Shown: positions 1-53,794 of the stretch, in pieces
How the letters are laid out: every line of letters starts with the position of its first letter
Numbering within the stretch: position 1 is the first letter of the stretch
Source of the DNA: an uncultured bacterium
Lineage (GTDB): Bacteria; Vulcanimicrobiota; Vulcanimicrobiia; Vulcanimicrobiales; Vulcanimicrobiaceae
DNA length: 53,794 nt
NCBI GenBank assembly: GCA_903829325.1
Contig: CAIKPM010000002.1
Coordinates: forward strand, 1-53,794
Direction of reading: 5' to 3'
Notes under the pieces: generated by a model
Seen by the model: only the letters and a program-made list of their open reading frames with translations
What the model was told of the DNA's origin: nothing
Databases searched by the model: none
Program-made: the position numbers and the translations under genes

Positions 1-42
1 GGAGGCTGTGCAGTTCACGCGGCGCGGGCTTACACCGCCTCC
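1..42. other. imperfect hairpin at window edge
   Basis: GGAGGCTGTG at 1-10 can pair with the segment ending in GCCTCC at 42 (six pairs, one mismatch, three more pairs). It lies in a stretch (1-169) in which I recognise no gene. It could be the end of a terminator, part of a structured leader, or chance; the window edge hides its context. Confidence 0.2.
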
Positions 43-169
43 TTTGGTTGTGAAAGCCGTAACCTGACCTTATTAGGCTGAGGGGCTGAACGCTTACCGA
101 TTCTTAGATAATCATTTCACTTTCATCCCGTCAAGCTTCTTCTTTTTTGCAAATGGAATCGATGATCTG

Positions 170-439
170 GTGTGTACGATACTGGACCCCCACATAGTGC
201 TTATTGGGTTGGGCGATGTCTATAACCAAGTTGGTGAGCAAAACCCTACCGCGCTTTTTTGGATGTTGGTTCGCAACACGCCGGTGACGATCTTCGCTTA
301 TATAATCGCAGCTTGGTTTTGGTGCTTAGCGTTGGAAAAATCAAAATGGTTCTGGATTGCGGTATGTTTATCGCCGATATGTGGCGAGCTTGCATTTGAT
401 CGGATTACGGTGCTGTTAAACGTTAATGAATTGTTCTAG
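170..439 (+). CDS. small hydrophobic membrane protein, unknown
   Basis: An 89-residue reading frame starting at GTG 170; no in-frame ATG, GTG or TTG lies upstream before a stop at 74-76. I do not recognise a family. Residues about 28-75 are strongly hydrophobic and Trp-rich, probably two membrane helices separated by a short charged EKSK turn. There is no convincing ribosome-binding site. It sits upstream of an acyltransferase with its own promoter, so the two need not be linked. It may be a real small inner-membrane protein or a fragment of a larger gene; confidence is limited. Confidence 0.4.
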   Translation: MCTILDPHIVLIGLGDVYNQVGEQNPTALFWMLVRNTPVTIFAYIIAAWFWCLALEKSKWFWIAVCLSPICGELAFDRITVLLNVNELF

Positions 440-524
440 CGGTAATGACTCTGCCTCGCTCAATGGATTATTTGCTTCTGCTCGCTAATTCGTATTCATC
501 TTCCGTGACCGCAATGGCGACGCG

Positions 525-533
525 TGCTATACT
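525..533 (+). promoter_or_regulatory. extended -10 promoter of the acyltransferase gene
   Basis: TGCTATACT is an extended -10 element (TG-N-TATACT) with no recognisable -35. Transcription would begin near 540. An AAGGGA ribosome-binding site at 550-555 then precedes ATG 565. The same TG-N-TAnAnT form recurs upstream of typA, the FliN-like gene and hipB. Confidence 0.5.
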
Positions 534-564
534 GTCTGCGTGTTGATCTAAGGGATAGGCTACG

Positions 565-1611
565 ATGACCATCAAAAATATCCAGGGACTGCGTGCGGTT
601 GCTGCTCTGTTGGTTGTGTTTGTTCATTTGGGCAATCCAAACGGATTCGAACATCGCTATCTAGCAAATCCGCATCCGTTTACCGAAGCGCTGGCGAGGA
701 TCGGTTACCTAGGGGTCGATCTTTTTTTTCTGATTAGTGGCTTTATTATGGTAGTAACTACCTTCCGAGCTAAGGAGAAGAAGCTCTCGAGTATCAATTT
801 TTTGAAGCGGAGAATAATCCGGATATATCCTCCACTTTGGATTATTAATACGTTTGTGCTTGCAGTTTTTCTGCTAAAACCATCGCTCGTCAACTCGCAT
901 AGTGCTGTTCCGACAAACATCTGGGCCTCGTATTTACTCTTGCCGCAAGCGGGAAACGCCTTGGTGCTTGTGGCGTGGACGCTTGTATACGAGATGTTTT
1001 TTTATCTCGTTTTTGCGCTGGGGCTACTTGGAGGCCTTCGAACTCTAACGCTCACCTTGATCGCTTGGGTGTCACTTCTTGCGCTGGCAAATAGAATAAA
1101 TCCTGATCCTCAAAATATCTATGTCGCTTTCCTTCAGAATCCGATTGTGTCCGAGTTTATTCTTGGTGCTGCTATAGGCATCATGAGTAGAAAGAGCTTC
1201 CCTTCATGGTTTGCGATGACTTCGTTCTTGGCCGGATTAATCGGCAGTTTGATTGTCGCGATCCCGTTGGCGCTGGGTAGCAGAGGATTTCCTGAAGGCT
1301 GGACGCGCGTCGAAAGTGCTATCCCACTAGCTGGCATCTTGCTTGGCTTGGTGCTATTAGAGAGGCGTTTTGGAGCGTGGACGCCACGCTATGTGCAACG
1401 ATTGGGCGACGCCTCTTATTCGCTCTACCTCTGGCACATCCCAACGTTAACGCTTATGGGAATAATTCTGCACGGTGCTCATCTACATACACCCCTCGCT
1501 CAAGTACTCGGACTTCTTTTAACAATGACCGCTGTCATCGCAGTGGCAATGGTTGTCTATCGTTGCCTGGAGCTGCCTTTAACGAACTGGTTGCGTGTTC
1601 GTTGTGGCTGA
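565..1611 (+). CDS. acyltransferase 3 family membrane protein (OafA/YrhL-like)
   Basis: A 348-residue integral membrane acyltransferase that would transfer acetyl or another short acyl group to a surface polysaccharide, lipid or small molecule. The family's N-terminal signature is present: IQGLRAVAALLVVFVH with the conserved His at residue 21, then LGVDLFFLISGF near residue 50. About ten hydrophobic segments run to the C-terminus. The length is normal for the stand-alone membrane domain without an SGNH extension. ATG 565 follows AAGGGA. Its 3' end overlaps the end of the convergent dioxygenase-family gene by 77 bases. The substrate cannot be told from sequence. Confidence 0.9.
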   Translation: MTIKNIQGLRAVAALLVVFVHLGNPNGFEHRYLANPHPFTEALARIGYLGVDLFFLISGFIMVVTTFRAKEKKLSSINFLKRRIIRIYPPLWIINTFVLAVFLLKPSLVNSHSAVPTNIWASYLLLPQAGNALVLVAWTLVYEMFFYLVFALGLLGGLRTLTLTLIAWVSLLALANRINPDPQNIYVAFLQNPIVSEFILGAAIGIMSRKSFPSWFAMTSFLAGLIGSLIVAIPLALGSRGFPEGWTRVESAIPLAGILLGLVLLERRFGAWTPRYVQRLGDASYSLYLWHIPTLTLMGIILHGAHLHTPLAQVLGLLLTMTAVIAVAMVVYRCLELPLTNWLRVRCG

Positions 1612-2449
1612 TGCTGCTGCCCATCAACGTCAATCGTTTTTGTCGCGAATGTACAGCCCCCAGCTGCATCGTTAGCATCGAAATCGAACCACCATCGACG
1701 CCTTCGACCGGGAAAGTAATCTTATCATCAGGCTGTTGAGTGCCGATGATGTACAGTAAGGGTAGATAATGTTCCGGTGTCGGCACCGATAAGACCGCGT
1801 CTGCGCCGAGCCATTCGTAATTGATGAGGAGTTGATGATTATCCGCAAGCAATGCAGCTCGTACCGTATGCTCGAAGCGAGTGGCCCAATCATATGGTTG
1901 CGTGGTATGTTTTCCCCACGCATAAGTGTGCAGATTGTGCACCAGATTGCCACTGCCGGCTATAACGATGCCTTCTCGTCGCAACGGCGCGAGTTTTTGA
2001 CCTAACTCGTAGTGAAACGCTGCTGGTTGCGAAGCGTCGACACTCAATTGTATCACCGGTACATCGGCTGCTGGATAGACGTGGCGTAATACTGACCATG
2101 TACCATGGTCAAGTCCCCACGTGTCATCAAGTTTTACGGATACTGGTGTCAAGAGTTGCTGAACGCGCCGCGCTAATTCTGGATCTCCCAAGGCGGGGTA
2201 CTGGACCTGAAACAACTCATGAGGAAATCCACCAAAATCATGAATCGTGCTCGGTGCGATATTGATCGTAACGGCGACCTCGGGAACGAACCAATGTGCA
2301 GAGATCATGATGATTGCCCGTGGCTTGCCTAGCGAGAGCCCTAACATACGCCATGCTTCGGTATAGTTGTTGTGCTGAATCGCATTCATCGGATTGCCGT
2401 GTCCAAAAAAGATCGCCGGCCATATCTTGCCCAGCGGTTCAGCGCTCAT
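1535..2449 (-). CDS. extradiol ring-cleavage dioxygenase family (DODA/YgiD-like)
   Basis: A 304-residue class III extradiol dioxygenase-like protein of the LigB/DODA group, related to E. coli YgiD and plant 4,5-DOPA dioxygenase. Candidate metal-ligand histidines lie in GHGNPM (His17), SAHW (His52) and downstream in NLVHNLH; DHGTW (His115) is also conserved. The reading frame is open upstream to 2686, but ATG 2449 is chosen because it overlaps the pirin stop as ATGA and gives the family N-terminus. The product is some 30 residues longer than YgiD, the extra being a basic tail. Translational coupling to pirin suggests a shared role, possibly in aromatic or oxidative metabolism. The true substrate is unknown. 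Confidence 0.85.
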   Translation of the reverse strand: MSAEPLGKIWPAIFFGHGNPMNAIQHNNYTEAWRMLGLSLGKPRAIIMISAHWFVPEVAVTINIAPSTIHDFGGFPHELFQVQYPALGDPELARRVQQLLTPVSVKLDDTWGLDHGTWSVLRHVYPAADVPVIQLSVDASQPAAFHYELGQKLAPLRREGIVIAGSGNLVHNLHTYAWGKHTTQPYDWATRFEHTVRAALLADNHQLLINYEWLGADAVLSVPTPEHYLPLLYIIGTQQPDDKITFPVEGVDGGSISMLTMQLGAVHSRQKRLTLMGSSISHNEHATSSLKAAPGNDRQPLPLR

Positions 2450-3180
2450 AATGGCATCGCGGGAATATCCCAAAGGATCAGTTCCCCATCGCCATGGAGT
2501 TGCAGATCGAGTGCATCCCGTAAACGCAGCGCATCGCCTGCGTGGAGCGTCAGGTTTTCGTGAGCTGGTGATTCGACTGCTAGCTCGCCTTTCGCTAGGA
2601 ATAAAAAGGCGTAGCGCCCCGTCTCTAGCTGCATCGATACACTGCTCTGCTGTAAACGGGCGACCGAGCAGGTGGCGTCTTGCCAAATCGTCACCGGCGC
2701 TTCAATGCCGGGTCGGCCACTCGCGACGACGAGCCAACGCCCATGCCGATCTGCAGCGGTAAAGTCAACCTGGCCGTAGCGCGGCTGCAAACCCCTGGCC
2801 GTAGGCACGACCCACATTTGCACAAGATGGCACGGAGTCGTGCTCGAAGCATTATACTCCGAGTGGGTTATGCCGGTGCCTGCGCTGAGATATTGCACTC
2901 CGCCTGATGTGACGGTGCGGACATTACCCATACTATCGCGATGAGTTAATTCGCCATCGAGTACATACGTGAGAATCTCCATGTCGCGATGCGGGTGCGT
3001 GCCAAAGCCTTGTGCGGGCTGCACAATATCATCATTAAAGACGCGCAGAGCGCCCCAGTGTATGTTCGCTGGATCATGGTAGTCCGCAAAGCTAAACGAA
3101 TGACTCGTTTGCAGCCAGCCATGGTCAAAAAAAGCCCGCTCGGCGGATCGTTGGACGGTAAGTACGTTCTTGCTCGACAT
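2446..3180 (-). CDS. pirin family protein (bicupin)
   Basis: A 244-residue pirin. The N-terminal cupin carries the metal-binding motif: His62 and His64 in THPHRD, then His106 and Glu108 in THSEYN. These match the iron ligands of human pirin and E. coli YhhW. Pirins are reported as quercetin dioxygenases or redox-sensing regulators, so the biochemical role is open. The frame continues upstream to 3249, but ATG 3180 fits the family N-terminus and lies after the stop of the ABC permease. No clear ribosome-binding site is visible. It overlaps the downstream dioxygenase-family gene by four bases, and both follow the exporter operon by 49 bases. Confidence 0.9.
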   Translation of the reverse strand: MSSKNVLTVQRSAERAFFDHGWLQTSHSFSFADYHDPANIHWGALRVFNDDIVQPAQGFGTHPHRDMEILTYVLDGELTHRDSMGNVRTVTSGGVQYLSAGTGITHSEYNASSTTPCHLVQMWVVPTARGLQPRYGQVDFTAADRHGRWLVVASGRPGIEAPVTIWQDATCSVARLQQSSVSMQLETGRYAFLFLAKGELAVESPAHENLTLHAGDALRLRDALDLQLHGDGELILWDIPAMPL

Positions 3181-3229
3181 ATTGGCAATGACCCATGCTG
3201 AAATTGGACAGTTGCACGCGCCCATACGC

Positions 3230-4447
3230 CTATTCTGCGTGGAGGGCATCGATCGGGTTTAAGTGTGCCGCTTTGCGGGCGGGGTAATAGCCGAAGAAAA
3301 TCCCCACCGCTGCCGAGAATGCGACCGCTAATACAACCGCTTGCGGCGGCACCGCGACTGGCCACCCTGTTATCAATGCAATTGCGATAACGCCAATGAC
3401 TCCAATCAAGACCCCGATGATGCCACCCAGGACCGAAAGGACAATCGATTCGGTTAAAAACTGCTCAAGGATGACTTGAGAGCGGGCCCCCAAGGACATC
3501 CGCAGGCCGATCTCTCGCGTACGTTCCGTGACCGACACCAGCATAATATTCATAATTCCGATTCCACCGACGATCAATGAAACTGCGGCAACACCTGCTA
3601 ATAATGCTTGCAGTGCGCCCGTAGTGGCAGCAGCCGTTTGTGCAATATCTTGCAAATTACGTACGTTGAAGTCATTGCTCGAACCGAGTACGATTCGATG
3701 GCGCTGTTTGAGTATATTGGTGATGCGATTTTGAACAACTGGAACATCATCGGCCGTCAGTGCCGAGACGAGGATGATATTGACGGTTGTCAGCCCTGTC
3801 AAGCGCTCCATAGCCGAGGTATAGGGGATCAGTACGGTATCATCTTGATCTTGCCCGATACCACTTTGGCCCTTTGCCGAGAGCGTCCCGATGACGGTAA
3901 ACGGAACATTGGTAATTAACACCGTTTTGCCAATCGGTGAGTTGCCGTCAGGAAAGAGATTGCTAATCACGGTTTGACCAAGCACACAAACTTTTGCAAT
4001 TGCATTCGTATCGCTTTGGGAAAGAAAGCTGCCTCGTTCCAGAGACCAGGCGCGAATGAATGTGAAAGTCGGAGCAACACCCGTAACGGTTGTTTGCCAA
4101 TTATTTCCGCCTGCTATTACTTGCGTGTGGAGACTAACAATGGGCGAGACTGCAGCGACTCCTGGCACTGATGCCACAGAGAGTCCATCAGCCGGTGTCA
4201 GTGTCGATGCACCACCGGCACCGGTTCGAACGCCGACTTGGGTAACGCTTCCCGGTACGATGACCAGCAGATTGCTCCCTAATCCGGTTATTTGTTGCTG
4301 GACAAAATTCTGGGCTCCAACACCAATCGCGATCGTAATAATAACCGCTGATACCCCGATGATAATGCCCAACATTGTTAGTAATGACCGGCTTACATTG
4401 CGTAAGAGTGCATGAAGGGCAAGGTTGACAACGGCAAATAAGCTCAA
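3230..4447 (-). CDS. MacB-type ABC transporter permease (FtsX-like)
   Basis: A 405-residue inner-membrane permease with the MacB layout. An N-terminal transmembrane helix (residues about 20-45) is followed by a periplasmic domain (about 45-270) and three C-terminal helices, with the characteristic TREIGLRMSLGA segment between helices 2 and 3. It ends in PIDALHAE, typical of this family. The ATPase is a separate protein here rather than fused as in E. coli MacB. It overlaps the ATPase gene by four bases. With the adaptor protein it should form a tripartite exporter driving a substrate (macrolide, peptide, lipid or heme-like molecule) through an outer-membrane duct not encoded nearby. Confidence 0.92.
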   Translation of the reverse strand: MSLFAVVNLALHALLRNVSRSLLTMLGIIIGVSAVIITIAIGVGAQNFVQQQITGLGSNLLVIVPGSVTQVGVRTGAGGASTLTPADGLSVASVPGVAAVSPIVSLHTQVIAGGNNWQTTVTGVAPTFTFIRAWSLERGSFLSQSDTNAIAKVCVLGQTVISNLFPDGNSPIGKTVLITNVPFTVIGTLSAKGQSGIGQDQDDTVLIPYTSAMERLTGLTTVNIILVSALTADDVPVVQNRITNILKQRHRIVLGSSNDFNVRNLQDIAQTAAATTGALQALLAGVAAVSLIVGGIGIMNIMLVSVTERTREIGLRMSLGARSQVILEQFLTESIVLSVLGGIIGVLIGVIGVIAIALITGWPVAVPPQAVVLAVAFSAAVGIFFGYYPARKAAHLNPIDALHAE

Positions 4448-5154
4448 GCGCTTACCCCGGTTGTGGGAGCATCCGAGATGACCTGGCCATCCTCAAAGCG
4501 GACAATGCGTTTGGCGTATAAAGCCATTGAAGGATCATGCGTGACCAGCAGAACGGTCAAGCCGCGCTCGTCATTTAGCGCGCGAAAGCGTTGCATCACA
4601 TCGTGAGAATTCTTGGAATCAAGAGCACCGGTTGGCTCATCTGCAAGCACTAGGCTGGGTGAATTGACCAGTGCGCGAGCAATCGCGATGCGCTGTTGTT
4701 GTCCGCCGGATAATTGGTTCGGTAGTTTTTGGGCTTGATCACCAACACCCATTTGTTCGAGCGCGGCTTGTGCTGCACGTCGTCGTTCAACTGCGCCAAC
4801 GCGTGCATACAGCATCGGCAATTCAACGTTTTCGATCGCAGACGTACGGGCTAACAGATTATACGCCTGGAAGATAAAGCCTAAGCGCTGACAGCGGAGA
4901 TCGGCTCGTTCATCGGCATTGAGCCGTGAGACATTTTTCCCCTCAAGCCAATATTCACCAGACGTTGCTTGATCTAATAAGCCAACGATATTCATAAACG
5001 TCGACTTGCCTGACCCAGAAGGACCCATCACCGCGACGAATTCACCGAGGGAAATGTTGATGCTGACACCATTTAAAGCGGTTACGCGAGGTGCACCCTC
5101 CGTTTCATAAATCTTTGTGAGATTCTTGACGCTGACAATCACGCTATCGCTCAT
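4444..5154 (-). CDS. MacB/LolD-type ABC transporter ATPase
   Basis: A 236-residue cytoplasmic ATPase. Walker A is GPSGSGKST (residues 44-52), the signature is LSGGQQQR (from 148), and Walker B SLVLADE (167-173) is followed by PTGALDS. This is the mechanotransmission class that pairs with FtsX-like permeases. The start overlaps the end of the adaptor gene by four bases, and the stop overlaps the permease start by four. Powers the exporter encoded on either side. Confidence 0.95.
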
Positions 5155-6782
5155 AAACGTACGCCACCGCGTGCACTTGCCGCAGTCGCTCCCAGTGTCG
5201 CTGTGTTGTCGCTTGAACCAATAATCGCGAGATCGCCGACGGCCAAGGTTCCGTGGATAGGCAGAACTGCTGCCTGCGTGCCGCTAACGAGCATGACACG
5301 GACAGGTGTGCCGACGGCTTTTTCATTTTTGGCGACATACACGATAGCTGTACTTCCCGCAATAACCGCTCCGGCAGCGCCCACAGCGGTGTCTCCCCAA
5401 GGCGAATTGGAGCTGGTTGCACTCGCCGAGGGTGTCGCTAGCGATGATTTCGTGACGTGCGAGTTCTTAGGCTGCCATTGCAGCGCCGCGAGTGGAACGA
5501 CCAGTGCGCCGTTCACTTGTGCAACACGGATCACCGCAGTTGCGGTCATGCCGGGTCGTAGGCGGCGATCATGATTATCAATGAGCGTCACAACATCGTA
5601 GGTGACGACGTTGGCGATTGTCGTTGGATTTTCTCGGACCTGGACGACATGACTCTGAAAGATCGTATTGGGATAGGCCAAAACGCTAAATTCTAGTGGA
5701 GCTTTATCGAAAATCCCGCCGATATCAGGCTCTCCAACGGCGATATCCACTTCCATTTTATTGAGATCTTGCGCTATGCTAAAAATCGTCGGCGCTGCTA
5801 GACTTGCAGCAATTGTTTGACCAATCGAGACATTCCGTGCGATAACGGTCCCGGAAACGGGTGAGGTAATCACGGTGTGATCGAGATTGAGTTGCGCTTC
5901 TTGTAACAGAGCATCTTGCGCCTGAGCGGCGTTTTTATTTGCCTCAACGCTCGCGAGCGCCCCGAGCGCTAATGCCTGACTCTGCGCGATTTGCCGTAAT
6001 GCCGCGAAGCGCAACGCATTACTCGAATGTGCTTGGCTTTGTGCCGCTAATGCCTGGAGTCGCGCTTGCTGGAGGCTGGTCTGCGCATTATCAAACGCCG
6101 TGACGTCAGCGACTAGAGCGTTTTGGTCCGTATCAAACTGATTCTGGGCAATATAGCCTTGATGGAGCAAAGTACGATCACGTTCGATGGTGTGTTGTGC
6201 GAGTCCAACGGCGCTCGCTGCTGCGCGAACGCTAGCTTCTGCGCTGGTGACCGCGGCGTTAGCAATGCGAGCTGTTTGCAACACGGCGTTGCTTTGGGCG
6301 CTCGCTGAGCTGGCGTTCGCTTGATTGATGCCCACCGTACTTTGTGCAGCCAACGCCGCTTGTTGCGCGACCACTGTCTGTGCATTCGCTTGAGCGAAAT
6401 TCGCTTGCGCTTGTGAAAGAGCGGCTTGGAAAGGAGTTGGATCGATACGTGCTAAGATCTCACCGGTTTTGACGGTGCTATTATAATCAACATACAGCGC
6501 CGAAACGATGCCTGATACTTGACTGCCAACTAAGATGGTATTTTGGGCATTGACTGTGCCGGTCGCAGATGCACTCTGGATCAATGACTGACGCACAATT
6601 GGCTGTGTGATAAAATGAATGCTGGCTGGCTTTCTCCTCTGCCAAACGATAAAGCCGGCGATCAGCATTATGATGATTATGATAACAATCAGACTTGTAC
6701 GCAAAAGTGAGCTTTTCGTCACTCGGGTAGCCGGCACAACCGGTAGAGGCTGGCTTGGTATAACCGACTCCGAACTCTTCAT
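5151..6782 (-). CDS. periplasmic adaptor (membrane fusion protein, MacA/HlyD type)
   Basis: A 543-residue adaptor anchored by one N-terminal helix (residues about 26-47). It has the split biotinyl-lipoyl motif (VSGIVSALYVDYNSTVKTGE, and later SPVSGTVIARNVSIGQ) flanking a very long Ala/Gln-rich coiled-coil hairpin (about 115-300). The beta-barrel and membrane-proximal domains follow. It is longer than E. coli MacA (about 370 residues), mostly because of the hairpin and a Ser/Thr-rich insert near residue 450. It would bridge the inner-membrane permease to an outer-membrane channel. First gene of a five-gene minus-strand operon; no convincing promoter was identified in the 97-base gap to the divergent gene at 6880. 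Confidence 0.92.
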   Translation of the reverse strand: MKSSESVIPSQPLPVVPATRVTKSSLLRTSLIVIIIIIMLIAGFIVWQRRKPASIHFITQPIVRQSLIQSASATGTVNAQNTILVGSQVSGIVSALYVDYNSTVKTGEILARIDPTPFQAALSQAQANFAQANAQTVVAQQAALAAQSTVGINQANASSASAQSNAVLQTARIANAAVTSAEASVRAAASAVGLAQHTIERDRTLLHQGYIAQNQFDTDQNALVADVTAFDNAQTSLQQARLQALAAQSQAHSSNALRFAALRQIAQSQALALGALASVEANKNAAQAQDALLQEAQLNLDHTVITSPVSGTVIARNVSIGQTIAASLAAPTIFSIAQDLNKMEVDIAVGEPDIGGIFDKAPLEFSVLAYPNTIFQSHVVQVRENPTTIANVVTYDVVTLIDNHDRRLRPGMTATAVIRVAQVNGALVVPLAALQWQPKNSHVTKSSLATPSASATSSNSPWGDTAVGAAGAVIAGSTAIVYVAKNEKAVGTPVRVMLVSGTQAAVLPIHGTLAVGDLAIIGSSDNTATLGATAASARGGVRL

Positions 6783-6879
6783 GCTGGGAGTTTGTCCAGA
6801 ATATATGCAGTACCATCATCTCGCTCCACAACAATAGCTAACACGCTCTCCATGCATCTGAATCGAGTTTAGGTGCATT

Positions 6880-7806
6880 ATGAACAGTATGTTGATCCAA
6901 TTCACTGAACAAGACGTCATTGAACGCTTGACGATGCCTCGAGCGATTGCAGTGCTAGAACAAGCGCTATGCGATGAGGCTCATGGCCAAGCCATCCATT
7001 TGCCCCGGCAACGTGTGACTATGGATGAGCGTACGCTCCACGTTTTGCCCGCAGCATCGGGACGGTATGGCTATCATGGGTTAAAGGCGTATCTTTCGGG
7101 TGGTGCACGGACGGCATTCTGGTATATGCTTTTTGACCGAGATGACCTCAAAGCACTTATTTCTGCTGACTATCTCGGTCGCTTGCGTACGGGTGCCGCT
7201 AGTGGACTTGCGACGAAATATTTGGCACGGACCGATGCGGCTATTTTGGGGGTTATTGGCGCAGGCTCACAGGCTGCTACCCAGATTCAAGCTATTTGTG
7301 AGGTCAGGAAAATATCGCGCGTCTTAATTTATTCGCGCAATGCTGCCCACCGCGATGCGTTTGCACACGAAGTGGCTACTCGCTTTGGCGTTGATGCCTC
7401 TGCGGTTGCCAGTGCAGAAGAGGCTGTCGCTGCTGCTGATGTTGTCGTGACTATCACAAATTCACGCGAGCCGGTACTCGACGGCACATGGCTGAAAGAT
7501 GGAGTGCATATTAATGCTGTGGGGTCAAACCGAGCGGCAAGTCGTGAACTCGATGAAACAACACTGGCTCGTGCAGGCCGAATCGTTGTCGAGGATATTG
7601 CTCAGGCAAAAACCGAAGCCGGAGATTTCATTCGCGCTGAAAATTTTGATTGGACGCGGTTGCTCAGATTACAAGATGTGTTGCCCTTGGTGGAAACCCA
7701 CGCCGAACCCAAGCGCGATCGTTCCGAAATAACGATCTTTAAAAGCTTGGGGATCGGTTTGTGGGATCTGGCGCTGGCGATTGAATTATTGCAAACAATG
7801 CACTGA
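6880..7806 (+). CDS. ornithine cyclodeaminase / mu-crystallin family NAD(P) enzyme
   Basis: A 308-residue protein of the OCD/mu-crystallin family. The Rossmann motif GVIGAGSQA lies around 124-132, RTGAASGLATKYLA around 103, and GSNRAASRELD carries the likely catalytic Asp225. Family members convert ornithine to proline plus ammonia, reduce ketimines, or act as alanine dehydrogenases; sequence alone does not decide. The presence of an arginine-dihydrolase-like gene (22933-23763) in the same window makes ornithine a sensible substrate. Two in-frame ATGs (6880 and 6889) are possible starts. Diverges from the exporter operon and converges on the alcohol dehydrogenase across a strong hairpin. Confidence 0.85.
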   Translation: MNSMLIQFTEQDVIERLTMPRAIAVLEQALCDEAHGQAIHLPRQRVTMDERTLHVLPAASGRYGYHGLKAYLSGGARTAFWYMLFDRDDLKALISADYLGRLRTGAASGLATKYLARTDAAILGVIGAGSQAATQIQAICEVRKISRVLIYSRNAAHRDAFAHEVATRFGVDASAVASAEEAVAAADVVVTITNSREPVLDGTWLKDGVHINAVGSNRAASRELDETTLARAGRIVVEDIAQAKTEAGDFIRAENFDWTRLLRLQDVLPLVETHAEPKRDRSEITIFKSLGIGLWDLALAIELLQTMH

Positions 7807-7817
7807 AAAGACCGCTC

Positions 7818-7853
7818 GGTGTTGCGGTGCCGCGTAAGCAGAACCGCAACACC
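7818..7853. terminator. hairpin between convergent genes
   Basis: GGTGTTGCGGT (7818-7828) pairs perfectly with ACCGCAACACC (7843-7853): 11 base pairs around a 14-base loop. It lies midway between the stop of the cyclodeaminase gene and the stop of the convergent alcohol dehydrogenase, the expected place for a bidirectional terminator. Neither side has a good U-tract (only TTTT about ten bases on, on the minus side), so it may block 3' decay rather than terminate alone. Confidence 0.6.
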
Positions 7854-7863
7854 AGAATGATCA

Positions 7864-8919
7864 TTACGTGTTTTTCGACAGATCAATCACAAAGCGATAT
7901 TTGACGTCGCTCTTGACGACGCGATCGAAAGCTTGATCGATCGCTGAGGGCGCTATGATTTCGATATCTGAGGTGATGTTGTGTTTGCCGCAGTAATCAA
8001 GCATTTCTTGTGTCTGCGCGAGTCCGCCAATCAGTGATCCCGCTAGGCTGCCACGGCGGAAAATCAGGTTGCTAATATCGATGGTTGGCGGTTTCGGAGG
8101 AACGCCAACTAAGGTCATCGTTCCGTTGCGGGTGAGCAGATTCAAAAATGGGTTCAGATCGTGAGGTGCGGAAACCGTGTTTAAAATGAAGTTGAAGCTG
8201 CCTGCATGAGCTGCCATTGCATTCTCGTCGGTGGATACCACGACTTCGTCAGCACCCAAGCGTAATGCATCATCTTTTTTATTGAGAGAAGTGGTAAATT
8301 GCACGACCGAAGCGCCCATTGCATGCGCAAATTTAAGCCCCATATGCCCAAGGCCACCCAAACCAACGATGCCAACCTTCTGCCCTTTTTCAATGTTCCA
8401 ATGGCGTAAAGGTGAGTAGGTTGTGATGCCCGCGCACAATAAGGGAGCGGCGGCTGCCAGGTCCAGATTTTCTGGAATTTTCAGGGTGAAGGCTTCATCT
8501 ACCACGATTCCATCGGCGTAACCACCATACGTGAAAGAGCCATCGGGCAGCGGCGAGTTATAGGTGAACGTTGGGCCTTTCCGACAGAACTGCTCTTCGT
8601 GAGCCATGCAGTTATCGCACTCCCCGCACGAACCGACTAAGCACCCGACTCCAACGCGGTCGCCGACGCGAAATTTCTTGACTTGGTTGCCAACGGCACT
8701 CACGTGACCAACAATCTCATGCCCTGGCACCATCGGAAAATTGGATCCGCCCCACTCGTTGCGCGCTTGATGCACGTCTGAATGGCAAACCCCACAATAC
8801 GCAATGTCTATCTTGACATCGCTTGGGCCGAGTTCGCGTAGTGCGTACGTCAGAGGGGCAAACGGGGCGTGTGCCCCGGAAACGGCATAGCCGTGAACTT
8901 TTGTCGAAACGATGCTCAA
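7864..8919 (-). CDS. zinc-dependent NAD(P) alcohol dehydrogenase (YahK/CAD-like)
   Basis: A 351-residue medium-chain dehydrogenase. Catalytic zinc ligands are Cys42 (CGVCHSD), His67 (GHEIVG) and Cys162 (LLCAG). Structural zinc cysteines are 98, 101, 104 and 112. The nucleotide-binding motif is GLGGLG (186-191). The cinnamyl-alcohol-dehydrogenase-like branch reduces aldehydes broadly. The frame stays open upstream to 8991, but TTG 8919 is the start: AAGGAG lies six bases before it and the protein then begins SIVSTKVHGYAV as in homologues. A single-gene unit by position. Confidence 0.92.
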   Translation of the reverse strand: MSIVSTKVHGYAVSGAHAPFAPLTYALRELGPSDVKIDIAYCGVCHSDVHQARNEWGGSNFPMVPGHEIVGHVSAVGNQVKKFRVGDRVGVGCLVGSCGECDNCMAHEEQFCRKGPTFTYNSPLPDGSFTYGGYADGIVVDEAFTLKIPENLDLAAAAPLLCAGITTYSPLRHWNIEKGQKVGIVGLGGLGHMGLKFAHAMGASVVQFTTSLNKKDDALRLGADEVVVSTDENAMAAHAGSFNFILNTVSAPHDLNPFLNLLTRNGTMTLVGVPPKPPTIDISNLIFRRGSLAGSLIGGLAQTQEMLDYCGKHNITSDIEIIAPSAIDQAFDRVVKSDVKYRFVIDLSKNT

Positions 8920-9074
8920 AGCAGTCTCCTTCACATTGGACCTGAGTGGCTTGATCAATAGCAGCTTGGGCGTGTTCCCAATCCTAGCCACGGACGCATC
9001 TTTCGGGTTCTGCCCAGAATAACGTCTTTTGCAACCCCTGATACCTGTGCTCGGGTTTGCGGCACAAGAATATT

Positions 9075-10463
9075 ATGGTTGTATCTGCATCGCGTCCGCC
9101 CGCCCTGAAGCCGCCCGTCTCGGCCGCTGATCTTGAGCATCGATCACTCAGAGGCGGGGAGTTCTGGCGGGCGATCCCGGCTTATAGCAGCATTGACGAG
9201 CCGACCTTCCTCAATCACATCTGGCAAGGCCAGCATTCGGTCAAAACCCCTGATGAGTTATTGGCGACGATCACCGGACTCGTGCCGGACGCATTCATTG
9301 AGGATGTCCGCGCTGGATTTGCGCGCGCACCGATGGCAGTACGACTTTCGCCGTATGTGATCGCCTCGATTAACTGGCAGCAGCCTGAGCAAGATCCAAT
9401 TCGGCGGCAATTCCTTCCGCTGGGCTCGACGCTCGAGCAAGATCACCCGATGCTAACCTTAGACTCCTTGCACGAGCAGCAAGACGCACCAGTGCCGGGA
9501 TTGACCCATCGCTATCACGATAAGGCTCTGTTTCTGCCCTTGAATACCTGTCCGGTTTATTGCCGATTTTGCACCCGCTCTTACGCGATTGGCAGTGACA
9601 CCGCGATCGTTGATAAGGTCGACTTGCATCCTGATCGCGAGCGTTGGCAGGCCGCGTTTGATTATATTGCGTCACGTCCTGAATTAGAAGATATCGTTAT
9701 TTCAGGTGGAGATGCGTATCAACTGCCGCCGAAACATATTACGACTATTGGCGAAGCGTTATTAGGTATTGAACACGTACGCCGCTTACGTTTTGCGACC
9801 AAAGGTTTGGCTGTGATGCCAAGCAAGATTTTAACCGATTCAGCTTGGGTTGATGCGATCAGTGGTGTTGTGGCGCACGGCCGCAGCCTGAATAAAGATG
9901 TTGTTATTCATACGCATTTTAATCATCCAAACGAAATCAGCGAAATAACGCAAAAAGCGGCTAATGTACTTTTCCAGCGTGGTATTACGATTCGCAATCA
10001 AACCGTCTTAATACGTGGGGTTAATGATACTGAGGCAACGATGCTTTTGCTGGTGCGCCGTTTGTCGTACCTCAATATTCATCCATATTATGTCTATATG
10101 CACGATCTTGTTCGTGGCGTTGAAGACCTGCGCACTTCGCTTGCACAAGCTCAAGAACTCGAGCAAGCCATTCGAGGTGCGACGGCCGGATTCAATACCC
10201 CGATGTTTGTTTGTGACGCACCGGGTGGCGGTGGCAAGCGCGACGTGCACGGTTACGCGTATTATGATCGCGAAAACGGGATATCGGTTTTTCGTGCACC
10301 AAGCGTGAAACCAGGGCAATTATTTTGCTATTTCGATCCGCTTGCAGGTTTGAGTGCCGCAGCACAAGCACGCTGGCAAGATCCGACTGAACGCGCCGCG
10401 ATGATTGTTGCCGCGCTGCATCAGGCCGGCGGCGAATTGCAGGGCGGGCCGTCGATCAAATAA
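9075..10463 (+). CDS. kamA: lysine 2,3-aminomutase (KamA family radical SAM)
   Basis: A 462-residue radical-SAM, PLP-dependent aminomutase converting L-lysine to L-beta-lysine. The iron-sulfur cluster motif is CPVYCRFC (Cys159, 163, 166). The PLP lysine is Lys388 in DAPGGGGK. The two aspartates that hold the lysine side-chain amino group in the clostridial enzyme have counterparts at Asp344 (MHDLVRGVED) and Asp381, favouring lysine over glutamate as substrate. ATG 9075 is used; TTG 9057 is an alternative start. No beta-lysine acetyltransferase (AblB) or EF-P gene lies nearby, so the fate of beta-lysine (osmolyte or lysine fermentation) is open. Its end overlaps the convergent glycosyltransferase by 43 bases. 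Confidence 0.9.
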   Translation: MVVSASRPPALKPPVSAADLEHRSLRGGEFWRAIPAYSSIDEPTFLNHIWQGQHSVKTPDELLATITGLVPDAFIEDVRAGFARAPMAVRLSPYVIASINWQQPEQDPIRRQFLPLGSTLEQDHPMLTLDSLHEQQDAPVPGLTHRYHDKALFLPLNTCPVYCRFCTRSYAIGSDTAIVDKVDLHPDRERWQAAFDYIASRPELEDIVISGGDAYQLPPKHITTIGEALLGIEHVRRLRFATKGLAVMPSKILTDSAWVDAISGVVAHGRSLNKDVVIHTHFNHPNEISEITQKAANVLFQRGITIRNQTVLIRGVNDTEATMLLLVRRLSYLNIHPYYVYMHDLVRGVEDLRTSLAQAQELEQAIRGATAGFNTPMFVCDAPGGGGKRDVHGYAYYDRENGISVFRAPSVKPGQLFCYFDPLAGLSAAAQARWQDPTERAAMIVAALHQAGGELQGGPSIK

Positions 10464-12112
10464 AGCGCGTCTTTGAGTGAGCTGGCCAGCAGGCGACGAC
10501 GTCGCCCATAGGTTGGGTCGTGGCTGGGGCGTTGGAGGGGCGCCACCAGGAGCACGCGCGGAGCCGCGCACAGCACCAAGGCGGGCTTGTTCTGAGGCAG
10601 AGGTGCGAGCGTGTCGGGCGAGGCGAGCACGGCAATCGGGGGTTGGGTGTAAAACATGAGCGCGTTTTCCCCGCCGACACTTTGCAAGGCAATCACGTCA
10701 TTCGCTTGGCGGACTTGCATGATGATTTTGGCCAGCGGGGGGATAGGCTTAAATTGTTCTGCCTGAGCTAAGCCCGCAAACGCAATAATGAGCATCGCGG
10801 CGATCGTCCCGGCTCCAAAGCAATACGGTGCCCAGCGTGCATACCGCCGGCGGCGCAGGGCGAGGACACCCGCGCCCGTCCCCAGCCCAATCGCGAGTAC
10901 CGCATCGATTGCCGTATGCGAGAGACTCTTGAGTGCACCGCTCATATTGAGGTGGTGAGCATAGATGATGAGTCCCAGGGCCAGGGCCAGCAGGCTGAGT
11001 GGTATCGTTGCCGCCGCGATGAGCACGTGACGCCGTCGGCGCTGTTCAAGCGCCTGTTCTAGCCAGACTGCACAGAGCAAGGCCATGCCTGGTGCGCAGA
11101 GTGCCACGTAGTTCGGGAGCTTGGTTTTGGCAAAGCTGAAAAAAAGAAACGGCACAATCGTCCAGACAAACCCGAAGCGGGTGAGGGTGCTACTGTTGCC
11201 GTTTGCGCTGACCGGTGCGCCTGGTCGTGCTTGCCAGAGTGCCGGGAGAAGAAACGACGTCCAAGGCAACGCGCCCAAGAGCACGACGGGCACATAGTAC
11301 CAAAACGGCCCGGTCTGATTTTCGATGGTGCCGAGATAACGCCCAAAAGTATAATGCAGGATCAGCTCGCTGAGACCGTGCGAACCCGTTGCAATACCCA
11401 ACAAGAGATACCACGGCAGACTGATGCACAAGAATGCGCCCGCAGCTACCAGCAATGGCAGGGGAGCTGGACGAACGAGGGAGTGAAAACGTCGCTCCCA
11501 GAGCCCCCAGGGAATCAGGATCAAAAGTGGGATCAGCAGAGCAACCAGGCCTTTGGTGAGCACTCCAAGCGCGGCGCACATCGCTGCGAAGATTGCGCTG
11601 GCCGCGCGCTTTCCCGGGGTCGTTGTCGGCCACACGGCGATGAAGCCACTAAGGGTTGTGAGCATGACGAATACATCGAGGAGTGCGTCCATGCTCGCAA
11701 AGCGCCCTAAGACGGCCTGCAGCAACATCGTGGCCAGAATGCAAGCGGCGTAACGCGCGGTTTGACTGCGGGTATAGCCGCGGACAAACATTGCGAGCGC
11801 GCCGCTCATGACGATGGTTGCAATGGCAGAAGGCAGGCGATACGCAAAACTGCTCTCGCTGCCCCAGATCTTGGCTGCGCCAGCCGCAAGCCAAAAATAG
11901 AGCGGCGGCTGGATATACCATGCCGCGCTATTGAGGTGCATGACAATGGCGTCATGGCTGAGCAAAATTTCGCGGGCGACTTCACTATAGGCAGTTTCAC
12001 TGTTGTCCCAGAGTGTGCCGAGCCAGAGGCCAGGCACGGTCACCAGTGCTGCAACCAAGGCGCCAAAGAGGCCAACGCGGAGAAAGACGTTCACCCTGCT
12101 CGAGGTACGCAC
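10421..12112 (-). CDS. ArnT/PMT-like glycosyltransferase (GT39/GT83 type)
   Basis: A 563-residue polytopic membrane protein with about a dozen hydrophobic segments. The N-terminal extracytoplasmic loop carries the expected acidic motif LWDNSETAYSEVAREIL (Asp36, Glu39). PPLYFW and RLPSA also match the family that moves a sugar from a lipid-phosphate carrier to lipid A, protein or another acceptor. Start taken as GTG 12112, whose ribosome-binding site is weak. Divergent from the heme operon, with only 71 bases between them. Acceptor and sugar are unknown; lipid A modification is plausible since the organism appears to make LPS. Confidence 0.85.
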   Translation of the reverse strand: MRTSSRVNVFLRVGLFGALVAALVTVPGLWLGTLWDNSETAYSEVAREILLSHDAIVMHLNSAAWYIQPPLYFWLAAGAAKIWGSESSFAYRLPSAIATIVMSGALAMFVRGYTRSQTARYAACILATMLLQAVLGRFASMDALLDVFVMLTTLSGFIAVWPTTTPGKRAASAIFAAMCAALGVLTKGLVALLIPLLILIPWGLWERRFHSLVRPAPLPLLVAAGAFLCISLPWYLLLGIATGSHGLSELILHYTFGRYLGTIENQTGPFWYYVPVVLLGALPWTSFLLPALWQARPGAPVSANGNSSTLTRFGFVWTIVPFLFFSFAKTKLPNYVALCAPGMALLCAVWLEQALEQRRRRHVLIAAATIPLSLLALALGLIIYAHHLNMSGALKSLSHTAIDAVLAIGLGTGAGVLALRRRRYARWAPYCFGAGTIAAMLIIAFAGLAQAEQFKPIPPLAKIIMQVRQANDVIALQSVGGENALMFYTQPPIAVLASPDTLAPLPQNKPALVLCAAPRVLLVAPLQRPSHDPTYGRRRRLLASSLKDALYLIDGPPCNSPPA

Positions 12113-12183
12113 TCAACGTTCGAGCAGCCTGTCGAATACTTCGAGGAGGAAGTGGGCTACGCGAGAAGGCCCCTGAAGACGCT

Positions 12184-14151
12184 ATGTATCCAATTTCTTT
12201 GCATCTTGCCGAACGAGCGGTGCTCGTTGTCGGCGGTGGCCCTGTGGCGCAACGGCGCTTGCTTGGGCTTCTCGAGGCCGGGGCCAAAGTAACCGTTGTA
12301 GCCCTGAACGCCACAGATATCATTCAGGCTCTTGCTCACGAAGAGCGGGTCGTTTTCGTGCAACGTGCTTTTCTCGCGAGTGACGTTGCCGGTATGGCCT
12401 TGGTTTTTGCGTGTACGAATGATCTTGCAACGAACCGAGCCGTCCGTGCCGCAGCGCACGCCGCGCAAATTTTTTGCAACGACGCGGCTGAACACGAACA
12501 GGGCGATTTCGTCGTTCCCGCCATTCATCGCGTCGGGCCGTTGACGTTTACCGTCGAGACGCAAGGTAGCTCGCCGAGCTTTGCGAAGCGACTCCGCGCC
12601 GAACTAGAACAGCATTTTGGCCAGGCGTACGGCCGCGCCGGTGAAGCGCTCGCCCAGATACGGGAGCTGGTAAAAGCGACGATTCCCCTCGAGCGACGGG
12701 CTGCCGTCATGGAGCGGCTAGCCGCTCACTCGGTGGCGGAACTCGCGGCGATGCATTTGGGTGACTTGGAGAATGCGGTTGAAGCCGCTTATCAGGCGGA
12801 GCTGCACGACGAGGGAAGCTTGGGAACGTTTCGGCCCCAGGCGCGCGTCTGTGCGACCCGTGCGAGCGCCCTGGCTTTGACCCAGACTCGCCAAGTGAGT
12901 GCGCGACTCGCCTTGGAAGGGGTTGCGTCAACCTTGCTGACCGTGACCTCGACGGGTGATCGCGTGACCGATCGTCCTTTAACTGAAATCGGTACTTCGG
13001 TTTTTACGAGTGAACTCGAGCATGCGCTGCGCGAACGCCGTGCTGATTACGCGGTGCACTCGTGCAAAGATTTGCCGAGTACGCTGCCGTCCGATTGCAC
13101 GATTGCGGCTATCACCCAGCGCGTTGATGCCCGCGATATGTTCTGCTCGGAAGTCTACCCCACGTTTGCCGATTTGCCGGCAGGCGCACGCATCGGCACG
13201 TCGAGTCCCCGCCGCCGCGCGCAGCTATTAGCGTTGCGCCCGGATGTGGTTTGTGTGGATTTGCGTGGCAATATCGATACACGCTTGCGCCTCCTGCGCG
13301 AAGGCCATGCCGACGCGATCGTGCTTGCTGCTGCCGGCCTAGAGCGTCTGGGGCTGCGTGCGCGGTATATGTCGGCGTTTACGCTCGAGGAGTGCATCCC
13401 CGCGGTTGGTCAAGGCGCCCTCGCGATCGAAACGCGTACCGATGACCCGGCGTGGGTGGCGGTGTTGCAGCAAGCATTGTCCGACCCGGCGACCCACCTC
13501 GCGGTCTTGGCTGAGCGGGCGTTTTTAGCCGAGGTCAAAGGCGGTTGCCATCTGCCGGTGGGAGCGCACGCGCGCTATGAGACGGATGGTCGGCTGCAAT
13601 TGGAGGCGATTATCTTAGCCGCTGACGGGAGTGCGCAAGTTCGTGATACTCGCTCGGTGGTGCTCTCGGGAGAACACGTGGCCGCTTGCGCCCAGGCCGA
13701 GCGTTTGGGACGCACGCTGGCTCGGGCTTTACTCGATAATGGAGGACAAGCGCTTTTGGTCGCGTCGCAGCCTGCTGAGTTACCGCCGTTGCATGGAAAG
13801 CGAATTTTGTTGGGGCGGACGCAAGATCGCCGCAGTCGCATTGCACTCGCTCTGCAAGAGATCGGCGCAGAAGTGCTTGAGATCGGCGAAGGCGAGCGCG
13901 ATGACCATGACCTCGACGCTGCTCCGATCGATGCAATTTTATTTCCCTCGAGCGGCTCGGTTGCGGTGATTGCTGCTCGTACGTCGGCACTGTTTCACGC
14001 TTCGGCTGGCACCGTCGTTGTCGCCATGGGGCCTGCTTCCGCGGAAGCGGCGACGGCTGCGGGCTTTCCGCCGCACACGGTATCGCCCAAGCCTGATATT
14101 GCAACGTTTGTGCAGACGGTGACGACCACGTTGCTGGGGCAAGCGCGATGA
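12184..14151 (+). CDS. hemC: fusion: precorrin-2 dehydrogenase-like + hydroxymethylbilane synthase + HemD-like
   Basis: A 655-residue three-domain protein. Residues 1-210 are a CysG-N/Met8-like domain with the NAD motif VLVVGGGPVAQRR and the later SSPSFAKRLR segment. Residues 219-525 are porphobilinogen deaminase: HSCKDLP with catalytic Asp296, SSPRRRAQL, RGNIDTRL, and the dipyrromethane-bearing Cys455 in KGGCHLPVG. Residues 537-655 resemble half of a uroporphyrinogen-III synthase. In the first domain, the Asp expected three residues after the conserved Asn99 is Ala102, so dehydrogenase activity is doubtful. The frame is open upstream to 12013, but ATG 12184 fits the CysG N-terminus; the Shine-Dalgarno is poor. 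First gene of the operon; overlaps hemB by four bases. Confidence 0.9.
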   Translation: MYPISLHLAERAVLVVGGGPVAQRRLLGLLEAGAKVTVVALNATDIIQALAHEERVVFVQRAFLASDVAGMALVFACTNDLATNRAVRAAAHAAQIFCNDAAEHEQGDFVVPAIHRVGPLTFTVETQGSSPSFAKRLRAELEQHFGQAYGRAGEALAQIRELVKATIPLERRAAVMERLAAHSVAELAAMHLGDLENAVEAAYQAELHDEGSLGTFRPQARVCATRASALALTQTRQVSARLALEGVASTLLTVTSTGDRVTDRPLTEIGTSVFTSELEHALRERRADYAVHSCKDLPSTLPSDCTIAAITQRVDARDMFCSEVYPTFADLPAGARIGTSSPRRRAQLLALRPDVVCVDLRGNIDTRLRLLREGHADAIVLAAAGLERLGLRARYMSAFTLEECIPAVGQGALAIETRTDDPAWVAVLQQALSDPATHLAVLAERAFLAEVKGGCHLPVGAHARYETDGRLQLEAIILAADGSAQVRDTRSVVLSGEHVAACAQAERLGRTLARALLDNGGQALLVASQPAELPPLHGKRILLGRTQDRRSRIALALQEIGAEVLEIGEGERDDHDLDAAPIDAILFPSSGSVAVIAARTSALFHASAGTVVVAMGPASAEAATAAGFPPHTVSPKPDIATFVQTVTTTLLGQAR

Positions 14152-15122
14152 TGCATTTCGAGCGCCCGCGTCGCTTACGGCGCAGCAACGCCTTGCGGGA
14201 GATGGTGCGCGAACATCGCGTGAATCTCGCTGGTTTGATTCAACCCTTGTTTATTTCGGAGACGCTCGTTGGTCGTGCCGCGGTCGCGAGCATGCCTGGT
14301 ATTGATCAACTTTCGCTTGAGGCCGCGATTGATGAAGCGGCGAGGTTATCGAAGCTCGGTATTCATGGGGTTTTGCTTTTCGGGTTGCCTGCCCATAAAG
14401 ATGCGTTCGCTTCGTCTGCGGCGGATCCCGAGGGTATTATCCAGCGCGCGATTCGCGGAATCAAACAGCGCTGTCCCGAGATGCTCGTTCTGACGGATTT
14501 GTGTCATTGCGAATATACCGATCACGGGCATTGCGGGATTTTAGATGAGCGCGGTGACGTGGATAATGATGCCACGCTCGAGTTGCTAGCACGGACTGCC
14601 GTAAGCTACGCGCGTGCGGGGGCGGATGTGATTGCGCCTTCGGATATGATGGATGGGCGGATTGCCGTTATTCGGCAAGCGCTTGATGCAGCTGGATTTG
14701 TTTCGCTTGCGCTCATGTCGTATGCGGTGAAATATGCCTCGGCGTTCTATGGGCCTTTTCGTGATGCTGCACAATCCGCACCAAGCTTTGGTGATCGACG
14801 CAGCTATCAGATGGATGCCGGCAACGTACGTGAAGCACTGCGTGAAGCGCGAATCGATGCTGAAGAAGGCGCTGATATTCTGATTGTCAAGCCGGCTCTG
14901 GCGTATCTCGATGTGGTGCGAGCAATTGTGGAAGTGAGCGAATTACCGGTGGCGGTTTATAATGTGAGCGGCGAATATGCGATGGTGAAAGCTGCAAGCG
15001 CTCAAGGTTGGATTGATGAAGAACGAATTGTTGACGAAATGTTTACGAGCTTCGCGCGGGCTGGCGCATCGATGATTATTAGCTATTTTGCGGCGTCGTA
15101 TCTCGAGAGGCAGCAGCGATGA
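14148..15122 (+). CDS. hemB: porphobilinogen synthase (delta-aminolevulinic acid dehydratase)
   Basis: A 324-residue HemB condensing two 5-aminolevulinate molecules to porphobilinogen. Active-site lysines are Lys195 (SYAVKYAS) and Lys248 (LIVKPALAYLD). The zinc triad Cys119, Cys121 and Cys129 (DLCHCEYTDHGHCG) is intact, so this is a zinc-dependent form rather than the magnesium-only type. ATG 14148 overlaps the preceding stop; a second ATG follows at 14151. The stop overlaps the hemL start as ATGA. Confidence 0.97.
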   Translation: MMHFERPRRLRRSNALREMVREHRVNLAGLIQPLFISETLVGRAAVASMPGIDQLSLEAAIDEAARLSKLGIHGVLLFGLPAHKDAFASSAADPEGIIQRAIRGIKQRCPEMLVLTDLCHCEYTDHGHCGILDERGDVDNDATLELLARTAVSYARAGADVIAPSDMMDGRIAVIRQALDAAGFVSLALMSYAVKYASAFYGPFRDAAQSAPSFGDRRSYQMDAGNVREALREARIDAEEGADILIVKPALAYLDVVRAIVEVSELPVAVYNVSGEYAMVKAASAQGWIDEERIVDEMFTSFARAGASMIISYFAASYLERQQR

Positions 15123-16438
15123 TTGATGCGCGACGTTCGGTCACCGAATCTGTACTGGCGTTCGATGCGGCTTGTCGGCGTATCCCCGGCGGGGTTAATT
15201 CGCCAGTGCGCGCTTTTCGCGCTGTAGGTGGCGTTCCGATTTTTGTTGAGCGCGCGCACGGCGCTCGCTTTATTGATGTCGATGGAAATCAATACATCGA
15301 TTACGTGATGTCGTGGGGTCCGTTAATTTTAGGGCATGCCCCGCCGGCGGTGGTCGAAGCGATTATGCGCGCCGCTGCGCTGGGAACGAGCTACGGTGCT
15401 CCTACGAAAGCTGAAACGACTTTGGCTGAATTAGTGGCGAGTCGTTTGCCCTCGATCGAGCGCATTCGCTTTGTCTCGAGCGGCACCGAGGCAACGATGA
15501 GCGCGGTTCGACTCGCGCGCGGTTACACGAAGCGTGATCTCATCATAAAGTTTGCAGGCTGCTATCATGGTCATGCAGATGCATTTCTTATTTCCGCCGG
15601 AAGCGGTGCGCTCACCAATGGTGTCCCCAGTTCACCGGGTGTACCGGCTAGTGTTGCGGCGCAAACGCTTGTCTTACCGTATAATGATATCGATGCACTG
15701 ACATCTGCTTTCGCGGAATACCCAGAGCAGATTGCGGCGGTTATTGTTGAGCCTTACGTTGGCAATATGGGGCTCGTCTTACCGAAGCCCGGCTTTCTCC
15801 ATGCGCTGCGTGACCTGACCTCTACCGAAGGCGCCGTCTTGATTTTCGATGAGGTCATGACCGGGTTTCGCGTCGATCACGGTGGCGTTCAAACGCGCGA
15901 GGGCATTAGCCCTGATCTGACCACCCTGGGCAAGATTCTCGGTGGTGGGCTACCGATTGGCGCGTTTGGCGGCAAGGCGGAGATTATGGCGCATTTATCG
16001 CCTGAAGGCCCCGTGTACCAGGCAGGGACGCTTTCGGGTAATCCGATCGCGACCGCAGCAGGAATCGCCACGCTTCAGGCTCTCGATGCGCCTGGGGTGT
16101 ACGATCGCCTAGAAAATATCACGGGTCGCTTGCTCGATGGCTTGTCGGCGGCTTTTCGCAAGCATGGCGTTGCCCATCGGGCGGCGCGGGTGGGGTCGAT
16201 GTTCGGCTTCTTTTTGAGCGAGCAACCGGTAGTTGATCTTGTCTCAGCACAAGCTGCGGACACCGCCCAGTACGCAACGCTCTTCCATGCCTTGCTGGCG
16301 CGCGGCGTGTATTTTGCACCGTCGCAATTTGAAGCGGGCTTTGTTTCGCTCGCTCACGACGAAGCGACGATTGATGCCACGCTGCATGCCGTCGATGATG
16401 CTCTGCGCGAAACCTGCGGACAACCAACACGTTCTTAA
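15119..16438 (+). CDS. hemL: glutamate-1-semialdehyde 2,1-aminomutase
   Basis: A 439-residue PLP enzyme turning glutamate-1-semialdehyde into 5-aminolevulinate. Key features are IPGGVNSPVRAF near the N-terminus, SSGTEATMSAVRLAR (120-134), FDEVMTGFR and PLP-binding Lys272 in TLGKILGGGLPIGAFGG. Works directly after HemA, encoded two genes downstream, so the operon holds the complete C5 route. ATG 15119 overlaps the hemB stop by four bases. Confidence 0.97.
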   Translation: MIDARRSVTESVLAFDAACRRIPGGVNSPVRAFRAVGGVPIFVERAHGARFIDVDGNQYIDYVMSWGPLILGHAPPAVVEAIMRAAALGTSYGAPTKAETTLAELVASRLPSIERIRFVSSGTEATMSAVRLARGYTKRDLIIKFAGCYHGHADAFLISAGSGALTNGVPSSPGVPASVAAQTLVLPYNDIDALTSAFAEYPEQIAAVIVEPYVGNMGLVLPKPGFLHALRDLTSTEGAVLIFDEVMTGFRVDHGGVQTREGISPDLTTLGKILGGGLPIGAFGGKAEIMAHLSPEGPVYQAGTLSGNPIATAAGIATLQALDAPGVYDRLENITGRLLDGLSAAFRKHGVAHRAARVGSMFGFFLSEQPVVDLVSAQAADTAQYATLFHALLARGVYFAPSQFEAGFVSLAHDEATIDATLHAVDDALRETCGQPTRS

Positions 16439-16498
16439 ACCACACACTTGTGTCGCCGTGACAAAGAAGGTGAGCGTGACGTTCTAACTGGGTGCGCT

Positions 16499-17254
16499 AT
16501 GCAGCGGACGGAAGATTCGTCACTCCAGGCGGTTCTTTACATCGATGGAGCCCAGCCACAACCCCCCGTGCGGCGGCCGCCAAACCGGCGTTGGCTCGTC
16601 CTGCTCTGTGGAGCTGTCGTGCTCGCTTTGGCCGCAGCACTACGCTTGGGTCTGGTTCATCAGCTTCTCCCGACGCCTCCCGTCGCGGTGCAGACGGTGC
16701 AGCCAAAGCCCCAGGCCACTCCTTCGGTTACTCCTTCGCCGCAGCGGACCGCATCGGCGCGGGTTGCTCATCTGCAAACCGTTCGCCCGGTCTTCCGCCC
16801 CACCGTCATGCAATCTCCGCATGTCGCCGCATCTCCGCGGGTGCCAGCATCGCCCAAGCCGACGCCAAAGTCCCATCTGGCGCTGACGCCGAAGTCACTT
16901 GCGCGCCGGCAGCCCACGGTGGTGCATCGGACTGTGGTGCACGTTGCTCCCCCTGCTCCTGTGGCTGTTCACGCGGTTGTTGTGCCACGCGTTGTAAGGG
17001 CCAGCGATGCAGAGCCGGTGATCACTCGCTTCTTTGTCGCGCCGGATCACATTGTGGCGGGGGCGACGGCGACGGTGTGTGTCTTGGCTCAACACGCGAG
17101 CCAGCTAGCACTTTCGGGGATCGGCGAAGTCAACGCGCAGTATTTGAGCTGTCGCCGGGTTCATCCAGCCGCAAGTACGGTCTACACGGCCTGGGCGGTG
17201 AATCCGCTTGGGACTACCGTCACCCAGAGCGTGAAGCTTACGGTCGCGCCCTAG
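16499..17254 (+). CDS. unknown membrane-anchored protein, Pro-rich linker and C-terminal Ig-like domain
   Basis: I do not recognise this 251-residue protein as a named family. It has a short cytoplasmic N-terminus, one membrane helix (residues about 32-53), a long Pro/Ala/Val/His-rich extended linker (about 57-165), and a C-terminal domain (about 170-251) resembling a bacterial Ig-like fold, with two cysteines (in TVCVLAQ and LSCRRV) that could form a disulfide. The likely topology is inner-membrane with the domain outside the cytoplasm. ATG 16499 is chosen because it is the only ATG near the start; TTG 16448 is the other option. It sits between hemL and hemA on the same strand. A link to heme handling is only a guess from position. 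Confidence 0.7.
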   Translation: MQRTEDSSLQAVLYIDGAQPQPPVRRPPNRRWLVLLCGAVVLALAAALRLGLVHQLLPTPPVAVQTVQPKPQATPSVTPSPQRTASARVAHLQTVRPVFRPTVMQSPHVAASPRVPASPKPTPKSHLALTPKSLARRQPTVVHRTVVHVAPPAPVAVHAVVVPRVVRASDAEPVITRFFVAPDHIVAGATATVCVLAQHASQLALSGIGEVNAQYLSCRRVHPAASTVYTAWAVNPLGTTVTQSVKLTVAP

Positions 17255-17259
17255 GGGGT

Positions 17260-17280
17260 CGATTCGCTGGTCGCGAATCG
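17260..17280 (+). other. intercistronic hairpin upstream of hemA
   Basis: CGATTCGC (17260-17267) and GCGAATCG (17273-17280) form an eight-pair perfect stem with a five-base loop, six bases after the stop of the unknown membrane protein and 34 bases before the hemA start. No T-run follows closely (GTGTTTTCTT begins about 17 bases on). It may be an RNA-processing or stability element or a weak terminator setting hemA expression apart from hemL. Confidence 0.45.
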
Positions 17281-17314
17281 CCACCCAGCCTAGCGTGTTT
17301 TCTTAGAGGGTCTC

Positions 17315-18613
17315 GTGCCACTGGTATGCCTTGGGCTTTCGCATCACACCGCACCGGTGGAAGTGCGCGAACGCCACACTTTCCCGCCTGCACGTATGTC
17401 AGAAGCCTTGACGGCCTTACGTGATTATTCTGCTGTCCGCGAAGCCGTGATGCTCTCGACTTGTAATCGTCTGGAAATCTATTCAGAACTGGCTGATTAC
17501 GAAGAAGGTGTCGCGCAGCTCAAGCAATTCTTGCAGAATTTTCGGCACGGTGCGGTGGCCGATCTCGATTCGTATCTCTACACCCTGCTCGGGAGCGAAG
17601 CGGTGGAACACCTCTTTCGGGTTGCGACGGGGCTCGATTCGATGTTGCTGGGTGAGGCCGAGATTTTGGGCCAAGTCAAAGACGCGTATATTGCGGCCCA
17701 ACAAGCCAAGTCGGTGGAAAAGACTCTCCATACGCTTTTTCGCGAAGCGCTGAATATCGGTAAACGTGCGCGATCACGCACGGGCATTGGGCAAGACTCG
17801 GTGAGCGTAGCGACGGCCGCGGTGGAGTTGGCTCGCCGGCATGTCGGTGATATTTCCGAATGCCATGTGCTCGTGGTCGGCGCTGGGAAGATGGGCACGC
17901 TTGCCGCGAAACGCTTTGCGGCGCTGCACGCCAAAGAAATCATTGTCGCCAATCGCTCTGCTCCGCGCGCCCAAGACCTTATCGCTACCTTGGGACGCGG
18001 TCGTGCCATCGGGACGTCGGAGATCGCACCGGTTTTAGTGGATGCCGATATTGTTGTGACTTCAGCTGGTGCGTCATCGTTTCTGCTAACGCATTCGCTC
18101 GTGGCCCAGACGATGGAGCAACGGTTACGACCGTTGTTTTTGGTCGATATTGGTGTGCCTCGTGATATTGATCCCACTGTAGCCCAAGTGCCGGGTGTCG
18201 AATTGGTCGATATCGATGCACTGAAATTAGTCGTTGAAGATACGCTGGAGCGGCGGCGCAGTGCAGTGCCCCGGGTCGAGGCGCTGGTGCTCGAACATGT
18301 CGAGCGCTTTAGTCAGTGGTACCGCGCGCGTTCGGCGGTACCGTTGCTCAGTGCCCTAACGCAAAAGGCAGAGTATATTCGCGCACGGGAGATTGAGCGG
18401 CTCTTCAATCGCTTGCCCGGTTTGAGCGAGCGGGAGCGTTCGTTGATCACTGGCTCTTCGTTGACGATCGTCTCGAAATTACTGCACGGTGCCCTGGTAC
18501 GGATTCGCGAGCGCGCAATTGCCGACGAACAGACGGCGACCACGCAGGCGCTGCTGATCGAAGAGCTCTTCGAGCTTGATACGATTTTACGGACGATGGT
18601 CAGCAAATCGTGA
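17315..18613 (+). CDS. hemA: glutamyl-tRNA reductase
   Basis: A 432-residue HemA reducing glutamyl-tRNA(Glu) to glutamate-1-semialdehyde, the committed step of tetrapyrrole synthesis. The catalytic Cys50 is in STCNRLEIY, with the conserved GLSHHTAPVEVRE at the N-terminus, the glutamyl-binding GLDSMLLGEAEILGQVKDAY segment, the NADPH motif VVGAGKMG and a C-terminal helical dimerisation region. The start is GTG 17315, with AGAGGG four bases upstream. The stop overlaps the cobA-hemD start (GTGA). The order hemL before hemA inverts the substrate order of the pathway. Confidence 0.97.
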   Translation: MPLVCLGLSHHTAPVEVRERHTFPPARMSEALTALRDYSAVREAVMLSTCNRLEIYSELADYEEGVAQLKQFLQNFRHGAVADLDSYLYTLLGSEAVEHLFRVATGLDSMLLGEAEILGQVKDAYIAAQQAKSVEKTLHTLFREALNIGKRARSRTGIGQDSVSVATAAVELARRHVGDISECHVLVVGAGKMGTLAAKRFAALHAKEIIVANRSAPRAQDLIATLGRGRAIGTSEIAPVLVDADIVVTSAGASSFLLTHSLVAQTMEQRLRPLFLVDIGVPRDIDPTVAQVPGVELVDIDALKLVVEDTLERRRSAVPRVEALVLEHVERFSQWYRARSAVPLLSALTQKAEYIRAREIERLFNRLPGLSERERSLITGSSLTIVSKLLHGALVRIRERAIADEQTATTQALLIEELFELDTILRTMVSKS

Positions 18614-20130
18614 GTGGAATGGTCGCCTTAGTTGGCGCAGGCCCGGGTGATCCAGGTTTGCTCACCGTGAAAGCAGCTCGGCTTATTGCCCAAGCTGATA
18701 TCTTGATTTATGATGCCTTGGTTTCAGCGCCGATAGTCGCGCTGGCGCGGCCCGATTGTGAGCTGATTTATGTCGGCAAGCGTGCCCGTAATCACACCAT
18801 GCCTCAGCACGAGATTTCCGCATTGCTCGTTGAGCGCGCTCTGGCGGGCAAATGCGTGGTGCGACTCAAAGGTGGCGACCCCTTGGTTTTTGGCCGCGGA
18901 GGAGAAGAAGCACAAGAATTGCGCTCCGCTGGCGTGCGTTACGAAATCGTCCCCGGCATTAGTTCCGCGTTAGCGGCTCCGGCGTACGCGGGTATTCCGG
19001 TGACGCACCGTGAGATGAACACCAGCTTCACGATTGCTACCGGGCACGAAGACCCGACCAAGACTGCTTCCACCGTTGATTGGCAGCGTTTGGCAGATGG
19101 CCACGGCATGGCGATCTTTCTGATGGCGATGGGCAATCTCGAGCATGTCGTTGCGCAGCTCATCGAGCACGGCCAAGCAGCGACGACTCCAGTTGCGGTG
19201 ATTCGTGACGGGACCACGCCGCGCCAAGTCACGCTGGTTGGGACGCTCGCGACGATTGTTGCCGACGTCGCCCAGGCCGGGATTGGTGCACCAGCGATTG
19301 TCGCGGTGGGCCAAGGGGTGAGCCTGCGCGAGGAGATCCGCTGGTTTGATAACCAGCCACTCTTCGGTAAACGGGTGCTGGTCACGCGGCCGCGGTCCGA
19401 TCGCGATGAGTTCGTGCGCAGTCTATGGGAATGCGGAGCCGAGCCGATCGTCGTTCCGAGTGTCGCATACGCGCCTGCCCCTGAGCCGCTCGCTGTGCAG
19501 TGTGCGTTTGCCGCGCTTACAGCGGGGGCGTACTCGTGGTTGGTACTCACGAGCGCACAAGGGGTGGCAACACTTTTTGAGGCGCTGGAGGCAGCACAAT
19601 GCGACGCCCGAGCACTGGGGCAGACGCGGATTGCCGTGGTCGGTGAGAAAACCGCGCTCGCCTTACGTCAGGCGGGGGTGCGGGCTGACCTTGTGCCTTC
19701 CACTGCAAGTGCCAGCGCCTTAGCCGGCGAGCTCGCCTCTCGCTTGGCTGGGGAGCCAGCAAAACATATCCTCAGTTGGGCAGCACAAGGTGCGAGTGAC
19801 GTGCTGGCTAGTGAGTTACGTGCTGCAGGGCACCATGTGGACACTATTGCGGCGTATGCGACGATTCCAACGCTTGACCCTGAGTTGGCCGAAGCCGCTC
19901 GGGCGAGCGACGTATGGACGTTCGCGAGCGCCAGTGCGCTTGAGGGCTTCTTAGCCGCTGTGCCTGACGCCGTGTTGTTGCGTGGTGGAAAATGTGTCGC
20001 TTGTATCGGACCGGTCACGAGCGCGGCGGCGCGCGAATTGGGCTTACTGCCCGACGTTACTGCCGAGCAGGCAACGACTGCCGCGCTTTTGACTGCCTTG
20101 AAAGATAGTTTCTTCGCAACCGGAAAATGA
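18610..20130 (+). CDS. cobA-hemD: fusion: uroporphyrinogen-III C-methyltransferase + uroporphyrinogen-III synthase
   Basis: A 506-residue bifunctional protein. Residues 1-245 are SUMT/CobA: VGAGPGDPGLLT (8-19), YVGKR, RLKGGDPLVFGRGGEE (85-100) and VPGISSALAAPAYAGIPVTHR. Residues about 250-506 are a full-length HemD, starting GKRVLVTRPR and including LTSAQGV and a FASASALEGF segment. It would cyclise hydroxymethylbilane to uroporphyrinogen III and methylate that to precorrin-2, the branch towards siroheme or cobalamin. Such fusions are known in Firmicutes and related bacteria. GTG 18610 overlaps the hemA stop. It contains the second HemD-type region of the operon; the other is the short C-terminal part of the HemC fusion. 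Confidence 0.95.
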   Translation: MSGMVALVGAGPGDPGLLTVKAARLIAQADILIYDALVSAPIVALARPDCELIYVGKRARNHTMPQHEISALLVERALAGKCVVRLKGGDPLVFGRGGEEAQELRSAGVRYEIVPGISSALAAPAYAGIPVTHREMNTSFTIATGHEDPTKTASTVDWQRLADGHGMAIFLMAMGNLEHVVAQLIEHGQAATTPVAVIRDGTTPRQVTLVGTLATIVADVAQAGIGAPAIVAVGQGVSLREEIRWFDNQPLFGKRVLVTRPRSDRDEFVRSLWECGAEPIVVPSVAYAPAPEPLAVQCAFAALTAGAYSWLVLTSAQGVATLFEALEAAQCDARALGQTRIAVVGEKTALALRQAGVRADLVPSTASASALAGELASRLAGEPAKHILSWAAQGASDVLASELRAAGHHVDTIAAYATIPTLDPELAEAARASDVWTFASASALEGFLAAVPDAVLLRGGKCVACIGPVTSAAARELGLLPDVTAEQATTAALLTALKDSFFATGK

Positions 20131-20177
20131 AGGAAACCCCCGCCACGACTGAGATAAAATCGTTTTTTCTTGGCCGC

Positions 20178-20204
20178 TAAAGTCAGTGTGGGTTGCGCTG
20201 AACT
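20178..20204 (+). promoter_or_regulatory. possible sigma-28-like promoter
   Basis: TAAAGTCA, an exact 11-base gap, then GCTGAACT. Compared with the flagellar sigma consensus (TAAAGTTT-N11-GCCGATAA) this is 6/8 and 4/8. It precedes a small gene with almost no leader. The match is weak, and no sigma-28 or flagellar filament gene is in the window. Confidence 0.2.
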
Positions 20205-20220
20205 GCGGTATTCTGTGTAC

Positions 20221-20427
20221 ATGGAAGTTTCGGCAGTTGGTTTTAATCCGCAGTCACAGTGGATGGCAAACAATTCTCCGGCCATTCCTGTTCGCGGCGC
20301 TGGGTTGCAGGGTGATACTGTGGCGCGCCAGCAATACGCCCCCACGGGTTTGATTGATGCTCAAGCGTTCTTTCAGCAGCGTTTTGACGGCGATGCCTCT
20401 GCGAGCGCAGAGGAGTTCATGCCTTAG
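20221..20427 (+). CDS. small hypothetical protein
   Basis: A 68-residue frame from ATG 20221 (the frame is open to 20170). It begins MEVSAVGFNPQSQW, is hydrophilic and Gln/Ala-rich, and ends in an acidic stretch. No signal peptide, membrane helix or known family is recognised. It has no obvious ribosome-binding site, but a textbook terminator follows 33 bases after its stop, which supports transcription through it. It could be independent or the tail of the heme operon. Confidence 0.45.
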   Translation: MEVSAVGFNPQSQWMANNSPAIPVRGAGLQGDTVARQQYAPTGLIDAQAFFQQRFDGDASASAEEFMP

Positions 20428-20459
20428 TTGCTTGTCGCTAGTTTTTTCGCATGGTTGTT

Positions 20460-20714
20460 TTACGGCTTAGAGCCGTATTTTTTTTCTAGATACGGGATAA
20501 TATCGTCGTCGTCATCGAGCACAACGTCGCCATCGACCATAACCGGAATGCTGCGTTGTCCCGAGACTTTTTCCACGATGTCTCGTTGCGATTTTTCTCG
20601 CGGTACATTGACGATCTGATAATCGATGAGAAGATCGGTGAGTTTGCTGCGTACGCGTACGCAATACGGGCACCATTCGGCCTGATAGAGCACGATATCG
20701 GAAGACTGACCCAT
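20460..20714 (-). CDS. glutaredoxin
   Basis: An 84-residue glutaredoxin reducing disulfides or glutathione mixed disulfides in the cytoplasm. The active site is CPYC (Cys15, Cys18), with the cis-proline segment RSIPVMV and acidic DDDDD region after it. The frame is open upstream to 20786, but ATG 20714 gives the normal domain start, and AAAGGA lies upstream. It starts two bases after the ilvE stop, so the two are cotranscribed. Its C-terminal codons double as the arms of the plus-strand terminator. Confidence 0.93.
   Translation of the reverse strand: MGQSSDIVLYQAEWCPYCVRVRSKLTDLLIDYQIVNVPREKSQRDIVEKVSGQRSIPVMVDGDVVLDDDDDIIPYLEKKYGSKP
20461..20485 (+). terminator. intrinsic terminator
   Basis: TACGGCT (20461-20467), loop TAG, AGCCGTA (20471-20477), then eight T residues (20478-20485). 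A classic rho-independent terminator for plus-strand transcripts from the tetrapyrrole operon and the small gene. It lies entirely within the last codons of the convergent glutaredoxin gene. Confidence 0.9.
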
Positions 20715-20716
20715 GG

Positions 20717-21649
20717 CTATTCGTTTCCTTTCCCGTAAACGGGAGTAATGCGATGCGCAAAGCTTGCGTTGCGACCGAGGACGCAATTTTGATATTCGGC
20801 GAGAATTTTGCGAGTCACGCTAAACGCACCATTCCCAATCTGACGATGATCGACACTGGCCACTGGTTCTATTCCGATTGCGGTACCGGTAAAGAATATT
20901 TCGTCAGCGATAAATAATTCGGTGCGATCGATTGCGCGTTCTACAACGGGAATATCGAGGCTTTGGGCGATTTCGATCACCGTGCGCCTGGTGACCCCCT
21001 CGAGAATATTCTGTGAGCAATCAGGTGTGTAGAGCACGCCGCGCCGGTAGACAAAGATATTCTCGGCGGAGCCTTCCGAGACGTGTCCATCGGCTGAAAG
21101 CATAATCGCTTCATCGAAGCCACTGAGAAGCGCTTCGCTTTTTGCTAAAGCCGAATTAATGTACGCACCGGTCACCTTGGCTCGCGCGGGTGTGGTTGCA
21201 TCGTCAATCCGGCGCCACGCACTCGTGCACACACGCAGACCATGCTCTGCGTTGACGTAGCGGCCAAACGGCACCGCCACGAGCGCAAATTGATCCGGCA
21301 CATCATGCAGGCGCACACCGATTTCTTCGGCACATTTGAACATGAATGGTCGCAGATAGATATTTGTACGGAAAGCATTGCGTCGCACGAGCTCGGTCGT
21401 GATCTCGATCAATTCATCGGTGGTATGCGGTAGGTGCATAAAAAGGATGCGAGCTGACGCGGCCAGGCGGTCGTAGTGCTCTTTGAGGTCAAGCAGATAT
21501 AGCTCAGCTTGGCTCTCGTTCCAGTATCCCCGTACGCCTTCGAAGCAGCCGGTGCCGTATTGCAAGGCATGGGTGAGCAGGCCTACCTTCACGCTTTCAT
21601 ACGGTGCAAAGGCGCCGTTGGTATAGACGATCGATGATTGCAGCGACAT
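20717..21649 (-). CDS. ilvE: branched-chain amino acid aminotransferase
   Basis: A 310-residue fold-type IV PLP aminotransferase catalysing the last step of leucine, isoleucine and valine synthesis. PLP lysine is Lys158 (ARAKVTGAYINS); EGSAENIF (192-199) and the phosphate-binding TGTAIGIEPV segment are present. ATG 21649 gives the normal N-terminus; the frame itself is open to 21715. Divergent from the GGDEF gene with 144 bases between, where I saw no convincing promoter. Confidence 0.93.
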   Translation of the reverse strand: MSLQSSIVYTNGAFAPYESVKVGLLTHALQYGTGCFEGVRGYWNESQAELYLLDLKEHYDRLAASARILFMHLPHTTDELIEITTELVRRNAFRTNIYLRPFMFKCAEEIGVRLHDVPDQFALVAVPFGRYVNAEHGLRVCTSAWRRIDDATTPARAKVTGAYINSALAKSEALLSGFDEAIMLSADGHVSEGSAENIFVYRRGVLYTPDCSQNILEGVTRRTVIEIAQSLDIPVVERAIDRTELFIADEIFFTGTAIGIEPVASVDHRQIGNGAFSVTRKILAEYQNCVLGRNASFAHRITPVYGKGNE

Positions 21650-21793
21650 AGCGGCCTCGTTCGCCCTCTGGTGAGTTACGTCTTTTCCCTGCCCTCCCCG
21701 AAAAGGCCTAAGCATTCTCGGGCCTGTTGGGGCAAGTGCGCTGGCCTCTGTGGCTCAGGGCAAGTTAGGTTTGGTGCGCTAGGCTGTACTTCT

Positions 21794-22948
21794 ATGAAGG
21801 CTTGGCTGGATTGTTTCTGTCTCGTAGGGTGTGGTGTGAGCATCGCCGCAGCCTGGTGGGTGGTGCGCCGTCAAGCCCAGACGCTTCAAGGTCACTTGCA
21901 GCGGCTAGCCTTTCGTGAGCGCGAGCTGCGCTTTGCGGCGCACGCGTTGATGATGGCCTCACGCACGTCCCCACAAGCGGTGATCGATGCGATCGAGCGC
22001 AGTGCGCAGCTCTTGGAGCCAGCGCTGACCAGCATGTTGTTTGCGGTGATCGATGGTGATGCGCTCGTCATCGAGCGGGCGCAAGGAATGCACGCTGCGC
22101 ATGCGATTGGCACGCGCATTGCACTCGAAAGTGCTTCGCCCTTAGCGTTGGCGTATCGATTGGGGCATCGGGTCGTTACCGGCGATACACCGCTGCCGCC
22201 CTTACCGGGCGAGCAGAGTTATATCGCGATTCCCTTGGTGGATGTTGGGGAAGTGATCGCGGTCATTGCTTTTTCTTCGCAAAGCGAACGCGCGATTCTT
22301 CAGGCTGATGCTCTGGTTGCGGTTGTTGATTTAGCGGTGACCGCGTATCAAATTGCGCTTGATCATAAAGCCAATATTCAATCAGCGACGGTTGATTCGC
22401 TGACGGGGCTTTTGACGCCGCGGGCTTTTCGAAAGCGTTTGTTTGAGGAAGTGGCCGAAGCGCGGTTACAGCATTTGACCGCCTCACTCTTATTTATTGA
22501 TACCGATAATTTCAAAGCGTGTAATGATACCTACGGTCACGCTGCTGGTGATATTGTACTTGCATCGATTGCGAGAGTGCTTTTGCGCCAAGCTGGGCCG
22601 GAAGCGATTGTTGGGCGTAACGGTGGCGACGAATTTTGCGTGCTGTTGCGCACCGGCAAAGCCACAGCGTTGCGGCGTGCAGAAGCGATTCGTGAAGAAC
22701 TTGTCAACTATCCGTTTGAACATCACCTGGGTGTCATCCCCGAGCGGCCGATTACCTTGAGTATTGGGGTTGCTAGTTATCCTGCCGATACGAGCGACAG
22801 CGCAGAGCTCTTAGCGCGCGCTGACAGCGCGATGTATCACAGCAAGCGCAATGGCCGTAACATGGTTTCTTTTGTCGGCAACGACCAAACTTTGCTCACC
22901 CTCAAGGAAGCGCTGTATATTCCTACGCTTAGTCAGGAAGCTGCGTAG
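21794..22948 (+). CDS. membrane-anchored GAF-GGDEF diguanylate cyclase
   Basis: A 384-residue predicted diguanylate cyclase. One N-terminal hydrophobic segment (residues about 5-24) is followed by a coiled linker, a GAF-like region (about 60-190) and a GGDEF domain (about 200-370). The catalytic motif is intact (GGDEF 277-281) with metal-binding Asp236 and NDTYGHAAGD. The RxxD inhibitory site normally just before GGDEF is absent (GPEAIVGRN), so product inhibition at that site is not expected. It should make cyclic di-GMP in response to a ligand or redox signal at the GAF region. The end overlaps the convergent arginine-dihydrolase-like gene by 16 bases. Confidence 0.9.
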   Translation: MKAWLDCFCLVGCGVSIAAAWWVVRRQAQTLQGHLQRLAFRERELRFAAHALMMASRTSPQAVIDAIERSAQLLEPALTSMLFAVIDGDALVIERAQGMHAAHAIGTRIALESASPLALAYRLGHRVVTGDTPLPPLPGEQSYIAIPLVDVGEVIAVIAFSSQSERAILQADALVAVVDLAVTAYQIALDHKANIQSATVDSLTGLLTPRAFRKRLFEEVAEARLQHLTASLLFIDTDNFKACNDTYGHAAGDIVLASIARVLLRQAGPEAIVGRNGGDEFCVLLRTGKATALRRAEAIREELVNYPFEHHLGVIPERPITLSIGVASYPADTSDSAELLARADSAMYHSKRNGRNMVSFVGNDQTLLTLKEALYIPTLSQEAA

Positions 22949-23763
22949 GGTCCATCGTCGAGTTTGAGGGTAAGGCATTTCGCCGATCCGCCAGTGTGGA
23001 GAAATTCCGATAGCTCGGTGGAAAATACTCGGTAGCCTATGCTATGAAGTCGTTCCCGTAAGCGTTGTGAGGCGGAGTGGAGGATGATCGAGCGATCAAT
23101 TTCTACCGCGTTACAGGCAAACTGGAGCGCGTCTTCTTGCTCCACTTCGAGTAAATATTCGCGATCCCCGATGGTGCGGCGTAGCGTGTCTTGGGCGGCA
23201 GGGGTGAAGGCGTCCATATACGCCATCACGTGTCCGGTGCTCAAAGGGCACAGCGCGACATCAAGATGATAAAAGCGTGGATCGTGTAGTTCAAGGCCAA
23301 CGACTTGGGTATCGAGTTGGCTCGCCACTTGGGCGACGGCAGCGGCATCGGTGCGCCAACCATAGCCAAGATAGAGGACCGGTTTGCGCCGATCAAACAG
23401 CGCATCGCCCGCTCCCTCAAACGAAATCTGGCCCAGGTCACTGACGCTATAGCCATGGTGTGCGAACCAGTCGGCAAATATTGGTGACTCGGGCTGTCGT
23501 TCTGGGAAACGAAACGTGCTGACAATTGCTTGTTGCTTACTGAGAATTGCGGCGTTGGCGGTAAACACGAGATCGGGCAAATTGGGAGCTGGTTCGACGC
23601 AATGGATTTCGACATCGCCAGCAACTCGCAGAGTTTCGAGCAAACGATCCCATTGGCGTTGGGCTTCCGGCGCGGTGTAGCCGATATTGCCGTTCATCCA
23701 CGGGTTGATTGCGTAATTGACCCCAAAATAGGTTGGTGGACACATGAGAAGTCGTGTTGACAT
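22933..23763 (-). CDS. arginine dihydrolase-like amidinohydrolase (ArgZ/DDAH superfamily)
   Basis: A 276-residue guanidino-group modifying enzyme. It has nucleophile Cys263 in GGSAKCLTL, His166 in FYHLDVALCPL, Glu116 in FEGAGD and Asn70 in LVFTAN. The start MSTRLLMCPPTYFGVNYAINPWM and the FTAN motif resemble the catalytic domain of cyanobacterial ArgZ/AgrE, which converts arginine to ornithine, CO2 and ammonia, more than arginine deiminase or DDAH. The second, cyclodeaminase-like domain of AgrE is absent here; an OCD-family gene lies 15 kb away. ATG 23763 has AGGAG five bases upstream. Dimethylarginine or plain arginine deimination remains possible. Confidence 0.85.
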   Translation of the reverse strand: MSTRLLMCPPTYFGVNYAINPWMNGNIGYTAPEAQRQWDRLLETLRVAGDVEIHCVEPAPNLPDLVFTANAAILSKQQAIVSTFRFPERQPESPIFADWFAHHGYSVSDLGQISFEGAGDALFDRRKPVLYLGYGWRTDAAAVAQVASQLDTQVVGLELHDPRFYHLDVALCPLSTGHVMAYMDAFTPAAQDTLRRTIGDREYLLEVEQEDALQFACNAVEIDRSIILHSASQRLRERLHSIGYRVFSTELSEFLHTGGSAKCLTLKLDDGPYAAS

Positions 23764-23789
23764 ATCTTCTCCTATCGTCGTTCAGCCAG

Positions 23790-23826
23790 AAAAAAACAGC
23801 GAGCCGCTCTCTCTACGGCTCGCTGT
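23790..23826 (-). terminator. intrinsic terminator or attenuator upstream of the amidinohydrolase
   Basis: On the minus strand an 11-pair stem (23826-23816 with 23806-23796, nine-base loop) is followed by a run of seven T (23796-23790). It ends the unknown gene at 23901-24434. Only 26 bases separate it from the amidinohydrolase start, leaving no room for a separate promoter downstream, so it may act as an attenuator. A purine-rich GA tract precedes it. Confidence 0.85.
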
Positions 23827-23900
23827 GCTCTCTCTCTTCTTTTCTTTTCTCTTTTGCTTTGATCTCTTATTCGCTGGTTTTTTCCATATCGTCCGCTCTC

Positions 23901-24434
23901 TCAGGCGGTTGCGGTATCTTCTCCTTGTGTGGGATGGGCATGGGTTGTCTGCCGCGAGTTGGTGATGCCGAGCAGATGGCTCAAGGCAAGTTCGAATGGG
24001 GTGTGCTCAGGGGCGCGATAGTTCGCGAAGGCAACGTCTGGGGCACTGCTGGTATTTGCGGGAGCCGACATGTCAATCTGCTTGATGCTTTCAGGGTTTG
24101 AGTGCTCGATGTCGTTCATCAGGACTAGCACTGCGTTACGTAATGCCACTGCGTTGGCTGAATCGAGGCTCAGGGGGGTCCAGGCGCCTTGGCGCAGAGC
24201 GAAGTCGTTGGTCATCGTTTTGCGTAAGAACGCTGGGCGGAAGCCGTCGAAGGGGCGAGTGCGGTTGGTTGCTGGTGCGAAGGCAACGCAGGACGCTTGT
24301 CCTAATCCGTAAGGCTTGACGACCGCGAGGATACCTTCATCTTCGTTGATGGGAATGAAGACGAGTTGCGGTTCCTTTGAAACTTTTTTGAGGGTCAGCG
24401 TGATCTCTGTGTCATCAAACTTCTCATCAAACAT
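23901..24434 (-). CDS. hypothetical protein
   Basis: A 177-residue protein of unknown family. The N-terminal half (to about residue 120) alternates hydrophobic and polar residues like a mixed alpha/beta domain; the rest is polar, Ala/Thr/Pro/His-rich and probably disordered. No signal peptide or membrane helix. ATG 24434 is chosen because GGAG lies six bases upstream; ATG 24446 is an alternative. An AT-rich stretch with TATATA lies just upstream. It is followed by an intrinsic terminator. Confidence 0.65.
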   Translation of the reverse strand: MFDEKFDDTEITLTLKKVSKEPQLVFIPINEDEGILAVVKPYGLGQASCVAFAPATNRTRPFDGFRPAFLRKTMTNDFALRQGAWTPLSLDSANAVALRNAVLVLMNDIEHSNPESIKQIDMSAPANTSSAPDVAFANYRAPEHTPFELALSHLLGITNSRQTTHAHPTQGEDTATA

Positions 24435-24532
24435 TGTCTGCTCCATTGATTTATATATTTAAAATTGTTGCTCGGACGTTTACGATCCGTTGCTTATAAA
24501 ATGTCGCAGTAGATTAGCCTGGAAAGCCCAAA

Positions 24533-24597
24533 ACGCTCGCTTTCCCCCAAAAGAACCAGATTGTGCGTAGCGTGTGAGATGGGTGTAGAGCGAGCGT
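24533..24597 (-). other. spaced inverted repeat after the DUF1501 gene
   Basis: ACGCTCGCT (24533-24541) and AGCGAGCGT (24589-24597) are perfect nine-base inverted repeats 47 bases apart. On the minus strand the second arm runs into TTTT. Located 12 bases after the DUF1501 stop, it may end that operon through a long-loop structure or be part of a small structured RNA. Confidence 0.35.
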
Positions 24598-24608
24598 GTT
24601 CGGCTGGA

Positions 24609-25832
24609 TTATACGAAGCGTAATAAGGGGTAATTGCTCCCCAGAATGGGCGTGGCGGAAACTCCGAGCCAACGTTCGAGAACCGTCGCATAGACCGAGC
24701 GGAAATCGACGGTGTAGGCGAGGTTGCCGTTATTGAGTGCGGTGAGCGACGGGTGCTCGCCGTAAATGCCCCCACGTACGGGGCCTAAGAGGCAGAGTGG
24801 CGCGGCTTCGCCGTGGTCAGTGCCCGCATTCGCATTTTCAGGCACGCGGCGCCCGAATTCTGAGAACGTCATGGTTAGGGTGCGTTGGGTATTGCCGTGG
24901 GCGTCAAGGTCTTGATAGAACGCCGAGAGCGCGACCGCGAGTTCGGTGAGGAGGCGATCTTGCGTGGCACGCTGGCCGACGTGGGTGTCGAACGAGCCAT
25001 GCTGGACGTACACAATCTTGGTACCGAGGTTGCTGCCGATCATCTTGGCCGCTAACGCAAGACTCTGACCAATATGCGTGTTAGGATAGGTCGCTTGCGC
25101 CGTGTAGTGCGAGAGTAAGCCCGGTAGAGCGGCTGAACTTTGCTGTGCATCTGTCTGGAGTTGGGCAATCCGCGTCAGAAAGGGCGAGGTAAACGCTAGG
25201 CGTTCGTCACCGGCTAAGTCGGTGAAGGCGTGGCGTTGTGCATTGTTTCTATCGCTGCGTAAGCCGTAGCCGTTCAGAGACGAGATTACGGGCACATCGA
25301 CATAATCGGCAATCAACACTTCTGGCAGCAGCTCGGAGAGCGCGGCGGCGCGGAAGAGCGAGGATGAGCTTCTTTCATCCTTGTCGAGATAACGACCTAA
25401 CCAGCCGGTGCGTTCGTAGGTCGTGGGCTGAGCGGTCTGCCAAATTTCACCCGAGCGAAAATGCGAGTGATTGGGATCGGGATAGCCGACGCCTTGCACG
25501 ATGGCGAGCGTGCCCTTATCGTAAAATGGCTTTAATGCTGTCAACGCCGGATTCAAACCAATATCGCGATTAATCGGTACGACCGCCTCTGCGGGGATGC
25601 CAATTTTAGGGCGATATTGATAATATTCGGGCGAACCGTAAGGCACGACCGTATTGAGCCCATCGTTGCCACCTTGCATATTGATGAGCACCAGGACGCG
25701 ATTTTTTACATCGGGTCCTGCATTCGCTAGTATGTCGCTGGCACACGCTTGAGAAAAAATACTGCCTGAAGTTGCGATAAGGGCCAGACCAGAAGCTGCC
25801 CCAAAAAGAAATTTTGCGCGTTTCATCGTCAT
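24609..25832 (-). CDS. DUF1501 family secreted protein
   Basis: A 407-residue DUF1501 protein. It begins MTMKRAKFLFGAASGLALIATSG, a signal-like segment. The mature part resembles an alkaline-phosphatase/sulfatase-like fold: RVLVLINMQGGNDGLNTVVPY at the start of the domain, then NHSHFRSGEIWQT, STF-like FDTH (GSFDTHVGQ), and TFSEFGRRVPENANAGTDHG near the C-terminus, matching conserved acidic and His residues of the family. Biochemical function is unestablished. It follows the DUF1800 gene by seven bases, the invariant pairing of these families in many phyla. Confidence 0.92.
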   Translation of the reverse strand: MTMKRAKFLFGAASGLALIATSGSIFSQACASDILANAGPDVKNRVLVLINMQGGNDGLNTVVPYGSPEYYQYRPKIGIPAEAVVPINRDIGLNPALTALKPFYDKGTLAIVQGVGYPDPNHSHFRSGEIWQTAQPTTYERTGWLGRYLDKDERSSSSLFRAAALSELLPEVLIADYVDVPVISSLNGYGLRSDRNNAQRHAFTDLAGDERLAFTSPFLTRIAQLQTDAQQSSAALPGLLSHYTAQATYPNTHIGQSLALAAKMIGSNLGTKIVYVQHGSFDTHVGQRATQDRLLTELAVALSAFYQDLDAHGNTQRTLTMTFSEFGRRVPENANAGTDHGEAAPLCLLGPVRGGIYGEHPSLTALNNGNLAYTVDFRSVYATVLERWLGVSATPILGSNYPLLRFV

Positions 25833-25839
25833 CCTACTC

Positions 25840-27291
25840 TCAATTCAGCTGAAATGCGGGCATCGTCATAGCGAGATAAAATCCACCGCGAATGCGCTCC
25901 TCGAAGTTCTCGATAGAGAGCATATGGTTGGCGGCAGTCGTATCACCGTCGAGGTAGCGGACTAGGCGTGCTAGTGAGGCTGGGGAACAATCCCCTTGAA
26001 GGACGATATCAATAATCCGTTGCGCCCCTTGTGTGGCATCAAGCGGGATCTGATTAAAAAGCGAGTTTGTTTTTCGCAGTTCGGGATCATGAACAAGCTG
26101 ATTAATGAAATTATCGCGCAGCAATAAAGTGCCGCTGTTCAGCCAGGCGGCCCCGCCATCCCAACCTTTTACATTTGGTGGATAAAAAAGATTTTGCCCC
26201 GATTTATTAAGCGTCTGGAGTACTGCGTGATTGACGTGTTTGAGTCCAAGCATTTTCAGGCCGCCTAAGACAAATTCTACCGGGCTTTTAACGAGTGCAC
26301 GATACGCGCGCGCCGAATAAAAAACTTCGCTCGAGAAAAGCTTCGCCAAAACGGGCTTAAGCTCAAAACCGGAAAAACGGAGTTCGCTCGCGAGCGCATC
26401 GATGAGTGCTGGTTCAGGGTTTTCGTACACGAAGAACTCGAGTAGCTTTTTTGCAAAATACCGTGAGCAGGCTGGTTGGGTGAAAATGATATTGATAATA
26501 TCTTTTCCGTCGAAAGGGCCCGTATGGCCAAGAAACGTTTTTTGTCCAGTATCGTGGCGATTCGGAAAGACGCTGAATTTCTGACTTTTGTTCAGGCCCC
26601 AGCCGGTGAAGGCTCTGGCACTTTCTCGGACGTCAGTTTCGGAATAGTTGCCGATACCAAGGGTGAACAGCTCCATTAATTCACGCGCGAAGTTTTCATT
26701 CGGGTGCGCCTTGCTTGAGCGCGCATTATCAAGATAGAGCAGCATCGCCGGGTCCTGGGCTACGTCTTGGGTGAGCGTACGGATGTTGCCGGTGGCGTAG
26801 GTGCGAAACAATTGATTTTGCCGCAGGATCGCTTGCGCGTCGATGCCTTTTTCTTGCAGGGCAGACGTGAAGTGACCGTGCCAAAATAAGGTCATTTTTT
26901 CTTGGAGCGGGGCGGGGGTGCGAAGCATCCGTTCGAGCCACCATGTTTGGAGCAGCCTGCCGTTCTCTAGGCTTGCCTTCCGCAGTATTCTTCTTTGTTC
27001 GAGCGTGTACGGTTTGGGATATTGCGCCGCGAGGGCTTCGACGTTGGTGAGGTTTGCTGGTCGCCCCGGTAGTCTGCTTTGTAGTGGATAGTTGATCAGC
27101 TCTTCCAGCGTTGTGTGGAGTCCTTGGCGTTGCGCTTGGGTAATCTGCTCCGGGCTCCCGCCAAAGCCGGCGCGCCGAAAGAGATGCGCCGCCCGACGTT
27201 CATCCCAAGGGCCATTGTATCGCTCGAGTGCACGCTGTGCGTCGAGTCGGCCCGCGGGGCGATAGTCCTGACCAGACACCAGTTGCTGCAT
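25840..27291 (-). CDS. DUF1800 family protein
   Basis: A 483-residue DUF1800 protein. Family hallmarks are AAHLFRRAGFGGSPEQI, MTLFWHGHFTS, DNARSSKAHPNENFARELMELFTLG and ARAFTGWGLN. ATG 27291 follows GGAGG by seven bases; the frame is open upstream to 27339. Function is unknown; it is almost always followed by DUF1501, as here. No signal peptide is evident at the chosen start. Confidence 0.92.
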   Translation of the reverse strand: MQQLVSGQDYRPAGRLDAQRALERYNGPWDERRAAHLFRRAGFGGSPEQITQAQRQGLHTTLEELINYPLQSRLPGRPANLTNVEALAAQYPKPYTLEQRRILRKASLENGRLLQTWWLERMLRTPAPLQEKMTLFWHGHFTSALQEKGIDAQAILRQNQLFRTYATGNIRTLTQDVAQDPAMLLYLDNARSSKAHPNENFARELMELFTLGIGNYSETDVRESARAFTGWGLNKSQKFSVFPNRHDTGQKTFLGHTGPFDGKDIINIIFTQPACSRYFAKKLLEFFVYENPEPALIDALASELRFSGFELKPVLAKLFSSEVFYSARAYRALVKSPVEFVLGGLKMLGLKHVNHAVLQTLNKSGQNLFYPPNVKGWDGGAAWLNSGTLLLRDNFINQLVHDPELRKTNSLFNQIPLDATQGAQRIIDIVLQGDCSPASLARLVRYLDGDTTAANHMLSIENFEERIRGGFYLAMTMPAFQLN

Positions 27292-27411
27292 GCACAATCC
27301 TCCAAGACGTCCAGGGTGGTAGAAGCCGCTAGGCCCCAAACGGATTCAAACCCCAGCTGGTTCCACCACCTCGCTCAGGTATCGGCCAAACGCTATGGAA
27401 AGCGTGCGATG

Positions 27412-27440
27412 ATTTTTTCGTGATCGAAGAAGAGAGTCAA
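27412..27440 (-). promoter_or_regulatory. candidate promoter of the DUF1800/DUF1501 operon
   Basis: On the minus strand TTGACT (27440-27435), a 17-base gap, then AAAAAT (27417-27412). The -35 is good, the -10 poor. It is about 120 bases before the DUF1800 start. The rest of the 229-base gap (27292-27520) holds a palindrome (27459-27481) and no gene I recognise. Confidence 0.3.
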
Positions 27441-27458
27441 TCTTTACGGCGACTTAAC

Positions 27459-27481
27459 GCTCGCGTATCGCGATACCGAGC
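27459..27481. repeat. palindrome, possible operator or hairpin
   Basis: A perfect 12-base palindrome, GTATCGCGATAC (27465-27476), is flanked by GCTCG on the left and CGAGC on the right, with one unpaired C. This makes an 11-pair inverted repeat with no loop, more like a protein-binding site than an RNA hairpin. It lies about 40 bases downstream of hipA. Confidence 0.35.
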
Positions 27482-27520
27482 TCGAAAAATATGCGATGTT
27501 CGAGCAACCGCGTGAGCTTT

Positions 27521-28780
27521 TTACTCTTGTGCGCTTAATGCTAATGCTTGACGAAGATCATCATGCTCAAACGCACTAGCCATGCGTGTTATTTCGGCAG
27601 AACGGGCACCGACGGTCTTGGCTACGGTGCGCCAAGTCGCGGTTACAGTTGCGACCTGTTTGATAATTGTCCGCGCCTGGGAAAGCGTCAGCGCAAAAAA
27701 TTCCGCCGTAGCTTCGAGCAGATCTAGTGAGCAAGTGCCTTCGTCTAGATCGATATTGGTGCTTAGTATGCGGGCTTTAAGATCACTTGGCACTGGATTG
27801 AGGTCATACGCAGGCGAGAGGGACCAACCTGAATTGTTAAATCGCAAAAAACCATGGTTGCGCAGATGGTCGTCAACGTTTGATATCAAGACATTGAAGA
27901 CAACACGCCGGTACAGGGCGTGGGTATCGGTTTGGCTCTGAGATCCATATTGGGCCAGTGCATCGACAATTTCTGGATAGCTTGCCCTCTCACCATCCCT
28001 GGCGCCGAGCATTGCCATTGCCGATAAAAAGGGAATGCGAACCGTGCCAGCGCGATCAAAACGCCTTGATAGCAAGACTGACTTGCCCGCGACGGTGATC
28101 AATTCATGGGGTGCCGTGGCAATGCCGGCCTGACCAGCCAGCCGGAGCGCAATCTCCTCCCATGTCTCGATACTGTAATCATCTGCCTCTTTGGGGAACT
28201 TCGCAATTGCAAGGTGGCCATTCTGGTCAATCACTGAGGCCTTAGGGCGCGCGCCTCCCAAGGATGAACCCGGCGCAAAAATGAGCTGCAGATCATCCTC
28301 GGTCTCTTCATCGCGCATAATTCGCTCGGTGATCTGAAGCAGGCGGCCCAGCTGAATCAAGGCGGGGACACTGTCGCGAATCGGTGCCTGGAAAACGTCC
28401 TCGCCTACTCGGCGGAATCGTAGCGCCCCAAGTCGGGTTGCGTCACAAACGCCAAGCAAATAGTCGCTTTCGGCGAGCGTGCGAACAGCACGCCCTTCCC
28501 GTTCGGCAAGACGACGTTCGCTGCGCTGCATCAGCCGCCGTCCCCAGGTGTCAGGCGCTGAATCCCCCAGGGAACCAAAGATAGCACGGTTGGCTGGAGT
28601 TGCGAATGTGCCCGTGGTTAGGGCGAGGGCAGGCTCGAGCGAGAAGCGATCGGGTGCCTCAAGCCATGTGTGCTCATACTCGAACATGATGGTCTCTCCG
28701 CCTCTGCCCCGATTGCTCCTGGCCAATCCGATAGGACGGGTTTGGCCTTCGAGGTCGATAAAGACCTCGAAATCAGGCAT
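27521..28780 (-). CDS. hipA: HipA-like toxin kinase
   Basis: A 419-residue HipA-type Ser/Thr kinase toxin. The N-terminal HipA_N region is followed by the glycine-rich phosphate loop SSLGGARPK (about 172-180), ATP lysine in IAKF, catalytic NVDDHLRNHGF (Asp303 or 304) and metal-binding PAYDLNP (Asp326). HipA proteins stop growth by phosphorylating targets such as glutamyl-tRNA synthetase; the target here is unknown. ATG 28780 has an upstream GGAG; ATG 28795 also fits. It overlaps the antitoxin gene by eight bases in either same-strand operon reading. Confidence 0.9.
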   Translation of the reverse strand: MPDFEVFIDLEGQTRPIGLARSNRGRGGETIMFEYEHTWLEAPDRFSLEPALALTTGTFATPANRAIFGSLGDSAPDTWGRRLMQRSERRLAEREGRAVRTLAESDYLLGVCDATRLGALRFRRVGEDVFQAPIRDSVPALIQLGRLLQITERIMRDEETEDDLQLIFAPGSSLGGARPKASVIDQNGHLAIAKFPKEADDYSIETWEEIALRLAGQAGIATAPHELITVAGKSVLLSRRFDRAGTVRIPFLSAMAMLGARDGERASYPEIVDALAQYGSQSQTDTHALYRRVVFNVLISNVDDHLRNHGFLRFNNSGWSLSPAYDLNPVPSDLKARILSTNIDLDEGTCSLDLLEATAEFFALTLSQARTIIKQVATVTATWRTVAKTVGARSAEITRMASAFEHDDLRQALALSAQE

Positions 28781-29108
28781 TGCGCGCCGCTCCATCGCTT
28801 CGCTTCAGATGTGCGTGTTTTGGCAGCTCAGCACTCGCAAGCGCTTGACCGACGGTGTCGTTGCTGATATCCGCCATTTGGGCCAAGCCGTCGAGCATGC
28901 CTAGCGCATGAAGCGTGCTCGCGTAAATGCCCATACTGACGCTCGTATCACCAGCTTCTACTCTCTGGAGTGTTGAGCGCGAGGTAAAAGCACGCTGCGC
29001 GATCACCGCCATCGGCAGGTGGCGTCGTCGGCGCGCATCGCGAATGTCCGCACCCAGCCTGCGCAAGGCACGGCGGACAGCAGCCGGGGGAAGATGCGGT
29101 GTTGGCAT
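28773..29108 (-). CDS. hipB: HipB-like XRE antitoxin
   Basis: A 111-residue helix-turn-helix protein. The HTH spans about residues 12-70, with IAQRAFTSRSTLQRVEAGDTSVSMG as the recognition region; the acidic to neutral C-terminal tail may contact HipA. The product should neutralise HipA and repress its own promoter. A compact palindrome sits just in front of the start (29127-29139). GAAGAAG provides a ribosome-binding site for ATG 29108. It lies 45 bases after ddl on the same strand. Confidence 0.88.
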   Translation of the reverse strand: MPTPHLPPAAVRRALRRLGADIRDARRRRHLPMAVIAQRAFTSRSTLQRVEAGDTSVSMGIYASTLHALGMLDGLAQMADISNDTVGQALASAELPKHAHLKRSDGAARNA

Positions 29109-29126
29109 ATGTCTTCTTCACGCTCC

Positions 29127-29147
29127 ATATCTAGGATATATGTAGCA
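29127..29147 (-). promoter_or_regulatory. hipBA promoter with overlapping operator
   Basis: On the minus strand TGCTACATA (29147-29139) is an extended -10 element. It abuts the palindrome ATATC-TAG-GATAT (29127-29139) spanning the expected start site. Promoter and dyad so arranged fit autorepression by HipB. The dyad is not the E. coli TATCC-N8-GGATA operator. Confidence 0.5.
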
Positions 29148-29153
29148 CAAAGA

Positions 29154-30119
29154 TCACATATTTGCTAGGGTCGTGGAGCTTTTCGCGCGCTCGTGGGCGT
29201 AGTCCAAGAGCGTTGCGATGAGAGCGTCGTAGCCTAGGCCGATCGCGTTGGCGGCGTCGGGGAGGAGGCTTTGTTCGGTGAGGCCGGGCAGGGCGTTGAT
29301 TTCGAGGATTTGTGGTGTGCCATCGGCGCTGAGCATGAAATCGGTGCGCGAGTAGTCACGCAGGCCAAGTAAGTGATGGGTGGCTAGCGCGAGATTGCGC
29401 AGTCGCTCGGCAAGAGAAGCGTCAATCGGGGCCGGCACCAAGTGGCGGCTGCCGCCTGGAGTGTATTTTGCGGCGTAGTCATAAAACGCGTGCGCGTCGG
29501 CTGGCACAATCTCAATGACCGGCAATGCTCGTTCGCCCAGGACCGCAACGGTAAATTCGCGGCCCACAATCGCTTCTTCCGCAAGGATCGCGGTGACGCC
29601 GCTGTCGCTTGCTTTGCGCACTGCGCTCTCCCACGCTTGCGTATTGTGAATGAAGGTGACCCCAAGACTCGAGCCTTCGGCGCGTGGCTTGATGACCAAT
29701 GGGAAATGGAGGGCGCTGGGTATCACCGGCAACGCAACGAGCGATGTATCACACACCGACCACGCTGGGGTCGGTAGACCTTCCGCCAGCAAGAGTTTTT
29801 TGGTGAGGTGCTTATCCATTGCGAGTGCGCAAGGCAATACGCTGCTACCGGTGTAGGGGAGCCGTAACCATTCGAGGATAGCTTGGACCCCGCCATCTTC
29901 GCCAAAGCCTCCGTGTAACGCGTTAAAGACCACATCTGGCTTGAGGGCGCGCAGGCTGTCGACGAATCCAGCATCACACTCGAGCTCAAACGCTGCATGA
30001 CCGAGTCGTGTCAGCGCAGCTACGACCCCTCGCCCACTTTTGAGCGAGATCTCGCGTTCGCTGCTGGTCCCGCCCATGAGCACTGCAACGCGTTGCGGCT
30101 CGTGACGTCGGCCGCTCAT
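29154..30119 (-). CDS. ddl: D-alanine--D-alanine ligase
   Basis: A 321-residue ATP-grasp ligase making the D-Ala-D-Ala dipeptide that MurF adds to the muropeptide. Seen are VAVLMGGTSSEREISLKSG at the N-terminus, NALHGGFGEDGGVQ, the ATP-binding FPLVIKPRAEGSSLGV, and the C-terminal YSRTDFMLSADGTPQILEINALPGLT magnesium-binding segment. Last dcw gene here; it overlaps murB by four bases. Confidence 0.96.
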   Translation of the reverse strand: MSGRRHEPQRVAVLMGGTSSEREISLKSGRGVVAALTRLGHAAFELECDAGFVDSLRALKPDVVFNALHGGFGEDGGVQAILEWLRLPYTGSSVLPCALAMDKHLTKKLLLAEGLPTPAWSVCDTSLVALPVIPSALHFPLVIKPRAEGSSLGVTFIHNTQAWESAVRKASDSGVTAILAEEAIVGREFTVAVLGERALPVIEIVPADAHAFYDYAAKYTPGGSRHLVPAPIDASLAERLRNLALATHHLLGLRDYSRTDFMLSADGTPQILEINALPGLTEQSLLPDAANAIGLGYDALIATLLDYAHERAKSSTTLANM

Positions 30120-31078
30120 GCCCGGACCGTCTCTTGAGGAGTATCCGCGGTGAAGACGCCCACAAAATGGACTTCGGGTTGCAGTTCAATACCAGTTTGC
30201 GCGAGCACCGTGCGGCGAACGTGGGCGAAAAGCATGGCGGTATCTTGGGCGCTGGCCTTGCCGAGATTGACGATGAAGTTTGCGTGGAGCTCCGATACCT
30301 GCGCATCCCCAATGCGATAGCCTTTGAGCCCGGCCGCTTCGATTAACTGCCCGGCTCGTTCGTTTGGTGGATTGCGGAAACACGATCCCGCATTCGGCCA
30401 GGTCAAGGGTTGGGTATTTTTGCGGCGGATCAGCCGGTCTTGTAAGAGTGAGCGGACGGTATTCGCATCGCCGCGCTCAAAGACAAAGCGGGCAGACGTT
30501 ACGACGATATCTCGGGCAAGCGTGCTGTGGCGATAACTATAGCTTGCGTGGATGGCATGGGGAGCAGGATTGGATGGTGACATCCCGATGAGCTCGTCGA
30601 TAAATTCGCCGGTTTCTCGATTGGTGCCGGCGTTCATACGAATTGCACCACCGACGCTGCCCGGAATGCCCGCTAAGCCGTCGATCCCGATTGCCCCGTG
30701 TGTGGCACCCTGACCCACGAGCTGCGCGAGTGAAGCAGCGCCACCAGCGTGAATCACGATCTGGTCCGCCGTTTGTTCGAGCTGTATTTGCGTAAATTCT
30801 TTGCCGAGGCGAATGACCACGCCGCGTAAGCCGCCGTCGCCAATTAACAGATTCGAGCCGTTGCCTACGATAAACCAAGCCAGCCGGCGGCGCAGACAGA
30901 AGCGCAGGAGTTGCCCGAGTTCCTGGGTGTTTTCGATATGGACGAGAGCGTCCGCCGGTCCCCCGATCTTCCACGAGGTGTATGGTGCCAGGGGCGCGTC
31001 AAATGTGACCCGCTCGTTGAAGAGGGCCAGTAATTCACTGCGGTCTAGAACCGTGAGGCAGCTCGCGGTGCCGGTCAT
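30116..31078 (-). CDS. murB: UDP-N-acetylenolpyruvoylglucosamine reductase
   Basis: A 320-residue FAD-dependent MurB reducing the enolpyruvyl group to make UDP-MurNAc. FAD-binding features include TSWKIGGPADALV, GNGSNLLIGDGG and AGIPGSVGGAIRMNAG; NAGSCFRNP carries the catalytic Ser of the SCFRNP (type II) form; the C-terminus has SELHANFIVN. Overlaps murC and ddl by four bases each. Confidence 0.96.
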   Translation of the reverse strand: MTGTASCLTVLDRSELLALFNERVTFDAPLAPYTSWKIGGPADALVHIENTQELGQLLRFCLRRRLAWFIVGNGSNLLIGDGGLRGVVIRLGKEFTQIQLEQTADQIVIHAGGAASLAQLVGQGATHGAIGIDGLAGIPGSVGGAIRMNAGTNRETGEFIDELIGMSPSNPAPHAIHASYSYRHSTLARDIVVTSARFVFERGDANTVRSLLQDRLIRRKNTQPLTWPNAGSCFRNPPNERAGQLIEAAGLKGYRIGDAQVSELHANFIVNLGKASAQDTAMLFAHVRRTVLAQTGIELQPEVHFVGVFTADTPQETVRA

Positions 31079-32448
31079 ACCAAAGCAACGGCCGGCTGGA
31101 TGCGTGCAGCCAAGCCATGCGCAACCGCGGTAATGTCGCCCGCTCCGAGGAGCAAGACGAGTGTTCCCGGCGGGGTGTGGGTAAAAAGATATTCGTTGAG
31201 GTCAGCCCGGCGTACGTAGACAACATGAGCGCCAGCACGTGTTAAGGGGTCGCCGATCAAGCGTTCATCGACCCCGGCAATCGGCGGTTCGGAAGCTGCA
31301 TAGATTTCGGTTAAGACAACTTGCTCAACCCCCACCAAGGCCCGGGCAAAATCGGCCGCGAGATATTCAGTCCGTGTGTAACGATGCGGCTGGAACGCGA
31401 CGATAATCGGTCCGGGATGGGCATGTCGCGCCGCGGCAATCGTCGCGGCCAGTGCTGTTGGATGGTGGGCATAATCATCGACGATGCTCATCCGTTCGTC
31501 GCGGGCCAGAATATCAAAGCGGCGTCGTACGCCGCCAAACCCCGCGAGCGCCTTGGCAATGTGCTCAAAGGCGATGCCGACTTCGCTTGCGATGGTGGTT
31601 GCGGCTAGGGCATTACTGAGGTTCATCGCACCGGGGATTTGGAGTGCAATATCCCCTATTTTGACGCCGCGTGCGAAGACTTCGCAGCGCGAGTTAAAGC
31701 CCTCGTAGCAGGCGTTGCGGGCTTGATAATCCGCTTCAGGCGAAAAACCGTACTGCACGGTTCTGGCTGGCCGCGCTTCTTGAGCCAGGGCATGCGCTGC
31801 GGGTTCGTCGGCGCAAACGACGGCTAGGCCGTGCGCTGGAATAGAACCGAGAAATGTTCTGAATTGGGTAATGAGCCCAGCAATGCCCTCGTCAGAAGTA
31901 ATGTGATCATTCTCGATATTGCTCACGAGCGCAATCTGCGGACGTAAGGCGAGAAACGAACCATCGGATTCATCGGCTTCGCTAATAAACCACTCGCTTG
32001 CACCGCAGCGGAAATTGGTGCCGGTTTCGCGGCGTTCGCCACCGACTGCGACGGTTGGATCGTATCCGGCTTGTTCGAAAATACTCGCAAGCATCGCGGT
32101 GGTGGTCGTTTTCCCATGGGTACCCGCGAGCGCGATGCCGCGTTGGGTGTTGAACCATTCTGCGAGTAATTCGCCGCGACGTAGAATAGGAAGCCCGGTT
32201 GCTTGAGCCGCAAGCAATTCGGGATTATCGCTGCGTACTGCGCTGGTAACGACTACGCGTCCTAATTTCGGAACGTGGCTAGCTTGATGGCCAATAAAGA
32301 CTGTAGCACCCTCTTCGTGCAGGCGTTCTGTGGTGGCCGAGGCTTTATCGCTTGAGCCGCTCACGCGCAGTCCGCGCTGCAACGCAATCCGCGCCAGCGC
32401 GCTCATGCCGATTCCACCAATTCCGATAAAATGCAGGTTGTCGCTCAT
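31075..32448 (-). CDS. murC: UDP-N-acetylmuramate--L-alanine ligase
   Basis: A 457-residue Mur ligase adding L-Ala to UDP-MurNAc. It starts with the typical IHFIGIGGIGMSALARI-like nucleotide fold (NLHFIGIGGIGMS), the P-loop is GTHGKTTT, and ENDH and HHPTALAATI segments identify MurC. Overlaps murG and murB by four bases. Confidence 0.97.
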   Translation of the reverse strand: MSDNLHFIGIGGIGMSALARIALQRGLRVSGSSDKASATTERLHEEGATVFIGHQASHVPKLGRVVVTSAVRSDNPELLAAQATGLPILRRGELLAEWFNTQRGIALAGTHGKTTTTAMLASIFEQAGYDPTVAVGGERRETGTNFRCGASEWFISEADESDGSFLALRPQIALVSNIENDHITSDEGIAGLITQFRTFLGSIPAHGLAVVCADEPAAHALAQEARPARTVQYGFSPEADYQARNACYEGFNSRCEVFARGVKIGDIALQIPGAMNLSNALAATTIASEVGIAFEHIAKALAGFGGVRRRFDILARDERMSIVDDYAHHPTALAATIAAARHAHPGPIIVAFQPHRYTRTEYLAADFARALVGVEQVVLTEIYAASEPPIAGVDERLIGDPLTRAGAHVVYVRRADLNEYLFTHTPPGTLVLLLGAGDITAVAHGLAARIQPAVALV

Positions 32449-33563
32449 CGTGAGGCTCCTTTTGAAGCATGTCCCTGGCGGACATGGGCAAGAATGGTGG
32501 CGGTCGCATCGTTGTGCGCTGCGTGTTGGGCTGCTGACTTGAGGGTGGTATATGCAGTGGGTTCAAGCATCGTGGTGAGTTCTTGGCAAAGGCGTGGGCC
32601 GTCGAGGTCTGCGTCGAGCACGAGCCGAGCTGCACCGGTTTGGATGAACGCTTCGGCATTCAAACGCTGATGATCTGCAGTCGCATAGGGATAGGGCACG
32701 AGGAGTGCGGGTTTGCCGGTTGCGGCGAGTTCAGCGAGCGTTGATGCGCCCGAGCGGGCCACGACCAGATCAGCGGCGGCATAGGCAAGAGTTGGATCAT
32801 CAAGATAACCGCGCACGCAGACTTCACCTCGCGCGATCGCTGCAGCCTGTTGCTCTTGCACGGCGGCCTCTTCGCTGCGGCCACACAGATGCAAGATTTG
32901 CCAAGGCTGCTCGAGTGGCTCGGCGAGGAGTTGAGCGACGGCCGTATTGATACTCCGTGCGCCTTGACTGCCGCCGATGACGAGGATAATCGTCCGATTC
33001 GGATCGAGCCCAAGGCTGTGGGCGGCGGTGTTGCGGTCGACGTGTTCGCGCAGACTCGCTCGGACCGGGGTTCCGGTGAGGATCGCGCGTGCGCGAAAGC
33101 GTGGTGAGCGTTGCGCTACACCAGCCCAGAGCGCGTCAACCAATGGTGCTAGGCAGCGATTTGTTAAGCCAGGCACGGCGTTTGGCTCGAGTAAGCCGAT
33201 GAAGATGGGCCAGCGGCGCAATCGGCTTATGATGCGGGCCGCAATCACCACCGGAAACGTGACATAGCCTCCGGTAGCGATGACTGCATCAGGCTGGAAC
33301 CGAGCGATAATGCGGCAGGCTTGCACGATTCCTCGGAAATTATCGCGCAGGGTGATGAGGGTGGCCCACGACCAACTGCGTCGCAGTGGCGCAGCGTTAA
33401 TCACGGCTAGGGGTATCGCAGCCTGGGGAACGATGCGCTCTTCCATGCCGCTTCGTAGCCCCACAAAAAGGACGGTGTCGTTAGTCGCATGCAGCGCTTG
33501 GGCCAGAGCGATGGCCGGGTAGACATGGCCGCCTGTGCCGCCACCGGTGAGCAATACCTTCAT
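32445..33563 (-). CDS. murG: UDP-GlcNAc:lipid I GlcNAc transferase
   Basis: A 372-residue GT28 transferase converting lipid I to lipid II at the cytoplasmic membrane face. N-terminal GGGTGGHVYPAIALA and the C-terminal donor-binding GGSQGARSIN plus ARSGASTLAELAATGKPALLVPYP are diagnostic. The frame is open upstream to 33677, but ATG 33563 overlaps the ftsW stop by four bases and gives the standard N-terminus. Confidence 0.97.
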   Translation of the reverse strand: MKVLLTGGGTGGHVYPAIALAQALHATNDTVLFVGLRSGMEERIVPQAAIPLAVINAAPLRRSWSWATLITLRDNFRGIVQACRIIARFQPDAVIATGGYVTFPVVIAARIISRLRRWPIFIGLLEPNAVPGLTNRCLAPLVDALWAGVAQRSPRFRARAILTGTPVRASLREHVDRNTAAHSLGLDPNRTIILVIGGSQGARSINTAVAQLLAEPLEQPWQILHLCGRSEEAAVQEQQAAAIARGEVCVRGYLDDPTLAYAAADLVVARSGASTLAELAATGKPALLVPYPYATADHQRLNAEAFIQTGAARLVLDADLDGPRLCQELTTMLEPTAYTTLKSAAQHAAHNDATATILAHVRQGHASKGASR

Positions 33564-34684
33564 CGCACGATGCGTCGGCGGCCAATATTGATTAATAGGG
33601 CGACGGCAACAAGATTGACGACGAGAGAACTGCCACCAAAAGAAATGAAGGGAAGCGGCACCCCGGTTACTGGCCACGATGAGGTGACGACGCCGATATT
33701 AATAAAAGCTTGAATGACGATCATTGCGGCGCACCCAACCGCGACGAAAAAACCGAAGCGGTCAGGGGCCGCAACCGCAATGCGAATGGCTCGATACGCA
33801 AAAATAACGAAGAGGATCACGACCGACACCGCCCCGATGAGTCCCAACTCTTCGCCTAAGATTGCAAAGATAAAATCAGTGTAGGGTTCGGGTAACCAGA
33901 AGAATTTTTGGCGTGAGACACCGAGACCTAGTCCCAAAACGCCACCACTGCCAAGCGCGAGCAACGATTGGACAATATGGAAACCAGTATTTTGCGGATC
34001 TTTCCAAGGATCGAGAAATGCCAAAATCCGGGCGCGCTTGTAACTACTGTGTAAGACTGCCATCGCGGCAGCGGGTAACATCGCGCCGGTTAAAAGCAAA
34101 ATGTGTGATAAGCGCGCTCCGGCTGCATAGAACATCACGAACGCGGTCATGACCAACAGCGATGCCGTGCCCATGTCGGGTTCCAATAACACGAGAGCAC
34201 TTGCAACTAAGGTGAGTGTGGCTAAGGGAAAAATGCCGCGCCGTAAGTCGCGCACGATGCCACCACTTTTTGATAAGACCGAAGCAAAGTACAAGACGAG
34301 CGTTAATTTTGCAAATTCTGATGGCTGGATACTCAGCGATGAGAAGCCAAGCCAGCGCCGGGCGCCGTTACTTTCGAAGCCAATATGCGGGATCAGGACG
34401 AGAAAGAGCATCGCAAGATTGATCAGAAAAAGCGGACTGGCGAGTTTCGCTAATTTGCGATAATCGAATTGATACGCAGCAATCGCGGCAATCAACCCGA
34501 CTCCCAGCCAAGAGAGTTGACGTTTGAGAAAATAGGCTTCATCGTGGAATGAACGGACGGCTGTGGCACTCGAGGCACTGAAAATCATGATGAGGCCAAT
34601 GCCAACCAATGCTGCTACGACACCAAAAAGAATGGAGTCTGGGGGAACCGTGACCCACGTGCTGCGCTGTACGCGTTGCTTCAT
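33560..34684 (-). CDS. ftsW: septal peptidoglycan polymerase FtsW (SEDS family)
   Basis: A 374-residue SEDS membrane protein polymerising lipid II at the septum with its partner FtsI. About ten membrane helices; NGARRWLGFSSLSIQPSEFAKL contains the SEDS signature, and PVTGVPLPFISFGGSSL the late loop. Its place in the dcw cluster favours FtsW over RodA. Overlaps murD and murG by four bases. Confidence 0.95.
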   Translation of the reverse strand: MKQRVQRSTWVTVPPDSILFGVVAALVGIGLIMIFSASSATAVRSFHDEAYFLKRQLSWLGVGLIAAIAAYQFDYRKLAKLASPLFLINLAMLFLVLIPHIGFESNGARRWLGFSSLSIQPSEFAKLTLVLYFASVLSKSGGIVRDLRRGIFPLATLTLVASALVLLEPDMGTASLLVMTAFVMFYAAGARLSHILLLTGAMLPAAAMAVLHSSYKRARILAFLDPWKDPQNTGFHIVQSLLALGSGGVLGLGLGVSRQKFFWLPEPYTDFIFAILGEELGLIGAVSVVILFVIFAYRAIRIAVAAPDRFGFFVAVGCAAMIVIQAFINIGVVTSSWPVTGVPLPFISFGGSSLVVNLVAVALLINIGRRRIVR

Positions 34685-36078
34685 GCTGGGCTTTGCGGTA
34701 ATGCGCGAACGAATTGGGCAAATTGATTGCCACGTTCTTCGGCGGAAGCAAACATATCGAACGAAGCGCAGCCGGGCGACAAGAGTACCATATCACCAGG
34801 GAGCGCAAGCTGCTGTGCACGCTGAACCGCAGCTTCAAGGCTCGCAACGGTTTCGATGTTGGCTCGCTTTACCATAGCGGCAATATCATCACTTGCCTCA
34901 CCGAGGAGCAAAACGCAGCGTACATGCGCATCGATGGCGCGCCCCATAGCAAGAAATTCGGTGCGTTTAGCGCGTCCACCGGCGATGAGAATCGTCGGGG
35001 CATCGAGCGCTTCGAGCGCCGCGACGACCGCTCCAGGATTCGTGGCTTTTGAATCATTGATATACGTTACGCCATCCAGCGTTGCGATCGGATGGAGACG
35101 GTGCTGCAGCGCTTCAAAATTGCGTACACCTTGACGGAGTACTTCGGGTTCGATTCCGGCAGCTAAACCGATTAGCACGGCGGCGAGGACATTGTCAACA
35201 TTATGCCGCCCTAAGAGCGCGATTTCATCGACCGGCATGATCTCGATTGGGCGCGGATCACCCGTGGGAGGCGACCAGACGATGCGTTCGCGCTTTACGT
35301 ACAGCGTTGCGTTGCGGTGGGCGTGCCGTGAAAACCACAGCATCGGGCATGGTACACGAGATGCTTCTTCGCTCTGAGCTAATTGGCAAATTAATTCATC
35401 GTCCAAATTGCCGACGAAAATATCACCCTTGCCTTGATTGGCAAAAATACGATACTTTGCTTCGGCGTACTCATCCATCGAATAATAGCGATCAAGATGA
35501 TCTGGAGACAGATTGAGGATCGTCGAAATTTTCGGTTTGAACGAGCGAATCGATTCCAGTTGAAACGACGAGATTTCGGCAATAACCCAAGAGTTGGCGG
35601 GGGCTTTATCGGTTTCGCCAATTAAGGGATTGCCAATATTCCCCCCGACGTATGTTTCGCGTCCCGCCGCGCGAAAAAGGGCGCCGATTAGCGCGGTTGT
35701 GGTTGATTTGCCTTTCGTCCCAGTGACGGCGACGATCGGTGCTTTCGAAAGACGATAGGCGACTTCGATTTCGCTTAAAACGGGCAGTCGTGCATCTTGT
35801 GCCATCCGCACAACGGGGCTTGTCATGGGAACCCCGGGCGAGACAACCGCGACGTCGAGGCTACTCAAAACCGGCGCCAAATGTTCTGGTGCGATAAAGC
35901 GGACTCCGGGTTGCGCTAAATCGGCTTGCGCGGCTGCGAGGGCTTGGGGCGATTCATCGGTCGCAACGATATGCGCGCCCCGTGCACGTAGCACTTCGAT
36001 CGATGAGCGGCCACTGCGCCCCAGTCCGATTACGAGAACCTGTGCATTGGCGTCAAAGAGAATGGCGTCTTTGTTCAT
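34681..36078 (-). CDS. murD: UDP-MurNAc-L-Ala--D-Glu ligase
   Basis: A 465-residue Mur ligase adding D-glutamate. VLVIGLGRSGRSSIEVL at the N-terminus, P-loop GTKGKSTT, NLSPDHLDRY and a C-terminal LSPGCASFDMFASAEERGNQF segment specific to MurD. ATG 36078 overlaps the mraY stop by four bases; the upstream open frame to 36132 is disregarded. Confidence 0.97.
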   Translation of the reverse strand: MNKDAILFDANAQVLVIGLGRSGRSSIEVLRARGAHIVATDESPQALAAAQADLAQPGVRFIAPEHLAPVLSSLDVAVVSPGVPMTSPVVRMAQDARLPVLSEIEVAYRLSKAPIVAVTGTKGKSTTTALIGALFRAAGRETYVGGNIGNPLIGETDKAPANSWVIAEISSFQLESIRSFKPKISTILNLSPDHLDRYYSMDEYAEAKYRIFANQGKGDIFVGNLDDELICQLAQSEEASRVPCPMLWFSRHAHRNATLYVKRERIVWSPPTGDPRPIEIMPVDEIALLGRHNVDNVLAAVLIGLAAGIEPEVLRQGVRNFEALQHRLHPIATLDGVTYINDSKATNPGAVVAALEALDAPTILIAGGRAKRTEFLAMGRAIDAHVRCVLLLGEASDDIAAMVKRANIETVASLEAAVQRAQQLALPGDMVLLSPGCASFDMFASAEERGNQFAQFVRALPQSPA

Positions 36079-37019
36079 AGTTCTCCAACCACGACGAGAG
36101 CGAGGGCGGCGCAGACGAGCGATGCGAGCCAAAACATCCTGGTAACGTGGGTTTCATGCATCCCGCCGAGCTCGAAATGGTGATGCAAGGGACTCATCCG
36201 GAAGATACGCCGCTTCGTCGTCTTAAACGATGCCACTTGCAGAATCACCGAAAGCGCTTCTAGCACAAAGACTGCGCCAAGTAAGGGCAGCAACAGTTGC
36301 AAGCCCATCACGATCGCGCTGCCAGCCAGTGCCCCGCCTAACGCGAGCGCCCCTGTATCACCCATAAATACTTGTGCCGGGTGCCGATTGTATAGGAGAA
36401 AACCGCTTAACCCGCCTACGAGCGCGACATCAAAAATCGCAACACTATGAAAATCGTGTGTCCACGCGATGCAAGCGCAGACAAGCAGCGGGGGCAGCAT
36501 CGTCCCGGCGGCGAGCCCATCGAGGCCATCGGTAAGATTGACTGCGTGGGTGCTCGCGAGCACGACGAACAGGCTCAAACCGATCCAGAGCAAGAGTGGT
36601 AGCGCAATATTTGGCACGCTGAGATGCGTCACGGGCGCAAGATGCCAGGTCATGAGCAAGGTGATGAACACGACCGCTGCCGCGATGGTCGCGGCAAACT
36701 TTGCGCGTGCTGATAAGCCGCGATTGCGGGCACGACGAATCGAGGCGAGATCATCCACCGCACCGATGAACCCGCAGGCCATCGTGAGGATCACCAGGGT
36801 TAGCATCATGGCATCGGGGTGGAGGAAGAGTGCTACGGCCAAAGCGGGCACGAAGAGCAAGCCGCCCATGGTCGGTGTGCCGGTCTTGCTTTGGTGGGAT
36901 TTCGGTGCGTCTTCGTAGGCATGCTGGGATAACGCTAGTGCGCGTAATCGCTGAATCAGCGGGCGACCACCAAGCCCTGCTAGCAGCGCGCTGAGCAGCA
37001 GCGCGAGTAGGATGGTCAC
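36075..37019 (-). CDS. mraY: phospho-MurNAc-pentapeptide transferase
   Basis: A 314-residue polytopic enzyme attaching phospho-MurNAc-pentapeptide to undecaprenyl phosphate (lipid I). Catalytic motifs are GAVDDLASIRR, NLTDGLDGLAAG and the SPLHHHFELGG loop, with GTPTMGGLLF near the N-terminus. Slightly shorter than E. coli MraY (360 residues). Overlaps the CofE-like gene and murD by four bases. Confidence 0.97.
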   Translation of the reverse strand: MTILLALLLSALLAGLGGRPLIQRLRALALSQHAYEDAPKSHQSKTGTPTMGGLLFVPALAVALFLHPDAMMLTLVILTMACGFIGAVDDLASIRRARNRGLSARAKFAATIAAAVVFITLLMTWHLAPVTHLSVPNIALPLLLWIGLSLFVVLASTHAVNLTDGLDGLAAGTMLPPLLVCACIAWTHDFHSVAIFDVALVGGLSGFLLYNRHPAQVFMGDTGALALGGALAGSAIVMGLQLLLPLLGAVFVLEALSVILQVASFKTTKRRIFRMSPLHHHFELGGMHETHVTRMFWLASLVCAALALVVVGEL

Positions 37020-37729
37020 GCGCCCGCGTTCATGAGCGGATTGGGGCCAGCTCCACGCCAGACTAACACGACAATGGGAGTTTGCTCGTCACCATTCCCA
37101 TGTGGATTCGCCTGAAGTGCTCGAGCGACGACGGTCCGTGCCACATTGTTGGAGATACCCAAGACATTGACTTTCCCCAAATCGTTCGCATCAACGACCG
37201 CAGCGCCAATATCCGTGCCACAGCTTTCGGCAATTGCTTGAGCCGCACGGTTGGGTTCGTGCGGGCCGAGGACGATCGTGCGCTCGAACGGCGGAAGGGT
37301 CCCGGTATAGCCATCGATCGTCGCGATTGCTTCGCCCAAGACGCGATAAAAAACCCCGCGCATCCCCAAAAGCCGGCCCACTACGTGCAGACCCGCTGCG
37401 GCGAGCACTTTCGGCGCGCCGACTTCGTCGATGACCAGTTGGAGCGCTTCGGGTTGATTGATCGTTGCCAAGGCCCCCGCTCGGGCGGATAAGGTGTAGG
37501 CGAGTTTGGATGGGCGAATTGTTTCGGCAGAGAGTGAGCGACCTTGGGCGATCGCCACGGCTGTTTCGGATACCGCGACGACGCTGCCCGGCGAAGCGAT
37601 TCCACGGACCGCCGCTGCAACCACAGCGGCGACATCATCGCCGGCGCTGATGAGTGCGGTACGGACGGGAATCGCGGCTAACTCTGCGAGTGCGCCTTCT
37701 TGCTCAAGGGGGAATCCAAAGGCGGTCAT
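37016..37729 (-). CDS. CofE-like (F420-0:L-glutamate ligase family) protein in dcw cluster
   Basis: A 237-residue protein resembling the fold of CofE, which adds glutamate to coenzyme F420. Similar features are SPGSVVAVSETAVAIAQGRSL (residues 46-66), RPSKLAYTLSARA, a VVDANDLGKVNVLGIS segment (178-193) with candidate metal ligands Asp180 and Asp183, and a final VVLVW strand. Distant clostridial relatives carry a DINDLG-type motif there. It is locked into the operon by four-base overlaps with murF upstream and mraY downstream, so a role on muropeptide or lipid-linked intermediates is the simplest inference. No other F420 gene is in the window. Substrate and activity are unknown; assignment to the family is by recall, not by a search. 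Confidence 0.7.
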   Translation of the reverse strand: MTAFGFPLEQEGALAELAAIPVRTALISAGDDVAAVVAAAVRGIASPGSVVAVSETAVAIAQGRSLSAETIRPSKLAYTLSARAGALATINQPEALQLVIDEVGAPKVLAAAGLHVVGRLLGMRGVFYRVLGEAIATIDGYTGTLPPFERTIVLGPHEPNRAAQAIAESCGTDIGAAVVDANDLGKVNVLGISNNVARTVVARALQANPHGNGDEQTPIVVLVWRGAGPNPLMNAGA

Positions 37730-39117
37730 GCGGCTTGCCTCGCAGGTACGCCAGCTTGCGCAGGTCTGAGGGCGTGCACGATTTCCTCCAGCGCATAGCG
37801 GCGCGAACCTTTGATCAAGATGATATCGCCTGGTTGCACGAACGCTTGGAGGGTCGCGATGCTTGTTGCATTATCGGGCGTTTGCACGATCGTTTCAGCT
37901 AGCACCCCGGCTGCGCGTGCGCCTTCGGCGACTTCGTGCGCGAGTTCGCCGCTGAGCAGAATTTTTGCCGCGTGAACTGGGGCTAGGGCTGCGCCAACTC
38001 GGCGATGCGCTGCGACGGCTTCTTCGCCCAATTCTGCCATGCCGCCGAAGAGCACAATGCGGCGTCCCGCTTCTTGGGCAAACGCTTGGAGGCTTGCGAC
38101 ACTGCCGCTGGGCGAGGCGTTGTAGGCGTCGTGAATAATCGTGATGCCTCCCGGAGCAGAGATCCGCTCGTAACGACCGTTGGGCAGGCTGACGCTGCTG
38201 GCTGCGCGCGCTACTGTTGTGAGTGGAATGCCGAGCAAGAGCGCCGCGCTACACGCGGAGAGGAGATTGCGCTGGTTGTGTTCACCAGGTGGTAAATCGG
38301 TGAGGACTGCCTCTTGCGACGGTGTGTTGCGGGGGTGCCACTGGAGTGTATGACCTGCGAGTCGCAGAGTAGCAACATCGGCAATCGGTGGGTCGCTTGC
38401 CAAGCCGCAGAACAGCGGCGCTTGAGATAAACTTGTGTAGCGTTCGCGCGAGACCGCATCGGCAAGCGAGAGTATCGGTTGCCCGCCGTTCGCGAAAATT
38501 TGCCATTTGGTGCGCGCGAGTTCAGCGCGTGAACCGAAGATGCCGACGTGCGCATCACCGACATTCGTGAGGATGGCGATATGCGGTCGGGCGATGCTGA
38601 CGAGCGGGGCAATATCGTCGGGCTGGCGAGCACCCATTTCGATGACGGCAGCGGCTTCACACGTGAGGCCAAGCAGTACCTTGCTCACGCCGATCTCGTT
38701 ATTCTCGTTCAGCGGGGTTGCGGCTATCGGACCAATCTGGGCTGCTTCGAGGATGTGTGCAAGGAAAGCTTTGGTTGTTGTCTTTCCAGCACTGCCGGTG
38801 AGGGCGATGACTGCACCGCAAAAATGCCGGCGCGAGAGTGCCGCTAGACTCAAAAGGGCGTTGTGGGTATCGGCAACGACGATGCCCGGTAGCTCGGGCG
38901 GTAAGGCAGTCGGATTGCTGACAATCGCCGCTGCTGCTCCGGCGTGGTGGGCGGCGGTGAGGAAGGCATGCCCATCAAAGCGTTCACCGACCAACGCGAG
39001 GTAGGTTTGGCCGGTTTGCAAGGTGCGCGTATCGATGGAGAGAGCAAGCTCGGCGGGTAGGGTGCCTTGTATGCTCGCCGACAAGACGGCGCAAGCTTCG
39101 GTGGTTGCAAGCTTCAT
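37726..39117 (-). CDS. murF: UDP-MurNAc-tripeptide--D-Ala-D-Ala ligase
   Basis: A 463-residue Mur ligase completing the pentapeptide by adding the Ddl product. P-loop GSAGKTTTK, ATPLNENNEIGV, EMGARQPDDI and HDAYNASPSG are MurF motifs; DTRTL and FVALxGxxxDGH-like LALVGERFDGHAF at the N-terminus. The start lies 21 bases after the murE stop, one of few real gaps in the cluster. Overlaps the CofE-like gene by four bases. Confidence 0.97.
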   Translation of the reverse strand: MKLATTEACAVLSASIQGTLPAELALSIDTRTLQTGQTYLALVGERFDGHAFLTAAHHAGAAAAIVSNPTALPPELPGIVVADTHNALLSLAALSRRHFCGAVIALTGSAGKTTTKAFLAHILEAAQIGPIAATPLNENNEIGVSKVLLGLTCEAAAVIEMGARQPDDIAPLVSIARPHIAILTNVGDAHVGIFGSRAELARTKWQIFANGGQPILSLADAVSRERYTSLSQAPLFCGLASDPPIADVATLRLAGHTLQWHPRNTPSQEAVLTDLPPGEHNQRNLLSACSAALLLGIPLTTVARAASSVSLPNGRYERISAPGGITIIHDAYNASPSGSVASLQAFAQEAGRRIVLFGGMAELGEEAVAAHRRVGAALAPVHAAKILLSGELAHEVAEGARAAGVLAETIVQTPDNATSIATLQAFVQPGDIILIKGSRRYALEEIVHALRPAQAGVPARQAA

Positions 39118-39138
39118 AGATGCTCTTTCCTTCCTGTG

Positions 39139-40593
39139 CTAGGCTCGGCTCGCGGGGCGTTCGAGTAAGATACGTTCGACTTCGCGACGATCGTCGAAAC
39201 GCATGGTGGCTTGGTCGATAATCTGTGTGGTTTCAGCGCCTTTGCCAGCCACGACCACGATGCCCCCACGAGGAGCTTCCAAAATCGCCCGCGTGATGGC
39301 TTCGCGCCGATCCAAAATGCATTCGAGTGGAGTGCTCGCGCCTGACAGGACTGCGCGAGCGATTGCGGCGGGATCTTCGCTGCGAGGATTATCGTTCGTG
39401 ACGATGACGCGTTGGGCCATACGCTGAGCAATGGCACCCATGGCAGGTCGTTTACCGGCATCGCGTTCGCCGCCGCAGCCAAAGACGACGGTCACGTGTT
39501 GTTGGCCATCCGGATTCACCGCGCTCAAAACACGGCCGAGCGCATCGGGGGTGTGTGCGTAGTCAACAAAGACCGTGCAGTTCTCGTGAGCAAATCGCTC
39601 CATGCGTCCGGGGACACCACGAAAAGTGGCGAGTTGCTGGCTGATGACCTCTAGGCTAATTCCCCAGCTTTTCCCAAAGGCAATTGCGGCGAGCGCATTC
39701 GAAATATTAAATCGACCTGGCAGCGGCACGAGAAAGCGAACCCCATCGACGCTGAATTCGCTGCCCTGCGCATTGAGTCGCACATGCTCTGCACGGACAT
39801 CGGCCGCTGCATCAATGGCGTAGGAAATGCCTCCATAGCGCTGATGCCAGGTTTCCCCCATGGGATCATCTACATTAAAAATGCTGTTGCGGGCGATGCG
39901 GCAGAGGCGTTCTTTTGCGGCTGCATACGCTTCCATGCTGTGGTGAAAATCAAGGTGGTCGCGCGTCAAATTCGTGAAAATACCTGTTTCGATTGGTACT
40001 TCGGCGAGACGATCGAGCGCGAGTGCGTGCGAGCTCATTTCCATGACGGCTACGTCGACGTTGTCGGTGCGGGCCTGGGCAAAGAGGCGGTGGAGTTCGA
40101 GCGGCGGCGGGGTTGTGTAGCCCAGATAAATGTGCTGCTCGTTCCAACTTGCGCCTAAGGTACCGATGCGCAGGGTGGTATGCGAAGTTGCGGCCAGGAT
40201 CGCAGCGATCATGAAGCTGGTCGTCGTCTTCCCGTTGGTCCCGGTAATTCCGATAATTCGTAATGCCTTGGCGGGATTGCCAAAGATATACGCCGCGAGC
40301 CTTGCGAGTGCTAATCTGACGTCCGGCACGAGACACGCAGGAATATCGCTAGGGAGTTGTTCGCGCGCATCGTGTTGTAGCAAGAGCGCGGCTGCACCGC
40401 GAGCGATCGCATCGCGCATAAAATGAGCGCCGTCAACATGCTGGCCTGGCAGGGCGACAAAGAGGCTGCCCGGTTGGGCGGCACGGCTATCGGTCGATAC
40501 ACTCGTCAGTAGTGTCGTCGAATCTCCGATGAGCTGGCTCTCATCGAGCTGAGCGGCGATAGCGGCGAGGGTTTGTGCTTGCACAGAGATCAT
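39139..40593 (-). CDS. murE: UDP-MurNAc-L-Ala-D-Glu--meso-DAP ligase
   Basis: A 484-residue Mur ligase adding the third residue of the stem. P-loop GTNGKTTT (118-125), likely carbamylated Lys227 in AAAKERL, and DNPR (401-404). DNPR, with its Arg, marks the meso-diaminopimelate enzymes rather than the lysine type, so the wall is inferred to be DAP-based. Overlaps ftsI by four bases. Confidence 0.97.
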   Translation of the reverse strand: MISVQAQTLAAIAAQLDESQLIGDSTTLLTSVSTDSRAAQPGSLFVALPGQHVDGAHFMRDAIARGAAALLLQHDAREQLPSDIPACLVPDVRLALARLAAYIFGNPAKALRIIGITGTNGKTTTSFMIAAILAATSHTTLRIGTLGASWNEQHIYLGYTTPPPLELHRLFAQARTDNVDVAVMEMSSHALALDRLAEVPIETGIFTNLTRDHLDFHHSMEAYAAAKERLCRIARNSIFNVDDPMGETWHQRYGGISYAIDAAADVRAEHVRLNAQGSEFSVDGVRFLVPLPGRFNISNALAAIAFGKSWGISLEVISQQLATFRGVPGRMERFAHENCTVFVDYAHTPDALGRVLSAVNPDGQQHVTVVFGCGGERDAGKRPAMGAIAQRMAQRVIVTNDNPRSEDPAAIARAVLSGASTPLECILDRREAITRAILEAPRGGIVVVAGKGAETTQIIDQATMRFDDRREVERILLERPASRA

Positions 40594-42377
40594 TTCACCC
40601 GGGCTGTGGGAGTGGATTCGATGTGTGGGATTACACCGACGTGGATCATTGCTTCACGGGCAATCTGGGTAAAAATCGGCGCGGCGACCTCGCTGCCGTA
40701 AATCGATCCTCTGGGGCGCTCCACTTTTACCACAATCACAAAACGCGGATGTTCTGCGGGAATATAACCCGCGAATGAGGCGTTGTATTCGCCAGAAGCA
40801 TAGTATCCATTTTCAACAATCTGTGCGGTACCGGTCTTGCCTGCGGTGGTAAAGCCCGGAACGCGGGCATTCGGTTTGCCAGTGCCGCGTACGACGACAG
40901 CACGCAGGTAGCGGCGCAATGTCGCTGCGGTTTGCTCCGAAATAACTCGGCGTTCGACTTCGGGTGGGTAACGATAGATGGTTGTGCCATCAGGCGCGAG
41001 CAGTGCGGCAACAACCCGCGGTCGCAGGAGGATGCCCCCGTTGGCGATCGCTGCATACGCGCGCGTAAGAGCTAGCGGTGTGATCGAGATCCCGTGGCCA
41101 AACGAAATGGTCGCGAGCGAACTGCCCGACCATTGATTTGGTGGGGCAACGATACCGGGATTTTCACCCTGCAATTCGATGTTGGTATAGTCGCCGAAAC
41201 CAAACATCCGGATCATGCGGTACACCGCCTGAGGGTCGATGCTTAAGCCAATTTCTGCCGCGCCGACATTATGCGAATACGCGATAATGTCTTCAATCGA
41301 TTCAGAGCCGTGTTCGCCGGCCATCATGCCATCTTCCGCGTTATGCACCGTGACGCCACCGACACTTAATGCATCGTGCGAAGGGTAACGCGCATCGGGA
41401 TTCACACCATTTTCAAGTGCAGCGGCAACGGTAATTAATTTAAACGTTGAACCGGGTTCGTATGCGTCATTGACCGCACGATCGCGTTGTGCGTCACTTG
41501 AATAATGCCAGAATGCATTGGGATCATAATCTGGCATATTGGCTAGTGCTAATATTTCGCCGGTCCAAGGGTCCATCACGATTGCTGAACCGCTGCGCGC
41601 ATGATATTTCGCAACACCGTCAGCGAGCGCGCGTTGGGTCGCATATTGAAGATCGGAATCGATGGTGAGCATGATGCTGCGGCCTGGTTTTGCCGGTTCA
41701 TCGATCGAGGTTTGTCCGAAGGGAATCGGTCCACTACCGTCACCGACTTCGATCGTTTTTTTCCCACTCGTGCCGCGTAGGAGATGATCATAGGCAAATT
41801 CGATCCCATCGAGGCCTTGCTCATCGATATTCACGAAGCCCAGCACATGGGCTGCGAGCACTCCCGCGGGATTATTGCGTAGCCCCGTATCTTCCGCAAC
41901 GCGGTAGATTCCGGGCAGATCCAGCGCGGCGATACGGTCGGCCGTCGCCGGAGTCACCTTGCGTTTAATCCAGCGAAAACGGGTGTCGTCGCCTAAGAGT
42001 TCTTCGAGATTTTCGCTGGAAAGCTTGACCAACGGGGCGAGCGCCTGGGCCTCGCTGACTTTGTTCGTGACCAGGTGCGGGTCAACGTAAATACTTTCGG
42101 ATGGCGAGGATCGAGCTAAAACGTTTCCATCGCGATCGTATATCGTGCCTCGGCGGCCAAAGATTTCCACCGTGTCGTCATGCTGTTCGCGCGCTTTTTC
42201 GGCAAGTGCAGGGCCACGCACGACTTGCAGATACGTCAGGCGCAGCATCAATAAGACGGCGAGCAGCAAGATGCAATAAAAGAAATTCTTTGCTCGTCCG
42301 TTTGCGGCTCGTTCGCAGATCAGTCGACGCTCAAGGCGACGCGCGGCGGCGCGTTCTCTTACTGATGGTGCAGCCAA
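40590..42377 (-). CDS. ftsI: septal transpeptidase (FtsI/PBP3-like)
   Basis: A 595-residue class B penicillin-binding protein. One N-terminal helix (31-52), a dimerisation domain beginning RRGTIYDRDGNVLA, and a transpeptidase domain with the three catalytic motifs: STFK (Ser310, Lys313), SHN (368-370) and KTG (514-516). It cross-links septal peptidoglycan with FtsW. Overlaps the FtsL-like gene by 19 bases and murE by four. Confidence 0.96.
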   Translation of the reverse strand: MAAPSVRERAAARRLERRLICERAANGRAKNFFYCILLLAVLLMLRLTYLQVVRGPALAEKAREQHDDTVEIFGRRGTIYDRDGNVLARSSPSESIYVDPHLVTNKVSEAQALAPLVKLSSENLEELLGDDTRFRWIKRKVTPATADRIAALDLPGIYRVAEDTGLRNNPAGVLAAHVLGFVNIDEQGLDGIEFAYDHLLRGTSGKKTIEVGDGSGPIPFGQTSIDEPAKPGRSIMLTIDSDLQYATQRALADGVAKYHARSGSAIVMDPWTGEILALANMPDYDPNAFWHYSSDAQRDRAVNDAYEPGSTFKLITVAAALENGVNPDARYPSHDALSVGGVTVHNAEDGMMAGEHGSESIEDIIAYSHNVGAAEIGLSIDPQAVYRMIRMFGFGDYTNIELQGENPGIVAPPNQWSGSSLATISFGHGISITPLALTRAYAAIANGGILLRPRVVAALLAPDGTTIYRYPPEVERRVISEQTAATLRRYLRAVVVRGTGKPNARVPGFTTAGKTGTAQIVENGYYASGEYNASFAGYIPAEHPRFVIVVKVERPRGSIYGSEVAAPIFTQIAREAMIHVGVIPHIESTPTARVK

Positions 42378-42799
42378 GACACCAGTGCCGATAAGATCGG
42401 TGCATGTTCACTCACTTGAACGGGGCCTGGTGCGTTGATAGTCAGAAACGTCGCGGGTTCATGCAGTTGCAGGCGTTTGGCGAGGACATACAGGCGATCA
42501 CGAGATTGTAGGGTGGCTAAGCGATCTTGGATCGTATTCGATTCTTCTTGCAAATTGGCAATGAGGTTCTCCGCTTGACGATCGCGATAATCGAGCGCGG
42601 CTGCGCGAGTCATTAACCACAGGTAGCCCATGACCACGGTGACGATCAGCGTCGAGATCAAGCAGATACGAATGATGCTCCGATAGCTGCGCTTCCGATG
42701 ATAGGCCTTACGTCGCTGCGTTGCTTCACGCGCGCTCTGTGCGGGACCAAGGCGCCGAGTCGGTGTTGCGTCGGGTGGAAAAAAGAGCGGTGCAAGCAT
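42359..42799 (-). CDS. ftsL: FtsL-like cell division protein
   Basis: A 146-residue bitopic protein. A basic cytoplasmic N-terminus of about 45 residues leads to one helix (about 47-67), then a short coiled coil (ENLIANLQEESNTIQDRLATLQS) and a periplasmic tail. Sequence identity in this family is low; the call rests on topology and position between rsmH and ftsI. It would bridge FtsQ/FtsB-like partners to FtsW-FtsI. It starts two bases before the rsmH stop is reached from upstream (gap of two bases). Confidence 0.8.
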   Translation of the reverse strand: MLAPLFFPPDATPTRRLGPAQSAREATQRRKAYHRKRSYRSIIRICLISTLIVTVVMGYLWLMTRAAALDYRDRQAENLIANLQEESNTIQDRLATLQSRDRLYVLAKRLQLHEPATFLTINAPGPVQVSEHAPILSALVSWLHHQ

Positions 42800-42801
42800 G
42801 C

Positions 42802-43671
42802 TTAGGAATTCCTCTCGGCAACGCGGAGCCTCGCACTGCGTGCGCGCGGGTTGTGCTGAATTTCGCTGTCTTGGGGGAGCAATGGTTTGCGAGTGATTGC
42901 AGTCAGATGTGGGTTGTCACGAAAATGGTGTTTCACAAGACGATCTTCCAGTGAATGAAAGCTGATCGCGGCAATACGACCACCGGGGGCCAACATGGTG
43001 GTTGCTGCTTCAAGACCTTGGCTGATAGCGCCGAGTTCATCGTTGACCGCGATGCGTAACGCTTGAAAGGTGCGGGTAGCGGGATGGGTGCGCTCACGCT
43101 TGCCTGGGCGATGGAGCACGCCCGCGACGCAACGCGCCAACTCGACCGTGGTCCGAGGCAGGCGTCCTTGTTCGCGCGCGCGGAGCAGGGCGCGGGCAAT
43201 GCGTCGTGCTGCGCGCTCTTCACCAAAAAAGAAAAGGATATCGGCCAATTCGGTTTCTGAAGATTCAGCCAGCAGCTCATGAGCGGTGCGTCCGCTTGTT
43301 TGGTCCATGCGCATATCGAGAGGCGCGTCGCTGTTAAACGAAAAGCCGCGCTCGCCTCGATCGAGCTGCATCGAGGAAACGCCGAAATCGAATAACACGC
43401 CATCGACCCGCTCGATCGCTCGTGCGCGTAGCTCGTCGGCGATATCGCGGAAATTCGCTTGCACGAACACGAGAGCCGGGTCGACCAAGGGCTCAACCGT
43501 GGGATCTACATCGAATGCAATAACTCGGCCGCCGCGCAGACGGGCCAGTAAGGCCCGCGTGTGGCCACCAGCGCCAAACGTTGCATCGACGTACGTTCCT
43601 TGCTCACGAATCGCAAGGCCGTCTAAGGCTTCATTTAAGAGGACGGGTGTGTGCGGTGCTGAGTCACTCAA
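42802..43671 (-). CDS. rsmH: 16S rRNA m4C1402 methyltransferase
   Basis: A 289-residue RsmH (MraW). HTPVLLNEALDGL at the N-terminus, the SAM-binding YVDATFGAGGHTRALL, GVLFDFGVSSMQLDRGERGFSF, and C-terminal ISFHSLEDRLVKHHF are family signatures. It methylates N4 of C1402 in 16S rRNA. Overlaps mraZ by four bases. Confidence 0.97.
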   Translation of the reverse strand: MSDSAPHTPVLLNEALDGLAIREQGTYVDATFGAGGHTRALLARLRGGRVIAFDVDPTVEPLVDPALVFVQANFRDIADELRARAIERVDGVLFDFGVSSMQLDRGERGFSFNSDAPLDMRMDQTSGRTAHELLAESSETELADILFFFGEERAARRIARALLRAREQGRLPRTTVELARCVAGVLHRPGKRERTHPATRTFQALRIAVNDELGAISQGLEAATTMLAPGGRIAAISFHSLEDRLVKHHFRDNPHLTAITRKPLLPQDSEIQHNPRARSARLRVAERNS

Positions 43672-44111
43672 AAGAGGCCGAGCTCCGTTGCAAAACCCTC
43701 AACCTCACTTGGGTCGGGGCTGAGGTCATGCAATTCTTCCTTGGCCCAGATTTCGACGCGGGTTAAGGAGCCAATCGAGACGACATCCCGTTCGATTTTG
43801 GCATAAGCACGTAGGGTGGGGGGCAAGACGAGGCGACCTTGCCCATCGCATGCGACTTCTTCGGTATGGGCAAACAGGTGGCGGACAAAGCGGCGATAGC
43901 GTGCGTCTTTGACCGGAGCGGCTTCGATGCGACGGCACACATCGGCCCAGGTGACGAGCGGATACATCGCCAGGCAGTGGTCAGGTTGAGCGATGGTGAG
44001 CACAAACGAACCACCCAGCCGTTCACGAAAACGTGCCGGGACAATAAGACGACCTTTATCATCGAGACCGTGCTCTGCTGAGCCCGTGAATCGAGGGAAA
44101 TCAGTCGACAG
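43668..44111 (-). CDS. mraZ: MraZ transcriptional regulator, probable CTG start
   Basis: A 147-residue MraZ with two SpoVT/AbrB-type half domains: LDDKGRLIVPARFRE near residue 17 and CDGQGRLVLPPTLRAYA in the second half. MraZ binds GTGG-type direct repeats and represses its own dcw operon. The frame is open to 44372 but those 87 codons do not look like MraZ. Between the promoter and FTGSAEHGLDDKGR there is no ATG, GTG or TTG. CTG 44111 is preceded by AGGTGGAGGG with GGAGG nine bases away, and gives the standard 140-150 residue length, so I take CTG as the start. Confidence 0.85.
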   Translation of the reverse strand: MSTDFPRFTGSAEHGLDDKGRLIVPARFRERLGGSFVLTIAQPDHCLAMYPLVTWADVCRRIEAAPVKDARYRRFVRHLFAHTEEVACDGQGRLVLPPTLRAYAKIERDVVSIGSLTRVEIWAKEELHDLSPDPSEVEGFATELGLF

Positions 44112-44146
44112 TTGTTTAGCCCTCCACCTAGTACCAGTAATACACG

Positions 44147-44170
44147 TTATCCACAGGTGGGTGTGGATTA
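44147..44170. promoter_or_regulatory. paired DnaA boxes (or leader hairpin) upstream of mraZ
   Basis: TTATCCACA (44147-44155, plus) is a perfect DnaA box. TGTGGATTA (44162-44170) is the inverse of TAATCCACA, one mismatch from consensus. They are mirror images around GGTGGG. The pair lies in the mraZ 5' leader. The seven-base complementarity ATCCACA/TGTGGAT could instead act as an RNA hairpin. Confidence 0.5.
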
Positions 44171-44173
44171 TTC

Positions 44174-44209
44174 CACCACACGCCCCCACTTCACACCACT
44201 GCACCCCAC
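44174..44209 (-). promoter_or_regulatory. MraZ operator: four GTGGKG repeats, 10-bp period
   Basis: On the minus strand GTGGGG, GTGGTG, GTGGGG and GTGGTG (plus positions 44204-44209, 44194-44199, 44184-44189, 44174-44179) are direct repeats exactly ten bases apart, so all face the same side of the helix. This is the known style of MraZ binding sites. The first repeat overlaps the -10 element and the rest cover the initial transcribed region, as expected for repression. Confidence 0.85.
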
Positions 44210-44236
44210 TATAGCGAAAAAACTCCAGGGGGGCAA
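44208..44236 (-). promoter_or_regulatory. mraZ (dcw operon) promoter
   Basis: TTGCCC (44236-44231), a 17-base spacer and TATAGT (44213-44208) on the minus strand form a good vegetative promoter. Transcription should begin near 44201, giving a leader of about 90 bases to the CTG start. A six-base inverted repeat CTCCAG/CTGGAG (44223-44247) surrounds the -35. Confidence 0.75.
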
Positions 44237-44262
44237 CCCTTCTGGAGAGAACGCGCGCCCCG

Positions 44263-45381
44263 GTGATCAAACACGGTGGTGGCCTGAAGATTCTGGACCG
44301 GTATGTCCTGCGCGAGCTCGCGGCACCATTCGCCTTTGCGTTTGGGGCGTTTCTGCTGTTCTGGTTTATCAATATATTTTTTTTGGCGGCTGATTATCTG
44401 ATCAACGCGCATGCGCCATTTTTTTTGGTCTTACGGTTTTTGGTGTTTCGGATACCTCAGGCAACACCGTATGCGTTCCCCTTCGCGGCACTCTTTGCGA
44501 GCTTGCTCGGCTTCGGACGCTTGGCGGCCGATCACGAACTGACCGCGATGCGCACCTCAGGTATTGCCTTTGCGCGCATTGCGGCCGCACCGTTAGCGGC
44601 TGGTTTTGGCTTATTTTTGGTGTCGTATCTCGTGAACGATAGCCTGACTCCGCGCGCGGTAGAACTCTCGACACGTACGTTTTATCAAATTGTCTACCAC
44701 ACCGCGACCTTGCCAATTGAGCCGCAGTTCTTTCGGAAGGATCAAGAGACCGGACGGGTTTTCTATGTGGGTGACGTGACGGGTGATCACCGGACGATGC
44801 TCAACGTGATGATTTTTGAACCTGCCCGCATGAGCGCGTTTCGCCAAGTGACCACCGCCCAAGAAGCTCGGATCAACCAGACCCAGCTCGTCTTAATGAA
44901 CGCCTCGGTGATCCGCTTTAAGCCGAACGGCTTGGTCGATGGAGAAACGACCGGCAAAACCATCACGGTAAATCTGCCCTTAGGAGAAACGGCTGAGCAG
45001 TTTCTGACCACGAGCAATAACGATGCCTATGCGCTCAATTCGAAGCAACTGGCCGGTCAAGTGCACGATATGGAAGCCACGGGTCAGGGTGGCACGGCAC
45101 TTGGTTTGTTAAAGGTGACGCTGGCTCAGAAGCTTTCGTATCCCTTTGCGGCATTTATTGCGACGTTGCTAGCATTGCCGCTAGCGGTAAGTTTGGGAAA
45201 GCAGAGCCGCACGTTGGGGGTCGGGCTGTCGATTCTGCTGTTGTTCATCTATTATTTACTGTCGGCGGGTTTTGCGGCCATCGGCCGTAACGGTGCTCTG
45301 AATCCTTATTTGGCTGCTTGGTTGCCCAATCTCATCATGGGGACGGTCGGGGCGGTATTATTTTTGCGAGAGGAACGCTAA
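44263..45381 (+). CDS. LptF/LptG family LPS export permease
   Basis: A 372-residue YjgP/YjgQ family permease. About six membrane helices: one near residue 20, two around 55-110, and three after residue 280, with a periplasmic beta-jellyroll-like domain (about 135-270) between. LDRYVLRELAAPFAFAFG is the typical N-terminus. It would extract LPS with LptB and its partner for transfer to LptD. GTG 44263 is the assumed start; GGAG lies 16 bases upstream, so the start is uncertain. Stop overlaps the lptD start (TAATG). Divergent from mraZ. Confidence 0.88.
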   Translation: MIKHGGGLKILDRYVLRELAAPFAFAFGAFLLFWFINIFFLAADYLINAHAPFFLVLRFLVFRIPQATPYAFPFAALFASLLGFGRLAADHELTAMRTSGIAFARIAAAPLAAGFGLFLVSYLVNDSLTPRAVELSTRTFYQIVYHTATLPIEPQFFRKDQETGRVFYVGDVTGDHRTMLNVMIFEPARMSAFRQVTTAQEARINQTQLVLMNASVIRFKPNGLVDGETTGKTITVNLPLGETAEQFLTTSNNDAYALNSKQLAGQVHDMEATGQGGTALGLLKVTLAQKLSYPFAAFIATLLALPLAVSLGKQSRTLGVGLSILLLFIYYLLSAGFAAIGRNGALNPYLAAWLPNLIMGTVGAVLFLREER

Positions 45382-47861
45382 TGGAGTGGATCGCCCGCGC
45401 TCGGCGTGTTGCGCAAAGTATGGTGTGGCTTGCGATCGTAAGCCTGACCAGTGCTCCTTTTGGCTGCTCTCTGCCCTCTGCGAATGCAGCTGAACCAACC
45501 GCAGCTACGGTAGCGCTGGCGGATCTAGATGCCGGTTGCGGTAATGGGCGCCAGGTTGCCGATGCCGGCACTGGCATGACGAGTCTGCCTGCAGTTGCCC
45601 CGACTAGCAGTCCGGTGGGGACGACGCCTCTGCCTAGCGCTTCGCCGACCTTGGTGCCCCTGTTTCAGCCCGCGACCGGTCCGGGTACGCTTGTTGCTCC
45701 GGTCGCCCCGACACCGGTTGGTGTAACGCCCCCGCCTCTTCCCACCCCGACCCCGACTAGCGCCAATCTCAATCGACCGCTGATTGTCACCCGCGCAACC
45801 CCTGGAGCTACCGAGCACCCAATGGTTGGCGCGAGCCCAACGCCGCTGCCCACGCTTGGGCCGAATCAGATCGCGATTTTAGCCGACAGTGTGACGGGTT
45901 CAACGAAAGCCGGTGTCCCCGGTGACGCTCAGGGTGATGTCCACGTCTTTTATAGCCAGGGCGTCTTAATCGGCGACCGCGCTCATTACGATGGTGACCA
46001 GTACATCACGGTAAGCGGTCACACGCATCTGATTAATAATGCCGAAGATACGCGCTTAGATGCGGATACTATCGTGTTCGATATTCGTCAAAATCGCGCG
46101 GTTCTGACAAATGGTCATGGTGAGACCAGTCGTGGGGTGGAAAAAGGCGAGCTGTATTACACCGCTCAACATTTGCGTGCCACGGCGAATGGCACGACCC
46201 ACGGGACAGCGGCTACGTTTACCACCTGTGAAAATCCACGCGGTGGCTATCACATGTACGCGCGGACCATGGACGTCACTCCGGGTCAAAGGATGGTCGC
46301 TCGCCACGTTCTCGTATTTCTTGGCGGGGTAGCGATTCTCTATGTGCCGTTCTTGGTGATTCCGTTGAATCGTAGCGACGGCCAGCGCCACCCGGTTGCT
46401 TTTGCCCCCGAGGTTGGATACAACCAACAGCAAGGCGCGTATGTGCGCCTTCGTCTGGGGTTTGGTACGCGGAATAATTACTACGGATATTACCGCATCG
46501 AAGAGTACTCGAAGGCTGGACTTGGTTTGGGGTATGTCGCCTTTATTGGGATTCGTAACAATCAGCCGAAAACCAGCGTGAATGCATATACGCTGCAGGG
46601 CAGTAACGGCACAGGGCGGCAAAATAACCTGAGTATCCAAGACAACGAAACTTTTACTAAAAACACGAGAGGCCAGTTTTCATTAAGTTATACCGGCGAT
46701 TATGGCCCGTACGTTGATTTGCCCGCTCAGGATAGTCTTTCAGGAACAGTCACTCACGCGACGAGTAAGGCGACGCAAACCTATACGTTCTCACGCTACA
46801 CTGTTGGGTCGCAAGAAAGTAATTTGAACACGGCGTTTCAAGATACGCGGCAGATTAGTGCTTATGTGACCCAAGGTCTCCAGCTCAGTTATACCGAGAC
46901 GACGAATAACTATTCGGGCAGTAGTGATCAAACCTCAAGCTTTCATATCAATACCCTGACTCATGTGAGCTCGCATATCGCGGATTATGATTTTACGATT
47001 GATCAAACCGATGCTACGACGCCAAGTGGTTATAACAAGGTGCCTGAGCTGGTCATTCGTCCGCATACGGGCCGTAGCAATATCCCATTCAATACGCAGT
47101 TGACCTTGGGTCAATATACCGAGCCAAGAACGACCGGGAATTTTTCCACTTCACGTGCGCTCCTTGATACGAACATAGGCCCGGCTTTGTTTAAGGTGTT
47201 TCATTCGAGTGATTTTTCGGCCACTCTAGGTGCAAGTCAATATGCCTATGGCACCGGAGATCTCAAAGCGCAAACTCGCCAAAATATGAGCCTGACCACA
47301 CCCTTTTCGCGTCATATTAACAACGTGCTCAGCTATACCGAACAAAACACTGCCGGTCCGCTTGGTGAGCCGTTTTACTATCTCGATACACTGGGCGGTG
47401 CGGCGCATAATGCCCAAGATGTTCTGCGTATTTATAATGCTGATATATACACCTTGAGTTTGTCAACCTCAACCGGGTTCGATCGCCAAGCGCAGCCGAT
47501 TGGTTACCAACTGACCTCGCATCCTTCAACTCGCTCGACGGTCATTGTCGCAGGTAATTATGTGCCCGGCGCTGGCAATGGTTTTTTCCTGACCAACGTG
47601 CAAATTGCGACCCCTATTGGTCGTGGGCAAATGATTGAGTTCACCACCAATGTCAATTGGAAAACCGGCGAACGATTTATGAATAAGAATATCTATTTCC
47701 GAAAAGTTATCGGAAATTGCTACGATATCACCACCGCGTACAATGAAGATCTGAAAGCGGTGAACGTCACACTTGATTTGCTCTCTTTCCCCAATCGTTC
47801 AGCCAACTTTACCTTCGCAAGTCAGCAACAGGCAATCTTCCCTCAGAGCCTTGTCCCTTGA
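45381..47861 (+). CDS. lptD: LptD/OstA-like LPS assembly outer-membrane protein
   Basis: An 826-residue predicted outer-membrane beta-barrel. Signal peptide cleaved about at ANA/AEP (residue 36), a Pro/Thr-rich linker (about 65-160), an OstA/LptA-like beta domain (about 163-300) with HVFYSQGVLIGDRAHYDGDQ-type repeats and FTTCENPRGGYHMYARTMDV, then LYVPFLVIPL and a barrel to the C-terminus. It would insert LPS into the outer leaflet. The Pro-rich linker is unusual for LptD and may span the periplasm. ATG 45381 is chosen over upstream in-frame starts inside the permease gene. Confidence 0.88.
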   Translation: MEWIARARRVAQSMVWLAIVSLTSAPFGCSLPSANAAEPTAATVALADLDAGCGNGRQVADAGTGMTSLPAVAPTSSPVGTTPLPSASPTLVPLFQPATGPGTLVAPVAPTPVGVTPPPLPTPTPTSANLNRPLIVTRATPGATEHPMVGASPTPLPTLGPNQIAILADSVTGSTKAGVPGDAQGDVHVFYSQGVLIGDRAHYDGDQYITVSGHTHLINNAEDTRLDADTIVFDIRQNRAVLTNGHGETSRGVEKGELYYTAQHLRATANGTTHGTAATFTTCENPRGGYHMYARTMDVTPGQRMVARHVLVFLGGVAILYVPFLVIPLNRSDGQRHPVAFAPEVGYNQQQGAYVRLRLGFGTRNNYYGYYRIEEYSKAGLGLGYVAFIGIRNNQPKTSVNAYTLQGSNGTGRQNNLSIQDNETFTKNTRGQFSLSYTGDYGPYVDLPAQDSLSGTVTHATSKATQTYTFSRYTVGSQESNLNTAFQDTRQISAYVTQGLQLSYTETTNNYSGSSDQTSSFHINTLTHVSSHIADYDFTIDQTDATTPSGYNKVPELVIRPHTGRSNIPFNTQLTLGQYTEPRTTGNFSTSRALLDTNIGPALFKVFHSSDFSATLGASQYAYGTGDLKAQTRQNMSLTTPFSRHINNVLSYTEQNTAGPLGEPFYYLDTLGGAAHNAQDVLRIYNADIYTLSLSTSTGFDRQAQPIGYQLTSHPSTRSTVIVAGNYVPGAGNGFFLTNVQIATPIGRGQMIEFTTNVNWKTGERFMNKNIYFRKVIGNCYDITTAYNEDLKAVNVTLDLLSFPNRSANFTFASQQQAIFPQSLVP

Positions 47862-47916
47862 GTCAAATCGCGTAATCGGCAGTGAAGCGACTGTCTGATC
47901 TCGAACACTGAGGGCC

Positions 47917-48330
47917 GTGTTAGCTGGGTTTGGCAAATTTATCATGCGCGGCAATGTTGTCGACCTTGCCGTTGCCGTTGTGGTCGGTGCATCGTTCGGA
48001 GCCGTCGTGAACGCGCTCGTTAAAGATATTCTCACGCCATTTATTACCGCTTTAGTTGGTAAACCTGATTTTAGCCAACTGAGTTTTACGGTCAATCACA
48101 GTACGTTTCATTACGGTGAACTGCTCAATGCAGTTGTCTCGTTTTTGCTTATTTCCGCAGCGATTTATTTCTTCGTGGTCATACCAATGAATCGCATCCT
48201 CGAGCACTTGCGCGCGATCCAACCCCCCGTTGAATCGGTCATGCGTGAATGCCCCGAATGTTTAAGCGAGATTCCGAAAGCAGCGAAACGTTGCAAGGCG
48301 TGTACGGCGGTCGTGGCACCACTGGCGTGA
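47917..48330 (+). CDS. mscL: large-conductance mechanosensitive channel with zinc ribbon
   Basis: A 137-residue MscL that opens under membrane tension to release osmolytes. The N-terminal helix and first membrane segment (FIMRGNVVDLAVAVVVGASFGAVVNALVKDILTP) and the second (about 73-92) are standard. The cytoplasmic C-terminus has CPEC (112-115) and CKAC (126-129), a four-Cys zinc ribbon in place of the usual helical bundle tail. GTG 47917 is used; the ribosome-binding site is unclear. Confidence 0.93.
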   Translation: MLAGFGKFIMRGNVVDLAVAVVVGASFGAVVNALVKDILTPFITALVGKPDFSQLSFTVNHSTFHYGELLNAVVSFLLISAAIYFFVVIPMNRILEHLRAIQPPVESVMRECPECLSEIPKAAKRCKACTAVVAPLA

Positions 48331-48410
48331 TCTCCCACTAGTCATCTGGTCGCTTTGGCGTGATCGGGAAGGCAGCGGCGTCCGATCGTTGGGCGTCAAA
48401 GGAGATACGT

Positions 48411-49916
48411 GTGCTCGCGCTAGCCTTTTCCGCGACTACGCTTGGGGTAGACGGGCGAATTATTCGGGTTGAAGCCGATAGTGCGCCTGGCACACCGATG
48501 TTTACGATTATCGGCCTACCTGATCGTGCTTTGGCGGAGTCGCGCGATCGCGTCAGAGCCGCAATTTGCAACGCGGGCTTTGTCTTCCCAGCGGGACGCT
48601 TGCTCGTCAACCTTGCCCCGGCTGATCTGCGCAAAACGGGGCCCAGTTTTGATCTGCCCCTGACCCTCGCTTTGCTTGCAATCGATGAGCAAATTCCCCG
48701 CAGTGTTTTGGCGACTTACGCGAGTTTTGCGGAGTTGGCCTTAGACGGCACGGCGCGCGGTGTCAGTGGTGTGTTGCCTATGGTTATTGGTGCAAAAGAA
48801 GCGGGATTGCAAAAAATTATTGTTGCACGCGCCAACGCCGACGAAGCGGCGTTGGTTGCCGGCATGGAGATTTATGCGATCGATCACTTGAGCGATGCGG
48901 TGGCGATTCTGTTGGGCCACGGCCAGCGCTTTGTTCACGTGCCGAGTGAGCGTCATGAAATTGTCCTGAGCGATGGTGATTTTTCGGAAGTCGCGGGACA
49001 AGCGATCGCTAAACGGGCCTTTGAGATTGCCGCTGCCGGCGGGCATAATTTGCTCTTGGTGGGTCCACCCGGTTGCGGAAAAACAATGTTGGCACGGCGT
49101 TTTCCCTCGATTCTGCCGCCGATGACCGATGCCGAAGCGTTGGGTGTTACGGCGGTATATAGCGCCGCTGGTGCATTCGATCGGACGGTTGGCTTGGTGC
49201 GGACTCGTCCCTTTCGTGCTCCGCATCACACGATTACCCAGCAAGCATTGGTTGGTGGCGGCAGCATTCCACGCCCGGGAGAAGCGAGCTTAGCGCATCA
49301 CGGCGTCCTCTTTTTGGACGAATTGCCTGAGTTTGGGCGGAGCACGCTTGAGGCGCTGCGCCAGCCTGCCGAAGAAGGCCGGGTGACGATTTCGCGCAGC
49401 GCGGGCACGATCTCGTACCCGGCGCAATTTACTCTGTTGGTGGCGATGAATCCATGCCCGTGCGGGATGCGTGGTTCGCGTCAGCACGATTGTCGTTGCG
49501 ATGACCAAGCGATTGCGCGGTATCGCCAAAAATTATCGGGGCCACTCCTCGATCGGATCGATCTCACGATAGAAGTGCGTCGTCTCTCGTTAAATGTGCT
49601 GGAGAATCCGGCTGCAACCGAACCCTCGGTTGCGATTCGTGCGCGGGTTCATGCCGCTCGAGAGCTGCAAGAAGCGCGCCACCCCGGGAAATTGAACGCT
49701 CGGATTGCCCCGAGCGTTTTACGCAGCCCTGAGTCGATCAGTGCCAGCGCCTTATCGATGGCGATGCAGGTGAGCGAGCGGGCCCAGCTCTCGGCTCGTG
49801 CGTTTGACCGCCTGCTCAGAGTCGCTCGCACCATCGCTGACTTGGCAGGCAATGCGCTCGTACAAGACGACCACATTGCCGAAGCTTGCACCTATCGCGC
49901 GAATATCAATCGCTGA
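48411..49916 (+). CDS. comM: ComM/YifB-like AAA+ ATPase (Mg-chelatase fold)
   Basis: A 501-residue YifB/ComM helicase-like ATPase that aids branch migration in natural transformation. The N-terminal Lon-like domain (about 1-170) precedes the AAA+ domain with Walker A GPPGCGKT, Walker B GVLFLDELPEF and the Mg-chelatase-type CPCGMRGSRQHDCRC cysteine cluster. GTG 48411 is the start: AAAGGAG lies six bases upstream and LALAFSATTLGV is the typical N-terminus. Confidence 0.95.
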   Translation: MLALAFSATTLGVDGRIIRVEADSAPGTPMFTIIGLPDRALAESRDRVRAAICNAGFVFPAGRLLVNLAPADLRKTGPSFDLPLTLALLAIDEQIPRSVLATYASFAELALDGTARGVSGVLPMVIGAKEAGLQKIIVARANADEAALVAGMEIYAIDHLSDAVAILLGHGQRFVHVPSERHEIVLSDGDFSEVAGQAIAKRAFEIAAAGGHNLLLVGPPGCGKTMLARRFPSILPPMTDAEALGVTAVYSAAGAFDRTVGLVRTRPFRAPHHTITQQALVGGGSIPRPGEASLAHHGVLFLDELPEFGRSTLEALRQPAEEGRVTISRSAGTISYPAQFTLLVAMNPCPCGMRGSRQHDCRCDDQAIARYRQKLSGPLLDRIDLTIEVRRLSLNVLENPAATEPSVAIRARVHAARELQEARHPGKLNARIAPSVLRSPESISASALSMAMQVSERAQLSARAFDRLLRVARTIADLAGNALVQDDHIAEACTYRANINR

Positions 49917-49935
49917 TGACGTGAGCGGGTAGATC

Positions 49936-50688
49936 TCAGATTTTGCGCAGCCAGGCGTCCGGCCAGTGGGTGATATTGCGGTTGAGGGTCGATTGGTTGA
50001 ACGGCCAACTTGGTTCTTCGATCACAAATTCGGGATGGTTGGCAGCGAAATCACGGGCGGCCTGGGCTGGATTATCTTGTGCCCATTCCGTACGACCGCG
50101 GGGAACGTCAGTGAGGTCTTGCATGACGCCGTCGGTCGCAACAATGTACGAGCCGTGGGTAACGAGCGGTGCGTAGGCGGCGAGTTCTGCACTGACGTGG
50201 GCGTAGCTGTGGTCGGAATCGAGCACGACGAGAACCGATTCACCGCTGTTGATGAGAGCTTTGACTTGAGCGACCACCTCGGGCGCGACCGACGAGCCTT
50301 CAATCAGCGTTATATAAGGGAAGAGCGCGTGTTGTTCGATGCGCTCACGATTGTGCGCACGGATGTCGATGTCGACCGCGATGACGCGGCCTTTGCCCAA
50401 CGCTTTGCACAGGCTCGCTGCGAATATTGCCGAGCCACCGTGAGCAATACCCGTTTCAATGATGACATCGGGCTGCACACGAGCGATCACTTCTTGGTAC
50501 CGGAGGAGGTCTTCGGGAAGCTGAATGACCGGGACGCCCATCCATGAGAATGTATATGGATAGCGTTGGTTCCAGCCGACCTGAACCCAGAGTTGAGAGA
50601 GTACTTCGAATGCTTTGTCACTGTACAAAGCGAGTGCTTCGCCGTTGGCGGTAAGAATGCGGCGCTCGGTATCAATCTCGACGTGCAT
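49936..50688 (-). CDS. CmcI-family SAM methyltransferase/hydroxylase
   Basis: A 250-residue protein of the CmcI/rhamnosyl O-methyltransferase group. It has a Rossmann-like SAM-binding core with DVIIETGIAHGGSAIF (about 90-105) followed by VIAVDIDIR and VLVVLDSDHSYAHV. Family members methylate antibiotic or glycan hydroxyls. ATG 50688 follows AAGGA. Divergent from typA, sharing a 98-base control region with repeated GGACGTCC palindromes. Confidence 0.85.
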   Translation of the reverse strand: MHVEIDTERRILTANGEALALYSDKAFEVLSQLWVQVGWNQRYPYTFSWMGVPVIQLPEDLLRYQEVIARVQPDVIIETGIAHGGSAIFAASLCKALGKGRVIAVDIDIRAHNRERIEQHALFPYITLIEGSSVAPEVVAQVKALINSGESVLVVLDSDHSYAHVSAELAAYAPLVTHGSYIVATDGVMQDLTDVPRGRTEWAQDNPAQAARDFAANHPEFVIEEPSWPFNQSTLNRNITHWPDAWLRKI

Positions 50689-50712
50689 CCCGCATCCTTC
50701 CGGAATCGGTTC

Positions 50713-50756
50713 GGACGTCCCTCGGAAAGCAACTTGGCAAGAAGAAGGACGTCCCT
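50713..50756. repeat. two GGACGTCCCT repeats, candidate operator
   Basis: GGACGTCC, an eight-base palindrome, occurs at 50713-50720 and 50747-50754, each followed by CT. The copies are 34 bases apart, about 3.2 helical turns. The second covers the -35 position of the typA promoter. Likely bound by a dimeric regulator acting on typA, the CmcI-like gene or both. Confidence 0.5.
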
Positions 50757-50768
50757 ACTCGACGGGCA

Positions 50769-50777
50769 TGATACAAT
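50769..50777 (+). promoter_or_regulatory. extended -10 promoter of typA, probably leaderless
   Basis: TGATACAAT (TG-A-TACAAT) is an extended -10 element ending nine bases before GTG 50787. Transcription would start at or just before the codon, and no ribosome-binding site precedes it, which suggests a leaderless mRNA. Confidence 0.6.
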
Positions 50778-50786
50778 ACTATCGCT

Positions 50787-52610
50787 GTGAAAACACGTCC
50801 TGATATCCGCAACGTGGCCATTATCGCCCACGTCGACCACGGCAAGACGACTCTTGTCGACGCCATGCTCAAACAGAGCGGCGTATTCCGCGAAGGCCAA
50901 CACGTCGATACGCGTGTAATGGATTCCAATCCATTAGAACGCGAGCGTGGCATTACGATTCTGGCCAAGAATACTGCTATTCGCCACGGTGATGTGAAAT
51001 TTAACATCGTCGATACGCCCGGTCACGCCGATTTCGGTGGTGAAGTTGAGCGTGTCTTGCAGATGGTGCAAGGGGTTGTCTTGCTGGTCGATGCCGCCGA
51101 AGGCGTCATGCCGCAGACGCGCTTTGTGCTTCGCAAAGCCTTGGAGCTCGATCTGCACGCTATTGTGGTCATCAACAAGATTGATCGCCAAGATGCGCGG
51201 GCAAAAGAGGTGGTCGATGAGGTGTTCGACCTCTTCGTGGGGCTAGGCGCGAACGACCAACAGGCTGATTTTAAGGTCATCTATGCCAATGGTCGTGCTG
51301 GTATTGCCAAAAATGAACTCGATGATGTGAGTGAAAATCTCGAGCCGTTGTTCGAGGCGATCGCCCGCTACATTCCGGAAGCGCCGGCTGAAGAGGGCGG
51401 CTTCCAGATGCTCATCAGTGCGATTGACCATAACGCCTATGTCGGACGTATCGGTATCGGCCGGGTCTTCCGCGGGAGTGCGAAGGTCAACGCCCCGATC
51501 GCGAAAATTGGCACCGATGGGGTGGTTTCCACTGGCCATCGTCTGACCAAATTACTCTCGTTCGCTGGTTTGAACCGCGTGGACGTTGAGAGCGTTGCTG
51601 CAGGCGATATCATCTGTGTTTCGGGTATCGATGGGCTCAACATCGGCGACACGCTTGCCGACGTGAGTAACCCCGAGCCGCTGAATGCGGTGGCGATCGA
51701 TGAGCCGACGGTCTCGATGTTCCTGAGCGTCAACGCGTCCCCGTTCGCTGGTCGCGAAGGAAAATTCTTGACCTCGCGCCAGATTCGTGAGCGCCTGATG
51801 CGCGAGCTCGAATCGAACGTGGCCTTGCGGGTCGCTGACACCGAAAGCGCTGACACCTTCGAGATTCGTGGGCGTGGCGAGTTGCATCTTTCGATCTTGC
51901 TTGAGACGATGCGTCGCGAAGGCTACGAACTTGCGGTTTCCAAGCCGACCGTCATCGTGAGCGAAAAAGATGGCGTGAAGATGGAACCGGTGGAATATGT
52001 GGTGGTTGACGTCGCTGAGGAATATGCCGGCGCAGTCATCGAATCACTCGGACGCCGCCGTGCGGTTATGTCAAACATGTTCTCGGTTGGGGATATGCAG
52101 CGGCTTGAATACACCATGCCGACCCGAGCGATTTTCGGACTTCGCGGTGAATTGCTGACCTTGACGCGCGGTACTGCGGTCATGTCCCACACGTATTACG
52201 ATCATCAACCTTTAGCCGGTGAAATCCCCGGTCGTTCGGTTGGTGCCTTGATTGCGAGTGATACTGGCACGATTACCGGCTATGCCTTGATGGGGCTTGA
52301 ACAACGTGGCCGTTTCTTTGCTGACCCGGGCACCGAAGTCTATGAAGGCATGATCATTGGCCGAGCCAACGACGACAAAGATATCTCGATCAATGTCGTC
52401 AAGGCGAAGAAACTCACCAATATGCGCGCGTCGGGTACGGACGAGAACGTCAAACTCCCGCCCGCTGAGGAAGTCTCACTAGAGCGAGCCATCGAGTTTA
52501 TCGAAGATGATGAGCTGGTTGAAATCACTCCAAAGAGCATCCGCTTGCGTAAGCGGATCTTGATCGAGACCGAACGTTTACGGGCTCGTAAGCAAAAGGT
52601 TACTCGCTAA
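50787..52610 (+). CDS. typA: ribosome-associated GTPase TypA/BipA
   Basis: A 607-residue translational GTPase acting in 50S assembly and stress or cold response. G1 is AHVDHGKT (14-21), with DTPGHADF and NKID following, then the EF-G-like domains and TypA-specific C-terminus (RGRGELHLSILLETMRREGYEL, FGLRGELLTLTRGTA). GTG 50787 starts the protein with KTRPDIRNVAIIAHVDHGK. Convergent with the FliN-like gene. Confidence 0.97.
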   Translation: MKTRPDIRNVAIIAHVDHGKTTLVDAMLKQSGVFREGQHVDTRVMDSNPLERERGITILAKNTAIRHGDVKFNIVDTPGHADFGGEVERVLQMVQGVVLLVDAAEGVMPQTRFVLRKALELDLHAIVVINKIDRQDARAKEVVDEVFDLFVGLGANDQQADFKVIYANGRAGIAKNELDDVSENLEPLFEAIARYIPEAPAEEGGFQMLISAIDHNAYVGRIGIGRVFRGSAKVNAPIAKIGTDGVVSTGHRLTKLLSFAGLNRVDVESVAAGDIICVSGIDGLNIGDTLADVSNPEPLNAVAIDEPTVSMFLSVNASPFAGREGKFLTSRQIRERLMRELESNVALRVADTESADTFEIRGRGELHLSILLETMRREGYELAVSKPTVIVSEKDGVKMEPVEYVVVDVAEEYAGAVIESLGRRRAVMSNMFSVGDMQRLEYTMPTRAIFGLRGELLTLTRGTAVMSHTYYDHQPLAGEIPGRSVGALIASDTGTITGYALMGLEQRGRFFADPGTEVYEGMIIGRANDDKDISINVVKAKKLTNMRASGTDENVKLPPAEEVSLERAIEFIEDDELVEITPKSIRLRKRILIETERLRARKQKVTR

Positions 52611-52615
52611 CCTAA

Positions 52616-52646
52616 AGCCCCAGCGTTATTTTGGCTTACTGGGGCT
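52616..52646. terminator. hairpin between typA and the FliN-like gene
   Basis: AGCCCCAG (52616-52623) and CTGGGGCT (52639-52646) form an eight-pair GC-rich stem with a 15-base loop, five bases after the typA stop and overlapping the last codons of the convergent gene. No U-tract on either side, so termination efficiency is uncertain. Confidence 0.5.
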
Positions 52647-52929
52647 CCTCTTCGTTGAGGAGCTCCGTGAGCCGGACCCCAAAAACGTCGTTGACAACGA
52701 CGATTTCTCCGCGCGCAATCAATTTTTCATTGGCGAATACGTCGATTGGCATGCTGGCTGGGCGGTCCAGCTCGATAATTGCATTGGGAGTCAAATTGAG
52801 GATGTCGCGCACGCTCATGCGTCGTGAACCGAGTTTGGCTGTGACCGTCAGGGGGACGCCGAAGAGCACCGAAAGGTTATCAACGGTCTCATCCTCTTCC
52901 ATACGTGCTATTTCTCCCTTGGTGTTCAT
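52636..52929 (-). CDS. fliN: FliN-like SpoA domain protein
   Basis: A 97-residue protein that is essentially one SpoA domain: VPLTVTAKLGSRRMSVRDILNLTPNAIIELDRPASMPIDVFANEKLIARGEIVVVNDVFGVRLTEL, as in the flagellar C-ring protein FliN and type III secretion SctQ, is summarised here by its key elements LGSRRMSVRD, PIDVFANEKL and FGVRLTEL. A flagellar switch component by family. No other motility gene is in the window, so its partners must be elsewhere. Confidence 0.88.
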   Translation of the reverse strand: MNTKGEIARMEEDETVDNLSVLFGVPLTVTAKLGSRRMSVRDILNLTPNAIIELDRPASMPIDVFANEKLIARGEIVVVNDVFGVRLTELLNEEEPQ

Positions 52930-52946
52930 GTATTGAATCTTGCATT

Positions 52947-52977
52947 AGTGTAGCATACGTGCGGCTGGAATTGGCAA
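52947..52977 (-). promoter_or_regulatory. promoter of the FliN-like gene
   Basis: On the minus strand TTGCCA (52977-52972), a 19-base gap, and extended -10 TGCTACACT (52955-52947). Transcription would start near 52940, giving a leader of roughly 11 bases. Apart from this and the promoter at 53184, the 300-base gap 52930-53229 shows no gene I can support. Confidence 0.5.
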
Positions 52978-53183
52978 TGCTGCTTGCAGGGTGCTGTTTT
53001 GTTTGCGCAATGTGCGCTATATATTTTTCTTCGTATATTTGCGTGACAATGTTGTGTTTCACGCTGAATGTCCTAATCGTATGGGCTTTACACGCGATAT
53101 TGAATGAGCTAGGATAGAGGCAATATCAATCAGTCGTGTTCTGCCATTTTATCTCATAACGTTCTATCTCACATCCCCATCCC

Positions 53184-53211
53184 TTGGCTTGCGTAAATTC
53201 TCTATTAATAT
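53184..53211 (+). promoter_or_regulatory. candidate promoter of the small Gln-rich gene
   Basis: TTGGCT (53184-53189), 16-base spacer, TAATAT (53206-53211); TATTAA at 53203 is an alternative -10. GAGG (53217-53220) precedes ATG 53230, leaving a very short leader. Confidence 0.4.
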
Positions 53212-53229
53212 ACTCCGAGGTAATCGCCC

Positions 53230-53532
53230 ATGGCTACGCTTCCGCCACTTGCTCCCTCCGCTGGAGCACCTCAGATAACGCAGGCGCAATTAGATGCGGC
53301 GCAAGTTGCTGCCTCAAATCAACTCACCGCACAACAAGAAATCGATAGTGTGCGGTCATTGCAAATGCAGGCGACAACCCAAGCGTTGCAAACACGATCA
53401 AGTGAGCAAGAAACGCTGGGTACGGCGTTGCAAACGATTACCCAACAGGCGATTAGCCAGTCTCAAGAGCTAATCGACAACGAAATTAAGCAAGCGAAGA
53501 AAACGGTGCAAAATTCATCAGACGCCGTTTAG
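53230..53532 (+). CDS. small Gln/Ala-rich coiled-coil protein, unknown
   Basis: A 100-residue acidic to neutral protein of unknown family. The first 20 residues are Pro/Ala-rich; residues about 20-95 are Gln-, Ala- and Thr-rich and look entirely helical, probably a coiled coil ending in NEIKQAKKTVQ. No signal peptide, membrane helix, Cys or Trp. GAGG nine bases upstream supports ATG 53230. A palindrome and a terminator-like hairpin follow the stop. It resembles small motility-associated or export-type helical proteins only in composition. Confidence 0.6.
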   Translation: MATLPPLAPSAGAPQITQAQLDAAQVAASNQLTAQQEIDSVRSLQMQATTQALQTRSSEQETLGTALQTITQQAISQSQELIDNEIKQAKKTVQNSSDAV

Positions 53533-53539
53533 TATCTGG

Positions 53540-53554
53540 CGTTATCCGATAACG
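53540..53554. repeat. perfect 15-base palindrome
   Basis: CGTTATC-C-GATAACG begins eight bases after the stop of the small Gln-rich gene. Could be an operator or part of the 3' end structure. Confidence 0.5.
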
Positions 53555-53583
53555 ATGTTGATTGTCTTGAAAAGAATAATTTT

Positions 53584-53608
53584 CACACATATTGTGTGGA
53601 GATTTTTT
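53584..53608 (+). terminator. probable terminator
   Basis: CACACA (53584-53589), loop TAT, TGTGTG (53593-53598), then GAGA and six T (53603-53608). The T-run is four bases from the stem, so a moderately good intrinsic terminator for the small Gln-rich gene. Confidence 0.55.
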
Positions 53609-53688
53609 GTGTTTTTGGCTATTTTTGATGGGATAGGCCGAAGGTCTTAGGTTGCCGTCATTTACAACTGATGGCTTTGTGAGATAGG

Positions 53689-53704
53689 ATGAATCCAGAT
53701 TCAT
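53689..53704. repeat. 16-base palindrome near window end
   Basis: ATGAATC-CA-GATTCAT, a perfect dyad in AT-rich DNA (53533-53794) that holds no gene I can recognise. Possibly an operator of a gene beyond the window. Confidence 0.35.
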
Positions 53705-53794
53705 TATTCTTAAAATAAATTCTTTTGGATAGTTTGGAAAAGAATACTGCGATGGAATCAATGATGAATTGCCCACGTCTTACCCCTAGTATTA

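Follow-up and report, generated by a model that had tools for sequence, protein, structure and literature searches.

A CofE-like protein family encoded between murF and mraY in Eremiobacteria, a candidate ligase of peptidoglycan precursors

cofEL, coding for a CofE-like protein (CofEL), is located between murF and mraY throughout the Eremiobacteria, a class of poorly known soil bacteria, in an arrangement that is far from chance. Its product belongs to the CofE superfamily and, judged by its sequence, constitutes a separate family. We put at roughly even the chances that CofEL is an amide ligase with the CofE fold, redeployed to a peptidoglycan precursor near the step from MurF to MraY. Peptidoglycan precursor synthesis is among the best-studied bacterial pathways, yet here an undescribed family keeps its place between MurF and MraY across an entire class. 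If a precursor is indeed modified by CofEL, wall synthesis gains one enzyme class, whose reach would extend over all of a class of diderm bacteria and, elsewhere, to fusions with amidotransferases. Vulcanimicrobium alpinus, a cultured relative, has a Gram-negative-type wall (PMC9758169). The "coenzyme F420 ligase" annotation of cofEL genes wrongly suggests F420 metabolism.

The window, i.e., the whole stretch of 53,794 nucleotides analysed here, includes a run of dcw genes from mraZ to ddl (Table 1). Most of the gene names are read from the translations, and the gene order was confirmed by comparison with relatives. The true starts of mraZ and murD are probably located downstream of the listed open reading frame start and the listed TTG, respectively. 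The product of the small ftsL-like gene has no above-cut-off match in Pfam. The DNPR motif of MurE presumably marks the meso-diaminopimelate-adding type. cofEL overlaps each neighbour by 4 nt: ATGA at 37726-37729 combines its start codon with the TGA of murF, and GTGA at 37016-37019 combines its TGA with the GTG of mraY. A preliminary description made from the sequence had reported both overlaps and a CofE-like reading frame of 237 residues between murF and mraY; the DNA, the coordinates and the NCBIfam scores of the flanking genes agree with it.

Table 1. Genes of the dcw cluster in the window, given in their order in the cluster.
Feature	Position	Strand	Basis
mraZ	43668..44372	minus	translation; position kept in relatives
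rsmH (mraW)	42802..43671	minus	translation; position kept in relatives
small ftsL-like protein (tentative)	42359..42799	minus	position and size
ftsI-like penicillin-binding protein	40590..42377	minus	translation; order kept in relatives
murE	39139..40593	minus	Mur ligase domains; DNPR motif in translation
murF	37726..39117	minus	TIGR01143, 313.5 bits, above cut-off
cofEL (CofE-like protein, 237 aa)	37016..37729	minus	open reading frame, ATG start
mraY	36075..37019	minus	TIGR00445, 280.7 bits, above cut-off
murD	34681..36132	minus	MurD-like_N and Mur ligase domains
ftsW	33560..34684	minus	translation; position kept in relatives
murG	32445..33677	minus	translation; position kept in relatives
murC	31075..32448	minus	translation; position kept in relatives
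murB	30116..31078	minus	translation; position kept in relatives
ddl	29154..30119	minus	translation; position kept in relatives

Scanning of a genome collection has found 78 loci, including 66 from Eremiobacteria with assignable murF, cofEL and mraY. The order murF-cofEL-mraY is kept in all 66, with a 4-nt overlap between cofEL and murF in 46 and between cofEL and mraY in 56; one of these loci (L091) has an odd distance to murF. cofEL is present in 57 of 60 related genomes as a single copy, except for one genome with two partial pieces. Mean pairwise identity among the window and 35 relatives is higher for CofEL (63%) than for MraY (54%) and MurF (52%). This conserved operon position with mur genes is as expected of a member of the peptidoglycan precursor pathway, and the murF-X-mraY linkage, whose survey the preliminary description had proposed, is conserved. 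A local accident in one genome is ruled out by the occurrence in 57 genomes, the invariable order and the overlaps.

Three genomes had no CofEL match. In G001 (70% complete) murF adjoins mraY, but this mraY contig shows unusually little identity to its family and is possibly of foreign origin. In G039 a convincing match for mraY was missing as well, so its assembly probably does not include this region. In G059, a deep relative (75% complete; locus L185), murF overlaps mraY directly and CofEL was not found, which indicates that cofEL is not universally needed.

CofEL matches the Pfam F420_ligase family (PF01996) with an E-value of 4.1e-11 and 43.3 bits against a gathering cut-off of 25, and is the only protein to do so in its 1.9-Mb, 96%-complete genome. 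Its score against the CofE equivalog TIGR01916 is only 31.7 bits, 149 bits short of the cut-off of 180.65, and PRK13293 gives 28.8 bits against a cut-off of 274. Archaeoglobus CofE is its only plausible sequence relative in the PDB. An AlphaFold2 model of CofEL built from 62 aligned sequences (pLDDT 88.6) matched only Archaeoglobus CofE when compared with the PDB by Foldseek (E 2.3e-10). VIA-align superimposed the model on 2PHN with Z 15.4 over 189 residues at 3.0 A; the next unrelated structural match has Z 3.8. No Mur ligase or MurT domains were found in CofEL by Pfam, and the protein has no match to plasmids. The low equivalog score combined with the CofE-only structural match therefore suggests a predicted CofE fold formed by a distantly related sequence.

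K41, K45 and E47 are invariant in the alignment of nine canonical CofE sequences. CofEL proteins have T, S, K or R at the first of these positions, I or V at the second and mostly Q at the third, so GTP is perhaps unused by CofEL or used differently. The window CofEL has a signature of its own: E55, A59, I60, Q62, F127, Y128, D139, D180-x-N182-D183, N208-P209-x-G211 and Q216-T217-P218. E55, A59, F127, Y128, D139, D180, N182, N208, P209, G211, T217 and P218 are kept across six CofEL groups; I60 is kept as well, with V in two, and D183 is kept in five of the six groups. CofEL is also about 30 residues shorter than CofE in the segment that joins the D-T/S-x-G motif to the last strand. CofE structures have a long domain-swapped hairpin holding F420 (PMC10861534), and the shortened segment may correspond to this F420-touching hairpin.

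Searching 400 genomes from the phylum to which Dormibacteria belong with CofEL gave two score classes: full-length CofEL proteins with about 150-272 bits, and proteins that score at most 42 bits and match mainly in the N-terminal part. Ten of the latter and two from Dormibacteria, either read or scored, look like ordinary CofE. About ten genomes have both CofEL and a gene of the low-scoring class, and in two Dormibacteria examined the CofEL family occurs together with an ordinary CofE-type gene. In a maximum-likelihood tree CofEL and ordinary CofE are split by a very long, fully supported branch, though the exact root position is unsure since long branches meet there (tool warning).

CofEL can be compared with CofE and the N-terminal domain of FbiB (F420-0:L-glutamate ligase; 2PHN, 7ULD), with which it shares the superfamily, the predicted fold and the aligned motif regions. 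It differs from CofE by the loss of the three conserved residues, the shortened segment, its own signature, the lack of F420 genes and its place in a wall operon. The CofE-like assignment of the preliminary description therefore stands at the superfamily level, where both checks it had suggested, a profile search and a structure prediction aligned to CofE, place the protein. It does not extend to CofE proper, as the sequences point to a separate, strongly diverged family.

No CofH score above cut-off was obtained in 60 related genomes. Two strong CofH-like matches in the genome of the window are MqnE (the best match, just below its own cut-off) and MqnC (above cut-off), and its CofD-family match is YvcK. 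CofH and CofD were the enzymes covered by this search. The impression that no other F420 gene accompanies cofEL, formed from the window, is thus upheld genome-wide for these enzymes, and an ordinary CofE in an F420-making genome is rejected on this basis. Neither of the outcomes that had been named as contrary to the preliminary description was found, i.e., a protein outside the CofE family or a full F420 pathway without mur linkage. A clear FolC is encoded here, as it is in almost every relative checked, which disfavours CofEL as a substitute for folate glutamylation. The genome also has an mqnE-mqnA-mqnC run (G000:C14, L125:2232-5283; the middle gene is one we take to be mqnA), consistent with menaquinone synthesis by the futalosine route.

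The lineage survey took in Eremiobacterota and the phylum holding Dormibacteria; gene neighbours outside Eremiobacteria are sightings at individual loci, not set against a random-gene background. In Dormibacteria CofEL is the C-terminal domain of an AsnB-like protein (GATase_7, Asn_synthase and F420_ligase; L106:6066-8738, L102:5667-8654 and other loci). The AsnB-like part keeps Cys2 and the SGGLDS motif, and at several loci the fusion gene is followed by genes for alanine racemase or a class A PBP (transglycosylase/transpeptidase). We found no description of such a combination of AsnB with a CofE-like domain in the literature. A model of the fusion built from four sequences has a pLDDT of 30, at which the domain packing is not readable. 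In two other Chloroflexota a separate AsnB gene is located immediately upstream of cofEL, in a third clade VanY and N-acetylmuramoyl-L-alanine amidase genes are found near it, and in a fourth (ChlA) no wall gene adjoins it.

In four deeper Eremiobacterota relatives the protein begins with a hydrophobic segment, and a further region precedes the CofEL domain. This region (roughly 150 residues in the products of L112:6442-7659 and L113:2306-3508) has no Pfam match. ddl lies directly upstream of cofEL in one of the four, three of them have no mur gene adjoining it, and genes for phosphodiester glycosidase (NAGPA) are located nearby in two. The ties to AsnB-type amidotransferases, alanine racemase, Ddl and VanY constitute independent support for a wall role. 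Asn_synthase is absent from the genome of the window and, apart from weak or isolated matches, from Eremiobacteria, and MurT (MurT_C) is absent from all 60 relatives. With AsnB lacking in most Eremiobacteria and MurT in every relative, these bacteria do without the enzymes that usually amidate the precursor.

Since cofEL is always located between two wall genes in genomes without an F420 pathway, an unrecognised step of wall building is probable. The diaminopimelate tripeptide made by MurE has free carboxylates on D-isoglutamate and diaminopimelate, and the DNPR motif suggests that this tripeptide should be the MurE product here. CofEL would create an amide bond at one of the free stem-peptide carboxylates, the candidates being the alpha-carboxyl of D-isoglutamate or a carboxyl of diaminopimelate, with UDP-MurNAc-pentapeptide or lipid I as the possible substrate. 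By analogy with CofE and MurD, the reaction may proceed via an acyl phosphate held by a metal, with an amino acid or ammonia as the attacking nucleophile. For the fusion of Dormibacteria, the glutamine-dependent AsnB-like part might be the source of ammonia or might itself amidate the product. Catalysis itself, the nucleotide, the acceptor and the nucleophile are all proposed here from such analogies, and the domain fusion does not prove catalysis by the CofEL domain. More tentatively, and with somewhat less than even confidence, we speculate that CofEL represents a new class of peptidoglycan-precursor-modifying amide ligases unrelated to Mur ligases, ATP-grasp and tRNA-dependent enzymes, and offers a non-F420 setting for the origin or recruitment of CofE.

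CofE joins a GTP-activated carboxylate to an amino acid by a mechanism that was compared with that of MurD (PMC10861534), and a 2021 review regards its origin as unclear (PMC8498797). MurD, like FPGS a protein of the Mur-ligase fold, couples an amino acid to a carboxylate through an acyl phosphate, a mechanism likened to that of CofE (PMC10861534), and MurT-GatD, of the same fold, amidates D-isoglutamate (PMC8554201); CofEL, in contrast, lacks any Mur ligase domain. The diaminopimelate of peptidoglycan is amidated by AsnB-type enzymes (PMC8554201), among which LtsA works on lipid intermediates (PMC7920481). AsnB-like proteins are fused to CofEL or encoded beside it in Dormibacteria and some Chloroflexota but have an unrelated fold. 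The nearest precedent for a CofE-like protein in a wall operon is QimC of Streptococcus pyogenes, described as CofE-like and encoded in a wall-modification operon (PMC13059722). Unlike the cofEL operon, that of qimC is devoted to a teichoic-acid-like polymer, and the enzymatic role of QimC was not assigned (PMC13059722). Our literature search for F420_ligase-family proteins together with peptidoglycan, dcw, Eremiobacterota or asparagine synthase found nothing on a wall role, in line with the preliminary description, which knew of none.

The main rival to a ligase is a CofEL that is catalytically silent, binds the muramyl-peptide or lipid precursor and passes what MurF releases on to MraY or, in Dormibacteria, to the AsnB-like amidotransferase of the fusion. 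The loss of K41, K45 and E47, the intact Cys2 and SGGLDS of the fusion partner and the tight overlaps with murF and mraY are all compatible with such a carrier. Nevertheless, E55, D139, D180, N182, N208, Q216 and T217 are invariant or nearly so in six groups separated by long branches, and this polar set is more suggestive of an active site than of a binding scaffold; we regard a silent CofEL as rather unlikely. Less probable still is an action on another envelope substrate, such as a lipid carrier, a nucleotide sugar or a wall glycopolymer, with the place in the cluster reflecting co-regulation. QimC, the hydrophobic segment of the deeper-branching form and the NAGPA genes would fit this, with QimC taken as CofE-like from its description, but the peptide portion is favoured by the invariable site between murF and mraY and by the links with alanine racemase, Ddl and VanY.

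PF01996 membership and the CofE fold would also be expected of a true CofE, or another gamma-glutamyl ligase serving F420 or folate, that came into the cluster by accident. We give this very little credence, as no F420 pathway was found, the equivalog cut-off is missed by a wide margin, FolC is present, the linkage is kept through the whole class and two Dormibacteria have both types of gene.

Further genes border the dcw cluster in the window. Genes for a HipA-like kinase and a small helix-turn-helix protein (27521-29108), which we take to be a likely HipBA toxin-antitoxin pair, adjoin ddl at the cluster end. Genes divergent from mraZ (44263-47861), presumably for LptF/G-permease-like and LptD-like outer-membrane proteins, are consistent with a diderm envelope.

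Follow-up and report, generated by a model that had tools for sequence, protein, structure and literature searches.

Why should two facing DnaA boxes lie in the leader of mraZ, at the head of a division and cell wall operon in an uncultured bacterium of the Vulcanimicrobiaceae, and could they couple transcription of these genes to the level of DnaA-ATP? In a preliminary description of the window (the whole stretch of 53,794 nucleotides analyzed here), the pair was noted as a box and its inverted near-copy flanking GGTGGG next to the MraZ operator; both the letters and the coordinates were confirmed exactly (Table 1), as was the position of the operator, the minus-strand MraZ boxes of which start at 44210, 44200, 44190, and 44180. 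Only one of the two DnaA boxes is perfect, and it is the sole perfect TTATCCACA and the sole TTWTNCACA in the window, where 2.5 occurrences of the latter pattern would be expected, so that there is no overall enrichment of DnaA boxes. The pair is located between the promoter (44236-44208) and the mraZ start (44111), that is, within the promoter and leader region where a regulatory DnaA site would be sought. We estimate at roughly one half the probability that this is a lineage-specific inverted DnaA-box pair, carried on a gained stretch of about 52 bp separating the MraZ operator from the mraZ Shine-Dalgarno box, that hinders mraZ-mraW transcription.

Table 1. Features of the mraZ region, in positions of the window
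Feature	Position	Strand	Remark
Perfect DnaA-box match TTATCCACA	44147-44155	+	Consensus match; TGTGGATAA on the mraZ sense strand
Spacer GGTGGG, 6 bp	44156-44161		Between the facing boxes; CCCACC on the mraZ strand
Second DnaA-like box TAATCCACA, inverted	44162-44170	-	One mismatch; plus strand reads TGTGGATTA
mraZ promoter TTGCCC-17-TATAGT	44208-44236	-	Layout common to relatives
MraZ operator	44176-44210	-	AGTGG at 44210, 44200, and 44190 and TGTGG at 44180; 10-bp period
Extra leader bases containing the pair (about 52)	44129-44180	-	Absent from 59/59 class relatives; limits from the layout of boxes and Shine-Dalgarno
GGTGGAGGG	44109-44128	-	Includes a Shine-Dalgarno that partly coincides with a MraZ-like box, and the probable mraZ start codon, CTG
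mraZ	43668-44111	-	PF02381, E 1.8e-29
mraW/rsmH, next operon gene	42802-43671	-	PF01795
lptF/lptG-type permease gene, divergent	44263-45381	+	PF03739

MraZ was found in 68 of the 78 genomes searched, including that of the window, and the mraZ leaders of 59 class relatives were compared, 42 of these from the same family (f1), three from the same order (f2), and 14 from the same class (f3). Leader lengths were counted without eight distant-phylum loci that have no TATAGT[GT] promoter and without L064, which is an additional MraZ copy of G002 with the same layout at 41 nt, and two weak MraZ matches (G009:C4 and G042:C70) stayed outside the comparison. The promoter and the 10-bp MraZ boxes are largely kept across the 59 class relatives, and the first MraZ box shares bases with the -10 element (TATAGTGG, window 44206-44213) in almost all class genomes, which would put MraZ in direct competition with RNA polymerase. 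As read from the sequence, the conserved feature of the mraZ leader is a predicted promoter whose -10 element runs into putative MraZ boxes of the form AGTGG-N5. The mraZ gene most likely starts at the CTG at 44111, and the ribosome site GGAGGG precedes this probable start; nine of the 59 class relatives (L002, L004, L006, L011, L022, L029, L035, L059, and L060) likewise appear to use a CTG at the aligned position, following a GGAGG-like ribosome site.

Against this shared layout, the leader in the window's genome is long: 102 nt separate the -10 element from the aligned mraZ start, compared with 42-51 nt in every one of the 59 class relatives, and the extra bases, about 52 if their limits are set from the layout of the boxes and the Shine-Dalgarno, follow the MraZ operator and precede the Shine-Dalgarno box. 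The DnaA boxes are equally confined to this genome. None of the 59 class relatives has a DnaA box with up to one mismatch in its mraZ leader (L030 carries such a word further upstream), a MraZ operator followed by TGTGGATAA was found in one of 103 genomes of the order, namely the window's own, which is the sample's sole genome of its genus, and the inverted-pair pattern occupies this place in one of 99 family genomes, the other match of that family search, in G036, having surroundings without a link to a division gene. Thus, conservation of the boxes at mraZ, the lack of which had been named in advance as a refutation, did not materialize, although this does not disprove a lineage-specific site. 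A mobile repeat was considered as the source of the extra bases and rejected: a 74-bp query matched only itself and one further, chance-level sequence in the genome (E 0.79). Separately, DnaA-like boxes lie just before the mraZ -35 element, about 76 bp before mraZ, in L065 (TGTGGATAA) and L066 (TGTGGACAA), two genomes of one genus in the distant family f9, of which three genomes were sampled, two of them with MraZ.

Given that TGTGG is a MraZ-box variant in relatives and that the fourth box of the window's own operator is TGTGG, the TGTGG words of the palindrome might belong to the operator as additional MraZ boxes, one in inverted orientation. We consider this unlikely. In this class, MraZ boxes repeat directly every 10 bp, a register that is kept by the boxes from 44210 to 44176 but missed by the palindrome, in which one TGTGG follows box 4 at 25 bp and the other reads from the opposite strand; moreover, the ATAA/ATTA flanks suit DnaA boxes, unlike MraZ boxes.

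The preliminary description had also allowed for a leader hairpin, and an RNA element of the form AUCCACA-CCCACC-UGUGGAU could control mraZ translation or elongation, with the loop CCCACC potentially pairing with GGUGG in the Shine-Dalgarno region. The 7-bp stem and 6-nt loop indeed constitute the local minimum-energy fold (-8.5 kcal/mol), but folding of four stretches did not bear the hairpin out: the 97-nt leader forms a slightly less stable fold than its shuffles do (z +1.1), CCACAC being paired to an upstream GUGUGG instead in the best structure, and the local hairpin scores z -0.2 against shuffles. Furthermore, no U run follows the stem, and no Rfam family was detected above the cut-off, two matches far below it being taken as chance. 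Control by this hairpin is therefore, in our judgment, very unlikely.

A DnaA-like palindrome could also have formed by chance, through neutral insertion or expansion of a GTGG-rich leader beside a repeated operator. Several observations favor this possibility, to which we assign a modest probability, well short of an even chance. Apart from the missing conservation among relatives, the composition of the leader, rich in GTGG, favors TGTGG and CCACA and counts against a DnaA site, and MraZ-box-like words of both kinds are plentiful in it; palindromes of equal strength number 117 in the window compared with 86 per shuffle and are contained in 8-11% of shuffled leader segments; and the site was picked post hoc from the whole window. 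Chance nonetheless accounts poorly for the DnaA identity of both arms, which is rare under every non-circular null, although all of these tests were devised once the site had been noticed. The pattern TCCACA-N0-12-TGTGGA occurs once in the window, compared with 0.01 times in shuffles; when the 52-bp segment was shuffled 20,000 times with its dinucleotides preserved, no DnaA pair with one mismatch or fewer in total arose, and pairs with up to two mismatches arose four times; and a third-order Markov null trained on the leaders of the 59 relatives produced a box in 4 of 200,000 sequences and the strict pair in 0 of 200,000. A null trained on the window's own leader alone gave the strict pair in 229 of 200,000 sequences, which is circular because that model had seen the pair. 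It is the DnaA identity of the arms that is unusual; the palindrome as such is unremarkable.

Whether the arms resemble the boxes that DnaA uses in this lineage can be judged from the regions upstream of dnaA, a gene that was found in 28 of 31 genomes, giving 28 upstream loci for comparison. TGTGGATAA and CTGTGGATA are each present in 19 of these loci, TGTGGATAA being the joint commonest 9-mer, and CACCTGTGGATAA, the right arm of the window's pair, recurs in six (CACCTGTGGATAAC in two). An inverted pair, TCCACA-N2-TGTGGA, is present in 11 of the 28 loci. The DnaA proteins of all 28 loci, the window's genome included, carry the DHTT motif, which we take to be the usual box-recognition motif. 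The sharing of the box with the dnaA-upstream regions means that the mraZ-leader site matches the lineage's own box, beyond the textbook consensus. In the window's genome, the dnaA-upstream region contains TTATCCACA, TTTTCCACA, and TTACCCACA together with a looser pair, CTCTCCACA-AC-TGTGGGTAA; these boxes (L095/L103, G000:C16) lie between dnaA and what is presumably an rplU-like gene.

Across the same genome, perfect TTATCCACA was counted 11 times, compared with five for the reversed control. By our reading, eight of the 11 are in clear coding frames, two are in control regions (dnaA and mraZ), and the remaining one is within the 5' portion of a long frame with an uncertain start. Perfect boxes inside genes are accordingly common here, as the chance explanation would have it, and a perfect box alone is no proof of function. 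In L099, two of the perfect boxes (positions 1924 and 2197; G000:C45:50923 and 51196) are separated by 273 bp; they fall within a glycosyltransferase-like gene or ahead of it, with an rsmA/ksgA-like gene nearby.

In other bacteria, boxes that lie away from oriC are able to titrate DnaA, and the orientation of the mraZ-leader pair resembles that of the dnaA-upstream pair, so that the site might act on replication timing, through titration or the state of DnaA, and be in the mraZ leader by accident. We regard this as highly improbable: known titration and reactivation sites carry clusters of boxes, whereas there are only two here, and a location between promoter and gene makes a role in transcription the simpler explanation.

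The reading of these words as DnaA boxes gains weight from a second division locus. A phylum-wide pattern search of 149 genomes returned inverted DnaA pairs in 10, the window's own included, and in four of these, all from the sister family f3, the pair lies between two genes that we recognized by recall from their sequences, and thus take to be, ftsQ and ftsA. We then counted boxes before ftsA at 44 of 48 same-family loci, four of four f2 loci, 14 of 14 f3 loci, the window's own locus, and three distant loci, leaving aside G001, G010, G043, G046, and other distant loci. Within 200 bp before ftsA, 13 of the 14 f3 genomes have a box with up to one mismatch (0.26 expected), perfect in seven, although the f3 counts are inflated by relatedness and the perfect boxes stem from four genera; the pair TCCACA-N3-TGTGGA is present in six of the 14. 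When only the ftsQ-ftsA gap is considered, boxes are found in 10 of the 14 f3 genomes, perfect in seven and forming inverted pairs in six. They are located 33-52 bp before ftsA in L151-L156, and in L158, L160, and L161 a perfect box falls between -73 and -80. In f1, where the upstream gene end was set for 38 of 44 loci, some of these ends being rough, boxes occur in the ftsQ-ftsA gap at eight of the 38 loci with a known gap, two of them perfect, and several (TTATCCTCA) resemble ftsQ codons.

The window's genome presents the reverse of f3: it has a box at mraZ and none before ftsA, and in none of the 14 f3 genomes was a DnaA box found in the 200 bp before mraZ. The proposal that the mraZ-leader words are DnaA boxes is thus supported by their match to the lineage's dnaA-upstream boxes and by DnaA pairs recurring at ftsA, but not by conservation at mraZ itself, and the 6-bp spacer, compared with 2 or 3 bp in the other pairs of relatives, speaks against it. 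The word CAA(T/G)AT(A/C)T, often as CACAATATAT, precedes ftsA at 35 of 44 same-family loci (e.g., L182, L190, and L206), whereas the window's genome and all 14 f3 genomes lack it there; it is possibly the site of an undescribed regulator or a promoter element. TAGTAGG precedes ftsA at 16 of the 44 same-family loci.

Taken at the level of sequence, these comparisons suggest that DnaA likely binds the pair in the mraZ leader. The bound protein would cover positions from about +30 to about +55, inside the region transcribed from the mraZ promoter, where it would hinder transcription of mraZ, mraW, and the genes behind them, so that DnaA probably represses mraZ. Such binding would add a replication-linked brake to MraZ autoregulation, and the operon would answer to both DnaA and MraZ. 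The divergent lptF/lptG-type gene, which starts 93 bp from the pair, is a possible second target. More tentatively, DnaA may directly tie division-gene transcription to replication across this class of Eremiobacterota, with the tie moving between promoters, being located at ftsA in f3 and certain other groups and at mraZ, on top of MraZ autoregulation, in this lineage; we find this broader scenario conceivable but doubtful.

Among the known arrangements closest to the window's pair is that upstream of dnaA in the class, a probable oriC, where TCCACA-N2-TGTGGA has the same inverted arrangement and the same box sequence, including CACCTGTGGATAA; the mraZ-leader pair differs in its spacer (6 compared with 2 bp), in having no third box, and in its location away from dnaA. 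The AGTGG-N5 direct repeats fit known MraZ operators: the available excerpt of one source describes MraZ boxes upstream of mraZ in Escherichia coli (Eraso et al. 2014, cited in PMC8475190) and direct repeats of AAAGTG[T/G] in Mollicutes (PMC8475190), and the mirrored pair breaks the 10-bp direct-repeat rule.

With respect to DnaA, the consulted part of a further source reports that it binds at ftsZ in Caulobacter and at ftsL in Bacillus subtilis as a transcription factor (PMC8203912). These systems resemble the window in that a division gene's control region has DnaA boxes or binds DnaA, and differ from it in that the gene here is mraZ and the predicted boxes are downstream of a MraZ operator, within the part of the leader that is transcribed. 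The same part of that source states that the DnaA boxes in ftsQA of E. coli, upstream of ftsZ, play no role in ftsZ transcription (PMC8203912); these boxes are likewise within the dcw cluster, at a location comparable to that of the ftsQ-ftsA boxes of the sister family, and it is on their account that we hold our confidence at one half. A literature search, mostly at listing level, returned no account of DnaA boxes in a mraZ leader. The two locations of predicted DnaA pairs, behind the MraZ operator here and before ftsA in the sister family, offer a natural comparison for testing the link between DnaA and division.
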